Assembly (NCBI GenBank): GCA_018114805.1 | Contig: CP073042.1 | Location: 4,154,001 to 4,218,000, forward strand | Source: Candidatus Streptomyces philanthi | Lineage (GTDB): Bacteria > Actinomycetota > Actinomycetes > Streptomycetales > Streptomycetaceae | DNA: 64,000 nt | Direction of reading: 5' to 3' | Part shown: piece after piece, positions 1 to 64,000 of the stretch | Position numbering within the stretch: position 1 is the first letter of the stretch | Layout: each line of letters begins with the position of its first letter | Notes under the pieces: generated by a model | Told to the model about the DNA's origin: nothing | What the model saw: the letters and a program-made list of their open reading frames with translations, nothing else | Database searches by the model: none | Translations under genes and position numbers: made by a program

Positions 1-1
1 G

Positions 2-847
2 GCCTCGGACGGACTGCTCTCGCCCGCCGAACAGGCCGCGCTGTGCTGGGCCGAGCCGCCCCGCTCGGTCAGGAGCGCCCGTTGGTCGGCGACGGACCTT
101 GTGCTCATCGACGAGGTGGCGGGCCTTATCGAACGCCCGGGCAGCTTCGGCCACGTGGTGGTGGACGAGGCACAGGACCTGTCACCCATGCAGTGCAGGG
201 TGCTGGCCCGGCGCAGCGACTTCGGCTCGCTGACCGTGCTGGGCGACCTGACTCAGGGCACGACGCCCTGGGCAGCGCGGAGTTGGCCGGAGCACCTCGC
301 GCATCTGGGCAAGCCGAACGCCACGGTCGCCCCGCTCACCACCTGCTTCCGGGTGCCGGCCGCCATCGTGGCCGTGGCGAACGCCCTGCTGCCGCACCTG
401 GCGACCCGGGTGCCGCCCGCCCGCTCGCTGCGGAGTGACGGGGAGTTGCACGTCCACTCCGTGGCCGACGCCATGGCCGGCACGGTGGCGGCGGTACGCG
501 CGGCGCGGTGCGCGGCCGGTTCGATCGGGGTGATAGCCGCCGACGCCGCCGTACCCGAGGTGCGCCGGGTCCTGGTGGAGGCCGGCATCGCCACGGCCGA
601 GCCCGACCCGGCGCGGCGGGTGACGGTGCTGCCCGCCTCCCTGGCCAAGGGCTTGGAGTACGACCAGGTGGTTGCCGTGGAGCCGGCGGCGATCGTGGCG
701 GCAGAGCCCCGCGGGCTGCACCGGCTGTACGTGGTGCTCACCCGCGCGGTGTCGGGGCTGCGCATCGTGCACTCCCGCCCGCTGCCGCAGGCCCTGGGCA
801 CGCTGCGGGCCCGGCCTGGGGCCGATCCCCGGGCCGGACAGGGGTAG
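2..847 (+). CDS. HelD/UvrD-like ATPase, C-terminal part (truncated by window edge)
   Basis: The reading frame is open from base 2 and its start lies outside the window. About 281 residues carry superfamily 1 motifs: a Walker B/motif II stretch VVVDEAQDLSPMQ, then TVLGDLTQGT (motif III), then TVLPASLAKGLEYDQVVAVEP split across motif V, and HRLYVVLTRAV (motif VI, arginine finger region). This pattern fits the actinobacterial HelD/HelR group, ATPases that bind and recycle RNA polymerase, better than a DNA-repair UvrD, but the Walker A half is missing so the choice is not proven. It ends with TAG and is followed by a repeat-rich spacer before the YihY gene. Confidence 0.75.
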   Translation, partial: ASDGLLSPAEQAALCWAEPPRSVRSARWSATDLVLIDEVAGLIERPGSFGHVVVDEAQDLSPMQCRVLARRSDFGSLTVLGDLTQGTTPWAARSWPEHLAHLGKPNATVAPLTTCFRVPAAIVAVANALLPHLATRVPPARSLRSDGELHVHSVADAMAGTVAAVRAARCAAGSIGVIAADAAVPEVRRVLVEAGIATAEPDPARRVTVLPASLAKGLEYDQVVAVEPAAIVAAEPRGLHRLYVVLTRAVSGLRIVHSRPLPQALGTLRARPGADPRAGQG

Positions 848-972
848 CGCCCGCGGCGACGGGGAAAGCGCAGCCCAGACAGGGGGCGGTCGGACGGCCA
901 CCGCAAGCCGGAACCACCGGGGCGGACCGGACCACACAGAACGGAAGGGGCGCCAGACCAGGCAAGCCGGCC

Positions 973-1020
973 GAGCCAGGCAGGCCAGCCGAGCCAAATG
1001 AGCCAGGCAGGCCAGCCGAG
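973..1020. repeat. 21-bp perfect direct repeat in spacer
   Basis: Two identical 21-bp copies at 973-993 and 1000-1020 are separated by 6 bp. They sit in a purine-rich tract of AGCCAGGC-like units between the helicase stop and the next gene. No function is evident; replication slippage is the simplest origin. Confidence 0.8.
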
Positions 1021-1081
1021 TCAGGCAGCACGGGCGGACCGGCAGAGGAATGAATATGCGGGTAAGGGTAGAAAAGCGTTT

Positions 1082-2263
1082 ATGGATTGGTTGACCCGGC
1101 TGCCGTGGATCGGCCCGATCGTGGCGCGGCTGATGCGTACGCACGCGTGGCGTACGTACGAGACCCTGGAGCGGGTTCACTGGATGCGGCTGGCCGCCGC
1201 CATCACCTTCATCAGCTTCCTCGCGCTGTTTCCGCTGATCACGGTAGGGGCGGCCATCGGTGCCGCGGTGCTCAGCGACGCCAGGATGCGCGAACTGGAG
1301 GGCAAGCTGGCAGCCCAGGTGCCGGGCATCTCGGGGCAGCTCGACCTCAGCGCGCTGGTGGAGAACGCGGCCACGGTCGGGGTCCTGGCGGGTGCGGCGC
1401 TGTTGTTCACCGGCATCGGCTGGGTCGGTTCGCTGCGCGAGTGCCTGCGGGCCGTGTGGGAGCTGGACGACGAACACGACAACGTGGTGCTGCGCAAGCT
1501 CAAGGACGGCGGCATCCTGTTGGGCCTCGGTGGGGTGGCCCTCGGCTCGTTCGCCGTCTCCACGTTCGCGGTCACCGCGGTGGGTTGGGCGGCCTCGGAG
1601 CTGGACATCCCCGAGGACGGGGTGGGGAGCTGGCTGTTGCGGCTGGCCGCGTTCGCCGCCGCAGTCGGCGCCGACTTCCTGCTGCTGTGCTACGTCCTCA
1701 CCTGGCTGCCGGGCGTCACCCCGCCCCGCCGCGCCGTCATCGTCGCCGCGCTCATCGGCGCGGTCGGCTTCGAACTGCTGAAGTCACTGCTGAGCGGCTA
1801 CATACAGGGCGTGGCGGCGAAGAGCATGTACGGGGCGTTCGGCACGCCGATCGCGCTGCTGCTGTGGATCAACTTCACGGCCAAGCTCTTGCTGTTCTGC
1901 GCGGGCTGGACCGCGACCCCGTCCAAGGCCCACGAGATACCCGTGCCCCCCGAACCGGCCGATGACGAGCCCGGGACGACAGCGGTGGCGACCGGGCCGC
2001 CAGAGGGGCAGGCCGGGCCGGAGGGGCGAATCCAGTTGACCAAGGGAGCCCCCGCGGAACCCCCGCACGCCGAGCTCGTACACACGGGACCGGCGCCCAC
2101 GGAAGCGGTGCACGCGCGGGCGACGCCGGAAGCCGTGGACGTCGTACGGGCGCGACGGGACGCGGCGAACGCGGGCCACGCCGCGGACCCGACGGGCGCG
2201 GCCGGCGCCCCGGCGGAGCGCGAGCCGGAGGCCCGGGAGAGGCCGGGCCCTGGGAGCGGCTAG
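1082..2263 (+). CDS. YihY/virulence factor BrkB family inner membrane protein
   Basis: About 393 residues. The N-terminal 290 residues form the YihY/BrkB fold: an amphipathic lead-in, then hydrophobic helices beginning near AAAITFISFLALFPL, followed by VGVLAGAALLFTGIGWVGSL and several more up to LLLWINFTAKLLLFCAGW. The last 110 residues are a Pro/Ala/Glu-rich, probably cytoplasmic tail. The function of the family is unsettled; it was once called ribonuclease BN in error. I chose ATG 1082 because it directly precedes the conserved region; an in-frame ATG at 998 would add 28 polar residues encoded by the spacer repeats and has no clear ribosome binding site. The gene is intact. Confidence 0.85.
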   Translation: MDWLTRLPWIGPIVARLMRTHAWRTYETLERVHWMRLAAAITFISFLALFPLITVGAAIGAAVLSDARMRELEGKLAAQVPGISGQLDLSALVENAATVGVLAGAALLFTGIGWVGSLRECLRAVWELDDEHDNVVLRKLKDGGILLGLGGVALGSFAVSTFAVTAVGWAASELDIPEDGVGSWLLRLAAFAAAVGADFLLLCYVLTWLPGVTPPRRAVIVAALIGAVGFELLKSLLSGYIQGVAAKSMYGAFGTPIALLLWINFTAKLLLFCAGWTATPSKAHEIPVPPEPADDEPGTTAVATGPPEGQAGPEGRIQLTKGAPAEPPHAELVHTGPAPTEAVHARATPEAVDVVRARRDAANAGHAADPTGAAGAPAEREPEARERPGPGSG

Positions 2264-2320
2264 CCCGTTCCGCCCGGGGCCGGACCGCGAGGGCTGGCGG
2301 GACGGGCCAGGGGTGGGGCG

Positions 2321-3764
2321 TCAGGGGCGGGAGCGGCGGCGGACCATGTCGGGCAGGGGCCAGCGGCGGTGTACGGCGTAGGCGGCTGCCGCGAGGAGGG
2401 CCAGCGAGCCGCCGGCGATGCCCGCGGCCGTCCAGGCTCCGCCGCCGGCGCCCTCGCCGCCGGCCGGGACGGCGGCGTTGGCCTGCTGGTGGCTGTTCTT
2501 GCCACCGCCGGCCTCCCCGCTCTTCTCGTCCGCCGCGGCGTCGGCCACCCCGTCGGGGCCCGGCGCCACCAACGTGCCCACCGGCTCGACGGCGTCGGCT
2601 GCCGCGAAGCCCCAGTCGAGGAGCTTCGCGGTCTCCCGGTAGACCTCGTTGTGCTCGTTCTTCGCGGGGTTCATGACGGTGACGAGCAGCACCCGGTCAC
2701 CCCGTTCGGCGACGCCGGTGAAGGTGGCGCCGGCCTGCGTGGTGGAGCCGTTCTTGACCCCGGCGACGCCCTCGTAAGGGTCCAGGTCGGTGTCGTCGGT
2801 GAGCAGCCGGTTGGTGTTCTGGATCTCGAAGTGCTCGCGCTTGGCCTTCTTCGTCTTCTTGTCCTTCTTCACCTCACCGGGGAACTTGGCTCGCGCGGTG
2901 GACGCGTACTCACGGAAGTCCGCCTTGCGCAGCCCGGAGCGGGCGAAGAGCGTCAGGTCGTACGCGCTGCTGACCTGCCCCTTCTCGTCGTAGCCGTCCG
3001 GGCTGACGACGTGGGTGTCGCGCACGTTCAGCTCGTCGGCGTGGGCCTGCATGTCGCGTACGGTCTGCGGCTTGCCGCCGTTCATCGCGGAGAGCACGTG
3101 CACGGCGTCGTTGCCCGAGCGGAGTGAAGACGCCGAGCCACAGGTCGTGCACGGAGTAGGTGTACTTCTCCTTGACCTCGACCAGGCTGCTGCCCTTGCC
3201 CATGCCCGCCAGGTCGGACAGCTCCACCTTGTGGGTCTGGTCCTTGCGGAACTTCGGCAGCAGCGTGTCGGCGAAGAGTATCTTGAGCGTGCTGGCCGGA
3301 GGCAGCCGCCAGTGCGCGTTGTGCGCGGCCAGCACCTCACCCGACTCGGCGTCCGAGACCATCCACGACCGCGCGGTGAGCCCCTTCGCCAGCGGCGGCG
3401 CGCCCGCCGTGAGGCGCACCTGGGTGCCGGGCTTGCCGAGTTGGGTGCCGCCCACGGTGGACATCGCGGCCAGCGGCTTCGGTTCCTTGGGCTCCTCCTT
3501 CCGCGGCCCGTCGTCTGCAAGCGCGGGGTGCGCGGTGGCGAGCAGGCACGAGGCCAGCAGCGCGGCGACCGCCGCGGCGCGCCCGCGCCCGGGGGAGCGC
3601 GGCGGCGGGGGAGGGGCTTCGGCGGTGCGCGGAGCGCGGGGGGGGGTGCGCAAAGTACGGAAAGTCGTCGGCACGGACGTGAACGTATCGGTAGCGGTAC
3701 GGTGCGTCACCGGCGCCTCGGGAGAACGCGACCCTCCCGCCGGCTCCGTGGAGTGGTTCCGCAT
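2321..3764 (-). pseudogene. D-alanyl-D-alanine carboxypeptidase (S11 family), frameshifted
   Basis: This is a peptidoglycan DD-carboxypeptidase of the low-molecular-weight PBP type. Reading leftward there is a proline-rich lead, a signal segment (AAAVAALLASCLLATAHPALA), the SxxK motif STLK, SGN and KNG (the KTG-box variant), then a Pro/Gly linker and a C-terminal membrane helix followed by arginines. The frame breaks near 3120, between the LGVFT strand and the SGN motif, so one product could not hold all three motifs. The start is uncertain: ATG 3764 is used, but GTG codons at 3710 or 3674 would avoid crowding the divergent gene at 3775. From memory the S. coelicolor counterpart is SCO4847. 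Confidence 0.75.
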
Positions 3765-3774
3765 ACTGGAAGCC

Positions 3775-4027
3775 ATGAAGCTCAGCCGCCCCGTGTCCTG
3801 GTTCCTGCTCGCGTTCGGGGCGTGGAGCTGGTGCATTTGGTTCACCTTTGTAAAAAAACCTCTGGAAAGACTCAAGCGGACTCGCCTTCGACGAGTCCGG
3901 CGACCCGACCACGTACTTCTGGGTCCATCTCGCGCTCGCGATCACCTCGTTTCTCTTGGGGACGGGGATCGGGGTGCTCGGGTTCCGTGCCGTGCGGGCC
4001 CTGCGGCGCGAAGGCGCCTCGACGTAA
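3775..4027 (+). pseudogene. SCO4848-family small membrane protein, 1-bp homopolymer frameshift
   Basis: A product of about 83 residues starts MKLSRPVSWFLLAFGAWSW and, after the break, reads WVHLALAITSFLLGTGIGVLGF before ending at TAA. This gives two hydrophobic segments, as in the small SCO4848 membrane family usually found beside the DD-carboxypeptidase gene. The frame breaks at a run of seven A after GT near 3850; with six A the two halves join without gap. A homopolymer length error is therefore as likely as a real mutation. Function is unknown. Confidence 0.65.
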
Positions 4028-4042
4028 CGGAAGGATGGGGGG

Positions 4043-5572
4043 ATGGTTGCCGTCTTCGCGCTGGTCGCGCTGCTGATCGTCGCACTGCTGGGGGCGTGCA
4101 CTGGTATGTCTGGCGCCGCATGGTGCGCGATGTCACTGCGACGGGCGGCTGGCCTCGGTGCGTCGGCACCTGGGCGGTGGTGGCCCTGCCGCTGCTGAGC
4201 GTCGGGGCTCTGGTTCATCGGGCGCGCGGGCGCCCTGTTCACCGTGCAGTGGGTGCTGGCCTGGCCGGGGTACATCTGGCTGGCGACGCTGCTGTACTTG
4301 ACCCTCGCCCTGATCGTCGGCGAGGCGGTCCGACCGCTCCTCCTGCGGGCCCTCGAACGGCGCGCGAGACGCACCCCGCCCGTGCGCCCCCGCCACGACC
4401 ACCTCCGCCGGGCCCCCGCCACGGCCGCCCCCGCCACGGAAGCCGTCACCGCCTCCACCCCCGTGGCCACCGGCACCGCAGGCCCCACCCCACCGGCCAC
4501 CGCCACGACCAGCGGCGCTACCACGACCAGCGGCGCCACTGCCGTCACCACCGCCACGCCCACCCCGTCCGGCACCGCCACCGACAGCCCGAACGCCACG
4601 GACAGCTCGGACGCCACCTCGCCCGCCACTGTCACCTCGCCCACCACCGACAGCCCGGGCGCCACCGCCCCCACCCCGGACGAGCCCACACCAGACGCGG
4701 CCACCCCGGACGAGCCCACCCCGGACCAGGCCGCGGCCCAGACCTCGCGGCGGCTGTTCGTCGCGCGGACCGTGGCCGCGGGGGCGGGTGCCGTCGCCGC
4801 CGCGACCGTGGGGTACGGCACGTACAGCGTCTTCCGTGGCCCGCGCGTCAAGCGGATCACCGTGCCGCTCGCCAAGCTGTCCCGGCAGGTGCACGGGTAC
4901 CGGATCGCGGTGGTCAGCGACATCCACCTGGGCCCGATCCTGGGCCGGGCGCACACCCAGCGCGTGGTGGAGACGATCAACCGGGTCAACCCGGACCTGG
5001 TGGCCGTGGTCGGCGACCTGGTGGACGGTAGCGTGGCCGACCTGGGGCCCGCCGCCGAGCCGCTGCGGCACCTGCGGGCGCGGGACGGCTCGTTCTTCGT
5101 CACGGGCAACCACGAGTACTTCTCCGGCGCCGACGCGTGGGTGGACCACGTGCGCGCGCTGGGCCTGCGCCCGTTGGAGCACGAACGCACCGAGCTGCCC
5201 GGCTTCGACCTCGTCGGGGTCAACGACGTGGCGGGCGAGGACGAGGGCAAGGGGCCCGACTTCCGGCAGGCGCTCGGAGACCGGGACCGGGACCGGGGCC
5301 GCGTGGCCGTGCTGCTCGCGCACCAGCCCGTGGTCATCCACGACGCCGTGCGGCACGGCGTGGACCTCCAGCTCTCCGGCCACACCCACGGCGGGCAGCT
5401 CTGGCCCGGCAACTACCTCGCGGAGCTGGCCAACCCCACGGTCGCGGGGCTTGAGGGGTACGGCGACACCCAGCTCTACGTCTCGCGCGGCGCGGGCGCG
5501 TGGGGCCCGCCGGTGCGCGTGGGCGCGCCGCCGGACATCACGGTCGTCCAACTCGCCTCCCCGCACGCCTAA
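4043..5572 (+). pseudogene. Membrane-anchored calcineurin-like metallophosphoesterase with two compensating indels
   Basis: The N-terminal part encodes three or four hydrophobic helices (ALVALLIVALLGA, VGTWAVVALPLLSVGALV, GYIWLATLLYLTLALIVG). A long Thr/Pro/Ala linker with TPDEPTPD units follows, then a further hydrophobic segment and the phosphoesterase domain. All metal-binding blocks are present: SDIHLGP, VVGDLVDG, TGNHEYFSG, LAHQP and SGHTHGGQLWP. The frame is lost near 4095 and regained near 4213, where removing one T restores GALVIGRAGALF; the downstream ORF from ATG 4244 is intact. The ATG at 4043 follows a purine-rich AAGGATGGGGGG. It probably acts on an extracytoplasmic phosphoester. 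Confidence 0.75.
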
Positions 5573-6197
5573 AGCGATCGTTCCGCATTTCGCCGCGCCC
5601 CCGATCGGACGGCTTACTTCCCGTCCTTATCTCCGCCTCCGGCGCATTGGTCTGAGCCTTTTACGCGCCACGCCTCCGCGCCCGTAACCGCCCCCCCCCG
5701 TAACCGCACGCCCCGCACCGCGACGTCGGCGCCGCGAGCGCCCACACCGCGTCCGCTTCGCAAACCGGCACCGCGCCACAACCGCGAGGACTTTCGTTTA
5801 TCGGGGTGCCGTCGGCGGTGAAATGGCGGCGGTTCGGGAGATCCGTTGGCCGCCTTCGAGTGACTTGTCCTCTTTGTGGTGCGGATCGACCCCTATTTCG
5901 CCCCGGAACGACGAAACCGCGTCCTTTGCCCGCGTCTTCCGGTATCTCCGTGAACCGCTGCGGCAAGATGCGGGCAGAAAGGCCCTTTCCGGGGATGGGC
6001 CGCTTACCGGTGCGTGGCTGCCGCACCGTACGCATGCGTAAAGTGGTGAAATCCCCGACGAGAAAAGAAGGTTGCTAGCGCATGCGTCAGCCGTGTGATT
6101 GGGTGAAGCGCATTGTTGAGCGGGGAACAGGTTGCGAGTTTGTCACATGCGCCTGTGATTTCTTCCCCGGGTTGTGAAGTGCCGGAGGGGGCGCGGG
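5573..6197. other. Intergenic region without a convincing gene
   Basis: The stretch is visibly less GC-rich than its surroundings. A short open frame at 5806-6078 holds two CxxC-like cysteines but has no ribosome binding site or recognisable family. The octamer CGCATGCG occurs twice (about 6031-6038 and 6080-6087), 49 bp apart, upstream of the binding-protein gene and could be a regulatory half-site pair; this is weak. Confidence 0.4.
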
Positions 6198-7773
6198 ATG
6201 CGATGGGTCGGCAAGCGATGTTTTGCTTTGGGATGGGTGCTGGGTGCCGTGGTGACCGGTTGGGGCGTGAGCAGCTGTGACGTCCTGTCCTTGTCGGACG
6301 ACGACGAGCCGATCACGGTGGGCACGGCCGACCCGGTGACCACGCTCGACCCGGCGGGCGCGTACGACGCGGGCTCCTGGGGCCTGTACAGCAACGTCTT
6401 CCAGTCGCTGCTGACCTTCCGGACCGACAGCCCGAAGCCGGTGCCGGACGCCGCGAAGAGATGCGACTTCGCCGGCGAGGAGCTGCGGACGTACATCTGC
6501 GAGTTGCGCCCCGGCCTGCGCTTCGCCGGCGGTCGCGACATCACGGCGGAGGACGTGAAGTTCTCCTTCGACCGGATCGTGGTCATCAACGACCCGCGCG
6601 GCCCGATGTCGCTGCTGACCAGCCTCAAGTCGGTGGAGACCCAGGGCGATGACAAGGTGATCTTCCACCTCATATCGGCCGACGCGACGTTCCCGTACAA
6701 GATCGCGACCGGCGCCGGCTCCATCGTGGACCGGGAGAAGTACAGCCCCGACAAGCTGAGCACCAGCCAGGACGTGACCGGGTCCGGGCCGTACGTGCTC
6801 AAGAAGTACGAGCCCGAGAAAATAGCCGAGCTGCGTCCCAACGGCGATTACCAGGGCGCCATAAAAGCCACCGGAAAGCCCGTCATGGTCCGCTACTTCG
6901 CGGATTCGAGGCGCTGCGGGACGCCTGGAAGAAGAAGGACGTGGACGTCGCCGCGCGACAGTTGCCGGCCGCCTACGTGCGTTCGCTTTCCGCGACCGAC
7001 CCCGCCATGAAGGTGATGGAAAACCCGGGCGCCACCACCGGCAATCTGGTCTTCAACGTGTGGGCTGGCTCGGCGCTGAAGAACCCCGCCGTGCGCCGGG
7101 CCATTGCCGCCGCCGTCGACCGGGGCGAGATCATCCGCAAGGCACACAGCCGCACCGTCGATCCGCTCTACTCACTCATCCCGAAGGGCTTCACCAGCCA
7201 CAACACCGCCTTCTACGACTCCTACTCGAAACCCAGTGCCGACGAGGCCCGCCAACTCCTCCAGGCGGCCGGCGTTTCCACCCCGGTCAGCTTCCGCATG
7301 GCGTACGCGCCGGGCTCGGCGGCCAAGGCTGAAGGCGAGGAAATCAAGGCGCAACTGGAGCGGACGGGCCTGTTCAAGGTGTCGTTCAAGCAGTACAAGT
7401 GGGACGAGTTCCAGCGCGGCTTCAACAAGGGCGACTACGACGCGTACGGAATCATCTGGTATCCGGACTTCCTCGACGCGGACACCTTCGTCAGCCCGCT
7501 GGTGGGGGAGCAGTCCACGTTGCACAACGGCTATCGCAGCCCCCGGGTGCGCGCCCTGATCCACGACGCCCAGAAGACCTCGCAGCGGGAACGCGTGGTG
7601 TGGGACTTCCGGGAGATCCAGCGGCTGATCGCGTACGACGTGCCGATACTGCGTGCCGATACTGCCGCTCTGGCAGGGCAAGGACATCGTGGTCAGCAGG
7701 GACGGTATCGCCGGCACCCATCCTCTCCGGGGGCACCGGCATGTGGCGGCTGTGGGAGCTGGACCGCATCTGA
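6198..7773 (+). pseudogene. ABC transporter substrate-binding lipoprotein (SBP_bac_5, oligopeptide type), frameshifted
   Basis: ATG 6198 has a GGAGGGG ribosome binding site seven bases upstream. The product starts with a hydrophobic signal ending in the lipobox VSSC and continues with family-5 binding-protein features: GTADPVTTLDPAGAYDA, SNVFQSLLTF, RPGLRFAGGRDITAEDVKFS, GSGPYVLKKYEP and KNPAVRRAIAAAVDR. Frame breaks occur near 6903, at the 13-bp duplication 7640-7665, and near 7720, after which the proper end SGGTGMWRLWELDRI appears. No permease or ATPase gene is adjacent, so even an intact copy would need partners encoded elsewhere. Peptide binding is inferred from family only. Confidence 0.75.
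7640..7665. repeat. 13-bp perfect tandem duplication that shifts the frame
   Basis: GTGCCGATACTGC occurs twice back to back (7640-7652 and 7653-7665) inside the binding-protein gene. Deleting one copy restores DVPILPLWQGKD, the expected sequence. Thirteen bases is not a multiple of three, so the duplication disrupts the gene. Confidence 0.9.
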
Positions 7774-7860
7774 CTGCCACGCCGGGCCGACCCTGTCCAC
7801 GGGCGGCCCGGCCAGTGGGGACTTCCGGCGGCTCCCTCACGGGACGCTCGGAGCGCGGTC

Positions 7861-8763
7861 TCAGAGCCCGTGCCGGGTCAGGAAGTCCGTGATCAGCTCG
7901 GCCCACTCCGTCGGCGCCTCCACCATGGGCAGGTGCCCGGTGGCCTACTCGGCGTACTCGGCCCCCGCGATGTTCTCGGCCAGCGGGCGCGAGTGGTGCA
8001 GGGAGACCAGCAGGTCCTCGGTCGTGGCGACGACCAGCGTGGGCACGGCGATGCGCGGGAGGTCGGCCGTGGTGTCCACGGCTTCGACCAACGCCGCTTG
8101 GTCGGGTGTGCCGGGCGGCACGGAGGTGGCGATGTCGTCGAGCAACGGGTCCAGTTGGTCGGCCGCCAGGCCCGGGTACGTCGCGGGGGCGAACGCGGTC
8201 AGCGCCACCAGTTCCGCGAAGGCCCGCCGGTCGCTCAGGGCCAGCAGCCGGCGCCACAGCGCGAGCGTGGTCCGCAGCCGGTTGTCGGCCTTGGTCAGAC
8301 CAGCCGTGAGTACCAGGCCGCGCACCCGCTCCGGGTGCCGGGCGGCGGCCCGTACGGCGACCGCCGTGCCGAGCGAGTAGCCGACCAGCGTGAAGGTCTC
8401 CACACCGGCCCCGACCGCCTCCGCCACCAGCGCGTCGGCCAGCCCGTCCAGGGTCAGCGGCGCGCCGGCGCGCGGCGTGTCCCCGGAGCCCGGGTAGTCG
8501 GGCGCCACGACGGTGTGCCCCGCGGCCAGCGCCGGCAGGATCGGCACGTAGTTGCCCTCGATGCTGCCGCCAGCGCCGTGCGCGAGCAGGAGCCCGGGAC
8601 CGGAGCCGGTGACCCGGGTGGTCAACGGACCGGTCGGCGCGGCCGGGACGGGGGCGGAGACCGGTCCGGAACCGATGTCGGGACGCCCGGACGCGGCGGA
8701 CGCGAGGGACGGGGACGGAGACAGGACTGGGCGCGCGGTGCTGGCCGCGGGAATCTGTGCCAT
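7861..8763 (-). pseudogene. Alpha/beta hydrolase with internal TAG
   Basis: About 300 residues of an alpha/beta hydrolase fold: oxyanion strand LLLAHGAGGS, GTAVAV helix after nucleophile elbow GYSLG, acid region VVATTEDLLVS, and the catalytic His in ATGHLPMVEAP near the end. An in-frame TAG at 7947-7945 lies just before ATGHLP, 28 codons short of the natural TGA at 7861, so the stopped product would lose the catalytic histidine. ATG 8763 is used; an upstream ATG at 8787 falls inside the operator. It is divergent from a MerR-type regulator and shares its control region, so the regulator probably controls it. The substrate is unknown. Confidence 0.8.
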
Positions 8764-8779
8764 GGCCGGTAGGTTGCCC

Positions 8780-8803
8780 TTTGACATCGGTGTGAAGGTC
8801 AAA
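8780..8803. promoter_or_regulatory. Probable MerR-family operator between divergent genes
   Basis: A 24-bp inverted repeat has arms TTTGAC (8780-8785) and GTCAAA (8798-8803). It lies between the hydrolase start (8763) and the MerR start (8830). Read leftward, TTGACC could be the -35 of the hydrolase promoter with an extended spacer, the usual MerR arrangement. Confidence 0.6.
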
Positions 8804-8829
8804 TCGAGGCGGAAGGACGGCCGGGCGGA

Positions 8830-9256
8830 ATGCTGATCGGCGAGCTGGCACGGCGCACGGGCGTCAGCACGAGGCTGCTGCGCTACTACGAGGAGCAGGG
8901 CCTGCTCCGCTCCGAGCGGGACAGCAACGGCTACCGCCGCTACGGCCCGGAGGCCGTGGACAGGGTGCGGCGGGTCCGCGAACTGCTGGCCACGGGGCTG
9001 AACACGGACGCGATCCGCACGGTGCTGCCCTGCACGCGCAGCGCGGGCCCCGGCGTACGCGACTGCGTGCACTTCACCGACATCGTGGACGGCTAGCTCT
9101 CGAAGCTGGACGGACGACATAGCCGAGCTCCAGCGCCGCCGTGCCGCCCTCACCGACTACGCGGCCCTCTCCGACCTCCCCGCCCCGGCCACGGCGCAGG
9201 GCCCGACGTCGGACCCGGGCCCCTCCCCGGCCGCGCCCTCCAGCGTCGCGAGCTAG
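8830..9256 (+). pseudogene. MerR family transcriptional regulator, interrupted
   Basis: The N-terminal winged helix is textbook MerR: IGELARRTGVSTRLLRYYE, then EQGLLRSERDSNGYRRYGPE. The frame meets TAG at 9094-9096 after TDIVDG. The expected coiled-coil end (DDIAELQRRRAALTDYAAL) continues one frame over from about 9113 to TAG 9256, so both a stop and a +1 shift would be needed to repair it. The truncated product keeps the DNA-binding part and one CxxxxxxxxxC-like pair (CTRSAGPGVRDC) in the effector region. It is divergent from the alpha/beta hydrolase across the operator at 8780-8803. Confidence 0.75.
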
Positions 9257-9321
9257 CCCGGAGCCCCCGGGCGGTCCACCGGCCCGGCCGGCCCGCACCG
9301 GAGCGCGGCCCGCACCACCGC

Positions 9322-9360
9322 GAGGGCCCCGTACCGGCCAACAGCCAGTACGGGGCCCTC
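9322..9360. terminator. Bidirectional hairpin between MerR gene and sdhB
   Basis: Perfect 13-bp arms GAGGGCCCCGTAC and GTACGGGGCCCTC flank a 13-nt loop, between two convergent genes. There is no long T run, as is usual in Streptomyces. Confidence 0.8.
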
Positions 9361-9440
9361 ACACGCGTTGGCGACCGACCGCGAGGTCGAGCCATCCAGC
9401 CGTCACGACGGACACACCGTCACCACGGCCGACCGCGAGG

Positions 9441-10214
9441 TCAGAAGCGGCGGGTGATCAGCGCCCGCTTGACTTCCTGGATCGCCTTGGTGATCTCGAT
9501 GCCGCGCGGGCACGCCTCCGTGCAGTTGAACGTCGTGCGGCAGCGCCACACGCCGTCCCGGTCGTTGAGGATCTCAAGCCGCTGCTCGCCGCCTTCGTCA
9601 CGCGAGTCGAAGATGAAGCGGTGCGCGCCGACGATCGCCGCCGGGCCGAAGTACTGGCCGTCGTTCCAGAACACCGGGCACGAGGACGTGCACGCGGCGC
9701 ACAGGATGCACTTGGTGGTGTCGTCGAAGCGCTCGCGGTCCGCCGCGGACTGCCAGCGCTCGCGCGTCGGCTCGTTGCCCGTGGTGATCAGGAAGGGCAT
9801 CACGTCCCGGTACGCCTGGAAGAACGGCTCCATGTCGACCACGAGGTCCTTCAGGACCGTCAGGCCCTTGATGGGCTCGACCGAGATCGGCTTGTGCGGG
9901 TTGATGTCCTTGATCAGTGTCTTGCAGGCGAGCCGGTTGCGGCCGTTGATCCGCATGGCGTCCGAACCACAGATGCCGTGGGCGCACGAGCGGCGGAACG
10001 TCAGGGTCCCGTCCAGCTCCCACTTGATCTTGTGGAGGGCGTCCAGGACGCGCTCCTTGGGGTCCATCTCGATCTGGAAGTCTTCCCAGACCGCCTGGTC
10101 CGAGACCTCCGGGTTGAACCGGCGGATTCGGAACGTGACCGTGATCAGGTGCGCGGCGGCGGACTCGGCGTCCGTCGGTGCCGAGGGGTTCTTCTCAAGG
10201 GTCGCGCTGCTCAT
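9441..10214 (-). CDS. sdhB: Succinate dehydrogenase iron-sulfur subunit
   Basis: SdhB carries electrons from the flavoprotein to quinone through three iron-sulfur clusters. All ligands are visible in 257 residues: the 2Fe-2S block SCAHGICGSDAM with a later C, then CILCAACTSSCPVFW and CRTTFNCTEACPRG for the 4Fe-4S and 3Fe-4S clusters. Length fits actinobacterial SdhB. Its start overlaps the sdhA stop by one base (TGATG), so it is the last gene of the operon sdhC-sdhD-sdhA-sdhB and is translationally coupled. It ends at TGA before a strong hairpin at 9322-9360. It is intact. Confidence 0.97.
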   Translation of the reverse strand: MSSATLEKNPSAPTDAESAAAHLITVTFRIRRFNPEVSDQAVWEDFQIEMDPKERVLDALHKIKWELDGTLTFRRSCAHGICGSDAMRINGRNRLACKTLIKDINPHKPISVEPIKGLTVLKDLVVDMEPFFQAYRDVMPFLITTGNEPTRERWQSAADRERFDDTTKCILCAACTSSCPVFWNDGQYFGPAAIVGAHRFIFDSRDEGGEQRLEILNDRDGVWRCRTTFNCTEACPRGIEITKAIQEVKRALITRRF

Positions 10215-11968
10215 CAGTACTTACGCTCCATCGGCTCGTAGCGGGTCTGCACGATGGGCTTGTAGTCGAGCCGGATCGACTCGGTGCCGTCTGCGCCCAC
10301 CTCGCGGTACGCCATGGTGTGCCGCATGAAATTGACGTCGTCGCGGTTCGGGTAGTCCTCGCGGTAGTGGCCGCCGCGCGACTCCTTGCGGGCCAGCGCG
10401 GAGACGGCCATCACCTCGGCCAGGTCGAGCAGGTTGCCCAGCTCGATGGCCTCCAGGAGGTCGGTGTTGAACCGCTTGCCCTTGTCCTGCACGGAAACGT
10501 TCCGGTAGCGCTCGCGCAGGGCGCCGATCTCCTCGACCGCCGTCTTGATGGTCTGCTCGGTGCGGAAGACCATGACGTTGGCGTCCATGGTCTCCTGGAG
10601 CGCCTTGCGGATCTCGGTGACGCGCTCGCTGCCCGTCGACTCCCGCAGCCGCTCGACCTGCTCGATGACCAGCGAGGCCGGGTTCTCGGGCAGCTCGACG
10701 TAGTCGGCCTTGGCGGCGTATTCGGCGGCGGCGATGCCCGCGCGACGGCCGAAGACGTTGATGTCGAGCAGCGAGTTGGTGCCGAGCCGGTTCGCGCCGT
10801 GCACGGACACGCAGGCGACCTCGCCGGCGGCGTACAGGCCGGGCACGACGGTGTCGTTGTCGGCCAGCACCTCGCCCTCGACGTTGGTCGGGATGCCGCC
10901 CATCGCGTAGTGCGCGGTGGGCTGGATCGGGATCGGGTCCGTGTACGGCTCGATGCCCAGGTAGGTCCGCGCGAACTCGGTGATGTCCGGCAGCTTTGCG
11001 TCGAGCTGCTCCGGCGGCAGGTGGGTCAGGTCCAGGAAGACGTGGTCGCCCTCGGGGCCGCAGCCGCGACCCTCGCGGATCTCGGTGTAGATCGAGCGGG
11101 AGACGACGTCACGCGAGGCGAGGTCCTTCATGACGGGCGCGTACTTCTCCATGAAGCGCTCGCCGTCCTTGTTCCGCAGGATGCCGCCCTCACCGCGCGC
11201 GCCCTCGGTGAGCAGGATGCCCATCCGCCAGATGCCCGTCGGGTGGAACTGGAAGAACTCCATGTCCTCCAGCGGCAGCCCGCGCCGGTAGACGGCCGCC
11301 TGGCCGTCGCCGGTGAGGGTGTGCGCGTTGGAGGTCACCTTGAAGAACTTGCCGCAGCCGCCGGAGGCGTAGATGACGGCCTTCGCCTGGAAGACGTGGA
11401 TCTCGCCGGTGGCCAGCTCGTACGCGACCACGCCGGCCGACTTCTTGACCCCGTCGACCTCGGTGATGAGCTGGTCGAGGACGTAGAACTCGTTGAAGAA
11501 CTCCACGCCCTCCTTGACGCAGTTCTGGTAGAGCGTCTGGAGGATCATGTGGCCGGTGCGGTCCGCCGCGTAGCAGGACCGGCGGACCGGGGCCTCGCCG
11601 TGGTTACGCGAGTGGCCGCCGAACCGGCGCTGGTCGATGGTGCCGTCCGGGGTGCGGTTGAACGGCAGGCCCATCTTCTCCAGGTCCAGGACCGAGTCGA
11701 TGGCCTCCTTCGCCAGGATCTCCGCGGCGTCCTGGTCGACCAGGTAGTCGCCGCCCTTGATCGTGTCGAAGGTGTGCCACTCCCAGTTGTCCTCCTCGAC
11801 GTTGGCCAGGGCGGCGGCCATGCCGCCCTGCGCCGCGCCGGTGTGGGAGCGGGTCGGGTAGAGCTTCGTCAGGACAGCGGTCCGGCTGCGCTTGGTCGAC
11901 TCGATGGCCGCGCGCATCCCGGCGCCACCGGCGCCGACGATGACGGTGTCGTACTTGTGGATCTTCAT
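10214..11968 (-). CDS. sdhA: Succinate dehydrogenase flavoprotein subunit
   Basis: SdhA oxidises succinate to fumarate at the cytoplasmic face of the membrane. The 584 residues show the FAD-binding Rossmann motif [13 protein letters not shown], the [15 protein letters not shown] segment whose histidine normally binds FAD covalently, [13 protein letters not shown], and the C-terminal arginine-rich region ending EPMERKY. Length is normal. It starts 22 bases downstream of the sdhD stop and overlaps sdhB by one base. No disruption is seen, in contrast to many neighbours. Confidence 0.97.
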
Positions 11969-11990
11969 CGGATTGCGTCAGCCCCGGGCT

Positions 11991-12461
11991 CTAGCGGATG
12001 TTCGGGTCGAAGGTGAAGATCACCAGCGTGCCCAGCAGGATGGTCCACACGGTGGCGCAGTAGAGCACCGTCTTCAGCCAGAAGCGGGTCTGGTCGCGCT
12101 CCGCGTAGTCGTTGATGATGGTGCGCAGCCCGTTGGCGCCGTGCAGCATCGCCAGCCACAGCATCACCAGGTCCCACGCCTGCCAGAACGGCGAGGCCCA
12201 GCGGCCGGCGACGAAGGCGAAGCCGAGCCGGGAGACGCCGCCGTCGATCACGAGCTGGATCAGCAGGTGACCGAGGACCAGGACGGTGAGCAGAATGCCG
12301 GACAGCCGCATGAACAGCCAGCCGTACAGCTCGAAGTTGGTCCGGCTGGCTTTCGGGGTCTTCGAGGTGCGGGCCCGGGGCGGTTCGATGACCGGCGCGG
12401 GGTTGTCGACGTCGTACGTCGTGACCGCGTGGGCCGTCGCGGGGGTGGTGTCAGTCGCCAT
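11991..12461 (-). CDS. sdhD: Succinate dehydrogenase hydrophobic membrane anchor subunit
   Basis: About 156 residues with a polar N-terminal lead, then three membrane helices: FMRLSGILLTVLVLGHLL, AWDLVMLWLAMLHGANGL and TVLYCATVWTILLGTLVIF. The histidines in GHLL and LHGANG are the likely haem or quinone-site residues. Two consecutive ATG codons (12464, 12461) overlap the sdhC stop; the second is chosen because GGGAG then sits six bases upstream. It anchors SdhAB to the membrane together with SdhC. Confidence 0.92.
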   Translation of the reverse strand: MATDTTPATAHAVTTYDVDNPAPVIEPPRARTSKTPKASRTNFELYGWLFMRLSGILLTVLVLGHLLIQLVIDGGVSRLGFAFVAGRWASPFWQAWDLVMLWLAMLHGANGLRTIINDYAERDQTRFWLKTVLYCATVWTILLGTLVIFTFDPNIR

Positions 12462-12463
12462 CA

Positions 12464-12844
12464 TCAGCTCCCGAAGAGGTCGCGCAGGGTGTGCTGCATG
12501 ATCGGGTAGAAGGCGCCCGCCATCAGGACGACCCAGATACCCACCGAGGCCCAGAGCATCTGCTTCTGGTACCGGGGACCCTTCGACCAGAAGTCCACGG
12601 CGATCAGGCGCAGGCCGTTGAGCGCGTGGAAGAGCACGGCGGCGGCGAGGCCGTACTCCATCAGGTTGACTACGGGGTTCTTGTAGATCGCGATCGTGTC
12701 GTCGTACGCCTCGGGCGATACGCGGACGAGCACGGTGTCCAGCACATGGACGAGCAGGAAGAAGAAAATGGTCACGCCGGTGACTCGATGAGCCACCCAG
12801 GACCACATGCCTTCCCGGCCGCGGTACAGCGTTCCAGCCGGCAC
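12464..12844 (-). CDS. sdhC: Succinate dehydrogenase cytochrome b556 subunit
   Basis: First gene of the sdh operon. GTG 12844 follows an excellent GGGAGGG six bases upstream and gives a 126-residue product beginning VPAGTLYRGREGMWSWVAHR. Three helices follow (TGVTIFFFLLVHVLDTVL, LAAAVLFHALNGLRLIA, ASVGIWVVLMAGAFYPI); histidines in LLVHVLD and FHALNG are likely haem ligands. An in-frame ATG at 12916 would add a proline-rich extension and is rejected. A TAGAAT box at 12933-12928 may be the -10 element of the operon promoter. Confidence 0.92.
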   Translation of the reverse strand: MPAGTLYRGREGMWSWVAHRVTGVTIFFFLLVHVLDTVLVRVSPEAYDDTIAIYKNPVVNLMEYGLAAAVLFHALNGLRLIAVDFWSKGPRYQKQMLWASVGIWVVLMAGAFYPIMQHTLRDLFGS

Positions 12845-13046
12845 GGAAAACCCTCCGGGAGCGGGGACTGGGGCCACCGGCTTACTGTCGGTCGGGCCCG
12901 GCCGGGTACGGTCCACCGGCCCTGGCCATTCTAGCGACGTGTTGTCGGTTCCCCGCGCCGGGGTCCGGAGGTGTGATCAAACAGCCACGTACGGCCTAGG
13001 GCGGCCCTGCCCCCAACGCCTCGGGTGCGGCGCGGCGCGCGGAGCG

Positions 13047-13702
13047 TCAGGTTCCGTGCGGCCTGGTCGCGGCGAGGTGGGCGAGCCGCCCCCGCGCGAT
13101 GCGGCGCAGCTCCTCGGCCGCCACCTCGCGCTCGGTCTCCGCGTCGTTGTCGAGCCGGGCGCGGATGGCGGCCAGCACGTGGCCGAGCACCTCCTTGTGC
13201 GGGACGCTGTCCAGGCACACTACGAAGACGTGCCCGAACTTGCTCTCGTACGCGGCGTGCGCCGCCCGCAGCGCGGTGTGCGCGGCGAGCGTGCCGGGGC
13301 CGCGGGAGCCGGAGGGCGCGTGCTGGGCCACCGACTCGTCGGCGAGCGCCTCGGTGAGGTCGCGCGGCGTGAGGTCGTAGTTCGCCTCGTCGGCGGCCGC
13401 CAGCAGCGCGGGCAGGTCGGGGTAGGGGCGGTGGGTCGCGAGCCGGCGGGCCCAGCGGCGGCTGCCGCAACAGGCCAGCAGCGCGGCCTCGACTGCCCCG
13501 TCCTGGGCGGCGCTGAGCCGGTCGAGCGCGCAGCCTGGCGGTGGCGGTGGCGGTGGCGGTGGCGGTGGCGGTGGCGGTGGCGCGGCCGGTGACGGGGGCG
13601 GCGTGGCGGGGGTCCCGGCGCCGGTGGGGCGGGGGCGTTTGCTGAGGGCTGGGTCGGCGCGGTGGTGGCGCCGGTCAGCACGTCCGGGGTGTCGCTGGAC
13701 AC
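13047..13702 (-). pseudogene. OHCU decarboxylase-like protein, frame change near hexanucleotide repeat
   Basis: The C-terminal 170 residues resemble 2-oxo-4-hydroxy-4-carboxy-5-ureidoimidazoline decarboxylase, the last step from urate to allantoin: ALLACCGSRRWARRLA, RPYPDLPALLAAADEANYDL, YESKFGHVFVVC and a final EELRRIARGRLAHL. GTG 13702 has GAGGAGG upstream and opens with SSDTPDVLTGATTAP, but this frame and the conserved frame differ, so an indel lies between about 13660 and 13530. The linker is encoded by tandem GGCGGT units. The HPRIG-type catalytic segment is not clearly present, so the assignment to decarboxylation is tentative. Confidence 0.6.
13537..13583. repeat. Hexanucleotide tandem repeat (GGCGGT) of about eight units
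   Basis: Near-perfect GGCGGT units run across the N-terminal coding part of the OHCU-like gene. On the coding strand they give polyproline in one frame and Arg-His repeats in another. Unit length six preserves frame on slippage, so the repeat itself does not explain the frame break. Confidence 0.85.
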
Positions 13703-14113
13703 GGTGGCCTCCTCGGGATGAGCGGCCCGGCGAAGAAGGCGGCGAACGGGGCGGGTGTGAGCGACCCGCGGTGGCCGGTCGCTGCGGAGCGTGACGTATT
13801 GGATACTTGAAGGGAACAACCAGGGAAAGTGGGCGGGAAGAGGAAGTGCGGTGGCCAGGGTCGCCGCGTGGGCGCCTGGCGGGCGGGAGGGGGCTTTGAG
13901 CGGGGTGGGCCAGCGAGAGGAGTGAGCAGGGAGGGTGCGCTGAGGGCGGGCGAGGGCTCACAGGGGGGAGGCGGAGGTCACGGTAGCGATACCTCTCCGA
14001 AATGGACCCGGTGCGATGTGAACTTCACCCGAAGGAGAGAGTTTTTCTGCGGGTGGTGGACGATTTGCCTCCGCTATCTCCGCTCTTTCGCCCCTCAATG
14101 GGAGGTTTGCCCC
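13703..14113. other. Intergenic region between OHCU-like and hexosaminidase genes
   Basis: A G-rich tract with GGGCGGG-like runs, no supported gene. It must hold the divergent promoters. A GGAGG at 14101-14105 serves the downstream start at 14114. Confidence 0.5.
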
Positions 14114-15892
14114 ATGAGGATGCCTCGCTCTGTCTCCAAGACCACGGCCACCGTCGCGGCCCTCGCGGTCGCGGCGGCCCTGGCGATCGTGCTGGCCGTG
14201 GTGGGGTGGCCCGGCGGCGACGACTCCGACCCCGCGCGCGACGGCCCGGGCTCCACCTCCGCCGGCCCCTCGGAGCCGCCGCCGCTCGACGGTCGCCCGC
14301 CCTGCTCCCTCGGCTCGGCCGACCCGCCGCCCGCGCCGCGCACCGTCCCCGCCGTCCGCTCGTACGAGCTCGAGGGCGGGCCTGGTTGGCGGCCGGGGGA
14401 GGACTCGCGGGTGGTCGTGGACCGGAAGGGCCCGCTCGCCGACGAGGCCGACCGGCTCGCCCGCGAGCTCGGGCTCACCGTCGCCGAGGGGCCGCCCCGG
14501 CGCGGCGACATCGCCCTCGCGCTGCACCCCGCCTCGGTCGTCCGGGCCACGCCCAAGGCCGGGGACGGCAAGGGGACGCGGCGGCCGGGCGACGAGGTCG
14601 CGCGGCGACCGGCGCGGGAGGTCGCGGGTGAACCGGGCTCACCGGGCGATGACCAGATCGCCCGCGAGTCCTATTCGTACTGACGGTGCGCGACGGGCAG
14701 GCGCTGATCACCGGCTCCGACGACGCGGGCGTCTTCTACGGCACCCGCACGGTCCGGCAGGCGCTGCGCTCGGGCGACGGGCGGCTGTCGGCCGGCGTCA
14801 TGCGGGACGGCCGGACCGGCCACAGCGCCGGCTCATGATTGACACGGCGCGCAAGCACTTCACGGCCCGCTGGATCGAGGACCGCGTGCGCGAGGCCGCC
14901 GAACTCAAGCTCAACCAGGTAGGCCTGCACTTCTCGGACGACCAGGGCTTCCGGATCGAGAGCAGTTCGCACCCGGAGATCGTCTCCGCCCAGCACCTGA
15001 CCAAGGCTCAGGTGCGGCAGATCGTGCGGCTGGCCGAGCGGCTCCACGTCGCGGTGATCCCGGAGATCGACTCGCCGGGCCACCTGGGCACGGTGATCCG
15101 CGCCCACCCCTCGCTGCAACTGCGCGGCGCGGACGGCAGCGCCCCCCGTGGCACGGTCGACATCTCCGCGCCCGGCGCGGCCCGCATCCTGTGACGACCT
15201 GCTGCGCGAGTTCGCCCCGCTGTTCGCCACCGACGCCGGCGGCGGCCCGTACTGGCACCTGGGCGGGGACGAGTACCTGGCCCTGACCGTGCGCGACCCG
15301 GAGGACATCTTCCCACAACTGGCCCGGCACGCCGAGCGCAGATACGGGTCCGGGGCGCGGGTGCGGGACCTGGCCACCGGCTGGCTCAACGACCGCGCCA
15401 AGGCGGCCCGCGAGGCCGGGGCCCGGGTCAAGTCGTGGAACGACGGCCTCTTCCGGGGCGGCGTGGTGCGCGCGGACAAGGACCGCGAGGTGGAGTACTG
15501 GACCGGCAAGGAGATCGGGGCCCGACAGCCGGAGGAGTACCTGCGGGAGGGCCGCCCGGTGATCAACGTGAACGACGAGTACCTCTACTACGTACTCGGG
15601 GAGCCCAACGACTTCGCGTACCCCACCGGGAAGCGGATCTACGAGGAGTGGTCGCCCCGGGTGCTGCGGGGCAGCGAGTCGGTGCCGGCCGCGCTCGGTG
15701 GCCGGGACCGGGTGCTGGGTGGCCGGTTCGGTATCTGGTGCGACATCGCCGACGCGCAGACGCCGGAGACAGATCGCGCGCGGCATCCGCGCGCCCCTGC
15801 GCGCGCTGGCGCAGCGCGTGTGGGATCCCCGCGAGCCCCGCGAGCCCTGGGCGCGGTTCGCGGCGCTGGGCGAGCGGGTGGCGGGCCGGTAG
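14114..15892 (+). pseudogene. GH20 beta-N-acetylhexosaminidase, multiply frameshifted
   Basis: GGAGG eight bases before ATG 14114 starts a product with an N-terminal hydrophobic anchor (VAALAVAAALAIVLAVVGW). The catalytic TIM-barrel sequence is then spread over all three frames: DGQALITGSDDAGVFYGTRT, MIDTARKHFTARWIEDRV, HFSDDQGFRIE, EIDSPGHLGTV, YWHLGGDEY (the GH20 Asp-Glu catalytic pair), WNDGLFRG and the end IRAPLRALAQRVWD. Breaks are near 14690, 14820, 15192 (one T inserted: ARIL then DDLLREFAPLF) and 15770. It would have removed terminal GlcNAc from chitin or wall glycans outside the cell. No intact product is possible. Confidence 0.8.
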
Positions 15893-16033
15893 CCGGCGGC
15901 ACCTGGCGGCCCACCGGCCCGGCCGGACTCCCGCGTGGCCGCGCGCCGTTGGTCACGCCGTGCTCACGCGTTGGTCGCACGAAGGCCCTGGTCCGCGTGT
16001 CATCGCAGGCCAGGGCCGGAGTAAAGCTCAAGA

Positions 16034-16073
16034 CGGTCGGGGCCGCCACCCCCCACAGGAGAGGCCCCGACCG
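16034..16073. terminator. Hairpin terminator after hexosaminidase
   Basis: Perfect 11-bp arms CGGTCGGGGCC and GGCCCCGACCG with an 18-nt loop. It lies in the 15893-16268 spacer, which otherwise holds no gene. Confidence 0.75.
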
Positions 16074-16268
16074 CCGTACGAGACGGACCCGCGTACGAGC
16101 CCGTATCACCTACAGCGCCACGCGCCTCGAATGCGTCACACCGGCCTCGCGGACCGGTCTGGACGCGCCCTAGCGGATGCCCGTAACGTGCAGGTCCGCG
16201 CCGTCGGGCGCGGCGTTTGCATATCTCATCGCGGCCTGGATCACCGGCCGCGTTCCAGGGGGCCTGAA

Positions 16269-17288
16269 ATGTTTCCGTGCGGGAATTGCCGCGCCACCGC
16301 CGTCGGCGCCGATGGGCGCTGCACCGCGTGCGGCTCCTACCAGCAGCAACAGCAGCAGCCGTTGCCCAGTGCGCCCCCGATCGGGTATCCCGCTCCCGGT
16401 CCGCAGGGGATGGGCATGCCGGCCCCCGTGGACCTGCGGCGCGGCCTGTCGACCGCGCTCACGGTGCTGTTCGGGGTGCTGATCGCCTCGGAGATCGCGG
16501 TCCTCGTGGCCGTCACCGACCGGTGGAGCATCCTCGGGGACTTCCAGGACGGGAAGTTCATCTCCTACGAGAAGGCCGACGACGCCGACGACTTCGCCAT
16601 GGGCATGTCGGTCATCAACTTCTTCGTGGTCGTCGCGGTCGCCATCGTGTGGGCTGTCTGGTTCCGCCGGCTGCGACTGAACGCCGAGGTCTTCGCGCCT
16701 GGGCAGCACCGGTTCACGCCGGGCTGGGCCGCGGGCGCCTGGTTCACGCCGGTGGTCAACCTCTGGTTCCCCAAGCAGATCGCCAACGACATCTGGCGGG
16801 CCAGTTCCCCGCAGGGCCCGCACGCCGCCAAGCGCGGCTTGCTGAACAGCTGGTGGGTCACGCTCATCGTCGGTCAGGTCATCGGCATGGTGGCCAGCAT
16901 CCGGTACGAGGTGGCCAACACCAAGATGGAGGACGGCGACATCGAGACCCCGAAGGAGGCGATGGACACCATCGACTCCATGCACTCCGCGCTCGGCGCC
17001 AGCATGTTCTCCTCCTGCGTGCTGATCGCCGCCGCGATCCTCGCCCTGCTCCTGGTCCGCCAGATCACCGCCATGCAGGCCGAGCGCGCCACGCTCCCGC
17101 CGCAGTCCGGCCCCGCGCCGTACGGGGCCCCGGCGGGCCAGCCCTACCCGAGCCAGCCCTACGGCGGCGCAGCTCCCTACGGCGGCCCGCAGTACGGCGG
17201 CGGCCCCGGCACGCCGCCGCCCGCCCCGGGGCAACCGGCGCCGGGCCAGCAGCAGTACCCGTACGGCTCCGGTCCCGCCGGATACTGA
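16269..17288 (+). CDS. DUF4328 family membrane protein with N-terminal zinc ribbon
   Basis: About 339 residues. Residues 1-25 carry CGNCRATAVGADGRCTACG, a probable zinc ribbon, followed by a run of six glutamines. Four hydrophobic segments follow (LTVLFGVLIASEIAVLVAV, VINFFVVVAVAIVWAVW, WVTLIVGQVIGMVASI, SSCVLIAAAILALLLV), with the conserved WAAGAWFTPVVNLWFPKQI loop of DUF4328. The C-terminal 70 residues are Pro/Gly/Tyr-rich with YGG repeats. The family is widespread in Streptomyces; its function is not known. It is followed 59 bases later by a sigma-factor gene on the same strand. Confidence 0.8.
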   Translation: MFPCGNCRATAVGADGRCTACGSYQQQQQQPLPSAPPIGYPAPGPQGMGMPAPVDLRRGLSTALTVLFGVLIASEIAVLVAVTDRWSILGDFQDGKFISYEKADDADDFAMGMSVINFFVVVAVAIVWAVWFRRLRLNAEVFAPGQHRFTPGWAAGAWFTPVVNLWFPKQIANDIWRASSPQGPHAAKRGLLNSWWVTLIVGQVIGMVASIRYEVANTKMEDGDIETPKEAMDTIDSMHSALGASMFSSCVLIAAAILALLLVRQITAMQAERATLPPQSGPAPYGAPAGQPYPSQPYGGAAPYGGPQYGGGPGTPPPAPGQPAPGQQQYPYGSGPAGY

Positions 17289-17347
17289 GACCGGAGGCGG
17301 CCCGGACGACGACCACGTACGGCGCCGCTGAGCAGCGGATTCTCCAA

Positions 17348-18245
17348 GTGGAGCAGGATGAGGGCGTGCAGGGGGACGACGGGGAGTTGACCTCCGCGGT
17401 GCGCGCGGCGCAGGACGGAGACGAGGCCGCCTTCCGAACCGTCTACCGGTCCGTGCACCCTCGGTTGCTCGGATACGTACGGACGCTGGTCGGCGAGTCG
17501 GACGCGGAGGACGTCACGTCGGAGTCCTGGCTGCAGATCGCGCGCGACCTCGGCAGGTTCAACGGGGACGCGGACCGGTTCCGGGGTTGGGCGGCGCGCA
17601 TCGCGCGCAACCGGGCGCTCGACCACATCAGAATGCGCGGGCGCCGCCCGGCCATCGGCGGGGACGAGACCGAACTCGCCGAGCGGCCGGCCGACGCGGA
17701 CACCGCGCGCGAGGCCCTGGAGTCGCTGGGCACCGGGCACACGCTCGCGCTCATCGCCCAGTTGCCCCGCGACCAGGCCGAGGCCGTGGTGTTGCGGGTG
17801 GTCGTCGGCCTGGACACCAAGAGCGCGGCCGGGGTGCTCGGCAAGCGCCCCGGCGCGGTGCGCACCTCGGCCCACCGGGGCCTGCGGCGCCTGGCCGACC
17901 TCATCCAAGGCCCGCCGAACGGGCCCGTCGACCAGGGCGGCGCGGGCCCCCTCGGCGCGCCGGGCGCACCGGGCCCGGGCGGCCCCGGTGCGCCCGGGCC
18001 CGCCCCCGGGGGCGGGGCGGATGGAGAGCATGGCGGCGCGGGAACCGGCCCCGCTGCCACGGAGGGGGGCGGCTTCCGCCGTACGACCGGGGGCGACGGC
18101 GCTCACCGGCAGGGAGGGCACACCGGGCGAAGTGGGAGCGGACGCGACGGGAGAGGCGATCCCGTCGCAGCGCCTGGGACGCAGCGGCGCGACGACGTCC
18201 GCGAGTGTGACGAATTCGTGCGCGCGGACGCAGAGGGACATGTGA
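17348..18245 (+). CDS. ECF-type RNA polymerase sigma factor, probable frameshift in C-terminal tail
   Basis: Region 2 is clear (AFRTVYRSVHPRLLGYVRTL, DAEDVTSESWLQIARDL, FRGWAARIARNRALDHIR) and region 4 follows (LALIAQLPRDQAEAVVLRVV, KSAAGVLGKRPGAVRTSAHRGLRRL), giving promoter recognition by an alternative sigma factor. GTG 17348 or GTG 17366 could start it. Beyond residue 200 the sequence is Gly/Pro-rich; as given, the frame runs on into the next gene. A different frame gives VTNSCARTQRDM and ends TGA at 18245, which overlaps the next ATG exactly. I therefore infer a one-base shift between about 17960 and 18190 and a stop at 18245. Confidence 0.65.
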
Positions 18246-19810
18246 TGGCCGACAAGCACCAGTACGCCTGGCTGGATGATGATGCCGCTGAGCGATTGCT
18301 GCGCGGCGCCCCGGTGCCTGGCCAGAGCGGGTTCGGCGGAGCGCGAAGAGAGCGAAACGGGACTGGCCCGACCCTCGCTGACCAGGGACGGAGCGAGGCG
18401 GAACGAATCGCCACGGCGGGCGTCGGCGGCCCCTGCGAAGGCCTCACCCACGTCGAAGACCCCGCCGGAACCGACGACCTGGGCGCCTCCGCGGCGCGGC
18501 CGACCGCCGCCGGCGGCCCGGCGGGCGGCGGCCCGGCGACCCCCGGTCGCGGCGCCCCCACGACGCACGACCACCACGACCAGGCCGCGGCCCAGCGGCT
18601 GGCCGCCGTGCTCGCGGCCGTGGCCGAGGACGCGATCGGACCGCTGGCCCGCCCGGGGTGCGAGGAGGGACCGCTGCCTCGTGAGGACGCGGCGGTCGCT
18701 GCCTTCCGCGCCGCGCGCTCGGCCCCGGTGGCGTCCCCCGACGGGCCGCGCGCCGCGCCCGTCGCGCCCGCGCTCTGCGACGTCCATGGGCCCCTTGCGG
18801 GGCTGCCTGAGGGGCCGCGAGCCGGTGACGACGGCGCGCCGCTGGCCGCCGCGCGCGACGAACGGGGCGCCGCCGCCGCGCCCGGAGCCGCTGAGTCGGC
18901 CTCCGACGCGCGGGGCGCGTCCGCCAAGAGCCGCTCCACGCTTGCCACGGGGCGCGGCAGGCGCACCACGGGCCCGTCGGCGATCACCGTGGTGGGCGGG
19001 GCGGACACCGGCCCCGGCCGGAAGGGCAGGCCGGCCCGGGGAAGACCGGTGTCGGTGCGCCCGCTGCGTGCCGGTCTCGCCGCGGCGCTGGTGGGCTGCG
19101 CGCTCGGGAGCGTCGCCGTCGCCGCGGGCACCGGCGTGCTGCCGACGCCCTTCCGGAGCGACGTGCCGCCGACCCCGGCCGCGAGCGTGACCGCCGCCGG
19201 GACCCCCGACGGCTCGGTGCCCCAACCGAAGATCAGCGGCGCGATGGGCACGCCGTCCACCGGCCCGAGCCACGCGCGGCCGCCCGGCGACGGCACGCGG
19301 CCCACCGAGTCCGCCTCCGCGCCCCCGACGGCCCGGGCCGAAGCGGTGACGCGAGCCCGAGCGGCGGCGCGACCGAGGGCGCGGGCGACGGGTTCGACCC
19401 CGGCGACGGCCCCGACGTCACCGCGCCCGGCAACCGCCCGAGCAGCCAGCCGCCGCGCTGGACGCCCGACCCGAACCGCAAGCGCTGGGTCCTCGCCATG
19501 TGCCGGGACTACGTCGCGCACAAGAACGGCAAGGACGTGGGACTGGACCCGCACACGATGCTGAAGCTGGAGCGCGCGGCGGGTGGGGCCAAGCGCGGTG
19601 CGGAAGTTCTGCGCCGGCCTGCTCAACGAGGACAGCGTCCCGCGCCCCGGTGGCGGCGGCGGTGGCGGCGGCCAGGGCGGCGAGCCCGGCGAGGAGCCGG
19701 ATGAGGGCGACCAGGGCGGCGGTGACGGCGACGACGGGCGGCCCCCGGGCAGGACCGCCCCTCACCCACGCAGACCGCCACCGCTACCCCCAGCCACACC
19801 GCGAGTGTGA
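18245..19810 (+). pseudogene. Sigma-linked single-pass membrane protein of unknown function, frameshifted
   Basis: ATG 18245 overlaps the sigma-factor stop. The N-terminus (MADKHQYAWLDDDAAERLLRG) is followed by a long Ala/Pro/Gly cytoplasmic part, one membrane helix (GLAAALVGCALGSVAVAAGTG) and a secreted region. The conserved end is split: RWVLAMCRDYVAHKNGKDV and HTMLKLERAAGGAK are in one frame, RKFCAGLLNEDSVP in another, followed by a Gly/Asp-rich tail ending at 19810. Breaks lie near 19360 and 19600. Position and topology suggest a partner or regulator of the sigma factor (anti-sigma-like), but no anti-sigma domain is recognisable, so this is inference from context. Confidence 0.55.
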
Positions 19811-20248
19811 CGCCGAGTCCGGCCACGCGACACTGAAGTTCACGGCCGCTCGCACGGGCGAGCGGAAGGTGTGCGGGCGACTTCCGCCCGGCATATCGCT
19901 GGTTAACGGACGAAGTGCCCGCTGCGGGGCGCCGTGTACCGGCCAGAACCGATGAGGTGTGACGTTTTCTCGCGTCACGGCGCTGAATGGAGCGGGCCCA
20001 CTGGTCATCGGCCGCGCGCAAGCCGGGGTTCCCCCCCCCCCCCGTACCTGCGGCTACGCGCAACCGGCGCGGGTGGGGCACGTTCCCCCGGCCCTGCCCG
20101 CGCCCCCTCCTACCCGCACGGCCTGATGCCCGGCTGCCCGTACGGCCTGACGCCGATACGGGTGTGGCCCGGGTAGGGAAACGTGGCGGCGGCGTGGCGC
20201 CGCCCGGGGGAGCGGGCGCGTCCGCCCGTACGGTCCAAAACGGCGCGG
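19811..20248. other. Intergenic region with 13-C homopolymer
   Basis: No supported gene. It contains a run of 13 C (20031-20043) and two GTACGGCCTGA-like copies. The poly-C tract is a likely place for sequencing or replication slippage. Confidence 0.5.
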
Positions 20249-21168
20249 CTAGCGGTAGACGACCACCTTGTCGCCGGCCTTCACCTGGGTGAAGACCGAG
20301 GCGATCTTCTTCTTGTCGCGCACGTTCACGCAGCCGTGCGAGGCGCCGCTGTAGCCGCGGGCGGCGAAGTCCGACGAGTAGCGCACCGCCTGCCCGCCGC
20401 TGAAGAACATCGCGTACGGCATCGGGGTGTCGTAGATCGTCGAGACGTGGTCGCGGCTCTTGAAGTCCATCTTTAACGTGCCCTCGCGGGTCGGCGTGTA
20501 CTGCGAGCCGAACCGGACGTCCATCGCCGTGAGCACCTTGCCGTCGACCATCCACGACAGCGTCCGGCTGGCCTTGCTGATGCACAGCGTCCGCCCGGTC
20601 ATGCACCGCGGGTCGGGCTTGGCTATCGGGCGGCTCGTCGGCGGGTACATCGCGGTCCGGCTCGGCCGGTCCGTCAGATCGCGCAGCTTGGCCCACGTCT
20701 TGGCGTCCAGCGCGCTGGAGGCTGGGCGGTTGTGGCCGCGCTGGAAGGCGGAGACGGCCGTGCCGGTGACCGAGCCGTAGTACCCCGTGGGCTGACGGTC
20801 GAAGAGGCCGAGTTGGCGCAGCCGGGCCTAGAGTTCGCGCACCTTCTCGCCGCTGGTCCCGAGCGCGAGCACCGGCCGCGGCAGTGGCTTGGCGGGACGC
20901 GTCGGCCAGGTGCGCTTGGACGGCGCCCGGGTCGGGGCCGGGGCAGGGCGGTGGGTGCGCGGCGGCGCGGGGCGCTGCGTGCGGGGCTTGGTCCGGGCGG
21001 GCTCCGGCGCCTTGTGCGTGCGCTGCGGGGCGTCGCGCTCGGGCTTCGCGGTGGCGGTCGGCCCCTGGGACGCCCCGGATCGCACGGACGCCGGCTCACG
21101 CTGGTCACGGCTGCCGCCGTCACCACGGCGAGCGTGGTCTGTAAGACCGAAACGGACATCCGGCGCAT
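20249..21168 (-). pseudogene. L,D-transpeptidase with peptidoglycan-binding domain, interrupted
   Basis: The order is: signal segment (MRRMSVSVLQTTLAVVTAAA), a Pro/Arg/Thr linker, a PG_binding_1 domain (ALGTSGEKVREL then ARLRQLGLFDRQPTGYYG and TAVSAFQRGHN), and a YkuD catalytic domain with SGASHGCVNVRD holding the nucleophilic cysteine. It would form 3-3 peptidoglycan cross-links outside the membrane. The frame shifts near 21105, just after the signal segment, and TAG stands at 20830-20828 where CAG (Gln) is expected between VREL and ARLRQ. The catalytic half from 20650 to 20249 is open. Confidence 0.75.
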
Positions 21169-21436
21169 CTGTCGCCCCCCACATCACGGCAATTTTTTCC
21201 CCTCCCACTTATGCCCGGGGCCGCCGGGTGTCGAACCTCGCGTTGAGCGGAGACGAGGGGCGCACGCCCGCGCGCTCAACCAGCGGGCGAGGCCCGGAGG
21301 TCCACCCGCCGAACGAGGAGGGGACGGTCAACCGGCGCGCGGGAAGCGGACGTTCGACCTGCCCGGGAGAGCAGCGCGCTCGGCCGACCCGGAAAAACCG
21401 CGTGCTCGCCCCGGCGCGCCCCGCCGACAATGGGTC

Positions 21437-22036
21437 ATGCTGATCGACCACTGGCCGCTGGCCGGGCTGCGCGTGACCACGCCGCGCCTGGAACTGCGGC
21501 TGCCCAATGACGAAGAGCTGGCCGCGCTGGCCGACCTCGCCGCCGACGGCGTGCACGCGCCCGACCGGATGCCGTTCACGGTTCCGTGGTCCGACGCGCC
21601 CGGGCCGCGACGGGCGCGCTCGGTGGTCCAGTACCATTGTTGGTTGCGCCGCTGCGACTGGACGCCGGACGACTGGTCGCTGAACCTGGCCGTCTTCCGG
21701 GACGGCCGGCCCGTGGGCACGCAGGAGTTGTCCGGGCGGGACTTCGGCGTACTGGGGGTGGTCGGCTCCGGTTCCTGGCTCGGCCTGCGCCACCAGGGCC
21801 AGGGCGTGGGCACCGAGATGCGGGCCGCGATCCTGCACCTGGCCTTCGCCGGGCTGGGGGCCCGGGAGGCGGTCACGGCCGCGTTCGAGGACAACGCGCG
21901 CTCGCGCGGGGTCTCGCGCAGGCTCGGCTACGCGCCCGACGGCGTGTGCCGCGTGGTCTCCCGTGGTCGGCCGGCGACGCTGCGCCGACTGCGGCTGGCC
22001 CGCGCCGACTGCGGCCGGACCCCGACCTCCCGGTGA
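21437..22036 (+). CDS. GNAT family N-acetyltransferase (RimJ/RimL-like)
   Basis: About 199 residues starting MLIDHWPLAGLRVTTPRLEL. The acetyl-CoA binding segment is GLRHQGQGVGTEMRAAILHLAF, followed by AVTAAFEDNARSRGVSRRLGY, both typical of the RimJ/RimL-like branch that acetylates amino groups of proteins or small molecules. The usual conserved ending (DPDLPVTLTGLDPCLPLFGL) exists but in another frame from about 22015, running open to 22215, so a one-base shift near 22012 probably shortened the C-terminus. The catalytic core is not affected. The 295 bp up to the next gene otherwise hold nothing recognisable. Confidence 0.75.
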   Translation: MLIDHWPLAGLRVTTPRLELRLPNDEELAALADLAADGVHAPDRMPFTVPWSDAPGPRRARSVVQYHCWLRRCDWTPDDWSLNLAVFRDGRPVGTQELSGRDFGVLGVVGSGSWLGLRHQGQGVGTEMRAAILHLAFAGLGAREAVTAAFEDNARSRGVSRRLGYAPDGVCRVVSRGRPATLRRLRLARADCGRTPTSR

Positions 22037-22331
22037 CCCTGACCGGCCTCGACCCCTGCCTGCCGCTGTTCGGGCTCGACGCGGAGGCGCCCCCGGAGCC
22101 GGGGGGCGGCGGAACGGCGTCGGTGACGGGGAGGGCGGCACATGCGCCAGGGCGGGGAACCGGGCTGGGCGGCGGTGCCGCCGAAGGTCGCGCAGCGCAC
22201 GAGCCCTTGACCTGAACCGGGGGTGAGGTCAGAGCCTGGGGGCGACCGTACGCTGTCCCAGCGCACGCCCGGCCGTGACGCGGCCACCGCGCCGGCCGGG
22301 ACGGCTCGACGCCGCGACCGAGGAGCACGCC

Positions 22332-23710
22332 ATGCCCGCGCCCGCCGATCCCTTCGAGCCGCTCCCCGTGCCCGACGGCGGGGCGGGTGCCACGGCCGTA
22401 CGGCACTGGATAGCGGGGCACGCGCACCCGCTCCCCGACGTGAGCGCCCGCGCGCCGCTCGACCACCTCGTGCCGCTGCGCGCCATGGTCGGCGAGGCCC
22501 GCGTGGTCGGCCTCGGCGCGGCCACCCGGGGCGCGGCCGAACTCACCACGCTGGCCCATCAACTGATCCGCTACCTCGTCGAGGAGTTGGGCTTCCGCTC
22601 GTTGGCCCTGGACGAGGACTGGTCGAAGGGGCTCCAGTACGACGCGTACGTGGCCGTCACCGCCGTGCCCGGCTACGGCGGTGACGGACCGGTGACCCCG
22701 CGCGAACTGCTCGCCGACGCCTGGCGGCCGTATCGCAGCGCCGAGTTCCTCGCCGCGCTGCACTGGATACGGGCCTTCAACCAGCGCCACCCGAGGACCG
22801 CGTACGCGTCGTCGGCCTCGACTACGGCGCGGTGCGGGCCCACGTCTACGACGCGGTGACCGACCACGTCCGCGCCACGGCCCCGGACCAACTGCCCGAA
22901 CTCCTCGCCCTCTACGCCGACCTGCGCCCCGCGCGCCCCGCCGCCGAGCACGCCCGCTGGTACGCCGAGCTGCCCGACCAGGCTCCCCTGCGCGCGGCGG
23001 CGCGGCGGGCCCGCGCACTCGTGGCGGGCCTGCCGCCCGGCCCCGGCCCCGGGCACGCGCTCGCGCTGCGCCACGCGCGGGTGATCGAGGGGTTCTACGC
23101 GTACCACGGACGCGACGGCGACCAGGACCACGACGATCACCACGACCACGACCACGGCGATCACGGCCACGACCGCGATCCGGGCGATCCGGACGCCATC
23201 GGTGGCCCGGACGGCTCGTTGCCGCTCATGGCCGAGGACGCGATCTGGTGGCACGAACACACCGGCCACCGGTTTGTCCTGTGGAGCGGCCTCGCCCACA
23301 CCGCGGCCGGCGCCCCGCTGACCGCGTCGTTCCCGCCGGCGGCGGCGTCCCCGGTCACGCGGTGGGTGGAAGGTGGGGCGCTGCGGCGGCACTTCGGGGC
23401 CGGGTACGTGTCGGTCGCCCTGATGTTCGGCCACGGGAAGACGCTGCACACCGTCGCGCCCCCGTCACCCGCACTCGCCGACGCCGTGCTGAGCACCGCC
23501 CGCCCCGACGCGTACCTCCTCGACCTGCACGCCCCGCGCCCCGTCGCGCTGCACAACTGGTTCGACGCGCCGGCCACGGTCCGGGTCATCGGGCCCAGCT
23601 ACCAGGTGGAGCGGGACGCGGACTTTCACATCACCGGCGGACGCCTCGCGACCTGGTTCGACGTCCTGGCCTGGGTACCCCGGGTGTTCCCGCCCGACTG
23701 GCTGCCGTGA
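22332..23710 (+). pseudogene. Erythromycin esterase-like protein, frameshifted, with His/Asp-rich insert
   Basis: ATG 22332 follows GAGGAGC. The N-terminal part matches the Ere fold (RVVGLGAATRGAAELTTLA, LIRYLVEELGFRSLALDE), the second half from about 22800 in another frame continues VRVVGLDYGAVRAHVYDAV and EDAIWWHEHTGHRFVLWSG, then MFGHGKTL. A one-base loss near 22795 separates the halves. The loop that normally reads GEATHG in active esterases reads GAATRG, so the Glu and His thought to be catalytic are missing. A stretch of about 25 residues made almost only of His, Asp and Gly (23124-23190) is inserted. Macrolide hydrolysis is therefore doubtful even if repaired. Confidence 0.7.
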
Positions 23711-23753
23711 GCCGACCTGGTCGGACCCGGTCGGGCGGCATGGGGCGGCGCGG

Positions 23754-24264
23754 CTACGGGGCCAGCACGTCCAGCTCGGCCATCGCGCCGGTGGCGATCT
23801 CGCGGGTCAGCGACTCGGCGCGGGCCGCGTCGCGTTCGCGTATTGCCTCGCCGACGCGCACGTGCAGGGAGACCGCCGCGGGGTCCGGATCGGCGAACAT
23901 GACATGGTGTTCGGTCCGCCCGGCCAGCACCTCGGCCACCACGTCGCCGAGGCGCGCGAACATCTCATTGCCCGACGCGTTCAGCACCGTTCGGTGAAAG
24001 GCCATGTCATGCACCAGATACGCATCGAGCTGCTGGCCGCGTGAGGTGGCCACCATGCCCAGGGCGTGCTCGGTGAGCCGCGCGCACTGCTCGGGCGTGG
24101 CGAGGGTCGCCGCGAGGCCGGCGGCGACCGGTTCGACCGCCGAGCGCAGCACCGTGAGGGAGCGGAGCTGACGCGGCCGGTCGGCCCCCGCCAGGCGCCA
24201 GTGGATCACCTGCGGGTCGAAGACGTTCCACTCCTCGGCGGGGCGCACCGTGACGCCGACCCGG
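23754..24264 (-). pseudogene. GntR/FadR-family regulator remnant (FCD domain only)
   Basis: The effector-binding FCD domain is well preserved: VGVTVRPAEEWNVFDPQVI, then AYLVHDMAFHRTVLNASGN with the Asp and His metal or ligand residues, and LHVRVGEAIRERDAARAESL near the TAG stop. The winged-helix DNA-binding domain that should precede SRRRVGVTV is absent: upstream of about 24264 the sequence abruptly becomes part of a gluconokinase gene on the other strand. A deletion removed the DNA-binding part and the start, so this cannot act as a repressor. Confidence 0.75.
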
Positions 24265-24277
24265 CGCCGGGACGCCC

Positions 24278-24364
24278 AAGTCCACGATCGGTCGCTCACT
24301 CGCCGCGCTCCTCGGCGTCCCGTACGCCGAGGCTGACGACTTCCATCCGCCACGGAACATCGCT
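24278..24364 (+). pseudogene. Gluconokinase remnant (P-loop region)
   Basis: A short plus-strand stretch reads KSTIGRSLAALLGVPYAEAD followed by DFHPPRNIA, which is the P-loop end and substrate region of bacterial gluconokinase (GntK). The glycine-rich first half of the P-loop is missing at the junction with the GntR remnant and everything after NIA is missing at the junction with an acetyltransferase fragment. GntR-type gluconate regulators commonly neighbour gluconokinase genes, so this supports a collapsed gluconate locus. Confidence 0.65.
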
Positions 24365-24565
24365 CGGCTACCTCCTCGGCGTGCTGGGCTTCGACCGGCT
24401 CGGCCTGCACCGCATCTGGGCGGGCGTCCTCCCGTCCGACACCACCCGCCCAACGCGCCGCGCGGGAGGCGGGCATGACCCGCGAGGGCGTGCTGCGGCA
24501 CTACGCCTACGCGAACGGCGGCTGGCACGACACCGTCAGTACGCCATCCTCGAACACGACTGGCA
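24363..24565 (+). pseudogene. GNAT acetyltransferase C-terminal remnant
   Basis: Reading plus strand, LGYLLGVLGFDRLGLHRIWA is followed by GVLPSDTT, then one frame over AAREAGMTREGVLRHYAYAN and GGWHDTV, then in a third frame QYAILEHDW. This is the RimJ/RimL-like C-terminal half (normally NxxSxxAxxxxGM...YAxLxxEW) with two frame breaks near 24445 and 24540. The N-terminal half is absent. Confidence 0.65.
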
Positions 24566-25200
24566 CGCCCGCCTGCGGCGTTGGCCCCCCGCTCCGCGAC
24601 GTCCCGCCGCTGTCCGGCGCCCGGCCGCCCGCTCCGGCTCGCGTCTCGCCCCTTCCGCCCCTCCCTTCACACCCGCCGACTTGTCCGCTGCCGCCGCCCG
24701 CTCCCGCGCCCGGCCGCCCCGTTGCCCCGTGCGGGACTTCCGAGTTCGCGCGGCGTGCCGTGCGTGCCGCACTCCTCGCTCCCCGGCCCGCCGCTACTCG
24801 CCCACGTCCGGCCCGCGTTGGGCCGGGCCACCCGCAAGGGTTCTGGGTACGGCGGGCCCCGGCCGGCCCGGCCAAACGGGCGCAGACGCCGCGTACGGCC
24901 GGAAAAAGCCGGTGATAGGGAGAGATGAGGCGGGAAACGTGGGTGTATCTCACCTTGCCGCACACCGGGAGGGAAGCGCGAGCACGCAGCGGAACGAGAG
25001 GCGTCAGCGGGAGTTTAAAACGGGCGTGCGGACGAAAGGAAAGAGGGATGCGTCAGCGGAAAGGATTCATCAACGGCCTTGACCCTCCGTTGCCTTCGCC
25101 GCCCTGGATCACCGCCCCACGGGCGGATACAGTGACGCTCGCTCTCTCGCCTTGCACCGCAGTGTGTCGAAGCCCGACCCGGTGACTCTAGGAGAACCAC
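24566..25200. other. Pyrimidine-rich intergenic region, no gene seen
   Basis: The first 330 bp are C-rich and low complexity. The remainder is less GC-rich and probably holds the promoter of the lipoprotein gene. AGGAG at 25190-25194 is its ribosome binding site. Confidence 0.5.
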
Positions 25201-26378
25201 ATGGGGCGCATTCTCCGTCTACGGACTCCCCATCTGTTGACCGCTTTGCTCGCCTTCTCCGTCATCACCTTCCAGGCCGGCTGTGACAGCTCGACTGATT
25301 CTTTGTCGTCGCTCACCGCCGTAAAGGGCGGAGTTGAAAACCGGGTAAGGGGCACCGAATTCAGAATCCCGGAGACGGTGCTGCTGCTCAACTGCTCCTC
25401 CTCCGCGGAACTCGCCCTCACCGGGCTCTCCGTACGCGACGCCAGCGTTGTGTCCGCCGCGTCGGGAGACCTGCCGGCCGACCAGAACCCCGGTGGCTCC
25501 TACGCCTGTCACGACGGCATGGCGGGTATCCCGCCTTCTCGGCGCTGCGGCAGATGTTCAACGAGGACTACACCCAGATGGCCGGCCGCTTCGCCGGGCC
25601 CGGCGGCGTGGGCGAACGGGCGGTGGCCTTCGAGGTCCGCACGGGGCTGCCGATGGGGCCGGAGCCGGACGCGGGGAACCCCGCCGACGCGCCACGGGAC
25701 AGCTATCCGGTCTTCCACGAGGGCGACCTGTGGTACATCGACCGCACCGGCCGGCTGCGCAGTCGGCTGCCAGAGAACCCACCGGAGAGCGCACGGGACC
25801 GTGGCCCGGCCGTCGACGCCCTATGGCGAGCCGCTCAGCGAGGTCTCCTTAGGCGGCGGCGTGGCCTGGCGGGCGAAGGACTCCGACCTGAACGAGTCCG
25901 CCATTCACCCCACCGGCGGCTACATCGCCGAACCCAACGCCGTCTGGAACCAACTCCAACTCCGTAAGCGCGGTGTCGACCGTGACGCCGGAACCCCGTT
26001 GAGCAAAAGCGCCGACTACGGCGGCGACGGGCCGCGAATTCCCCGAGGCAGCACCGAGGTCCCCGATTGTTCGCCCGAATTCTTGCTGGACTCCCGCGAC
26101 CTGATCTGCTCCCACGCGGGTAAGTCGAACGCTCAGATCCTCCGGGTGCGATTCACGGTAGACCTCCAGATCGTGCGGGACGTCGAACCACTCCTTCCCG
26201 AGGCCGATCTCCCTCCTATGGTGTCGTGCCATCGCCGGACAAGAAACAGATCGCCTTTCTCGTCGAGCGCGGCGACAAGGTCGAGGTCTACCGCCAGTCG
26301 CTGCGCGCGGGTGCGCACCCCGTCAAAATCGCCGATGCGCCGGATTCCGGAGTCACCTACCTCCTGGGGTGGAATTGA
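25201..26378 (+). pseudogene. Lipoprotein of unknown function, frameshifted
   Basis: ATG 25201 with AGGAG six bases upstream starts a signal ending in the lipobox QAGC (ALLAFSVITFQAGC). Recognisable coding pieces follow in alternating frames: RQMFNEDYTQMAGRFAGPGG and DLWYIDRTGRLR in one, YGEPLSEVSLGGGVAWRAKD and DCSPEFLLDSRDLICSHAG in another, and the end SPDKKQIAFLVERGDKVEVY up to YLLGWN and TGA. Breaks are near 25530, 25820 and 26215. Repeats of the SPDxxxIAF kind suggest a beta-propeller blade. No family is assigned. Base composition is less GC-rich than neighbours, consistent with accessory DNA. Confidence 0.55.
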
Positions 26379-27186
26379 CGGTGCGCGTCCCGCCAACCAA
26401 CCGGAACCCTCCGTCACCTCGGCGCCGCCAGGACCGGCCGTCTCGTCGGCCGACCCGGACGCGTCCGCCCGACTCGCCGCACTCGTCCCCTTCGCCGCAT
26501 CCGCCACGTCCGCGGCCGGGTGGAGCGTGCCCAGGGCGTCAGCCACGGCGTTAGGCACCGCGTCGTGCGCGGTCGCGAGGCGTACGTCGGCGACCAGTAT
26601 CGGCAACGGGTCCACCGTGTGCCCGCTCATGGCCACGCTGGTCAGCCTGCGCACCGTGCTGCGCCCGCCGTCGGCCGCTATGACATAGGCGGCCCGGATC
26701 GTCTCGTCAGGGCCGGCGGATCGGGTCACCGTCGCGCTCACACCGTGCGTGTCCTGGTGGAACCCGGTCAGCCTGGTGTGGAACTCGACGCCGCCCCCCA
26801 GCTCGCGCAGCCGCTCGTACAACACCTCCTGGGTGCGCTACTGCGGCACCATCCACGTCTCGCGATACGGAGCGCCCTCGTGCGGCTCGGCCCGGTCCAG
26901 CATCTCCCACTCCTACCAGGCGCTGCCTGCCGCGCCACCGCTGCATGAGGGCATACGGGCCACCGAACCGGGTGATGGCCGGGCCGATGCCGAGGCCGTC
27001 GAAGATCTCCCGGGTCCGCGGCTGGATGCCCTTGCCGCGCGCGCCGGTAAAGAGAAAGAGGGTGGCCGACTGCTCGATCACGCGCGCGGGCACACCGCGT
27101 CGGGCCAGGTCACAGGCGAGGATGAGGCACGTCGGACCCGCGCCGACGATCAAGCACGACCGCCGTGGCGTCCTCCGCCGCGACAT
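26379..27186 (-). pseudogene. FAD-dependent monooxygenase fragment
   Basis: The N-terminal FAD-binding domain is present (CLIVGAGPTCLILACDLARR, with Gly to Cys in the usual GPTGL), followed by VIEQSATLF and GKGIQPRTREIFDGLGIG. One frame over comes YERLRELGGGVEFHTRLTGF and YVIAADGGRSTVRRL (the DG motif). A TAG replaces the expected Trp of VPQWRT near 26840. The C-terminal third is missing; the sequence runs into the convergent lipoprotein gene. Such monooxygenases hydroxylate aromatics or antibiotics such as rifampicin and tetracycline. The divergent TetR regulator and two operators suggest it was drug- or metabolite-inducible. Confidence 0.65.
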
Positions 27187-27331
27187 ACTCCGATGGCCCC
27201 GTCGGCGTTCCCGGCGCGGAAGCGTCCACCGCGCGCGCTGGGTGCCGCCCCCTTCGACGGGGCGTCGGGCGCGGCGGTGGCTCCGGGTGTCGGCGACGCG
27301 TCGGGTGCCGAGCGAGCGGGCACCACAGCTC

Positions 27332-27346
27332 CTTAACGTCGTTAAA
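27332..27346. promoter_or_regulatory. TetR-type operator copy 1
   Basis: CTTAACGTCGTTAAA is a near-perfect inverted repeat (TTAACG, one base, CGTTAA). It lies 37 bp from the perfect copy 2, between the monooxygenase remnant and the TetR gene. Confidence 0.7.
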
Positions 27347-27360
27347 TTCGACTTAGTCAA

Positions 27361-27390
27361 ACTATACGCTTAACGGCGTTAAGCTGTCAA
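27361..27390 (-). promoter_or_regulatory. Leftward promoter with operator copy 2 in its spacer
   Basis: Reading minus strand, TTGACA (27390-27385) and TATAGT (27366-27361) are separated by 18 bp, close to the housekeeping consensus. The spacer holds a perfect 15-bp inverted repeat, CTTAACG-G-CGTTAAG on the plus strand (27369-27383). Repressor binding there would block transcription of the monooxygenase. Confidence 0.75.
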
Positions 27391-27443
27391 GGGGTCACCG
27401 GCCCTGGGGGCGGGGGACCGACGCGGGAGGGGAAAATGGCCAC

Positions 27444-28119
27444 ATGGCGACGACGCGACTGGACCGGGCTCAGGTGGTGGACACCGCGCTGCGGCTGCTC
27501 AACGAGGTGGGGCTCGACGGGCTCACGCTGCGCAGGATCGTCAAGGAGCTGAACGTGCAGGCGCCCGCGCTGTACTGGCACTTCAAGAACAAGCAGGAAC
27601 TAGCTGGACGAGATGGCCACGGCGATCTACCGCCGGATGCACGAGGACCATCCGATCGTCGCGGACACCTGGCAGGGGCAGCTCGCCGAGTCCAGCAGGC
27701 GGCTGCGGCAGACGCTGCTTGGCCTGCGGGACGGCGCGAAGGTCTTCAGCGGCAGCCGCTTCACCGACGCCGGGCACGCGCAGTCGCTCGACGCGCACCT
27801 GCGGGTGTTCGTCGACGCCGGCTATCCCGTGGGGCGGGCCGCCCGCGCTTCGTTCATCGCGTTCACCTACACCCTCGGCTTCGTCATCGAGGAGCAGGTG
27901 GTGCACCCGGTACCGGGGGAGCGCGCGCCGGGGTACGACGTGGCGGAGCGCGCCGAGTTCATAGGGTCGGAGTTCCCGCTGGCGTTCGAGGTCGGTCCGG
28001 ACCTCTTCCACGACTACGGGGACTGGTTCGAGGAGGGGCTGCGGGTGATCGTCGCCGGCCTTGAGGCCACCCTGCTGGCCAGGCCCGCCCCCTCCAGCCA
28101 GGCGAACCAACCCGCCTGA
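27444..28119 (+). pseudogene. TetR-family regulator with TetR_C-type ligand domain, frameshifted
   Basis: The N-terminus is a classic TetR helix-turn-helix: RAQVVDTALRLLNEVGLDGL, then TLRRIVKELNVQAPALYWHF followed by KNKQEL. After GAACTAGCTGG near 27600 the frame changes and continues ATAIYRRMHEDHP to the end, with the all-helical C-terminal domain seen in TetR(B)-like repressors (SFIAFTYTLGFVIEEQVV). One base too many in CTAG explains the break (expected KQELLDEMA). It is divergent from the monooxygenase and faces two operator copies. Confidence 0.75.
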
Positions 28120-28190
28120 CCAGCCCCGTACCACCACGCCCGTACCCACTCACGCCCCCGTACCGCCAACGCTCGTACCGCCAACGCGGA

Positions 28191-28226
28191 CGGCCCGGCG
28201 CCGCGCTGCGCGCGCGTGCCGGGCCG
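28191..28226. terminator. Hairpin between convergent TetR and acyltransferase genes
   Basis: Perfect 9-bp arms CGGCCCGGC and GCCGGGCCG with an 18-nt loop, 72 bp past the TetR stop and 89 bp past the acyltransferase stop. Confidence 0.65.
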
Positions 28227-28314
28227 CTGGGGTCCGTCGGCTGTCCGTCGTTCATCCGTCGTCGCTCCGCAGCCGTGCCGCGGCTGCTCCGCGGATTCCG
28301 CTACGGGTTTCCGC

Positions 28315-29502
28315 CTACCGCTTCCGATTGCCGTAGATCGATCGCTTGATGACCGGAGTCAGGGGATTCTCGACTAGTTTGTGCAGCAGCCAGGCGAGGG
28401 CCAGCATGATCGCGATGGTGAGCGCGAACGTCGCGTGCGAGGGGATGTCGAGGTCCTGGTGGAGCGTCTCCATGGCGACCCAGCCGAGGTGCTCGTGAAC
28501 CAGGTAGAAGGGGTAGGTCAGGGCGCCGGCGACGGTGAGCCAGCGCCAGTTGGCCCAGTTCAGCTTGCCGAGGGCGACGAGGGCGACCGCCAGGTAGCCC
28601 AGCGCGACGATGCCGATGATGACCGAGGTGTGGCGGTACGAGAAGAAGTCCGGTTTCTGGGGGTGCCAGAGCTCGTCCACCGCGTACCGCTGTCCTATCA
28701 GGAAGCTGACTCCGACGATGCCCCAGGCGAGGGCGTCATTGCCGAAACGATGCACCAGATAGAGGCCGATGCCGCCGATGAAGTACGGCGCGTACTCCGG
28801 CATCAGCACGATGTCCAGAAGTGGCTGGTCGGCGGCGTCGGCCATGGCCGCGGCCAGCGTCCACACCGCGCAGAACAGCACGACCCGGTGCCGGCTCGCC
28901 CCTGGGAGCACCACGAACAGGGCGAAGAGCGCGTAGAACCGCAGTTCCGCCCAGAGAGTCCAGCACACGCCGAGCACTCGGTCGGCGCCGAGCGGCTGCT
29001 GGAGCATCGTGAAGTTGACCAGCGTGTCGCTGGGCGAGACGGTCGCGAACGCCACGGCCGGGAGCGCGAAGACGGCCGTGACCAGGATGATCGCCGCCCA
29101 GTAGGCGGGGAAGAGCCGGGAGACGCGGGATGCGAAGAAGTCCTTGAGCGGACGGCCCCAACCGCTCATGCAGATCACGAAGCCGCTGATGACGAAGAAG
29201 ATCTGCACGCCGAGGCAGCCGTAGGCGAACCACTCGGACGCGGTGGGGAACTGGTGGGAGGGGGAGGAGCCCCACGCCTTGACGATCTCGCCGTCGCGTC
29301 CGCCGTAGTGGTAGCAGGCGACCATGAGCGCCGCGACCAGCCGCAGCCCGTCCAGTGTGCGTAGCCGCGACGGTGGACGCTGCCCCGGGGGCTTGCCCTC
29401 AAGGGCGGTGACCGGAGTGTCGGGCACCCCCGACCTGTCGGCCGGGGGCGTGGCGGTCACGGCATCGGGGAGCGGCCCCGGTGCGGTACTCGGAGCTGTC
29501 AT
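28315..29502 (-). CDS. Acyltransferase 3 family membrane protein (OafA/YrhL type)
   Basis: 395 residues with a polar N-terminus and about ten membrane helices. The family signature is present: RLRTLDGLRLVAALMVACYH with the His needed for transfer, then GVQIFFVISGFVI and SRLFPAYWAAII. Such proteins move acetyl or other acyl groups across the membrane onto extracytoplasmic sugars. It overlaps the upstream polysialyltransferase-like gene by ATGA, making it the last gene of a three-gene leftward operon and pointing to O-acylation of the locus polysaccharide. It ends RSIYGNRKR. It is intact. Confidence 0.88.
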   Translation of the reverse strand: MTAPSTAPGPLPDAVTATPPADRSGVPDTPVTALEGKPPGQRPPSRLRTLDGLRLVAALMVACYHYGGRDGEIVKAWGSSPSHQFPTASEWFAYGCLGVQIFFVISGFVICMSGWGRPLKDFFASRVSRLFPAYWAAIILVTAVFALPAVAFATVSPSDTLVNFTMLQQPLGADRVLGVCWTLWAELRFYALFALFVVLPGASRHRVVLFCAVWTLAAAMADAADQPLLDIVLMPEYAPYFIGGIGLYLVHRFGNDALAWGIVGVSFLIGQRYAVDELWHPQKPDFFSYRHTSVIIGIVALGYLAVALVALGKLNWANWRWLTVAGALTYPFYLVHEHLGWVAMETLHQDLDIPSHATFALTIAIMLALAWLLHKLVENPLTPVIKRSIYGNRKR

Positions 29503-30887
29503 CCGAAGGCTGCCCTTTTCTTGATCTGGCGCTGCACGGCACGGGCCCTGCGGGCCACCTTGCGCACCGTGGGGTTGCGCGGCAGGAACGAGAGGTGGGA
29601 GGGGACCGCGCCGGGCAGGCCGAGCGCGGTCAGCCGGCGGCGCTTGAAGTACCGCCAGGTGTGGGCGTTGAGCTTGGCGGAGAGGTAGCGCTCAGCGGCC
29701 GGCCGCAGGTCCGGGTAGGTCTTCGCCTGCATGGCGAAGCCGACGGCGGCGACCAGGCCGGTCAGCTCCTTGCCCGCGCGGTCGCCGGGCGGCGCCTGCC
29801 ACGCCTGGACCGCGGCGTGGTCGTCCAGGTTGGGCAGCAGAGCGTCCACGATGGTCACCGGCATGCGGTTGCTGTTCTGGTACGGCGTCAGCCGCTCCAG
29901 CAGGACCTCGGTGCCGGTACGGGCGACGGGCAGGCCGTACAGGGCGCTCGCGGTGATCAGGGCGGTGGAGAAGCAGCCGACGACGAGCGAGGGCCGGGTG
30001 CGCTGGTAGAGGACCTCGGCCAGCACCGGCGAGTCCACCACGGTCAGCTCGGCGCCGAGCATGCTTGCCTCCGTCTCCAGGAGGCGCGACCAGCGCGCCG
30101 GCGCGGTCGGGTGCGGCTTGAAGACCACCTCGCGGTGGCCGAGCCTGACCACTCCGCGCAACATCCGGACGTGCAGTTCCTCTTCCTCCTGCGGAGTGAG
30201 GATGTCGAGCGCCGACAGGTACTGGCCGAGCAGCAGCGCCGGGCCCTTGGTGCCGGGGGCCGCGTCCGGGACGGTGACCTCGGGGGAGACCCCGGAGATC
30301 TCGGCCAGCACCTTGCTGAAGTGGTCGGTGGGCACGATCTCCGACGGGACGCCGAACTCCGTCAGCAGCAGCGGCTTGAGCCCCGGGACCAGGTCCAGGT
30401 AGAGTAGCCTGCGCACGCGCGTGCCGACCAGCGGGGAGAGCTTGTTGCGGGTCGGCCCGTAGCTCATCAGGCCGTCCGCGTAGACCTCGAGCGGGGCGTT
30501 GGGGAACAGTCTGGCCACCGCGAGGGCCGGGTTGACCTGGATCGATTCGGGGACGATCTCGATGTCGTCGTCGCCCAGGCCCCACAGCAGGCGCAGGTGC
30601 CGCTCCCACAGCGGCGCGTCGTCCGCGCGCGGGGACCAGCCGCCGGGGTGGAACGGGCTGATCGTCTCGTTCCAGGACAGCACGCCGTCGAACCTGGGGC
30701 GTAGCACCTCGAAGCCGGGCATCTCGTCCAGGCTCGGGGTGGTCTCCGGGATAGCCGCGTTGTTGCTGATCAGCAGCAGTCGGCGGTCGGCCTCCGGGAA
30801 GCAGTCCGCGTCGATGGCCGCGGCCAGCGTGGCAGCGCCGTACAACGTGGACGCGAAGAAGATCTGGGTGCGGTTACGGGTGTTCAT
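29499..30887 (-). CDS. Polysialyltransferase-like glycosyltransferase (GT52/PF07388-type)
   Basis: 462 residues. Motifs of bacterial polysialyltransferases are in order: an acidic-Gly motif in VYADGLMSYGPTRN (about residue 140), the HP motif in VVFKPHPTAPARW (about 257), and the Ser-Thr motif in VVGCFSTALITASAL (about 310). These bind CMP-activated nonulosonic acid in characterised enzymes. The C-terminus is Arg/Lys-rich, suggesting membrane-surface association. It overlaps GT2 upstream by one base (TGATG) and the acyltransferase downstream by four, so the three are translationally coupled. The acceptor and linkage cannot be read from sequence. Confidence 0.78.
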   Translation of the reverse strand: MNTRNRTQIFFASTLYGAATLAAAIDADCFPEADRRLLLISNNAAIPETTPSLDEMPGFEVLRPRFDGVLSWNETISPFHPGGWSPRADDAPLWERHLRLLWGLGDDDIEIVPESIQVNPALAVARLFPNAPLEVYADGLMSYGPTRNKLSPLVGTRVRRLLYLDLVPGLKPLLLTEFGVPSEIVPTDHFSKVLAEISGVSPEVTVPDAAPGTKGPALLLGQYLSALDILTPQEEEELHVRMLRGVVRLGHREVVFKPHPTAPARWSRLLETEASMLGAELTVVDSPVLAEVLYQRTRPSLVVGCFSTALITASALYGLPVARTGTEVLLERLTPYQNSNRMPVTIVDALLPNLDDHAAVQAWQAPPGDRAGKELTGLVAAVGFAMQAKTYPDLRPAAERYLSAKLNAHTWRYFKRRRLTALGLPGAVPSHLSFLPRNPTVRKVARRARAVQRQIKKRAAFG

Positions 30888-31864
30888 CAGACCGCGACCT
30901 CCGGGCCGACGGGGCGGCGTCGCAGCTTGCGCAGCCGGGCGGCGCGATCGTAGTCCATCGCGTCCAGCGCCTCGTTCAGCACCTGCTGCGGCATCCGCTT
31001 CATCGCCGCCGCGCTCATGATGCGCAACTTACGTGCCACGGCCGGTTCAAACCTTTCAATGCCACCAAGGTGATGGGAAATGATCGCACAATAGGTGCGC
31101 ACGGCCTTCGGAAGAAAACGCGCGGCTTCCCGATCGCGCGACGTTTCCTCGATCACCTGGTCGAACGCGCGAATGAAATCGAGCTGCCGGACGTCGCCGA
31201 TCTGCGTGAGCGACGAGGCGACCCCGCGCCGGTAGAACACCCCGAGCATGCCCAGCACCGCGAACGACTTGGCCTCGCGGTGCAGTTTCCAGATCCAGGG
31301 CCGGTCCTCGGCGGTCCGCAGTCCGTCCTGGAAATGCAGCAGCCCGTCGTCCAGCAGCCGCCGGTGGTACATGCCGGCCCAGGCGAAGGCGTAGTCGACG
31401 GAGGTGGAGCGGTCGGACGGCAGGATCACGTCGCGCGGGTTGAGCACCGTGTTGCGCAGGCCGACCGGCACCCGGTGGATGGAGCGCGCGCGGTTGGTCA
31501 CCTGCACGTGGTCGGTGCGCACGAAGTCGCAACCCAAATCCTCCGTGGTGGCCAGGAGTTGTTCGTAATACCCGGGGGCGAGCCAGTCGTCCCCGTCGAG
31601 GAAGGTCAGGTACTCGCCGCGCGCCCCGTCCAGACCCGTGTTGCGCGCGGTGCCGAGCCCGCCGTTCTGTTCGTGCCGTACGAGGACCGCCCCGGGCAGG
31701 TCGCGCTCGGCGCGCTCCAGCAGTTCGGGGGTCCCGTCTTTCGAACAGTCGTCGACGAGAATGAATTCGAAGTCCTCCCGCGCGTTGGCGCGCAGACTTC
31801 TTAGTGTGTCTGGTGCGTAGGTCTGCACGTTGTAGAACGGCACGATGACGGAGAGCTTAACCAC
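30887..31864 (-). CDS. GT2 family glycosyltransferase
   Basis: 325 residues beginning MVKLSVIVPFYNVQTYAPDT, with the nucleotide-sugar fold of GT-A enzymes: ILVDDCSKDGTPELL, NGGLGTARNTGLDGARGEYL, and DGDDW as the DXD metal site. A glycosylglycerol-phosphate or teichoic-acid-type second half is possible (TAEDRPWIWKLHREA). First gene of the leftward three-gene unit, divergent across 187 bp from the plus-strand neu genes. It probably adds a sugar to the nonulosonate polymer backbone or linker. Confidence 0.85.
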   Translation of the reverse strand: MVKLSVIVPFYNVQTYAPDTLRSLRANAREDFEFILVDDCSKDGTPELLERAERDLPGAVLVRHEQNGGLGTARNTGLDGARGEYLTFLDGDDWLAPGYYEQLLATTEDLGCDFVRTDHVQVTNRARSIHRVPVGLRNTVLNPRDVILPSDRSTSVDYAFAWAGMYHRRLLDDGLLHFQDGLRTAEDRPWIWKLHREAKSFAVLGMLGVFYRRGVASSLTQIGDVRQLDFIRAFDQVIEETSRDREAARFLPKAVRTYCAIISHHLGGIERFEPAVARKLRIMSAAAMKRMPQQVLNEALDAMDYDRAARLRKLRRRPVGPEVAV

Positions 31865-32051
31865 TCGGGTGACGGTAGGTGTCCGCCCAGCATTCGTCTT
31901 GACCTATGGCCTACGAGAAGGTGAACGAAGGAAGGCGGAATGGTTAACCCGCTGCTCTCCCGGGCAGGTTCGCCAACAGTCGACATGCTGTTAACCGTTT
32001 GTTGCGTCTGTGTTGGGCCGTGACTCGCAAACCCTTCCTAGCGTCAGCGAC
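31865..32051. promoter_or_regulatory. Divergent promoter region of the nonulosonate locus
   Basis: 187 bp separate the GT2 start from the DUF6716-like start. Two GTTAAC palindromes (31943-31948, inside GGTTAACC, and 31990-31995) are 47 bp apart. They could be binding sites of a shared regulator; there is no regulator gene beside them. Confidence 0.4.
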
Positions 32052-33392
32052 GTGCCCACCCGTACCAATTCCCAGCCTCGTGTGGCCGTTCTCGCAGATT
32101 CCGACACTCGGTGGAAGTGGGGCGCGCTCACCGCACACCGCCTCACATCGGACTACCATCTCGACGGATACCTGCTGCGAGGACGCGCGACTCCCACCGC
32201 CCGTCAGCTCTCCGAGGTCGGAGTGCCCGCGGACGCCATGCGCGAGGTCACGGGCATCGAGTTTCTCCACGCGATAGAGCGTGAGCGCTACGACGCCGTG
32301 GTGCTCTCCTGTGTCGGCGGCGGGGTCCAGGCCATGCTGCACGCCCTCGGCCACGCCCTGCGCGACGCCGACCAGCGCCCGGTCCTCATCACCGGCTACG
32401 TGGGCGTCGTCTACGAGAAGCTCGCCGACGGCCTGCTACTGCGGAACGGCGCCGACATCGTGCTGGCCAACAGCTGCTACGACGCCGAGCGCTTCCGCGA
32501 AGTGTACCATGGCGTCGGCGCCGACGCCGACGTCGTCGTCGAGTGCGCGCTGCCCTTCCTCGGCGGCGACCCGTACGACGAGACCGCGCGCACCCGGCGT
32601 CCCCACACCGGTGGCACCGTCGTCTTCGCGGTCCAGCCGTCCGTGCCCGACAACCGCGCCGACCGCGCCTACCTGCTGCGCCGCGCCGTCGAGCACGCCC
32701 GCAAGCACCCCGACCGCGAGGTCCTGGTCAAGCTGCGCAGCAAGCCGGGCGAGCACACCACGCACATCGAGGAACTGCCCTACCAGAAGCTGGCCGACCG
32801 GCACGTCGGCACGCTGCCCAGCAACTTCCGGCTCGTCTACGGCCACATGGGCGAGGTTTTGGACAGCGCCGACCTGCTGGTGACGGTGAGTTCCACGGCC
32901 GCCCTCGAATCGCTGCACCGGAACATCCCCACCGCCATCCTCACCGACCTCGGCATCCGCGAGGGCCTGGGCAACCACCACTTCCTCGGCTCGGGCTGCC
33001 TGGCCTCCTGGGACCAGCTCGACGCGGGCTACCGCCCCAAGGCCGACCCGGAGTGGGTCCAGCGGCAGGGCGTGGCCGCGGCCGACGGCGCGTACGAGCA
33101 CGCCTTCGACGCCGTGCGCAACCGGCTGGAGGACCTGCTCACCGGCCCGCCGCTGCCGCCGGTCACCCCGTACTACACGGCCGTCACCGCACCCGGCTAC
33201 CTGCCGCGCGTCCTGGGCCGCTACGGCTTCCAGGCCGACGGCAGCCCGCGCCCGGGCGTCAGCGTCGAACCGCAGGACGCCTCCGGGCTCAAGCGCGTCG
33301 TCCGCAACACGATGCGCGAGGCCGCGCGCGGCGCTTACCGGCACGGCGTGCAGCGAGTGGCCCCCGTCATCCGCCGCATGGGGGAGCTGTGA
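32052..33392 (+). CDS. DUF6716-like putative glycosyltransferase of the nonulosonate locus
   Basis: 446 residues from GTG 32052; an in-frame GTG at 32010 is possible but would add weakly conserved residues. The N-terminus RVAVLADSDTRWKWGALTAH and the central LVKLRSKPGEHTTH and VTVSSTAALESLHRNIPTAI resemble the DUF6716 group of putative glycosyltransferases with a GT-B-like layout; VSSTAAL recalls the Ser-Thr motif of polysialyltransferases. It ends 186 bp before the CMP-nonulosonate synthetase. The specific transfer is unknown. Confidence 0.65.
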   Translation: MPTRTNSQPRVAVLADSDTRWKWGALTAHRLTSDYHLDGYLLRGRATPTARQLSEVGVPADAMREVTGIEFLHAIERERYDAVVLSCVGGGVQAMLHALGHALRDADQRPVLITGYVGVVYEKLADGLLLRNGADIVLANSCYDAERFREVYHGVGADADVVVECALPFLGGDPYDETARTRRPHTGGTVVFAVQPSVPDNRADRAYLLRRAVEHARKHPDREVLVKLRSKPGEHTTHIEELPYQKLADRHVGTLPSNFRLVYGHMGEVLDSADLLVTVSSTAALESLHRNIPTAILTDLGIREGLGNHHFLGSGCLASWDQLDAGYRPKADPEWVQRQGVAAADGAYEHAFDAVRNRLEDLLTGPPLPPVTPYYTAVTAPGYLPRVLGRYGFQADGSPRPGVSVEPQDASGLKRVVRNTMREAARGAYRHGVQRVAPVIRRMGEL

Positions 33393-33577
33393 CGCCCGCG
33401 TCCGGCGAGCGCACCACCGCACGGGCCCAGGAGCCGACCGCGGGCCCGGCGCCCGCGACCGAGCAGGGCCACCCCACCACCGACGCCCACCCGGCCAGGC
33501 CGCCGCGGGACCGGCAGGTCACACCGGGGACGCCCCCCACCCACCCCGGCGCGCAGCGCCACGAGCCAGGAGCCGCC

Positions 33578-34939
33578 ATGTCCACCTCGGAGCCCGCAGG
33601 ACGCGCCAGCGCGCCAGGCACAAGCACGACGGCCGAGGGCCGCGGCGGCGATCGGCCCGGCGGCGGCCGGGTCCTCGCGGTGATCCCCGCGCGCGGCGGC
33701 TCCAAGGGCGTGCCCGCCAAGAACCTCGCCGCTGTCGACGGCGTGCCGCTGGTGGCCCGCGCCGTGCGTGAGTGCCGCGCCAGCCGGCTGGTCACCGACG
33801 TCGTCGTCTCCACCGACGACCCGGGCATCGCCGCCGCGGCGCGCGGCGCTGGCGCCGACGTCATCCAGCGCCCCACCGCCATCGCCGGCGACACCGCCAC
33901 CAGCGAGGCGGCCGTGCTGCACGCCATGGACGCGCACGAGGCCGGGCACGACGGGCCCGGCAGCACGCAGTTGGTGCTGCTCGTGCAGTGCACCAGCCCG
34001 TTCATCACCCGCGAGGACATCGACGGTGTCGTGGGCGCCATCCTCGACGGCGGCGCCGACACCGCGCTGACCGTCGCCCCCTTCCACGGCTTCGTCTGGC
34101 GCGACGCGGACGAGGCCGGCGAGGCCGACGCGGGGTCGGCCACGGCCGCCCCGGCGGCCGACGGAGCGCGGGGCGCGGTGGCCGGCGGGGCCAGCGGCGG
34201 CTTCGGCGTCAACCACGACAAGTCGTTCCGTCCGCGCCGCCAGGACCGGCCGCAGGACCTGCTGGAGACCGGCGCCGCCTACGGCATGCGCGCCGACGGC
34301 TTCCGCGTCCACAAGCACCGCTTCTTCGGCCACACGGCGCTGGTACTGACCGACGCCGCGCGGGTCCTGGAGATCGACGACCCGCACGACCTGGAGCGCG
34401 CCCGCGCGCTGGCCCCGCTCCTGGACGGGCCGGGACCGAAGGCCCGCGGCGACTACCTCCCCACCCGCGACGACATCGACGCGGTGGTCATCGACTTCGA
34501 CGGCACCCAGACGGACGACAGGGTGCTGATCGACTCCGAAGGACGCGAACTCGTCGCCGTACACCGCGGCGACGAGCTCGGTATCGCGGCGATGCGCCGA
34601 GGCGGCATCCCGCTGCTGATCTTGTCCACGGAGCAGAACCCGGTCGTCGCCGCGCGGGCCCGTAAGCTGCGGGTTCCCGTACTCCACGGCATCGACCGCA
34701 AGGACCTCGCACTGAAGCAGTGGTGCGAGGAGCAGGGCATCGCGCCCGAGCGCGTGCTCTATGTCGGCAACGACGTCAACGACCTCCCGTGCTTCGGCCT
34801 CGTCGGCTGGCCCGTGGCGGTCGCTGGTGCGCACGACATCGTACGTGGCGCCGCACGCGCGGTCACCTCCACCCCCGGAGGAGACGGTGCGATCCGCGAG
34901 ATCGCCTCGTGGATTCTTGGAAAGGAACTGTCTTCATGA
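33578..34939 (+). CDS. neuA: Acylneuraminate cytidylyltransferase fused to KdsC-like HAD phosphatase
   Basis: 453 residues. Domain 1 (about 33-270) is a CMP-nonulosonate synthetase: VLAVIPARGGSKGVPAKNL for CTP, VVVSTDDPGIA, and VQCTSPFITREDIDG. Domain 2 (about 303-450) is a C0-type HAD phosphatase with VVIDFDGTQTDDR (nucleophile Asp), ILSTEQNPV, the Lys in GIDRKDLALKQW and VGNDVNDLPC for Mg. The pair matches a route in which a nonulosonate 9-phosphate is dephosphorylated and then activated with CTP. AGGAG five bases before ATG 33578 fixes the start; GTG 33389 would add 63 disordered residues. It overlaps neuB by ATGA. Confidence 0.88.
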   Translation: MSTSEPAGRASAPGTSTTAEGRGGDRPGGGRVLAVIPARGGSKGVPAKNLAAVDGVPLVARAVRECRASRLVTDVVVSTDDPGIAAAARGAGADVIQRPTAIAGDTATSEAAVLHAMDAHEAGHDGPGSTQLVLLVQCTSPFITREDIDGVVGAILDGGADTALTVAPFHGFVWRDADEAGEADAGSATAAPAADGARGAVAGGASGGFGVNHDKSFRPRRQDRPQDLLETGAAYGMRADGFRVHKHRFFGHTALVLTDAARVLEIDDPHDLERARALAPLLDGPGPKARGDYLPTRDDIDAVVIDFDGTQTDDRVLIDSEGRELVAVHRGDELGIAAMRRGGIPLLILSTEQNPVVAARARKLRVPVLHGIDRKDLALKQWCEEQGIAPERVLYVGNDVNDLPCFGLVGWPVAVAGAHDIVRGAARAVTSTPGGDGAIREIASWILGKELSS

Positions 34940-35859
34940 GCTCCACCCGCCTCCGCACCCTCGGTGCCAAGACCGCGGGGCCCGGCCAGCCGGTCTACGT
35001 CACCGGTGAGATCGGCATCAACCACAACGGTGACCTGGAGAACGCGTTCAAGCTGATCGACGTCGCCGCCGACGCCGGCTGCGACGCGGTCAAGTTCCAG
35101 AAGCGAACCCCGGAGATCTGCACCCCGCGCGACCAGTGGGACATCGAGCGCGACACCCCCTGGGGCCGGATGACGTACATCGACTACCGGCACCGCGTCG
35201 AGTTCGGCGAGTACGAGTACCGCAAGATCGACGAGCACTGCAAGAAGCGCGGCATCGACTGGTTCGCCTCCCCGTGGGACACCGATGCCGTCGCCTTCCT
35301 GGAGAAGTTCGACCTCCCGGCGCACAAGGTGGCCTCCGCCTCGCTGACCGATGACGAGCTGCTGCGCGCGCTGCGCGCCACCGGCCGCACGATCATCCTG
35401 TCGACGGGCATGTCCACGCCGAAGCAGATCCGGCACGCGGTCGAGGTGCTGGGCAGCGACAACATCCTGCTCTGCCACGCCACCTCCACCTACCCGGCCA
35501 AGGCCGAGGAGCTGAACCTGCGGGTCATCAACACCCTGCAGGCCGAGTATCCTAACGTGCCGATCGGCTACTCGGGCCACGAGACGGGCCTGCAGACCAC
35601 GCTCGCCGCGGTCGCGCTCGGCGCCACCTTCGTGGAGCGCCACATCACCCTCGACCGCGCCATGTGGGGCTCGGACCAGGCCGCCTCCGTCGAGCCGCAG
35701 GGCCTGCAGCGCCTGGTCCGCGACATCCGCACCATCGAGGATTCCCTCGGTGACGGCGTCAAGAAGGTGTACGAGAGCGAGCTGGGCCCGATGAAGAAGC
35801 TGCGCCGCGTCGCCGGCGTCATTGCCGAGTCCGAGGAGCGCGAGCCCGCCGCCGTGTGA
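34936..35859 (+). CDS. neuB: N-acetylneuraminate synthase family protein (NeuB), without SAF domain
   Basis: 307 residues with the complete NeuB TIM barrel: YVTGEIGINHNGDLENAFKL, AVKFQKRTPE, FASPWDTDAV, ILSTGMSTPKQI, CHATSTYPAKAEEL, GYSGHETGLQ and FVERHITLDRAMWGSDQAAS. It condenses phosphoenolpyruvate with a hexose (ManNAc, mannose or their 6-phosphates) to give a nine-carbon acid. Typical NeuB enzymes have 340-350 residues with a C-terminal SAF/antifreeze-like domain; here the chain stops after the barrel at EEREPAAV. With a HAD phosphatase next door, a 9-phosphate synthase is plausible. Start overlaps neuA (ATGA). Confidence 0.9.
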   Translation: MSSTRLRTLGAKTAGPGQPVYVTGEIGINHNGDLENAFKLIDVAADAGCDAVKFQKRTPEICTPRDQWDIERDTPWGRMTYIDYRHRVEFGEYEYRKIDEHCKKRGIDWFASPWDTDAVAFLEKFDLPAHKVASASLTDDELLRALRATGRTIILSTGMSTPKQIRHAVEVLGSDNILLCHATSTYPAKAEELNLRVINTLQAEYPNVPIGYSGHETGLQTTLAAVALGATFVERHITLDRAMWGSDQAASVEPQGLQRLVRDIRTIEDSLGDGVKKVYESELGPMKKLRRVAGVIAESEEREPAAV

Positions 35860-35977
35860 CCTGTGTCCACGGGCCGTGGGCACGCCGCGCCGCCTTCCGG
35901 GCCAGGCACCCGGCAACTCCCGTCGGCAGTGCGGCCTCGCCGCGAGGCGAGGCCGCCGAGAGCGTGAGGTAGACCTC

Positions 35978-37249
35978 GTGAGCTCAACCACAGGGCCGCT
36001 CAACCCTGTTCCGGAACCGACCCTCACCGCGGGTGGGGCCGGTTCCGAACGCCGCGCCCGGGCGTTGCCCGGGCGCGGCGCGTCCCCCCAGGACGCCGCC
36101 CCGGGCAGCACGCTCGCCTTCGTGGAGAGCCCGGTACAACTGTTGAATGTTCTGGAGTGGGCCCACGCTGACGCGCTGCGCGTGTCAGGAGAGACAGGCG
36201 CACTCCGCGCGTCCGGGGACGCGGCCGGCTCCGGCGCCCCGGCGGGCGTCCGGGCTGGAGGGGACACCGGTGTTGGGGCACCGGGGGACCTGACCGTCAT
36301 CGTGCTGTCGCCGCACGACCCGATGACCCGTGGCCAGCTCCGTCGGATGGCGGAGCTGGCCCGGGAAGAGGGCGTGCGGGTGCGCTGGGAGGAGGCGCGG
36401 GGCGGCGCCTCCGCGCCGCTGCGCACCATCAGCGGCCTCGCCTCGCTGCTGCGCGCCGCGGGCCGCATCGTCATCGGCGACCCGTTCTCGCGTTACGTGC
36501 AACTCCTGCTGACCATGGCCAAGGCCCGCGACCTGATCGTCGTGGACGACGGCACGGCCACCATGGAGTTCATCTCCCAACTGGCGCGCGGGGAACGCCT
36601 CGAGCGCTGGCACCGGCGCGGCAGCCGTGGCGCGCGCGACCTGGTGTTCGCGCCGGTCTCGGCGGGCGCGCGGCGCCGGTTGACGCCGGGTCAGCACCGC
36701 CGGGTCGAGGTGTTCAGCTCGATGCCGGTCGACCCGCCGCCCGGCGTCATGGTCACCTCCAACACGTTCGCCTGGACCCGGGCCCGGTTCGGCCCGCCCA
36801 GGCTGACGGGCGGCACCGACCTGGTGGGCACCTCGCTGGTGGAGACCTGCGTGGTGGACCTGGAGCGGTACCTCGAGGCGGTCACGGCGCTGACCCGGGA
36901 GCACGGGGCCACGCGCTACTTCGCGCACCGCAAGGAGGCCACCGACAAGCTGCACCGGATCAGCGTCGAGGTGGGCCTGGAGATCGTGCGGCCCGACCTC
37001 CCGCTGGAGGTGATCGCCCGGCGCGGTCCCATAGGGCGGATGATCTTGAGTTTTCCCTCGACGGTCGTGCACACGCTGCCGCTGGCGCTCGCGGGCACTG
37101 GCATCAAGGTCGCCGTCTGTGACGTCGATCCGGCCTGGCTGACCTCGAACGCCTCGCCGCGCGCCCAGGGGTTCCTGTCCGGCGTCACGGGCATCGCCCG
37201 CGACGTGCACAGACTCCCGTACGCGCCGGCTTCGCCGAGCCAGCCCTAG
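35978..37249 (+). CDS. Second polysialyltransferase-like glycosyltransferase
   Basis: 423 residues from GTG 35978, with a GTGAGGT ribosome binding site. After a variable 40-residue lead the protein reads STLAFVESPVQLLNVLEWAH, then the acidic-Gly motif DLIVVDDGTATMEF (about 187), a His in YFAHRKEATDKL (about 316) where HP is usual, and LSFPSTVVHTLPLALAGTG (about 360) as the Ser-Thr motif. This follows the polysialyltransferase layout (PF07388). It is the last gene before a strong terminator and 118 bp after neuB. It shares little obvious sequence with the 29499-30887 enzyme, so a different linkage or acceptor is likely. Confidence 0.75.
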   Translation: MSSTTGPLNPVPEPTLTAGGAGSERRARALPGRGASPQDAAPGSTLAFVESPVQLLNVLEWAHADALRVSGETGALRASGDAAGSGAPAGVRAGGDTGVGAPGDLTVIVLSPHDPMTRGQLRRMAELAREEGVRVRWEEARGGASAPLRTISGLASLLRAAGRIVIGDPFSRYVQLLLTMAKARDLIVVDDGTATMEFISQLARGERLERWHRRGSRGARDLVFAPVSAGARRRLTPGQHRRVEVFSSMPVDPPPGVMVTSNTFAWTRARFGPPRLTGGTDLVGTSLVETCVVDLERYLEAVTALTREHGATRYFAHRKEATDKLHRISVEVGLEIVRPDLPLEVIARRGPIGRMILSFPSTVVHTLPLALAGTGIKVAVCDVDPAWLTSNASPRAQGFLSGVTGIARDVHRLPYAPASPSQP

Positions 37250-37266
37250 CCTGGTCGCGGTCCCAC

Positions 37267-37293
37267 GGTCCGCTCACCCTGGGTGAGCGGACC
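37267..37293. terminator. Strong hairpin ending the nonulosonate operon
   Basis: Perfect 12-bp arms GGTCCGCTCACC and GGTGAGCGGACC with a 3-nt loop, 18 bp after the stop of the second polysialyltransferase-like gene. Confidence 0.88.
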
Positions 37294-37437
37294 GCCGTTC
37301 GACGGGCGGACTTAAACAGCGTTCATACCCCACCGGGTCGCCACTCATGCGACCAGCGGCCCGATTTTCTTCCCCTGACGGGCTGAACTTTTTTGATCGC
37401 CGCGCAGTTGGCCCGCGTGGCGTTTTACGCTGCACGC

Positions 37438-38781
37438 GTGAACCACGTAACGCCCCGCGACCTTGAGCCCGAAGCCACCGTCGAAGCCGAGCTGCCCGGT
37501 GTCACCGCAGAGGCCGGGCTGCCCGCCGTGCTGCGCGCCGAACTGATCGCGCTCCGGCGGGACCTGCACATGCACCCCGAGCTGGGGAACCGCGAGTTCC
37601 GGACCACCGCGGCCATCAAGGCCAGACTGGAGCAGGCTGCCCTCGCGCCCCGCGTCCTGGCCACCGGCATCGGGCTCGTGTGCGACATCGACCCGGCGCG
37701 GCTGATCGACGACGGCGCGGCCGAGCGGGGCGAGGGGGACGCGCGCTCGGCGTACGGCGACGGGTACCCGGGCGACGGCGCGGGCGCGCGCCGGGACGAC
37801 GGCCGGCCCTTCCTCGTGCTGCGCGCCGACATCGACGCGCTGCCGATCCCGGACACCAAGACCGTCGCGTACCGCTCGACCGTGCCCGACCGGGCGCACG
37901 CCTGCGGGCACGACGTGCACACCACCGTGGTGCTCGGCGCTGGCCTCGTCCTGGCCGAGCTGGCCCGCGAGGGCAGGCTGCCGCACCCGGTGCGGCTGAT
38001 CTTCCAGCCGGCCGAGGAGGTGCTGCCCGGCGGGGCCGCAGACATCATCGAGGACGGCGTGCTGGACGGGGTGGGCCGAATCATCGCCGTGCACTGCGAC
38101 CCGCGGGTGGACGTCGGGCGGCTCGGGCTGCGCGTCGGGCCCATCACCTCGGCCTGCGACCGGGTGGAGATCGCCCTCGACGGCGCGGGCGGGCACACCG
38201 CCCGGCCGCACCTGACCACCGACATGGTCACCCCGCCGCCAAGGTCGCCACCGAGGTGCCCGCGGTGCTCAGCCGCCGCGTGGACACCCGCTCCGGGCTG
38301 GCGCTGACCTGGGGTCGTATCGCCTCGGGCCACGCCACCAACGTCATCCCGCAACACGCCGAGCTGTCCGGCACGGTGCCCTGCCTGGACCTGCCGGGCT
38401 GGCCGGTCGGCGCCGGACCTGGTGCACGCCGCGATCGAGGAGGTCGCCACGTTGCACCGGGCGAAGTTCGAGATCAACTACATCCGCGGGGTGCCGCCGG
38501 TCGTCAACGAGCCGGACGTGACCGAGCTGCTGCGGCGCGCGATGTCGGCCCGGCGCGGCGCGGACGCCGTCGAGGACACCGAGCAGAACCTAGGCGGCGA
38601 GGACTTCTCCTGATACCTGGAGCACGTTCCGGGCGCGATGGCCAGGCTCGGGGTGCGCCGCGTCGGCGACACCGCCCGTCGCGACCTGCACGCCGGGGAC
38701 TTCGACGTGGACGAGGAGGCCATCGATGTGGGGGTGGAGCTGTTCACGGCCGCCGCTTCGCTCGATCGCAACCTTCCGTAG
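37438..38781 (+). pseudogene. M20 family amidohydrolase, frameshifted and with internal TGA
   Basis: The start GTG 37438 leads into HMHPELGNREFRTTAAIKAR, LRADIDALPIPDTKT, DRAHACGHDVHTTVVLGA (metal ligands) and IFQPAEEVLPGGA. The lid domain begins GGHTARPHLTTDMV, where a shift near 38235 moves to VLSRRVDTRSGLALTWGRIA, and another near 38415 to LVHAAIEEVATLHRAKFE. The final metal site GGEDFS is followed by TGA at 38611-38613 where TGG (Trp) is expected, then YLEHVPGAMARLG to TAG 38781. It would deacylate an N-acyl amino acid or similar amide. Three lesions rule out a full product. Confidence 0.8.
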
Positions 38782-38858
38782 GGCCGCCGTAGACGGGATC
38801 GTCGCGGCAGGTTCGCGACGATCCGATAACGGCTTACTGACTCCCCTTTTCTGTGGTT

Positions 38859-38870
38859 CTACGCGCGTTA
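38859..38870. promoter_or_regulatory. Degenerate copy of the add/deoC palindrome upstream of BMP gene
   Basis: CTACGCGCGTTA matches CTACGCGCGTAG at 10 of 12 positions and lies 53 bp before the BMP start. TACGAT (38869-38874) overlaps it as a possible -10 element. It is weaker than the add and deoC sites. Confidence 0.45.
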
Positions 38871-38923
38871 CGATGCGGCGGAAATCAGCGCCACAGATGG
38901 CGCTTCGAGTGAAGGGGACCCTA

Positions 38924-39955
38924 GTGCGCCGGGCATCCAAGATCGCCGTCGCGGGCATCGCTACCGCGGCACTCGCCTTCTCCGCCACCGCGTGTGGCAG
39001 CAGTTCGGAAGAAGGGGACAAGGGCATCGGCCTGGCGTATGATGTCGGCGGCCGGGGCGACCACTCCTTCAACGACTCCGCGGCCGCGGGCTTCGACAAG
39101 GCGAAGAAGGACCTCAAGGTGGGCGGCAAGGAGATGACCGCCAAGAACACCGACACCGAGGCCGACCGCTACCAGAAGCTCGCCGACCTCGCCGAGGCCG
39201 GCTACAACCCGGTCATCGGCGTCGGTTACGCCTACACCCCCTCGCTCGCCAAGGCGGCCAAGAAGTACAAGGACACCGACTTCGCCATCGTCGACTCGGT
39301 GGTCGAGGCCAAGAACGTGGCCAGCCTGGTCTCCGCCGAGCAGGAGGGCTCCTACCTGGCCGGCGTCGCCGCCGCGCTGAAGAGCAAGTGCGGCAAGGTC
39401 GGCTTCATCGGCGGCACCAACAGCGCGCTGATCAAGAAGTTCGCCGCGGGGTACGTGCAGGGCGTCAAGGAGACTAACCCGAAGGCGACGGTGGACGTCC
39501 AGTGGGTCACCCCGGGCAGCACCGACGGCTTCGGTTTGCCCGACCGCGGTAAGGACATGGCCGAGGGCATGCTCGACAAGAACATCGACGTTATCTACTC
39601 GGCGGCCGGCGGCTCGGGCTCCGGCGCCATCGAGGCCACCGCCAAGAAGAAGGGCGCCTGGTCGATCGGCGTCGACGGCGACCAGTACTACGAGAAGGGC
39701 CTGGCCGACTACAAGAACTCCATCCTCACCTCGGTGGTGAAGAACGTGGACGGCTCCGTCTACGACTTCATCGTCAGCGTCCTGAAGGACAAGAAGGCGA
39801 TGACCGGCGTTCAGACGTACGACCTCAAGCAGGGTGGTGGCGTCTCCCTCTCGTACTCCGGCGGCTTCCTCGACGACATCAAGCCGAAGATCGAAGAGGC
39901 CAAGAAGAAGATCATCGCGGGCGACATCAAGGTGAAGTCCACCTACGCGGGCTGA
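38924..39955 (+). CDS. BMP family nucleoside-binding lipoprotein
   Basis: 343 residues. GTG 38924 has AAGGGGA upstream; the signal VAGIATAALAFSATAC gives a lipid-modified Cys. The periplasmic-binding fold of the Bmp/PnrA family follows: GLAYDVGGRGDHSFNDSAA, YNPVIGVGYAYTPSLAKAA, DFAIVDSVVEAKNVASLVSA and GSGSGAIEATAKKKGAWSIG, with VDGDQYYEKG. PnrA-type proteins bind purine or broad nucleosides. It heads the operon continuing to ABC ATPase, two permeases, cdd and deoA, which supports nucleoside uptake. Confidence 0.9.
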   Translation: MRRASKIAVAGIATAALAFSATACGSSSEEGDKGIGLAYDVGGRGDHSFNDSAAAGFDKAKKDLKVGGKEMTAKNTDTEADRYQKLADLAEAGYNPVIGVGYAYTPSLAKAAKKYKDTDFAIVDSVVEAKNVASLVSAEQEGSYLAGVAAALKSKCGKVGFIGGTNSALIKKFAAGYVQGVKETNPKATVDVQWVTPGSTDGFGLPDRGKDMAEGMLDKNIDVIYSAAGGSGSGAIEATAKKKGAWSIGVDGDQYYEKGLADYKNSILTSVVKNVDGSVYDFIVSVLKDKKAMTGVQTYDLKQGGGVSLSYSGGFLDDIKPKIEEAKKKIIAGDIKVKSTYAG

Positions 39956-39985
39956 CCCGCACCCAGGCCGCGAGGCCGTTGCACC

Positions 39986-40027
39986 GGGCCTGGAGGAAGC
40001 CGCTTCGCCGCTGCTTTCTCCAGGCCC
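39986..40027. terminator. Hairpin between BMP gene and ABC ATPase gene
   Basis: Arms GGGCCTGGAGGAAGC (39986-40000) and GCTTTCTCCAGGCCC (40013-40027) pair with one mismatch. It could partly terminate transcription, giving more binding protein than transporter. Confidence 0.65.
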
Positions 40028-40058
40028 TTCCCGCCGCTGCTTTCTCCAGGCCCTTCCC
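40007..40058. repeat. 26-bp perfect tandem duplication
   Basis: Copies at 40007-40032 and 40033-40058 are identical. Each contains the second arm of the preceding hairpin, so the RNA could fold with either copy. Confidence 0.88.
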
Positions 40059-40117
40059 CTGGGGCGCGGCCTCCCGCTCCCCGCGGGCCCGCCACCACCC
40101 CACCCTCTGGAGTCGCC

Positions 40118-41719
40118 ATCAAAGCCGCCAGCGCCCCAACGGGCGAGCCACCCGCCGGCGAGGAACATCCCTACGCCGTAGAACTCCGCGGAATCACCAA
40201 GCGGTTCCCCGGCGTCGTCGCCAACCACGACATCGACATCTCGGTCCGCCGCGGCACCGTGCACGCCCTCGTCGGCGAGAACGGCGCGGGCAAGTCGACC
40301 CTGATGAAGATCCTCTACGGGATGCAGCGGCCCGACGAGGGCACCATCGCCCTCCACGGCGAAGAGGTCGAACTGCACTCTCCGGCCGACGCCATCGCGC
40401 GCCGGGTGGGCATGGTGCACCAGCACTTCATGCTCGCCGACTACCTGACCGTCCTGGAGAACATCGTCCTCGGCGCCGAGAGGCTGCACGGCATCGGGGC
40501 CAGGGCGCGCGCCAGGGTGCGCGAGATCTCCGAGGCGTACGGACTCGGCGTGCGGCCGGACGCGCTGGTGGAGGACCTGGGCGTCGCCGACCGACAGCGG
40601 GTGGAGATCCTCAAGGTGCTCTACCGCGGCGCCCGCGTCCTCATCCTGGACGAGCCGACCGCGGTGCTGGCGCCGCAGGAGGTCGACGCGCTCTTCGACA
40701 ACCTGCGCGAGCTGACCGCCGAGGGCCTGACCGTCATCTTCATCTCGCACAAGCTGGGCGAGGTGCTCTCGGTCGCCGACGACATCACCGTCATCCGGCG
40801 CGGCACCACCGTCGCCTCCGTCGAGCCGAGCCGGACCACGGCCAAGCGGCTCGCGGAGCTGATGGTCGGCAGCGAGCTGCCCTCGCCGCAGACCTGCCAG
40901 TCGACCGTCACCGACGTGGAGTTGCTGCGCGTCGCCGACCTGCGGCTGAGCGTCGTCGACGCGGACGGCGTGAGCCGCCCCGTCCTCGACGACATCGACC
41001 TCACCATCCGCAAGGGCGAGGTCCTCGGCATCGCCGGCGTCGAGGGCAACGGGCAGGCCGAACTCGTCGAGGCCATCATGGGCATGCGCGACCCCGACGG
41101 CGGCACCATCACGCTGGACGTGCGGGACATCTCGCACGCCCCCACCCGCGCCCGCCGCGAGGGCGGCATCGGCTACATCCCCGAGGACCGGCACCGGCAC
41201 GCGCTGCTGCTGGAGGCCCCGCTGTGGGAGAACCGCATCCTCGGGCACGTCACCGAGGCGCCCAACAGCCGGGGCTGGCTCCTGGACCCGAAGGCCGCGC
41301 GCCGGGACACCGAGCGCATCGTCGCCGAGTACGACGTTCGCACCCCCGGCATCGAGGTGACGGCCGCCTCGCTGTCCGGCGGCAACCAGCAGAAGCTCAT
41401 CGTCGGCCGGGAGATGAGCCACCTGCCCAAGCTGCTCATCGCCGCCCACCCCACGCGCGGCGTGGACGTCGGCGCGCAGGCCCAGATCTGGGACCAGATC
41501 CGCGCCGCCCGCGGCGAGGGCCTCGCGGTGCTGCTGATCTCGGCCGACCTGGACGAGCTGATCGGCCTGTCCGACACGCTGCGGGTGATGTACCGAGGCC
41601 GGCTGGTGGCCGATGCCGACCCCGCCTCGATCACCCCCGAGGAACTGGGTTCGGCGATGACCGGCGCGGCCAGCGGCCACCTGGAGCACCCCACCGACGG
41701 GCCGGGAGAGGGCCGATGA
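40118..41719 (+). CDS. BMP-linked ABC transporter ATP-binding protein, apparent ATC start
   Basis: About 533 residues with two nucleotide-binding domains, as in the sugar/nucleoside importer class. Domain 1 has GENGAGKST, a signature in LGVADRQRVEILK and ILDEPTAVLAP; domain 2 has GVEGNGQAELVEA, LSGGNQQKLIVGREM and LIAAHPTRGVDVGA. In this class the second site is commonly degenerate. The conserved N-terminus ELRGITKRFPGVVANHDIDI has no ATG, GTG or TTG before it; the only codon with a ribosome binding site (GGAG, five bases) is ATC at 40118, probably an altered ATG. GTG 40259 would remove 47 residues including the first strand. It overlaps the permease start by ATGA. Confidence 0.85.
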   Translation: MKAASAPTGEPPAGEEHPYAVELRGITKRFPGVVANHDIDISVRRGTVHALVGENGAGKSTLMKILYGMQRPDEGTIALHGEEVELHSPADAIARRVGMVHQHFMLADYLTVLENIVLGAERLHGIGARARARVREISEAYGLGVRPDALVEDLGVADRQRVEILKVLYRGARVLILDEPTAVLAPQEVDALFDNLRELTAEGLTVIFISHKLGEVLSVADDITVIRRGTTVASVEPSRTTAKRLAELMVGSELPSPQTCQSTVTDVELLRVADLRLSVVDADGVSRPVLDDIDLTIRKGEVLGIAGVEGNGQAELVEAIMGMRDPDGGTITLDVRDISHAPTRARREGGIGYIPEDRHRHALLLEAPLWENRILGHVTEAPNSRGWLLDPKAARRDTERIVAEYDVRTPGIEVTAASLSGGNQQKLIVGREMSHLPKLLIAAHPTRGVDVGAQAQIWDQIRAARGEGLAVLLISADLDELIGLSDTLRVMYRGRLVADADPASITPEELGSAMTGAASGHLEHPTDGPGEGR

Positions 41720-42834
41720 AGAAGTTCGACAAGGAGCGGGTGCTGCTGGCGATCGCCGCGCCCGCCCTCGCCCTGGTCGCCGCGTTCACGGTGACCGCCC
41801 TGGTGCTGCTCGCCACGGGCAAGGAGCCGTTAAACGCCTTCGGCGTGATGTTCGAGTACGGCAGCAAGGCCGACAGCCAGGTCTACATCCTCAACAAGGC
41901 CACCACGTACTACCTGGCCGGCCTCGCCGTCGCCATCGGCTTCCGGATGAACCTGTTCAACATCGGCGTGGACGGCCAGTACCGGCTCTCCGCGTTCATC
42001 GCGGCAGCCGCCGGCGGCGCGATGAACCTGCCGGGCCTGGTGCAGATCCCGCTGATCATCCTGGTGGCGATGCTGGTCGGCGCCATGTGGGCCTCGATCA
42101 CCGGGCTGCTCAAGGTCTACCGCGGCGTCAGCGAGGTGATCAGCACCATCATGCTGAACTCGCTGGCCACCGCCCTGATCAGCTACCTGCTCGTGGACGG
42201 CCGGCTCGGCGTGCTCGACTCCGACACCAACATCGTCTCGACCGAGCCGCTGCCCGAGTCCAGCCACTTCTTCACCATTCCGACCTGCGGCGACCTCGAC
42301 CCGATCTGGGGCTTCCTGGTGGTGGCCGTGCTCGCCGGGTGCGCGTTCTGGTTCGTCCTCGGCCGCACCCGGTTCGGTTTCGACCTGCGCTCGGTGGGCC
42401 GCTCCGAGCCCGCGGCGCAGGCCAGCGGCGTGGGCGTCAAGCGCATGATCGTCACCAGTATGGTGCTCTCCGGCGCGATGGCGGGCCTGGTCGGCATGCC
42501 GACCGTGCTCAACGACACGCACCAGTTCACCGCCGACTTCCCGCTCGGCGTCGGCTTCACCGGCATCGCCGTGGCCCTCCTCGGCCGCAACCACCCGGTC
42601 GGCATCGCGCTGGGCGCGCTGCTGTGGGGCTTCCTGGAACGCGGCGCCAACCGGCTGGAGTTCGAGGGGTACGACAAGGAGATCGTCGGCGTGATGCAGG
42701 GCGTGATCGTGCTGTGCGTCGTCATCGCGTACGAACTGGTGCGCCGCTTCGGTATCAAGCGCCAGCAGCAGCGGGTGGGCGCCGAACTCGCCCAGCAGGC
42801 CGTCAATCTCACCAGGCGGGAGGTGGCCCAGTGA
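41716..42834 (+). CDS. BMP-linked ABC transporter permease 1
   Basis: 372 residues with about nine membrane helices, e.g. VLLAIAAPALALVAAFTVTA, IPLIILVAMLVGAMWASITG, and the coupling loop region DLRSVGRSEPAAQASGVGVK. It belongs to the BPD_transp_2 class that partners BMP-type nucleoside receptors. Its ATG overlaps the ATPase stop and its TGA overlaps the next permease start. A rare TTA leucine codon lies at 41830-41832 (residue 39); in Streptomyces TTA needs the bldA tRNA, so translation may be delayed in development. Confidence 0.92.
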   Translation: MKKFDKERVLLAIAAPALALVAAFTVTALVLLATGKEPLNAFGVMFEYGSKADSQVYILNKATTYYLAGLAVAIGFRMNLFNIGVDGQYRLSAFIAAAAGGAMNLPGLVQIPLIILVAMLVGAMWASITGLLKVYRGVSEVISTIMLNSLATALISYLLVDGRLGVLDSDTNIVSTEPLPESSHFFTIPTCGDLDPIWGFLVVAVLAGCAFWFVLGRTRFGFDLRSVGRSEPAAQASGVGVKRMIVTSMVLSGAMAGLVGMPTVLNDTHQFTADFPLGVGFTGIAVALLGRNHPVGIALGALLWGFLERGANRLEFEGYDKEIVGVMQGVIVLCVVIAYELVRRFGIKRQQQRVGAELAQQAVNLTRREVAQ

Positions 42835-44138
42835 GCGGCGCCCCGACTCTCACCAAGACCCCGAAGGGCCCGCCCGGCGCCTCCCGGACCGCCAGCGGAC
42901 GGCTGTCCTTCGCCAAGGTGCTGCTGATCATCGCGGGCGCCCTGATTACGCTGTCGGTGGTCCGCGAGATCATCGACCAGGTCGCCTCGGGCCAGACCCC
43001 CGCGTTCAACAACATCACCTCCTCCGGCCAGATCGCCGCCGGCCTGTCGATGGCCGTGCCCATCGGCCTCGCCGGCCTCGGCGGGCTGTGGGCCGAGCGG
43101 GCCGGTGTGGTCAACATTGGCCTTGAGGGCATGATGATCCTCGGCACGTTCTTCGGCGCCTGGGCCGGCTACCAGTGGGGCCCGTGCACCGGCGTGCTGG
43201 CCGGGGTGCTCGGCGGCGCGATCGGCGGCCTGGTGCACGCGGTGGCCACGGTCACCTTCGGCGTGGACCACATCATCTCCGGCGTGGCCATCAACATCCT
43301 GGCTCTGGGCGCCACGTCGTACCTGGCCAAGCGCTGGTTCGAGCCGCTGGCCGACGAGGGCGGCAGCCCCAAGCAGTCGCCGCAGGTCGACGACATCCAG
43401 CAGTTCACCGTGCCGGGGCTGGCCGACTGGCTGGCCGACCTGGAGAAGCACCACTGGTTCCTGGTCTCCGACGTGGCCGGCATCCTCGGCGGCCTGGTCA
43501 CCGACATCTCGGCGTTGACCGTGCTGGCCATCGCCCTGTTCGCCGGCACCTTCCTGGTGTTGTGGAAGACCTCGTTCGGGCTACGGCTGCGCTCCTGCGG
43601 CGAGAACCCGACCGCCGCCGAGTCGCTCGGCGTCAATGTCTACTTCTACAAGTACGCGGCGGTCGTCACCTCCGGCGCGCTGGCCGGCCTCGGCGGCGTC
43701 TTCCTCGCCCTGGTCCGCTCGCACATCTACAACGAGGGCCAGACCGGCGGCCGGGGCTACATCGGCCTGGCGGCCATGCTCTTCGGCAACTGGCGCCCCG
43801 GCGGCCTGGCCATGGGCGCGGGCCTGTTCGGCTACTCCGACGCGCTGCAACTGCGCAGCGGCGGCACCACCGTGCACGCCCTGATACTGCTCGTCGCGCT
43901 CGGCCTGCTGGCACTCGCCGTATGGCGACTGACCCGTCAGCACTACATCGCGGCGGGGCTGAGCGGCCTGGCCGCCGCGCTGCTGGTCCTCTGGTACGCG
44001 ATGACCGACTCCGTACCGAACGAGCTGGTCGGCGCCACGCCGTACATCGTCACCCTCCTGGTGATGGCCCTGGCGGCGCAACGGCTCCGCATGCCCAAGG
44101 CCAACAACAAGCCCTACCGAAGGGGACAGGGCGGATGA
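42831..44138 (+). CDS. BMP-linked ABC transporter permease 2
   Basis: 435 residues from a GTG that overlaps the previous stop (GTGA). Helices include VLLIIAGALITLSVVREI, SMAVPIGLAGLGGLWAERAG, VVNIGLEGMMILGTFFGAWA and the coupling loop LRLRSCGENPTAAESLGVNV. The last third carries extra helices (ALILLVALGLLALAVWRL, LSGLAAALLVLWYA), so it is longer than the usual 300-330 residues of this permease type. It forms the second half of the channel with permease 1. It overlaps cdd by ATGA. Confidence 0.92.
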   Translation: MSGAPTLTKTPKGPPGASRTASGRLSFAKVLLIIAGALITLSVVREIIDQVASGQTPAFNNITSSGQIAAGLSMAVPIGLAGLGGLWAERAGVVNIGLEGMMILGTFFGAWAGYQWGPCTGVLAGVLGGAIGGLVHAVATVTFGVDHIISGVAINILALGATSYLAKRWFEPLADEGGSPKQSPQVDDIQQFTVPGLADWLADLEKHHWFLVSDVAGILGGLVTDISALTVLAIALFAGTFLVLWKTSFGLRLRSCGENPTAAESLGVNVYFYKYAAVVTSGALAGLGGVFLALVRSHIYNEGQTGGRGYIGLAAMLFGNWRPGGLAMGAGLFGYSDALQLRSGGTTVHALILLVALGLLALAVWRLTRQHYIAAGLSGLAAALLVLWYAMTDSVPNELVGATPYIVTLLVMALAAQRLRMPKANNKPYRRGQGG

Positions 44139-44644
44139 CCGACGCCCCCGACACCCTCGCCCCGCTCCCCGAGAGCGCCTGGCAGGAGCTGCGGCAGTGG
44201 GCCCGGGAGGCGATGTCCCGGGCCTACGCCCCCTACTCCGGCTTCCCGGTCGGGGCCGCCGCCCTCGTGGACGACGGCCGCACCGTCAGCGGCTGCAACG
44301 TCGAGAACGCCGCCTACGGGGTGGCGCTGTGCGCCGAATGCGGCCTGGTCTCCGCGCTGTTCGCGAGCGGTGGCGGCCGGCTGACCGCGTTCACCTGCTG
44401 CGACCGCGAGGGCCGGGTCCTCATGCCGTGCGGTCGCTGCCGGCAGTTGCTGTGGGAACACGGCGGCCCGCGGCTCCGGATGGACACCGCCCGCGGCATC
44501 CGCCCGCTGGCCGAACTCCTCCCGGACGCCTTCGGCGCCGCCGACCTCGAACGCGCCGCCACCCCTGAGCGCGCCGCCCCCGGGCCCGGTGCCGATCCCG
44601 AGCCGGGCGCCGGTTCCGTGCCCGGCGCTGACCTCGAACGATAG
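44135..44644 (+). CDS. cdd: Cytidine deaminase
   Basis: 169 residues. The zinc site is formed by CAE in GVALCAECGLVSALF (Cys as first ligand, Glu as proton shuttle) and PCGRCRQLLWE. YAPYSGFPVGAAALVDDG and GCNVENAAYGV bind the nucleoside. It converts cytidine and deoxycytidine to uridine forms in the cytosol. The last 40 residues are Pro/Gly/Glu-rich and not part of the fold. ATGA overlap with the transporter gene links uptake to salvage. Confidence 0.93.
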   Translation: MTDAPDTLAPLPESAWQELRQWAREAMSRAYAPYSGFPVGAAALVDDGRTVSGCNVENAAYGVALCAECGLVSALFASGGGRLTAFTCCDREGRVLMPCGRCRQLLWEHGGPRLRMDTARGIRPLAELLPDAFGAADLERAATPERAAPGPGADPEPGAGSVPGADLER

Positions 44645-44794
44645 AACCGCCCCGGACGTTGTACGGGCCAGTGGCCGTGCCACCTGTCCCGTCATCGACG
44701 GCCCGGGGCGGCCGCCTGCCCCGACCGCGCGGCGGCCGGGGCGCGCACACCCCGCGCGCCCCGCGCCACCCCGCCCAGAAAGGCCCGCACGCCC

Positions 44795-46072
44795 ATGGAC
44801 GCCATCTCCGTCATCCGTGCCAAGCGCGACGGCCACCGCCTCACCGACGCCCAGATCGACTGGGTCATCGACGCGTACACCCGCGGCGAGGTCGCCCACG
44901 AGCAGATGGCCGCGCTGGCCATGGCGATCTACTTGAACGGCATGAACCGCGCCGAGATCGCCCGCTGGACCGCTGCCATCATCGCCTCGGGCGAGCGGAT
45001 GGACTTCTCCTCGCTGCCCCGGATGACCACCGACAAGCACTCGACCGGCGGTGTCGGCGACAAGATTACGTTGCCGCTCGCCCCGCTCGTCGCCGCCTGC
45101 GGTGCCGCCGTCCCGCAGCTCTCGGGCCGCGGCCTCGGCCACACCGGCGGCACCCTGGACAAGCTGGAGTCCATCCCCGGCTGGCGGGCCGCGCTCAGCA
45201 ACGATGAGATGCTCGGCGTGCTGGCCGACGTCGGCTCCGTTATCTGCGCCGCCGGCGACGGCCTGGCCCCCGCCGACAAGAAGCTGTACGCGCTGCGCGA
45301 CGTCACCGGGACCGTCGAGTCTCTCCCCCTCATCGCGTCCTCGATCATATCGAAGAAGATCGCCGAGGGCACGGGTTCGCTGGTCCTGGACGTCAAGGTC
45401 GGCTCCGGCGCCTTCATGAAGGACATCGAGGAGGCCCGTGAGCTGGCCTCCACCATGGTCGGCCTCGGCACGGACCACGGGGTGCGCACGGTCGCGCTGC
45501 TGACCGACATGTCGACCCCGCTCGGGCTGACCGCGGGCAACGCCCTCGAAGTGCGCGAGTCGGTCGAGGTGCTGGCCGGCGGCGGCCCGGCCGACGTGGT
45601 CGAGCTGACCGTGGCACTGGCCCGCGAGATGCTGACGGCGGCAGGGCTGCCCGACGCCGACCCGGCGCGGGCGCTCGCCGACGGTTCGGCCATGGACCAC
45701 TGGCGCCGGATGATCCTCGCGCAGGGCGGCGACCCGGACGCGGAGTTGCCCGTCGCCCGCGAGCAGCACGTGGTCAACGCCTCCGTCGACGGCGTGCTCA
45801 CCACCCTGGACGCCTACGCCGTCGGCGTCGCCGCCTGGCGGCTCGGCGCCGGCCGCGCCCGCCGCGACGACCCGGTCCAGGCGGGCGCCGGCATCGAACT
45901 GCACGCTAAGCCGGGCGACCGCATCACCGCCGGTCAGCCGCTGCTGACCCTGCACACCGACACCCCGGAGAAGTTCGGCTACGCCCTTGAGGCCCTCAAC
46001 GGCGGCGTCCTCATCGCCCCGCCCGAGACGCGGTTCGAACCGCAGCCGGTGGTGCTGGACCGCATCGGGTAG
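44795..46072 (+). CDS. deoA: Thymidine phosphorylase
   Basis: 425 residues with the family signature SGRGLGHTGGTLDKLESIPG (about 109) and the phosphate/nucleoside segment MTTDKHSTGGVGDKIT. SLPLIASSIISKKIAEGTG and VDVK-type LVLDVKVGSGAFMK complete the site. It splits thymidine or deoxyuridine into base and deoxyribose 1-phosphate. It lies 150 bp after cdd on the same strand, probably in the same operon, and feeds the DeoC route encoded at 61.8 kb. Length is normal. Confidence 0.94.
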   Translation: MDAISVIRAKRDGHRLTDAQIDWVIDAYTRGEVAHEQMAALAMAIYLNGMNRAEIARWTAAIIASGERMDFSSLPRMTTDKHSTGGVGDKITLPLAPLVAACGAAVPQLSGRGLGHTGGTLDKLESIPGWRAALSNDEMLGVLADVGSVICAAGDGLAPADKKLYALRDVTGTVESLPLIASSIISKKIAEGTGSLVLDVKVGSGAFMKDIEEARELASTMVGLGTDHGVRTVALLTDMSTPLGLTAGNALEVRESVEVLAGGGPADVVELTVALAREMLTAAGLPDADPARALADGSAMDHWRRMILAQGGDPDAELPVAREQHVVNASVDGVLTTLDAYAVGVAAWRLGAGRARRDDPVQAGAGIELHAKPGDRITAGQPLLTLHTDTPEKFGYALEALNGGVLIAPPETRFEPQPVVLDRIG

Positions 46073-46280
46073 TGCGCGGACGCCGCTGCGGGCGGTGGCG
46101 CGTGGGGCATTGGCTTGGGCGGGGCGTGGGCGGATCGCTCCGGGGCGTGCGGGTTCGGAATGCGCTCACACGTTCGAGTGGCGCGGGGCGGCGAACCGGC
46201 TCGGGAGCCACGGATCGTGCTGGGATGGATGACGTGACCGCAGGGGTGCCGCAGGGGGCAGTGCCCGGGGAGGCGGCGTC

Positions 46281-46881
46281 ATTAGTGCGCGACGTACCGA
46301 GCAGGTGCCGGCCGTGGCCGGTGGGTGGGCCGATCTCGCCCGGGGATGGGAGGAGTCGGACGCCCCCGAGGGGTGGCGGGCCGAACTTATCGAGGGGGCC
46401 GTCACCCTCTCGCCCCCGCCCGACCGCCACCACCGTCACGTCCTGGACCAGATCCAGCGGCGGTTGTACGCGGCGATCCCGCCGGGCTGGGGGTCTACCA
46501 GCGGCTGGGCCTGGCCGTCCCCGAGTGCGAGGGCATCTTCGTCCCCGACCTGGCGGTGGTGCCGAAGTGGGGTGCGCCGCGCGCTGAGCCCGCGTCGTAC
46601 GTCCCCGCCGCCACGGCCCGGATGACGGTCGAGATCACGTCGCGGGCCAGCGCCCACCGGGACCGCCCCACCAAGGCCGCCGGCTACGCGCTGGCCGGTG
46701 TCCCGCTGTACGTGCTCGTGGACCGATGGGCCCCGCGGGCCCCGTCGTCACGCTGTACGGGGCCCTGGAGAGGGAGGCGTATCGCGTGCTCAGCGCGGTC
46801 GGGTTCGGGGCGGACCTCCACCTCCCCGAACCCTTCGAGATGACCCTCGGCACCGGCGCCTTCGCCACCCGGGCGGCGTGA
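46281..46881 (+). pseudogene. Uma2 family (DUF820) protein, frameshifted, ATT in place of start
   Basis: Pieces of the Uma2 nuclease-like fold appear in three frames: AGGWADLARGWEESDAPEGW with RAELIEGAVTLSPPPD, then QRLGLAVPECEGIFVPDLAV with MTVEITSRASAHRDRPTKA and YALAGVPLYVLVDRWAPR, then VVTLYGALEREAYRVLSAVG up to TGA 46881. Breaks are near 46488 and 46738. The natural start position, seven bases after GGGGAGG, reads ATT (46281-46283) followed by AGT GCG CGA. The Asp and Glu-x-x residues of the PD-(D/E)XK core are present. Uma2 proteins are abundant and mostly uncharacterised in Streptomyces. Confidence 0.7.
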
Positions 46882-46973
46882 TGGCCGCGTCCGAGGCCGC
46901 TCCCGCGACCGCGTGCGGGGACGGCTGCCCGGCGGGCGGCCCGGCGACGCGGCGGACGGCCTGGTTCAGTTGG

Positions 46974-48143
46974 TTACCGCGCCGCCGCCAGCGCCCGCCG
47001 CTGCGCCAACGACTTGCGGGTCGCGTAGAGCGTGATGCTCGCCGCCCCGACCATCGCCGCGAGGCCGAGCATGACGGTGACCTCCCAACCCGCTGCGTGG
47101 AAGGCGATGGCGCCGAGCGTGCCGCCCGCGCTGCTGCCCAGGTGGACGCCGACTGGCTAGACCGCGGACGCCTGCGCGCGGCCCGTCGTGGCGGTGCGGC
47201 TGACCGAGGAGGAGGCCACGGCGTGTCCGGCGAAGAAGCCCGCCGTGATCAGCACCAGCCCGAGCAGCACCGCGAGCAGCGTGGAGGTCAGCGTGAGCAG
47301 CAGGCCGAGTGCCGTGGTGCCCACCGCCAGGTAGAGCGCGCTGCGCCGGCCGAGCCGCGCGACGAGTTGACCCGCCGCCGCCGAGGACAGGGTCCCGACC
47401 AGGTACACTAGGAAGATCGACCCGACCACGCCCTGCGGCAGGTTGAACGGCTCCTCGATGAGCCGGTAGCCGATGACGGTGTAGACCGCGCCGAACACGG
47501 TCATGAACAGCGCCCCGATCGCGTACAGCCGGCGCAGCAGCGGGTCGGCCAGGTGGCCCCCGATGGTGCGGGCCAGCGCGCGCGGCCCGACCGGGTGCGA
47601 CGTGAAGTGCCGGGCCCGGGGCACCAGGAGTCGGAAGACCACGGTGCACACCGCCGCCAGCAGCCCCACCGCGGCCAGCGCCGCCCGCCAGTCCCACGCC
47701 TGGGCGACCCAGCCGGTGAGGATGCGACCGGACATGCCGCCGATGCTGTTGCCCGCGACGAACAGGCCGATCGCCCTGACCAGCTCCTTGCCCCGCACTT
47801 CCTTGGCCAGGTATGCCATCGCGGACGCGGGCACCCCGGCCAGCGCCGCGCCCTGGACGGCGCGTAGCGTGACCAGCCAGCCCAGGTTGGGGGCGAACGG
47901 CGTGAGCAGGACCACGACCGCGGCGACGCTCAGCGAGACGGTCATCAGGGTGCGCCGACCGAACCGCTCGGAGAGCGCGCTCAGTGGCAGCACGGCGAGC
48001 GCGAGGGCGCCGGTCGCGGCCGAGACGGTCCAACTCGCCTGGCCGGGCGAGACTCCCAGGTCACCGGAGATGGCGGGCAGCAGCGCCTGCGTCGAGTAGA
48101 GCAGTGCGAAGGTGGAGACAGCCGCCAGCAGCCCGAAGCTCAT
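46974..48143 (-). pseudogene. MFS transporter with internal TAG
   Basis: About 389 codons encode twelve membrane helices, starting FGLLAAVSTFALLYSTQALL, with the MFS loop LSERFGRRTLMTVSLSVAAV between helices 2 and 3 and FLVAGNS-type residues later. TAG stands at 47159-47157 between AQASAV and PVGVHLGSSAGGTLGA, within helix 11; the reading continues open to TAA at 46974. The stopped product would lose about 60 residues and is unlikely to be active. ATG 48143 is a minimal start; a longer N-terminus reaching toward 48220 is possible. It is divergent from a LysR regulator, the usual arrangement for a regulated exporter. Substrate unknown. Confidence 0.75.
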
Positions 48144-48221
48144 CCGTCGGTAGCCGGGCCCGCCGGGACGCAGCTTGCCGTCGTTGGTGTCGGCCCTCTC
48201 GCCCGCACCGCCGGCCGATCC

Positions 48222-49260
48222 GTGCGCGCGGGGCGCGGGCTGGCCGGCCGTGGGCCCTGCTCCGTCGTGCGTCCGCCGGCCGCGACCCGGGCCCCGACCC
48301 CGGCCGCCGGCCCGCCTCCGTCCCCACCCGCGCGCCCGGCCCCGTCGGCGCCGGCCGCGACCGGCACCCATGCCGCCTCGTGGGCGGCGGCCCTGGCGCC
48401 GCGGCTCCTGCAGTTCGCGGCCGTGGCCTGGTACGAGCACGTCACCCGTGCCGCACAGCAACTCGGCGTGCCGCAGTCCACACTGAGTCGGGCCATGGTG
48501 CGGCTCGAAGCGGACCTGGGCGTCGCCCTGTTCGCCCGGCACGGCCGGACCGTCTCGCTCACTCCGGCCGGCCACACCTTCCTGGCCTCCACCCAGCGGG
48601 CGCTGGCGGAGGTGGAGCGGGCGGCGGAGTCGGTGCGCGCCGACGCCGACCCGGCCGCGGGCAAGGTCGCCTTCGGCTTCCTGCACACGCTGGGCTCCGA
48701 GACCGTGCTGCTCCGGGCGTTCCGCGTCGACCATCCGCGGGTGCGCTTCCAACTCGTCCAGAACTGCGGTGAGGCGATGCTCGAACGCCTCCGCGCCGGC
48801 GACCTCGACCTGTGCCTGACCTCACCCGTTCCGGACGCCCCGGACCTGGTCGCGCGCCGCCTCGACGAGCAGAAGCTGCGCCTGGTCGTCCCCGACGACC
48901 ACCGGCTCGCGCACCGCAAGCGGGTCCGCCTCGCCAAGGCGTCCGGTGAACTCTTCGTCACCCTGGAGCCGGGTTACGGGCTGCGCCGGATCACCGACGC
49001 GGTGTGCGCCGAGGCCGGGTTCACGCCGAAGATCGCCTTCGAGGGGGACGCTGCGCGGCCTGGTGGCGGCCGGCCTCGGCGTGGCGCTGCTCCCGCCGCC
49101 CGCGGTGCCGAGGCCCGGCGTGGTGGAGCTGACGGTGACGGCGCCGCGCGCGGTCCGCGAGATCGGCTTGGCCTGGCTCGACGGGCACCTGGACACGCCA
49201 CCGGTGACCGCCTTCAAGCGCTTCCTGCTGAGCCGCCGAGGCCAACTCCTGCCCCGCTGA
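48222..49260 (+). pseudogene. LysR family transcriptional regulator, frameshifted
   Basis: After a Pro/Ala-rich lead of uncertain start (GTG 48222), the helix-turn-helix reads RLLQFAAVAWYEHVTRAAQQ then LGVPQSTLSRAMVRLEADLG. The effector domain follows (GKVAFGFLHTLGSETVLLRA, VARRLDEQKLRLVVPDDHRL) up to FEGD, where a one-base change near 49054 moves to LRGLVAAGLGVALLPPPAVP and the end FLLSRRGQLLPR, TGA 49260. It is divergent from the MFS gene and probably its regulator. Confidence 0.75.
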
Positions 49261-49321
49261 CGGTCGCCGACGCCGGCCCCGCTGACGGTCGTCCGGTCGG
49301 CGTCCCGTGCCGCGCGAACCG

Positions 49322-49948
49322 CTAGGACTTCTCGGCCAGCAGCGGCTTGAGGGCCTCGCGCAGGTCGTCTTCGCCGACGGGGCTGAGCGCGCGGGCGGCG
49401 ATCTTGCCGTCGCGGTCGATGAAGAGGGTGGACGGGATGCCCTGCGGGTTGAAGCTGCCCTTGGGGAAGTGCAGCGCCAGCTTGCCCGCCGGGTCGTGCC
49501 AGCTCGGGTAGCGCACCCCTAGTTCCTTCTCGAACTTGAGGCCCTGGGCCTTCTCGTGGTCGCTGTTCAGGCCGATGAACGCCACGTCGTCCTTGGTCTC
49601 GGCGGCGACCTTGACCAGACTCGGGGTCTCGGCACGGCACGGCGGGCACCAGGAGGCCCACAGGTTGATCGCGACCACCTTGCCCCGGTAGTCGGCGAGC
49701 CTGACCCGTTCGCCGTCCAGCGCGGCCCAGGAGATGTCCGGCGCGGCCGGACGGTCGGCCTTGGCCACGGTCTCGATGGTGCTGGACCCGTTGCGGGTGA
49801 AGGTGGCCTTGCCCGACGAGCTACCGCTGCCGCACCCGGTGAGTGCCACGGTGGCGGCGAGCGCGCCGGACATCAGGCCGGCCGCGCGGGCGAGCGCGGG
49901 GCGACGGCTGCGGACACGGGTGCGGGAGACCGGCCGGCGATGAGGCAT
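49322..49948 (-). CDS. TlpA/ResA-like thioredoxin-fold lipoprotein
   Basis: 208 residues. A twin-arginine-rich lead and hydrophobic signal end in the lipobox LTGC (LMSGALAATVALTGC). The thioredoxin fold follows with NLWASWCPPCRAETPSLVKV (active-site WCPPC) and the cis-Pro region QGIPSTLFIDRDGKI. It would act outside the membrane as a thiol reductase, for example in cytochrome c maturation or protein disulfide control. It is convergent with the LysR gene and ends 61 bp from it. ATG 49948 was chosen because longer forms lack a signal at the N-terminus. Confidence 0.88.
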   Translation of the reverse strand: MPHRRPVSRTRVRSRRPALARAAGLMSGALAATVALTGCGSGSSSGKATFTRNGSSTIETVAKADRPAAPDISWAALDGERVRLADYRGKVVAINLWASWCPPCRAETPSLVKVAAETKDDVAFIGLNSDHEKAQGLKFEKELGVRYPSWHDPAGKLALHFPKGSFNPQGIPSTLFIDRDGKIAARALSPVGEDDLREALKPLLAEKS

Positions 49949-50248
49949 GCCGACAAGTCTTCCATGCGCTCCGCACCCACCCCCGTGCGCCCCATCCCCT
50001 ACGCCGCCGATCCGCCGCCACGCTGCCGCACCATGGCCGCCGGGCCACTGCCGAGTCGTCGCTGGGCCACCGCCGAGCTGCCGTGCTACCACCGCGCCGC
50101 CGCCGGGCCGCCGTCATGCCGTCACCGACCCGGTGTCGCCCGGTGAGGCCCGCCGGCCCCGCTCCCTGCGGCGCCCGTCGGCCCTGCCTCCCGCGGCACC
50201 CGCCGGCCCGGCTCCCAGCCGAGCCCACGGGCTCGGCCCCCGGTCGCG

Positions 50249-51022
50249 CTACCGCCGCAACGACGAGCCGAAGCCCGCCGCGAGCGGCATCTGCAGGCCG
50301 AGCGGGGGCGGGGCGGCTAACGCGTCCGCCAGTGGACGCGCGTAGTCCTGGTCGAAGAGGGAGCCCAGCGCGAAGTCGGCGGCCAGCGCGTACACCTCCT
50401 GGCGGTGCTGGTCGAGGCGGTGGCCGTCGGTGTGCACCTCGAAGCGGCACACCGTGCTGTTGATCTTCTTGGCCCGCTCGACCAGCCGGTAGGAGAGTTC
50501 GGGGTCGGTGTGTTCGTCGTTGCTGCCGTGCACGACGAGCACCTGTCTGCCCGCCATGTGCTTGACCGGGTCCGGGCTCAGCGTGGCCTCCTGGCTCTGT
50601 AGCCACGGGGCGATGGCCAGGACCAAACTCACGGCCGAGTGTCCCGCCGCCAGCAGCGCGGCCCGCGCTCCCATGCCCATCCCGACGAGACAGATCGGCA
50701 CGTCCCCGTAGCGCCGTACCACCTCGTCCGCGGCCCAATCGGCGTCCGCCACGGGGTCCGCGGCCGAGCCGTTCCAGCCGCGACATCGATAGCGGACGAC
50801 GTGCGCGGTCAGCCCCTCCGGCCGGCTCGCCTTCGCCAGCCCGCGCGCGAGCGGCTACATCGCCGCGGCCGACAGCGTGGTCGGCCGTCGGGTTCCGGTT
50901 GGCGTACCGTCGGGCAGCAGCAGCGCCACCCCACCGACGGCCTTCCCCTACGCCGCCACCCCCACGGGCCGCCCCAGCCGGGCGCTTCGATCCGGTCGTT
51001 CCGGCAACGCTTGCTGAGCCAT
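50249..51022 (-). pseudogene. Alpha/beta hydrolase (dienelactone-hydrolase-like) with two internal TAG codons
   Basis: One continuous frame from ATG 51022 encodes GGVALLLPDGTPTG, PLARGLAKASRPEGLTAHVV, RYRCRGWNG, and CLVGMGMGARAALLAAGH (nucleophile elbow GMGMG, where Ser is usual), then VLVVHGSNDEHTDPELSY (acid) and FEVHTDGHRLDQHRQEVY (His). TAG occurs twice, at 50950-50948 and 50857-50855. Only the 168-residue portion from GTG 50752 is open. The Met in place of the nucleophilic Ser makes catalysis doubtful. It is divergent from add. Confidence 0.65.
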
Positions 51023-51107
51023 GTCAGAACGATGGCAGAAGCAACGGTGTACTCCACTAAGCGGACTGGTCACTGTTCCGTATCTATCCAGCCGGATACC
51101 CCGGGCG

Positions 51108-51121
51108 ATCTACGCGCGTAG
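51108..51121. promoter_or_regulatory. Palindromic operator upstream of add
   Basis: ATCTACGCGCGTAG contains the perfect 12-bp palindrome CTACGCGCGTAG (51110-51121). It ends 16 bp before the add ATG. The identical 14-mer precedes deoC at 62786-62799 at nearly the same distance. Confidence 0.75.
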
Positions 51122-51137
51122 GGGCTATGGTGCGCAG

Positions 51138-52268
51138 ATGACGAGCGAGAACACCCAGCAACCCAACCCGGAGCAGATCCGGCGCGCCCCCAAGGTGCTG
51201 CTGCACGACCACCTCGACGGCGGGCTGCGCCCGGCCACCATCGTCGAACTGGCCCGGGAGAACGGCTACGAGGGGCTGTCCGAGACCGACCCCACCGCAC
51301 TCGGCACCTGGTTCCGCGCGGCGGCCGATTCCAGTTCGCTCGAACGCTACTTGGAGACCTTCGCCCACACCTGCGCCGTCCTCCAGACCGCGCAGGCGCT
51401 GCGCCGGGTGGCGGCCGAGTGCGCCGAGGACCTCGCCGCCGACGGCGTCGTCTACGCCGAGGTGCGCTACGCCCCCGAGCAGCACCTGGAGCAGGGGCTG
51501 AAGCTGGAGCAGGTTGTCGAGGCGGTCAACGAGGGCTTCCGCGAGGGGGAGCGCCGGGCGCGCGCGGCCGGTCACCGCATCCGCGTGGGCGCGCTACTCA
51601 CCGCTATGCGGCACGCCGCCCGCTCCCTGGAGATCGCCGAACTGGCCAACCGCTACCGCGACCTGGGCGTCGTCGGCTTCGACATCGCTGGCGCCGAGGC
51701 GGGCTTCCCGCCCACCCGACACCTGGACGCGTTCGAGTACCTCAAGCGCGAGAACAACCACTTCACCATCCACGCCGGCGAGGCGTTCGGCCTGCCGTCG
51801 ATCTGGCAGGCACTCCAGTGGTGCGGCGCCGACCGGCTTGGCCACGGGGTGCGGATCATCGACGACATCCACGTCTCCGAGGACGGCGGCATCAAGCTCG
51901 GCCGGCTCGCGAGCTACGTGCGTGACAAGCGCGTCCCACTGGAACTGTGCCCCACCTCCAACCTGCAGACCGGCTCCGCGAGTTCCTATGCCGAGCACCC
52001 CATCGGGCTGCTGCGCAAGCTGCACTTCCGGGCCACGGTCAACACCGACAACCGGCTCATGAGCAGCACCAGCATGAGCCGCGAGTTCGAGCACCTCGTA
52101 TCGACCTTCGGCTACACGCTGGACGACATGCAGTCGTTCACCGTCAATGCGATGAAGTCCGCGTTCATCCCTTTCGATGAACGTCTGGCGATGATCAACG
52201 ACGTGATCAAGCCCGGTTATGCCGAGCTGAAGGCCGAGTGGCTGTTCCGTCAGACCGCCGTCGGGTAG
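51138..52268 (+). CDS. add: Adenosine deaminase
   Basis: 376 residues with every active-site block of adenosine deaminase: [13 protein letters not shown] (two zinc His), [11 protein letters not shown] (His and catalytic Glu), [19 protein letters not shown] and [12 protein letters not shown] (zinc Asp). It converts adenosine to inosine in the cytosol. ATG 51138 begins [19 protein letters not shown]; upstream in-frame codons lie within the promoter. The operator at 51108-51121 suggests control together with deoC. It is intact. Confidence 0.95.
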
Positions 52269-52440
52269 CCGCTGACCAGCGGTTCTCCTGGTGCGGTGGG
52301 GTGCTGCGGCGAGGGTGGCGGCGGTGCGGGCGCACACCGGCACTTCCGACATCCCGGCCCATCTCCGGTGTTTGCGGCCGTCGGAGCGGCTGGCTACGTT
52401 GCAGTGCCGCTCAAGAACCCCGTACCAAGGAAGATCTCTC

Positions 52441-52674
52441 ATGAAGCAGGGAACGATCAAGGCCCTCGGCGTCGCCGCCGTGGGTATCGCCTTCGCCGCC
52501 ACCGCCGCGGGGACCGCGTCGGCCGCCCCGATCGGGCTTGAGCCGCTCACGGGCCCGGCCACGGACGCGGTGAAGACGCTGCCGAAGAAGACGGACAAGC
52601 TCCCGAAGTCCGACGCCAAGACCGTTCCGGACCCGGTGAAGAACCTGCTCGGCGGGCTGCCGATCGGGGGCTGA
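52441..52674 (+). CDS. Small secreted protein of unknown function
   Basis: 77 residues. ATG 52441 has AAGGAAG upstream. The signal peptide (LGVAAVGIAFAATAAGTASA, cleavage before APIG) leaves a mature chain of about 48 residues rich in Lys, Pro and Asp, ending LLGGLPIGG. Proteins of this size with a PLTGP...GLP composition are common in Streptomyces; no function is known. It follows add by 172 bp on the same strand. Confidence 0.75.
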   Translation: MKQGTIKALGVAAVGIAFAATAAGTASAAPIGLEPLTGPATDAVKTLPKKTDKLPKSDAKTVPDPVKNLLGGLPIGG

Positions 52675-52759
52675 CGCCGCGCGCGGCCCATCGCCGCGTG
52701 TGGCCCCCGCCTTCGCCCCCCGCACTCCGGCGCCCGGCGCGTCAGCCCGGGCCAGTGGC

Positions 52760-52966
52760 TCACCAGGCACCGGCCCGGTTCTTGTTGTCGGCCGGCAGCA
52801 GTATCCACAGCGCGAGGTAGAGCAGGAACTGCGGGCCCGGCAGCAGACACGAGGCCACGAAGACCCCCCGCATCGTGGTCGCGGACGTCCCAAAGCGCTG
52901 GGCCAGTCCGGCGCACACGCCGGCGATCATCTTGTTGTTCTGGGGGCGTACGAGAGCGGTGCTCAT
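52760..52966 (-). CDS. PspC domain-containing protein
   Basis: 68 residues. The N-terminal VRPQNNKMIAGVCAGLAQRF and the helix FLLYLALWILLPADNK define a PspC domain, which in phage-shock and envelope-stress systems sits in the membrane. This copy is a stand-alone domain without a sensor kinase. It is convergent with the small secreted protein. Confidence 0.85.
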   Translation of the reverse strand: MSTALVRPQNNKMIAGVCAGLAQRFGTSATTMRGVFVASCLLPGPQFLLYLALWILLPADNKNRAGAW

Positions 52967-53053
52967 GGGTGACTCCCTGTCGTCGTCCGCGGTCTCACCC
53001 GAGGAACTGTTGATAGCTCCACGCTAGGTGCCCGCGGCCGACGGGGCGTCGCA

Positions 53054-53602
53054 CTACGGTGCGATGCCGACCCTGGGGATCGTCGGGGTCACCCCCGAGA
53101 CCGCCTCCTCCCGGGGGAGGGCGGCCGGTGCCCGTCCCTGCACCCGGCGGCGTAGCCGGGCCCGTACGGCAGGCACCACCGCCAGGTGCGCCAGCGCGAC
53201 GCCCGCCGTGCTGAGCAGCACCGTGTCCACGTCCACGACCTGGCCCGCGACCGTGGACTGGGCCAGCTCGACGGCGCACGAGATCAGCGCGCTGGCCAGC
53301 ACCGTACGCAGCAGCGAGGCCAGTCGGTGGGCGTCGACGCGGCCTCCCGCCAGCGGCAGCAGCACCCCGAGCGGCGCGTACAGCGGCAGCTCGCGCGCGA
53401 TGCGCCGGGTGGCCTCCGCGAACCCCACGTCGAGGTCTCCACGGATGGAGGCCAGCGGTTCCAGGTTGCTGGCCGTGACCCAGGTGGCGGCCAGTGGGCG
53501 CAGGGAGAGCCAGCCGATGAAGGCGAGCTGCGCCACCAGAAGGAGGATGCCTGCGAGGCGGAAGCGGATGTCGGCCGTGCGGCCGGGACCATGACCCTGC
53601 AC
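53054..53602 (-). CDS. VanZ family membrane protein
   Basis: 182 residues from GTG 53602. Four or five membrane helices include ILLLVAQLAFIGWLSLRPL, ELPLYAPLGVLLPLAGG, LLRTVLASALISCAVELAQS and VDVDTVLLSTAGVALAHLAV; the polar pattern ISCAVELAQ...VDVDT is the VanZ signature. VanZ proteins affect glycopeptide susceptibility in some hosts, but the many Streptomyces copies are uncharacterised. The C-terminal 30 residues are Arg/Pro-rich. Confidence 0.82.
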   Translation of the reverse strand: MQGHGPGRTADIRFRLAGILLLVAQLAFIGWLSLRPLAATWVTASNLEPLASIRGDLDVGFAEATRRIARELPLYAPLGVLLPLAGGRVDAHRLASLLRTVLASALISCAVELAQSTVAGQVVDVDTVLLSTAGVALAHLAVVPAVRARLRRRVQGRAPAALPREEAVSGVTPTIPRVGIAP

Positions 53603-53811
53603 GTCAGTCAGGACGCGCGGCGCCGCCGTCCCGGTTCCGCCGACCCCACGGTGACGGGCCTCACGCTCCGCGCGCCGAAGCCCGCCCCGACCTGCGCCGC
53701 CGTCCGTCCCGCCCCACCAGCCCAGCCCGCCGCTCCCATGCGACCCGCCCCCGCCGGGGCGCGGCCCCATCCGACGGCCCGCCCGCCCGCCCGGCCCGCC
53801 CGGCCGGCCGG

Positions 53812-54513
53812 CTACTCCAGCAGGGTCCCCGAGCTCTGGGCGCTCTGGGGCCGCGTGCGCAGGTCCGCGCCGCACTCGTACCGCTTGAGCCCGCCGACCC
53901 CGAGCGCGTCCTCCCCCTCGGGCGCGGCCGGCCCGCCGAGCACCACCGCGCGCCTGCTGCCCACCGCCGGGGTCTCGGTGAAGGTGCACACGAGCTGCGC
54001 CAGCGCGTACGGGGGCAGCTCGTCGGGCTCCCGGTTCAGCCGCAGCGTCCCGGCCGGGTCGCCCTTGGCCGGCCCCGAGACCTGCACCCAGGAGGCCACC
54101 TCGGTGTTGACGCCCACCTTCGCCTCGGCGGCCGACACTGGCTGCTGGAGCTGGTTGAGCAGCGCCCGCGCGAACTCGTCGGGACGCGGCGCCTGGTCAC
54201 CCTTCGGCAGCCGGAGCACCCGCCGCACGGGCAGCAACTGCGCCGAGCACACGAGCTGCATGGTGACGGCGACCCCGTCGGTGGCCCGGGGGGACGCCGC
54301 GGCGCTGGGCAACTGGCACGAGGCGCGCGAGGGCGCCGCGCCCGCGTCCACGGGGACCGAGGTGGAGCGGATGCCGCACCCGGCGACCAGCGACGCGGCG
54401 ACCGCCCCGAACACCCCGAGCGTCGCCGCCCGGCCACCGGGCACGCGGCGCGGCACCCGGAGGGTCGGGCCAACGCCCTGCGTGCCGTACGGGTCCGTGG
54501 TCCGGGGGCTCAT
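53812..54513 (-). CDS. Lipoprotein encoded in the afsQ operon
   Basis: 233 residues. The lipobox VAGC ends GAVAASLVAGC and is followed by GIRSTSVPVDAG. The mature part contains VRRVLRLPKGDQAPRPDEFA and TLRLNREPDELPPYALAQLV, with four Cys that may form disulfides. The start overlaps the afsQ2 stop by ATGA, so it is translationally coupled to the two-component genes and probably takes part in signal detection at the envelope. In S. coelicolor a lipoprotein gene occupies the same place (from memory). Confidence 0.85.
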   Translation of the reverse strand: MSPRTTDPYGTQGVGPTLRVPRRVPGGRAATLGVFGAVAASLVAGCGIRSTSVPVDAGAAPSRASCQLPSAAASPRATDGVAVTMQLVCSAQLLPVRRVLRLPKGDQAPRPDEFARALLNQLQQPVSAAEAKVGVNTEVASWVQVSGPAKGDPAGTLRLNREPDELPPYALAQLVCTFTETPAVGSRRAVVLGGPAAPEGEDALGVGGLKRYECGADLRTRPQSAQSSGTLLE

Positions 54514-56153
54514 CGCTCGCTCCTCTTGTCTTTCCGGTCCCGGTCCTTCTTGCCGTCCCGCCTGTCGGCCTGGTCGGGCCTCTCCGGCTTCTCCGACCTG
54601 TCGGCCTTCCCGGCCTTGCCGGACTTCTTGCTCTGGTCCGCCTGGTCCGACCGGCCCGCGTCCGCGACGACCTCGGAGGCGTCCATCGGCAGGCGCAGCG
54701 TGAAGATCGCGCCGCCCTCGCGAGAGTTGGCCGCGGTGATCTCGCCGCCGTGGATGTGCGCGTTCTCCAGGGCGATCGACAGCCCGAGGCCGCTGCCCTC
54801 CGAGCGCGGGCGGGAGGCGCTGGCCTTGTAGAAGCGGTCGAAGACGTGCGGCAAAACCTCTTCGGGGATGCCGGGGCCGTGGTCGCGTACCTCGATCAGC
54901 AACTCGTCGGCGGCGGGCCGCACCGAGACCCGCACCGGCGAGCCGCCGTGCTTGAGCGCGTTGCCGATCAGGTTGGCCAGGATGACGTCGAGGCGCCGCG
55001 GGTCGAGGCGGGCGACGATGCCGCGCTCCGCGTCCAGCTCCACCGCGTCCAGCCAGGCCCGCGCGTCGATGCAGGCCGTCACCTGGTCGGCGACGTCCAC
55101 GCCGTCCAGGACGAGGCGGGCGGTGCCCGCGTCGAAGCGCGTCACCTCCATCAGGTTCTCCACCAGGTCGTTCAGCCGTCGGGTCTCGCTGACGACGAGC
55201 TGCACGGCGGGCGCGATCATCGGATCGAGCGAGTCCGCCTCCTCCTCGAGGACCTCCGTCACGGCGGTGATCGCCGTCAGCGGCGTCCGCAGCTCGTGCG
55301 ACATGTCGGCGACGAACCGCCGGCTGGACGCCTCCCGCGCGCTCAGGTCGTCAACCCGCTTCTCCAGCGACTCGGCCGTCCGGTTGAACGTACGCGAGAG
55401 GTCGGCTAGTTCGTCCGTGCCCGAGAGCCGCAGCCGGGTGTCCAACTTGCCCTCGCCGAGCTTGCGCGCCGCGTCCGCGAGGCGTTGTACGGGCCGCAGC
55501 ACCGTCGCGGCGGCGGCCTGCGCCACCAGTGCGGAGCCGATCAGCGCGAGCCCGGTGGCGATCCCGAGCGACAAGGCCAGCGAGTTGAGGTCCTGCCGCT
55601 CGTTCTCCAGCGACTTGAGCATGTAGCCGGTGGGGCCGCCGCCGATCACCTTGGCGCCACCCACCAGGTACGGCGCCCCGTCGAGCGAGATCCGCTGCCA
55701 GTACAGGTGGTAGGGGTAGGCGTTCGAGCCGTCCACCGCGCGCTTCTCGTTGACCGCCTTGCGCAGCGCGTCCGGCACCATCTCCCAGTCGAAGGCCTGC
55801 TCGTTGGAGAAGGCCGCGCAGCCGGTGTGGCCGTTCTGCTGGGTGATCAGCAGCACCTCGTACTTCTGCGAGCTCTCCGCCATGTGCTGCGCGGCGACGT
55901 CAAGAGCGTCGCAGTCCGGCTCCAGCGGCAGGGCCCCGGTGTGGTCCTCCAGCGACTTGTGGAAGTCGTCGAGGGCGGCGTTCTGCGTCCGGTTCAGGAC
56001 GGCGTCACGGTTCAGCCAGTACGCGATGCCGGACGCCGAGACGGCGGCGACCAGGGCGACCACGGCGAACACGAGCATCAGCCGCAACCGCAGGCTCATC
56101 CACCGCAGAAGTCCCGCAGCCCAGCCTCGTACTCGACTGGGCCCGTCCGTCAC
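54510..56153 (-). CDS. afsQ2: Sensor histidine kinase AfsQ2-like
   Basis: 547 residues. TM1 (LRLMLVFAVVALVAAVSASGI), an extracytoplasmic sensor of about 165 residues, TM2 (ALSLGIATGLALIGSALVAQ), HAMP (VLRPVQRLADAARKLGEGKL), then DHp with FVADMSHELRTPLTAI (His near residue 286) and ATPase with LIGNALKHGG, DHGPGIPEE, DRFYKA and GSGLGLSIALENA. The last 60 residues are an unusual Lys/Asp/Arg-rich tail. GTG 56153 overlaps the afsQ1 stop (GTGA). It phosphorylates AfsQ1. Confidence 0.93.
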   Translation of the reverse strand: MTDGPSRVRGWAAGLLRWMSLRLRLMLVFAVVALVAAVSASGIAYWLNRDAVLNRTQNAALDDFHKSLEDHTGALPLEPDCDALDVAAQHMAESSQKYEVLLITQQNGHTGCAAFSNEQAFDWEMVPDALRKAVNEKRAVDGSNAYPYHLYWQRISLDGAPYLVGGAKVIGGGPTGYMLKSLENERQDLNSLALSLGIATGLALIGSALVAQAAAATVLRPVQRLADAARKLGEGKLDTRLRLSGTDELADLSRTFNRTAESLEKRVDDLSAREASSRRFVADMSHELRTPLTAITAVTEVLEEEADSLDPMIAPAVQLVVSETRRLNDLVENLMEVTRFDAGTARLVLDGVDVADQVTACIDARAWLDAVELDAERGIVARLDPRRLDVILANLIGNALKHGGSPVRVSVRPAADELLIEVRDHGPGIPEEVLPHVFDRFYKASASRPRSEGSGLGLSIALENAHIHGGEITAANSREGGAIFTLRLPMDASEVVADAGRSDQADQSKKSGKAGKADRSEKPERPDQADRRDGKKDRDRKDKRSER

Positions 56154-56836
56154 TGGGGGGTGTCCAGTCGGTATCCGACCCCCCGCACCGTGCGGATCAG
56201 GGTCGGTGACGAGGGCACGTCCTCGACCTTCGCGCGCAGCCGCTGCACGCACGCGTCGACCAGCCGCGAGTCACCGAGGTAGTCGTGTTCCCATACCAGG
56301 CGCAGCAACTGCTGCCGGAACAGCGCCTGCCCCGGACGCCGGCTCAGCTCCAGCAGGAGTCGCAGCTCGGTGGGGGTGAGCTGGAGATCCTCGCCGTTCT
56401 TGGTGACGGTCATCGCGGAGCGGTCGATCACCAGCGAGCCGAACGACGCCGAGTCGTTCGCCTCCCGCTCGCCGCGGCGCAGCACGGCCCGGATACGGGC
56501 GTCGAGCACCCGCCCCTGCACGGGCTTGACCACGTAGTCGTCCGCGCCGGACTCCAGGCCCACCACGACGTCGATGTCGTCGCTCCGCGCGGTCAGCAAG
56601 ATGATCGGCAACTGGTCGGTGCGCCTGATGCGGCGGCACACCTCGAAGCCGTCAATTCCGGGCAGCATCACATCCAACACGATCAGGTCAGGCCGCTGCT
56701 CGCGCAGCAGCTTGAGGCTGTCCTCTCCCGTGGCCGCCGTCGCCACACGGTGGCCCTGGCGGGACAGGGAGAGTTCGAGGGCCGTGCGGATGGCGTCGTC
56801 GTCCTCGATCAGCAACAGGAAAGGCACGTTGGTCAT
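56150..56836 (-). CDS. afsQ1: Response regulator AfsQ1-like
   Basis: 228 residues of the OmpR/PhoB type. Receiver: LLLIEDDDAIRTALELSL, phosphoacceptor Asp55 in LIVLDVMLPGIDGFEV, Thr82 and Lys104 in DDYVVKPVQGRV. Winged helix: QLTPTELRLLLELSRRPGQA, then RLVDACVQRLRAKVEDVPSS and RGVGYRL. AfsQ1 is a pleiotropic regulator of antibiotics and nitrogen metabolism in S. coelicolor. It is divergent from sigQ and a GTGAC-N6-GTGAC box lies between them. Confidence 0.93.
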   Translation of the reverse strand: MTNVPFLLLIEDDDAIRTALELSLSRQGHRVATAATGEDSLKLLREQRPDLIVLDVMLPGIDGFEVCRRIRRTDQLPIILLTARSDDIDVVVGLESGADDYVVKPVQGRVLDARIRAVLRRGEREANDSASFGSLVIDRSAMTVTKNGEDLQLTPTELRLLLELSRRPGQALFRQQLLRLVWEHDYLGDSRLVDACVQRLRAKVEDVPSSPTLIRTVRGVGYRLDTPQ

Positions 56837-56907
56837 TCTGGCCTACAGGTGGGCTGGAGTTCGACCTCCGGGGCAGCGCGCGACGGCTCGCCCGGGATTC
56901 GGGGCCT

Positions 56908-56923
56908 GTGACACGGCTGTGAC
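56908..56923. promoter_or_regulatory. Predicted AfsQ1-binding box
   Basis: GTGAC ACGGCT GTGAC matches the published AfsQ1 consensus GTnAC-N6-GTnAC and sits in the 194-bp region between afsQ1 and sigQ, 72 bp from the afsQ1 start. Confidence 0.75.
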
Positions 56924-57030
56924 AGTCGACGGACAACGCGATGAAACTGGCTTGCCAGTCTTTTGGTCACCGGGCGGAACCCACCCGGTAGGCAAGAGAC
57001 CGAGACAAGCTCCACGACGGGGGGCGCGAC

Positions 57031-57822
57031 ATGAACACCCTGCACGGCACGACAACCAGCGCAGGTATTCGGACGCGCCTACACGCCGGTTGGAGCTGGG
57101 GGAACCCTCAGACGGAGTCTGGGGGAGACAAGTCCGGTGCCGTGAGCGGGCGGGGGTGCGCTCGCGGTACCGGACGTCAGCGGTCGCCCATCATGTACGT
57201 GGCGGCGGCTGACGCGGCCACGGAGGCCCGTGGGGGCGCCGCGGTCGCCGTAGGCAACGGGGAAAACGGGGGCACGGCGCACGGGGGAAGCGGCGACCGG
57301 GCCGAGGCGGAGTTCACCGCCTACGTCCAGGAGCGCCGCGCCTCCCTCTTCGCCACCGCCTACCACCTGACTGGGGACCGGTTCGAGGCCGAGGACCTGC
57401 TGCAGAGCGCACTGTTCTCCACTTATCGGGCCTGGGACCGTATCAGTGACAAGGCCGCTGTCGGCGGATACCTCCGCCGCACCATGACGAACCTGCACAT
57501 TGGTGCCTGGCGTCGTCCCAAGTTGAACGAGTACCCGACCGAGGAACTGCCCGAGACCGTCGGTGACCACGACGCGATGCGCGGCACCGAGCTGCGCGCC
57601 GTGTTGTGGCAGGCCCTGGCCCGCCTGCCCGAGTTGCAGCGCACGATGCTCGTCCTGCGCTACTACGAGGGCCACACCGACCCGGAGATCGCCGACATAC
57701 TGGACATCAGCGTCGGCACAGTGAAGTCCAGCATCTGGCGGTCGCTGCGCCGACTGCGCGGCGACGAGACGCTCGCCTTCGGGCGGTACGAAGAGGAGTC
57801 CTTCGGCGAGCTCGTCGCCTGA
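57031..57822 (+). CDS. sigQ: ECF sigma factor SigQ-like
   Basis: 263 residues. A polar, Gly-rich lead of about 90 residues precedes region 2 (SLFATAYHLTGDRFEAEDLL, TYRAWDRISDKAAVGGYLRR) and region 4 (LARLPELQRTMLVLRYYEGH, DPEIADILDISVGTVKSSIW). It belongs to the SigE-like family of Streptomyces. Divergent location from afsQ1 and the box between them indicate direct control by AfsQ1. ATG 57031 is the first in frame; a start near 57193 (MYVAAAD) is also possible. Confidence 0.88.
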   Translation: MNTLHGTTTSAGIRTRLHAGWSWGNPQTESGGDKSGAVSGRGCARGTGRQRSPIMYVAAADAATEARGGAAVAVGNGENGGTAHGGSGDRAEAEFTAYVQERRASLFATAYHLTGDRFEAEDLLQSALFSTYRAWDRISDKAAVGGYLRRTMTNLHIGAWRRPKLNEYPTEELPETVGDHDAMRGTELRAVLWQALARLPELQRTMLVLRYYEGHTDPEIADILDISVGTVKSSIWRSLRRLRGDETLAFGRYEEESFGELVA

Positions 57823-57827
57823 AGGCA

Positions 57828-58012
57828 GGGGGAAACACGGGGGAGCACGGGGGAACCGGGGGCCGTCTCTCGGGGGAGAGGCGGGACCACGTGGGGAAAC
57901 CGGCGGACTGCCTTCCGGGGGGGGGAAGGCGGACTGCCACGGGGGAAACGGGGGGCCGCCTTCCGGGGGGAGGGCGGAACGCCATGGGGGATACGGGGGA
58001 ACAGCTGGGCGG
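57828..58012. repeat. G-run-rich degenerate repeats after sigQ
   Basis: More than ten runs of five or more G occur on the plus strand, including a run of nine near 57920. Two imperfect units of about 48 bp (57895-57942 and 57943-57990) contain self-complementary GCCTTCC/GGAAGGC arms. Possible G-quadruplexes and a bidirectional terminator between convergent sigQ and the kinase gene. Confidence 0.65.
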
Positions 58013-58072
58013 GACCGGCGCGCGGGGGGTGTGCCGGTCCCGCCCCGCACTGCTGTGCGCGGGCGCGGGGCG

Positions 58073-58748
58073 TCATCCAGCGGTGCCGCGGCGCGACGTA
58101 CGTGCGCGGGGGCGGGCGGTCAGGCGGGCCAGGTGCGCGGCGGGGGTGGTGGCCGCCGTGGCGATCCGGTGCAGGGCGCTCGCCGCGTCGCACGGGTGCG
58201 CGCCGAGGCCGGTCTGGCGGGTGATGATGCCCCGCTCGGCGCGCAGCAGGCGCAGCCCGCGACGTAGCAGGTAGGGCACCGGCTTGCGGCCCTCGCGGAG
58301 GTCGCGCACCAGCCGCCGGCGGAATGTGGTCAGCGGGCGGCCGGTCAGGCACAGCGCGTCGGCCAGCAGGCCCAGCTCCCGGCACCGGTCGATGATCTCC
58401 GCCGCGAAGATGCCCTCGGCGACGCACAGCGGCGAGCCCTTCAGGGCGAGGCTGGCGCTGCCGGTGCGCGAGCTGGTGGGGATGTCGTACAGCGGCACCT
58501 CGGTGCGGCCCGTGCGGCACAGCGTGCCGATGGCCGCGACCGCCGCGTCCGCGTCCCAGGACAGCGGGGAGTCCCAGTCGGCGCCGCCGCCGTCGGGGAG
58601 CGCCGGCAGGGACGGGTCCGTGGCTTCCTTGTAGAAGTCGTCGAGGGTTGAGCACGGGCAACCCGCTACGGGCGGCCAGGGAGTACTTCCCCGAGCCCGA
58701 CGGGCCAGCCAGCAAGATCACGCGAGGATACGAGGGAGGCGCTGTCAC
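58073..58748 (-). pseudogene. Uridine kinase-like P-loop protein, frameshifted
   Basis: GTG 58748 starts MTAPPSYPRVILLAGPSGSG-type sequence with P-loop GPSGSGKYS; the residue after Lys, normally Ser or Thr that holds Mg, is Tyr. After ARSGLPVLN one extra C near 58652 breaks the frame, and LDDFYKEATDPSLPALPDGG with GADWDSPLSWDADA continues, then VPLYDIPTSSRTG and FAAEIIDRCRELGLLADALC to TGA 58073. It would phosphorylate uridine/cytidine or a similar nucleoside. Convergent with sigQ. Because TAC for TCC and one C are the only faults, sequence error is a real option. Confidence 0.75.
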
Positions 58749-58878
58749 GGGACACCAGTGTGCGGCATTGGGCCGAACGAGGGACCCCCTGGGCAGGCGA
58801 GTGGTTGCCCGCCGACCGCTTCAACTACCGTGCGTGTCCGACCGATGACGCTTTCCCACAGGAAACTGGTAGGTGCAC

Positions 58879-59310
58879 ATGGCCTCACGCACGGGTAACA
58901 AGCGGGCCCTCGCATCGCGCCCGTTGGTGCGCGCGGGGCTGGTCGTCACGGCGGGCGGCGCGGCGAGCGCGCAGGCGGCTCCGGTGGGCGAGCTGGTGGA
59001 CCACACGCTCAGCAACGCGCGGAACGTGACGGCCGACGCCGAGGCGGAGCAGAAGAAGCTGCCCAGTCCGCAGGAGGCGATGGCGCGGACCACGCCCGCC
59101 GTGGTGGGCGGCGTGCTGGGGCCGGTCAAGCGGCTCCAGCTCGACCCGTTCGCGGGGACCGGCGCCGATCCGCTGGCCAACGCCATCGGCACCCAGGTCG
59201 CCGACTTCCTGGCGGTCAGCACCGCGGACGTGACCGCGCCACTGACCCGGGGCGACACCATCGCGGAACTGCCGCTCGTGCGGGACGCGCTGGGCATGCT
59301 CCCGGGCTGA
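58879..59310 (+). CDS. Secreted protein of unknown function
   Basis: 143 residues. ATG 58879 (a GTG at 58873 is also in frame) begins MASRTGNKRALASRPLVRAG and a short signal ending ASAQA before APVGEL. The mature part is Ala/Leu-rich with VDHTLSNARNVTADAEAEQK and VVGGVLGPVKRLQLDPFAGT, ending ALGMLPG. Composition and the GP...LP ending resemble the small secreted protein at 52441-52674. No family assigned. It is convergent with the ALDH operon. Confidence 0.7.
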   Translation: MASRTGNKRALASRPLVRAGLVVTAGGAASAQAAPVGELVDHTLSNARNVTADAEAEQKKLPSPQEAMARTTPAVVGGVLGPVKRLQLDPFAGTGADPLANAIGTQVADFLAVSTADVTAPLTRGDTIAELPLVRDALGMLPG

Positions 59311-59398
59311 TCCGCCCGCGGCGACGTGGGGCCGGTGGCGGGGCCGGGGTGGTGCCCCGGCCCCGCCCGCGCGTCGCCCGTTAGGACCGACGGATGGC

Positions 59399-60283
59399 TC
59401 AGACGCCCATCGGGTGCCAGACGGTCTTGGTCTCCAGCAGGGAGAGCATCCGCTCGGTGCCGGGGTCGGCCAACCAGTGGTCGCCTTTGGCCGTGTCCCC
59501 AGGCTGTGGACGCAGGACGCGCTTGAGGTTGTCGGCCGCGGCCCGCTCCAGCTCGACCGCCAACTCGCCGGGCGCGCCGGCCAGGTCGATCGCGTTGACG
59601 TCCTGGTGGGCGGCGAGCGGCGGGCCCAGCTCGGCGGCCCGGCCCGAGAGGATGTTGACCACGCCGCCGGGCAGGTCGGAGGTGGCCAGCACCTCGCCGA
59701 GGGACAGGGCCGGCAGCGGCGCCCGCTCGCTGGCGACCACCACGACCGTGTTGCCCGTGACGATCGCTGGGGCGATCACCGACACCAGGCCGAGGAAGGC
59801 GGAGTCGGTCGGCGCGAGGACCGCCACCACGCCGGTCGGCTCGGGCGTGGAGAGGTTGAAGTACGGCCCGGCGACGGGGTTGGCCGCGCCGGCGACCTGG
59901 GCCACCTTGTCGGACCAGCCCGCGTACCAGACCCACCGGTCGATCGCCGCGTCCACCCGCGCCGCGGCCTTCTTGGCCGACACGCCGTCGGCCGCGGCCA
60001 CCTCGGCGGCGAACTGCTCGCGGCGGCCCTCCAGCATCTCGGCGACCCGGTAGAGGATCTGGCCTCGGTTGTACGCCGTCGCGCCCGACCAGGGGCCGAA
60101 CGCCTTGCGGGCCCCGACGACCGCGTCCCGGACGTCCTTGCGGGAGGAGAGCGGGGCGTTCGCCAGCCATGCGCCCTTTGCGTCAGTCACCTCGTACACC
60201 CGCCGGCTCTCGGACCGGGGGAACTTCCCCCCGACGAACAGCTTGTAGGTCTTGAGCACACTCAAGCGGTCAACAGTGGACAT
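59399..60283 (-). CDS. Aldehyde dehydrogenase-like protein lacking the catalytic Cys (ALDH16-like C-terminal half)
   Basis: 294 residues with an ALDH N-terminal NAD-fold: KTYKLFVGGKFPRSESRRVY, VVGARKAFGPWSGATAYNRG, WYAGWSDKVAQVAGAANPVA, VTGNTVVVVASERAPLPALS. The Asn loop PWNFP is replaced by APTDSAF, and the chain ends before any GQxCC segment, so the active-site Cys and Glu are missing. Its start overlaps the stop of the complete ALDH upstream by one base. A full ALDH followed by a Cys-less ALDH domain is the layout of ALDH16 proteins, here as two coupled genes, suggesting a structural or regulatory partner. Confidence 0.85.
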   Translation of the reverse strand: MSTVDRLSVLKTYKLFVGGKFPRSESRRVYEVTDAKGAWLANAPLSSRKDVRDAVVGARKAFGPWSGATAYNRGQILYRVAEMLEGRREQFAAEVAAADGVSAKKAAARVDAAIDRWVWYAGWSDKVAQVAGAANPVAGPYFNLSTPEPTGVVAVLAPTDSAFLGLVSVIAPAIVTGNTVVVVASERAPLPALSLGEVLATSDLPGGVVNILSGRAAELGPPLAAHQDVNAIDLAGAPGELAVELERAAADNLKRVLRPQPGDTAKGDHWLADPGTERMLSLLETKTVWHPMGV

Positions 60284-61764
60284 CAGCGGTCGCCCTCCGG
60301 GCTCGACGTTCCGGCGCGGTCCTCCTGCGGGCCCGCAGCGGCGAGGTACGCCTCCAGGCCGTGCCGGCCGCCCTCGCGGCCGTAGCCCGACTCCTTGTAG
60401 CCCCCGAACGGCGACGTCGGGTCGAACTTGTTGAAGGTGTTGGACCACACGATGCCGGCGCGCAGCTTGCTCGCCATCCACAGGCTGCGGCTGCCCTTCT
60501 CGGTCCAGATGCCCGCCGAGAGGCCGTACGGGGTGTTGTTAGCCTTCTCCACCGCTTCGGCCGGGGTGCGGAAGGTCAGCACCGACAGGACCGGGCCGAA
60601 GATCTCCTCGCAGGCGATGCGGTGCGCCTGGGTGACGCCCGTGAACAGGGTGGGCGCGAACCAGTAGCCCGTGGACGGCAGGTCGCACGCCGGCGCCCAG
60701 CGCTCGGCGCCCTCCGCTTCGCTGGCCTCGGCCAGCGCCGTGATCCGGGCGAGCTGCTCGGCGGAGTTGATGGCGCCGACGTCGGTGTTCTTGTCGAGCG
60801 GGTCGCCGACGCGCAGCGTGGCCATCCGCCGCTTGAGCGCGTCCAGCAACTCGTCGGCCACCGACTCCTGCGCCAGCAGCCGCGAGCCCGCGCAGCACAC
60901 GTGGCCCTGGTTGAAGAAGATGCCGTTGACCATGCCCTCGACGGCCTGGTCGATGGGAGCGTCGTCGAAGACGATGTTGGCCGCCTTGCCGCCCAGCTCC
61001 AGCGTCAGCTTCTTGTCAGTGCCGGCCACCGTGCGGGCGATCTGCCGGCCGACCTCGGTGGAGCCGGTGAACGCGACCTTGTTGACGTCCGGGTGGGACA
61101 CCAGCGCGGCGCCGGTCGAGCCGTCGCCGGTGAGGATGTTGACCACGCCGCGCGGCAGCCCGGCCTGGCGGCAGACGTCGGCGAAGAACAGCGCGGACAG
61201 CGGGGTGGTCTCGGCCGGCTTGAGCACCACCGTGTTGCCGGTGGCCAGCGCCGGGGCGATCTTCCAGGCCAGCATCATCAGCGGGAAGTTCCACGGGATG
61301 ACCTGGCCCGCCACGCCCAGCGGCCGCGGGTTCGGGCCGAAGCCCGCGTGGTCCAACTTGTCGGCCCAGCCCGCGTAGTAGAAGAAGTGCGCGGCGGTCA
61401 GCGGCAGGTCGGTGTCCCGGGTCTCGCGGATGGGCTTGCCGTTGTCCAGCGACTCCAGGACGGCCAGCTCGCGCGAGCGCTCCTGTATGACGCGGGCGAT
61501 GCGGAAGAGGTACTTGGCGCGCTCGGCGCCCGGCAGTGCCGACCACGGGCCGAACGCCCGGCGGGCCGCCCTGACCGCCCGGTCCAAGTCCGCCTCGCTG
61601 GCGTGGGCGACCTCGGAGAGCACCTCCTCGGAGGCGGGCGCCACGGTCTTGAAGACCTTGCCGTCCGACGCCTCCTGGAACTCGCCGTCGATGAAGAGCC
61701 CGTAGGACGGACCGATGTCCACCACCGCGCGGGACTCGGGTGCGGGTGCGTAGTCGAAAGCCAT
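60283..61764 (-). CDS. NAD(P)-dependent aldehyde dehydrogenase
   Basis: 493 residues with full ALDH chemistry: GQVIPWNFPLMMLAWKIAPA, TGSTEVGRQIARTVAG, catalytic Glu in LTLELGGKAANIV (about 255), catalytic Cys in FFNQGHVCCAGSRLL (about 290), and CEEIFGPVLSVLTF. ATG 61764 is five bases from the deoC stop, giving an operon deoC-ALDH-ALDH-like. The likely substrate is acetaldehyde released by DeoC, giving acetate, though glyceraldehyde-type substrates are also possible. It is intact. Confidence 0.92.
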   Translation of the reverse strand: MAFDYAPAPESRAVVDIGPSYGLFIDGEFQEASDGKVFKTVAPASEEVLSEVAHASEADLDRAVRAARRAFGPWSALPGAERAKYLFRIARVIQERSRELAVLESLDNGKPIRETRDTDLPLTAAHFFYYAGWADKLDHAGFGPNPRPLGVAGQVIPWNFPLMMLAWKIAPALATGNTVVLKPAETTPLSALFFADVCRQAGLPRGVVNILTGDGSTGAALVSHPDVNKVAFTGSTEVGRQIARTVAGTDKKLTLELGGKAANIVFDDAPIDQAVEGMVNGIFFNQGHVCCAGSRLLAQESVADELLDALKRRMATLRVGDPLDKNTDVGAINSAEQLARITALAEASEAEGAERWAPACDLPSTGYWFAPTLFTGVTQAHRIACEEIFGPVLSVLTFRTPAEAVEKANNTPYGLSAGIWTEKGSRSLWMASKLRAGIVWSNTFNKFDPTSPFGGYKESGYGREGGRHGLEAYLAAAGPQEDRAGTSSPEGDR

Positions 61765-61769
61765 CTGTC

Positions 61770-62768
61770 TCAGTCCACCGTCACGTAGTCGGGACCGGAG
61801 TAGCGCCCGGTGCTCAGCTTCTGGCGCTGCATCAGCAGGTCGTTCAGCAGGCTGGAGGCGCCGAAGCGGAACCAGTCGGCCGACAGCCAGCGCTCGCCCA
61901 GTGTCTCGTTCACCAACACCAGGTACTTGACGGCGTCCTTGGTCGTCCGGATGCCGCCGGCCGGCTTGACGCCGACCTGCACGCCGGTGGTCGCGTGGAA
62001 GTCGCGCACCGCCTCCAGCATCAGCAGCGTCACCGGCGGCGTGGCGTTGACCGCCACCTTGCCGGTCGAGGTCTTGATGAAGTCGGCGCCGGCGAGCATC
62101 GCGAGCCAGGAGGCGCGGCGCACGTTGTCGTACGTCTGGAGCTCGCCGGTCTCGAAGATGACCTTGAGGTGGGCGGCGTTGCCGGCTTCGGAGCCGACGG
62201 GCCGGGCGCACGCCTGCTTGACCGCCCTGATCTCCTCGAAGACCTCCATGTACCGGCCGGAGAGGAAGGCGCCGCGGTCGATCACCATGTCGATCTCGTC
62301 CGCGCCGGCCGCCACCGCGTCCCGCGTGTCGGCCAGCTTGACCGGCAGCGCGGCGCGGCCCGCCGGGAACGCGGTGGCCACCGAGGCGACCTTGACCCCG
62401 GAGCCGGCGACGGCCTGGCGCGCGGTGGCCACCATGTCCGGGTAGACGCAGATGGCGGCGACCGGGGGCGCCCCGTCGCCGGGGCGCATGCCCTTGGCGC
62501 CGAGCGCCCGGACCTTGCCGGGGGTGTCGGCGCCTTCGAGTGTCGTCAGGTCGACCATCGAGATCGCCAGGTCGATGGCGTACGCCTTCGCCGACGTCTT
62601 GATCGAGCGGGTGCCGAGCGTCGCGGCGCGGGCGTCGAGGCCGACCGCGTCGACCCCCGGCAGGCCGTGCAGGAAGCGGCGCAGCGCGCCGTCGCTCGCG
62701 GTCACGTCCGCCAGCGATGCCAGGCGCCGCGCGGCTTCGTCGCCGTATGCGGGAACTGTTGTGGGCAT
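61770..62768 (-). CDS. deoC: Deoxyribose-phosphate aldolase
   Basis: 332 residues. Class I aldolase TIM barrel with AAICVYPDMVATARQAV, KVASVATAFPAGRAALPVK, DEIDMVIDRGAFLSGRY, the Schiff-base region HLKVIFETGEL and TSTGKVAVNATPP, and GVKPAGGIRTTKDAVKYL. It cleaves 2-deoxyribose 5-phosphate into glyceraldehyde 3-phosphate and acetaldehyde. Longer than E. coli DeoC (259), as usual for this actinobacterial form. First gene of the leftward operon; the operator palindrome ends 18 bp upstream of the ATG at 62768. Confidence 0.94.
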   Translation of the reverse strand: MPTTVPAYGDEAARRLASLADVTASDGALRRFLHGLPGVDAVGLDARAATLGTRSIKTSAKAYAIDLAISMVDLTTLEGADTPGKVRALGAKGMRPGDGAPPVAAICVYPDMVATARQAVAGSGVKVASVATAFPAGRAALPVKLADTRDAVAAGADEIDMVIDRGAFLSGRYMEVFEEIRAVKQACARPVGSEAGNAAHLKVIFETGELQTYDNVRRASWLAMLAGADFIKTSTGKVAVNATPPVTLLMLEAVRDFHATTGVQVGVKPAGGIRTTKDAVKYLVLVNETLGERWLSADWFRFGASSLLNDLLMQRQKLSTGRYSGPDYVTVD

Positions 62769-62785
62769 GGTCACCAGGCGAGCAT

Positions 62786-62799
62786 ATCTACGCGCGTAG
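62786..62799. promoter_or_regulatory. Palindromic operator upstream of deoC
   Basis: ATCTACGCGCGTAG, identical over 14 bp to the site before add, lies 17 bp from the deoC start. The core CTACGCGCGTAG (62788-62799) is a perfect palindrome. Confidence 0.75.
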
Positions 62800-62885
62800 C
62801 AGCCTGTCACCCCCGTGAATCGACGCACTTTTTCGATGCGGTAACGCAACGTCCGCATTCCGGAGCGTCGGGCACAATCGGGCGC

Positions 62886-63869
62886 ATGACGAGTCCGGAC
62901 CCCTCCTCCACCCCCGCGCGGCCGGAGCCGACCGAGCCGACCGGCGCGGACCGGCCCGCCGGCACGGCCGACCGGTCGGACCCCGCGGGCATCGCGGACC
63001 CAGCGGGCCGCGCGCCCGCCACCACCCCGACCGATCAGGCTGACCAAGACGAACAGCCTGAGAAGCCGGCGCGGCCCGCGAAGTCGGAGCAGCGCGCGCA
63101 GACCGAGAAGCCCGCGAAGCCCGAGCAGCCCGCGCTGACCAGGCTGACCAAGACGCCCCGCGCCGCCGCCGGGTCCGGGGCGGCCGGCGCGGGGCGCGGC
63201 GCCACCCGATCGGGCCAGCCCGCCCGCCCGGCGGGGCGCCCGGCGTCCGCGTCGCAGGGCGCGGGCGCGGACACGGACACGGAGGTGTACGAGGACCGGG
63301 TCTACCGCTCCACCGGCGCCATGGCCACCGGCGTGCTGCTGCTCGTGTTCGGCGCCTGGCTCGGCGGCGACGCGCTGGTCCGCGGTGAGGGACGCACGCC
63401 GTGGCTCTCCCTGTGCGGGCTGCTCCTCGTGGTGCCGTTGGCGGTGGCGTTCACGCTGCGCCCCGCGGTGTTCGCGGGAGCGGACCGGCTGCTGGTGCGC
63501 AACCCGTTCCGTACGATCACGCTGCCCTGGCAGTCGGTCGAGGGGGCGCGCGCCGGCTACAGCAGCGAGGTGCTGGCCGGCGGCCGGAAGTACCAGCTCT
63601 GGGCCATCCCGGTCTCGCGGCAGCAGGCGCGCGCCGCTGCCGAGGACGTGAGCGGGCGCGCACCGGTGGGCGTCCGGCGCGGCGACACGCTGGCCGACTC
63701 CGGTCGTGCCCCCTCCGACCAGGCCATCGACGACATCCGCGAGCTGGCCGAACGGCACGCTACCCGGCCAGGCGCGCAGGGCCAGCCGACCGCGCGCTGG
63801 GCGTGGGAGGTGCTGGCGCCGGCGGCGGCGGGCGCCGTGCTGCTGATCGTCCTGGCCAGCACGGGCTGA
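62886..63869 (+). CDS. PH-domain-like membrane protein
   Basis: 327 residues. The first 125 are a disordered Pro/Ala/Lys/Glu lead. Two membrane helices (AMATGVLLLVFGAWLGGDAL, LCGLLLVVPLAVAFTLRPAV) are followed by LLVRNPFRTITLPWQSVEGA, the bacterial PH domain pattern, and a third helix at the C-terminus (VLAPAAAGAVLLIVLAS). Such DUF/PH proteins are common near deoC in Streptomyces. Function unknown. It is divergent from deoC and ends before a strong terminator. Confidence 0.8.
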   Translation: MTSPDPSSTPARPEPTEPTGADRPAGTADRSDPAGIADPAGRAPATTPTDQADQDEQPEKPARPAKSEQRAQTEKPAKPEQPALTRLTKTPRAAAGSGAAGAGRGATRSGQPARPAGRPASASQGAGADTDTEVYEDRVYRSTGAMATGVLLLVFGAWLGGDALVRGEGRTPWLSLCGLLLVVPLAVAFTLRPAVFAGADRLLVRNPFRTITLPWQSVEGARAGYSSEVLAGGRKYQLWAIPVSRQQARAAAEDVSGRAPVGVRRGDTLADSGRAPSDQAIDDIRELAERHATRPGAQGQPTARWAWEVLAPAAAGAVLLIVLASTG

Positions 63870-63933
63870 TCTCGGCGCCAGCCGGCTCCGGTCCCGCGTG
63901 CCGGGCCGGGGCACGGTGACCGTACGCGCACGC

Positions 63934-63975
63934 GTGGGGGCCGGCCCGAGTCGCACGTCCCGGGCCGGCCCCCAC
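63934..63975. terminator. Strong hairpin terminator
   Basis: Perfect 15-bp arms GTGGGGGCCGGCCCG (63934-63948) and CGGGCCGGCCCCCAC (63961-63975) with a 12-nt loop, 65 bp after the PH-domain gene stop. Confidence 0.9.
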
Positions 63976-64000
63976 GGCGTACCGCCGGCCAGGTGTCAGA

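Follow-up and report, generated by a model that had tools for sequence, protein, structure and literature searches.

A palindromic operator before nucleoside catabolism genes of the Streptomycetaceae and a probable LacI-family repressor

In the genome of Candidatus Streptomyces philanthi the same short sequence, ATCTACGCGCGTAG, stands before both add and deoC, two genes of nucleoside catabolism, which raises the question of whether it is an operator, how far the corresponding regulon extends and which protein reads it. Within the window, by which we mean the whole stretch of 64,000 nucleotides that was analysed (contig CP073042.1, positions 4,154,001 to 4,218,000), this 14-mer occurs exactly at 51108-51121 and 62786-62799 and has no other copy, as the original prediction had claimed. 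It had also been described as a 14-bp palindrome. The palindromy stands, but it is perfect only in the 12-bp core CTACGCGCGTAG and does not extend to the 14-mer itself, whose orientation relative to the gene is opposite at the two promoters. The end of the 14-mer lies 16 bp from the ATG of add (51138) and 17 bp from that of deoC (62768, minus strand), in agreement with the 16-17 bp first reported; if deoC starts at an alternative GTG at 62774, the 14-mer is 11 bp upstream. Sharing by chance had been held to be very unlikely, and the genome bears this out: the core is present three times in 7,341,895 bp (window positions 51110 and 62788, genome position 4220906), as against zero copies of a reversed-pattern control. 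All three copies fall within 16 kb. A simple estimate, assuming 72% GC (71.5-72.9% was measured in the window), predicts 0.8 copies per genome and 0.002 per 16 kb.

The third exact core, 2.9 kb beyond the end of the window, is located upstream of pnp, which encodes a purine nucleoside phosphorylase (PF01048) and is followed by a phosphomannomutase-like gene (the latter named from its sequence). The window also contains a degenerate copy, CTACGCGCGTTA, with two mismatches, upstream of the nucleoside ABC-transporter operon that begins with bmp and whose gene run continues into cdd and deoA (Table 1). Sites with one mismatch occur at 11 places in this genome; one of them, CTACGCGCGGAG, precedes an NCS2-type purine permease gene (L011, around position 1501; name from sequence), and no nucleoside gene was recognised at the others. 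Two further features of the window deserve mention in their own right. The ATPase gene of the transporter may begin with ATC, an unusual start codon, behind a GGAG-type ribosome site (40106-40130), and its orthologues begin alike (I-N/K-A) after the putative ATC (e.g. L071 near 4001-4060). Between add and deoC (54510-57822) lie genes for a sensor kinase, a response regulator and an RNA polymerase sigma factor, which we take to be of the afsQ and sigQ type.

Table 1. Coordinates of the operator copies and nucleoside genes in the window.
Feature	Position	Strand	Remarks
Degenerate operator CTACGCGCGTTA	38859..38870	+	2 mismatches; upstream of bmp
bmp, nucleoside ABC transporter substrate-binding lipoprotein	38924..39955	+	First gene of operon; PF02608
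ABC ATPase of the bmp transporter	40118..41719	+	Name from sequence; start uncertain, possibly ATC
ABC permease of the bmp transporter	42831..44138	+	Name from sequence
cdd, cytidine deaminase	44135..44644	+	PF00383
deoA, pyrimidine-nucleoside phosphorylase	44795..46072	+	PF00591, PF07831
Operator core CTACGCGCGTAG, add promoter	51110..51121	none	-10-like TATGGT starts 4 bp downstream, ATG 6 bp after (by eye)
add, adenosine deaminase	51138..52268	+	PF00962
Second aldehyde dehydrogenase-like gene	59399..60283	-	Same strand as deoC; name from sequence
Aldehyde dehydrogenase-like gene	60283..61764	-	Directly downstream of deoC, same strand; name from sequence
deoC, deoxyribose-phosphate aldolase	61770..62768	-	PF01791
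Operator core CTACGCGCGTAG, deoC promoter	62788..62799	none	-10-like TATGCT 1 bp downstream on minus strand, GTG 6 bp further (by eye)

The promoters of add, deoC and pnp have the layout of leaderless genes, the operator lying shortly before a -10-like box read by eye. The core is separated from this box by 4 bp at add, 1 bp at deoC and 12 bp at pnp (where the box reads TACCCT), and each box lies 6-7 bp from the start codon. A consensus promoter scan of positions 51000-51200, around the start of add, returned no standard promoter; the boxes were therefore read by eye and no -35 element was assigned. An operator placed just upstream of the -10 box of a leaderless gene fits steric repression.

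If the palindrome is functional, it should be conserved among relatives. In a sample of 61 genomes comprising our own and its relatives, all 37 genomes of the genus (own included) carry three to six copies of the core, or 142 copies in total versus 26 of the control. A draw of 297 Streptomycetaceae genomes at least 95% complete contained the core without exception, in 16 of 16 genera. The pattern is different outside the family: in a class-wide draw the core was found in 44/44 genomes of the genus versus 13/349 outside the family, where 12 of the 13 positive genomes have a single copy and the control pattern is at least as common, and in an order-wide draw in 105/105 versus 3/14. None of 30 outgroup add promoters contains a site with two or fewer mismatches (one of them had little upstream DNA, and some add genes may have no promoter of their own). 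Some isolated exact sites were inspected. One genome outside the family with three of them (G412) was dropped as a chance case, no nucleoside gene being recognised beside the sites; the single hits of two other genomes (G041 and G042) fall within a coding region resembling guaB (named from sequence), and that of a fourth (G037) adjoins no recognised nucleoside gene. Within the family, one-mismatch forms such as CTACGCGTGTAG or CTACGCGCATAG replace the exact site in some genomes. The exact site was found upstream of pnp in 43/46 loci, deoC in 13/16, add in 38/39 and the transporter ATPase in 28/30, counts that are biased since most loci were fetched with the exact pattern; the copy before the bmp operon of our window is the poorest match of the 30 ATPase upstream regions.

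In 21 genomes from 14 other genera of the family, 48 sites were assigned to add (18), pnp (13), deoC (6), the transporter ATPase (4) and other positions (7), one of which (L241) turned out on inspection to be deoC, so that 42/48 sites precede one of these four genes. The remaining six comprise two purN-like promoters (L203 and L205), the double site L200 and three sites that adjoin no recognised nucleoside gene. The expected conservation before orthologues is family-wide, but uneven by gene (add 18, pnp 13, deoC 7 in these 21 genomes). We also scanned a collection of named genomes with the 14-mer, which yielded at least 120 stretches, 108 from the family and 12 from elsewhere among the matches listed. 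These contain, again among the matches listed, at least 132 cores, located at deoC (49, some labels resting on promoter sequence at the stretch end), pnp (46), add (23), a second add gene, add2 (1), and other positions (13). Among the 13 others, one, situated where a contig ends, was recognised on inspection as a pnp-type promoter (L417), and 12 lie outside the family. Random placement, the outcome that would have spoken against the original prediction, is not what we see: all 120 Streptomycetaceae sites among the matches listed, from Streptomyces, Actinacidiphila and Kitasatospora, precede pnp, deoC, add or add2.

In eight genomes (L062, L063, L147-L150, L152 and L156) the operator overlaps codons 3-7 of the add2 gene. 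In the first 100 codons of these genes, 53 of 81 degenerate codons are invariant, and only two of the invariant ones end in A or T, GCT and GTA, which account for 2.1% and 3.4% of their codon families. Both are inside the site, which points to selection on the DNA.

Some lineages show further positions of the site. It occurs in exact form before a purN-like gene in two genera (L203:6001 in G073 and L205:5001 in G072), hinting at a link with purine synthesis, and 161 bp before a 5'-nucleotidase-like gene (L151:5001 in G155). In G024 (L146:5001) and G106 (L158:5001) an exact copy is found about 16 bp ahead of the point where a HAD-type hydrolase gene starts; all three gene names are from sequence. 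It is also present near a gene for an oligopeptide-type ABC substrate-binding protein in G076 (L200:6001, doubled, with one copy degenerate) and G011 (L069:5001).

Published expression data agree with a common control of the main targets. According to Table 3 of PMC6302529, transcripts of the orthologues of SCO4917, SCO4914 and SCO4901 increase in parallel in RNA-seq of a Streptomyces lividans strain making heterologous CelA, from 5 to 64, from 7 to 69 and from 11 to 49 TPM, respectively. Judged by their names, they correspond to the three genes with an exact site in our genome. A ChIP signal of WblC has been reported at the SCO4914 promoter (text consulted of PMC7157823). Among the papers listed in our literature searches we recognised no description of the site or the regulon and no published binding data. 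Taken together, conservation and location make it nearly certain that the palindrome is the operator of a family-wide nucleoside regulon. The proposal of a nucleoside-salvage regulon thus gains support from conservation, genome-wide location, co-induction in S. lividans and additional members, since beyond add and deoC the regulon would include pnp, the nucleoside ABC transporter and the second add gene.

The original prediction named no regulator, and here the evidence points to a LacI-family protein encoded elsewhere in the genome. The first indication comes from distant operons headed by the same operator. Among the 12 non-family hits listed, four contain the full 16-mer ATCTACGCGCGTAGAT, those of Serratia, Pantoea, Rothia and the Enterobacteriaceae strain RIT693. 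In Serratia bockelmannii it heads an MFS transporter - LacI - nucleoside hydrolase (PF01156) operon and in Pantoea allii an MFS - LacI pair. In Rothia santali two operators precede a ribokinase-like gene and a LacI gene, and a nucleoside hydrolase-like gene follows downstream on that strand (names from sequence); in RIT693 the 16-mer heads the same MFS gene, the stretch ending before the next gene. The LacI proteins of Serratia, Pantoea and Rothia have in common the helix GTSxAVVSYV, which a scan of all 120 stretches listed, the 108 from the family included, detected nowhere else; 9 of the 12 non-family stretches listed show no such LacI, among them the truncated one of RIT693. A protein search with the Serratia LacI also found E. 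coli plasmids, and one that was opened carries an MFS - LacI - hydrolase operon with ATCTACGCGAGTAGAT and a weaker copy just upstream. The operators beside the LacI genes of Serratia, Pantoea and this plasmid are identical in all 16 positions or differ by one mismatch.

Other relatives of these LacI proteins show what is constant and what is not. A Streptomyces plasmid with an MFS - LacI pair has GTCTACACGAGTAGCG upstream, and in relatives from Nonomuraea and S. atratus palindromes of the type TCTAATCG adjoin the LacI gene, keeping the outer TCTA...TAGA with different inner bases. On a plasmid of S. atratus (L439:3021-6978), add, nucleoside hydrolase and PfkB kinase genes are divergent from a LacI gene with GTCTAATCGTTTAGAT between them, a cluster that reads as a nucleoside operon with a local LacI regulator from this clade. 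No CTAC-type site was seen at the LacI relatives of Embleya and S. chartreusis. Judged from these sequences, the outer half-site, and often the pathway where genes are visible, appears to go with this LacI clade, while the inner bases vary, so that the helix by itself is not enough to determine every base of the site. A palindromic operator with a central CG is typical of LacI-family regulators; several of the related LacI proteins with this helix have CG-centred sites beside them, and the Streptomyces core joins the half-sites CTACGC and GCGTAG.

The genome analysed here encodes a LacI protein with the helix GTSxAVVSYV as an orphan, downstream of a GlnR-like gene (G000:C1:3814499, L164) and about 0.4 Mb from the regulon. 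Its helix-turn-helix matches PF00356 with 51.9 bits (cut-off 27) and its effector domain, of the periplasmic-binding-protein-like type, PF13377 with 103 bits; among PDB entries, the closest in sequence are CcpA, a ribose operon repressor and PurR. Over a 30-residue segment of the helix-turn-helix, 25-26 residues are identical to the LacI proteins of Serratia, Pantoea and the E. coli plasmid, versus 13-16 for four other LacI proteins of the same genome. Each of the five family genomes surveyed (G000, G260, G070, G080 and G061) encodes such a LacI, its gene following one of the OmpR/GlnR type. Three observations speak against this protein: its gene is far from the regulon, its own promoter contains no more than the half-site CCCGCGTAGACT, in four of the five genomes, and full-length identity between the Streptomyces and enterobacterial proteins is only 38-40%. 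None of the eight LacI-type loci of our genome has an operator match better than three mismatches. SCO4158 of S. coelicolor is placed downstream of glnR in PMC9739823; we therefore refer to the orphan as the SCO4158 type and take it as the orthologue. The protein has been mentioned for effects on pigmented antibiotics (Meng 2012, as cited in PMC9739823), for its abundance when phosphate is limiting (PMC9739823), in a list of regulators that respond to glucose (PMC4848846) and in a table of ArgR sites (PMC5839063); the portions of these three sources available to us give no operator or regulon of its own. The shared helix, operator and pathway make it very probable that CTACGCGCGTAG, extended to ATCTACGCGCGTAGAT, functions as the operator for a LacI-family repressor that controls nucleoside catabolism, here most likely the orphan LacI of the SCO4158 type.

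The most serious competitor is a regulator of the DeoR family (SCO4920 type), which would read the operator much as E. coli DeoR does, with deoxyribose phosphate as inducer. The E. coli DeoR regulon (deoCABD, nupG) is governed by a 16-bp palindrome over the promoter, with TGTTAGAATTCTAACA as operator. The regulon described here resembles it and serves the same pathway, and a gene for a DeoR-type protein with a DeoRC domain lies about 2.3 kb from the pnp operator. Such a regulator is present in 19/19 family genomes versus 0/11 outgroup genomes (E<=1e-60), its gene is 2-24 kb from an operator where both are on one contig, and its DNA-binding region is almost invariant over the 19 genomes. However, this co-occurrence rests on one evolutionary contrast, and the site is missing from the gene's own promoters in all 19 genomes (best match with three mismatches), which led us to demote DeoR to a rival. 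These promoters share a different conserved element instead, in our genome an inverted repeat, CTGAAAGTA...TACTTTCAG (L059:7100-7240), with variants in the 18 others. Read directly, the site is not an E. coli DeoR-type operator, ATCTACGCGCGTAGAT differing from TGTTAGAATTCTAACA; add is a member of the regulon here, a difference from E. coli, and the proposed regulator belongs to another family. Outside the Streptomycetaceae, the genes beside the full 16-mer include LacI, and reading the stretches, as distinct from a DeoR family search, brought no DeoR gene to notice. Finally, an expression module centred on SCO4920 has been described with sigma factors, bldN and a conservon, and the word nucleoside does not appear in the main text consulted (PMC3224704). 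We thus regard control by DeoR as unlikely.

Still less probable is that another regulator (a different LacI, or a GntR, TetR or similar protein) binds the palindrome and that the match with the enterobacterial LacI operators is convergent. The regulators listed in our genome were of the DeoR type (five) and the LacI type (eight) only, which leaves room for such a protein; yet convergence would need to yield an identical 16-bp site, a pathway in common and, as a separate event, the LacI helix found in the family. That the palindrome is a promoter element or other structural signal is very improbable: it does lie near a -10-like box in the add, deoC and pnp promoters, but at differing distances (4, 1 and 12 bp), it also occurs inside the first codons of add2, and it has the perfect two-fold symmetry read by dimeric regulators.

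In this model the orphan LacI would bind as a dimer shortly before the -10 element at add, deoC, pnp-pmm and the nucleoside ABC-transporter operon, where it would obstruct RNA polymerase. Once the cell takes up nucleosides that come from the breakdown of DNA and RNA, one of these, or a derivative such as ribose or a sugar phosphate, may release the protein. That the Streptomyces protein binds the site, that it represses and what induces it are inferred from the genomic evidence.

Regulators of nucleoside genes from the LacI family are a known kind (PMC4052901), to which the Streptomyces case would add a new one; SCO4158 is absent from the main text of that source as available to us. CytR, UriR, AdeR, HpxR, PurR and the bifidobacterial RbsR3 likewise combine the LacI fold, a palindromic operator and control of nucleoside transport and breakdown. 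RbsR3 reads TGATAAAACGTTTTATCA, from which the Streptomyces operator differs, and unlike these regulators the proposed repressor is an orphan beside a GlnR-like gene and would act in trans. GvmR / ScnR1, which regulate guvermectin in Streptomyces, are also of the LacI family, with a 14-bp CG-centred operator in a purine-nucleoside context, but their operator is RTCATWCGYATGAY and their target a biosynthetic cluster, as described in the part consulted of PMC12292694.

A broader reading, to which we give somewhat less than even weight, is that the glnR-linked orphan LacI would be a Streptomycetaceae-wide master switch for nucleosides from dying mycelium. It would have started out in a local transporter - LacI - nucleoside hydrolase operon, like those that enterobacteria, Rothia and plasmids still carry, and been rewired to act in trans on a regulon that connects the recycling of nucleic acids with nitrogen control and with development. 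On the same tentative reading, some lineages would have extended this regulon to purN, to a peptide-type ABC transporter and a 5'-nucleotidase, and to add2, with the operator embedded in its first codons. During development, Streptomyces colonies reuse the DNA and RNA of their own cells, and a nucleoside switch encoded beside a nitrogen regulator gene could therefore plausibly link cell death, nitrogen and secondary metabolism. The case also shows that searching all genomes for an operator without a known regulator can lead to that regulator by way of distant local operons. In the present case, a palindrome without known meaning and an orphan regulator without known target would come together as one testable circuit in the main antibiotic-producing family.
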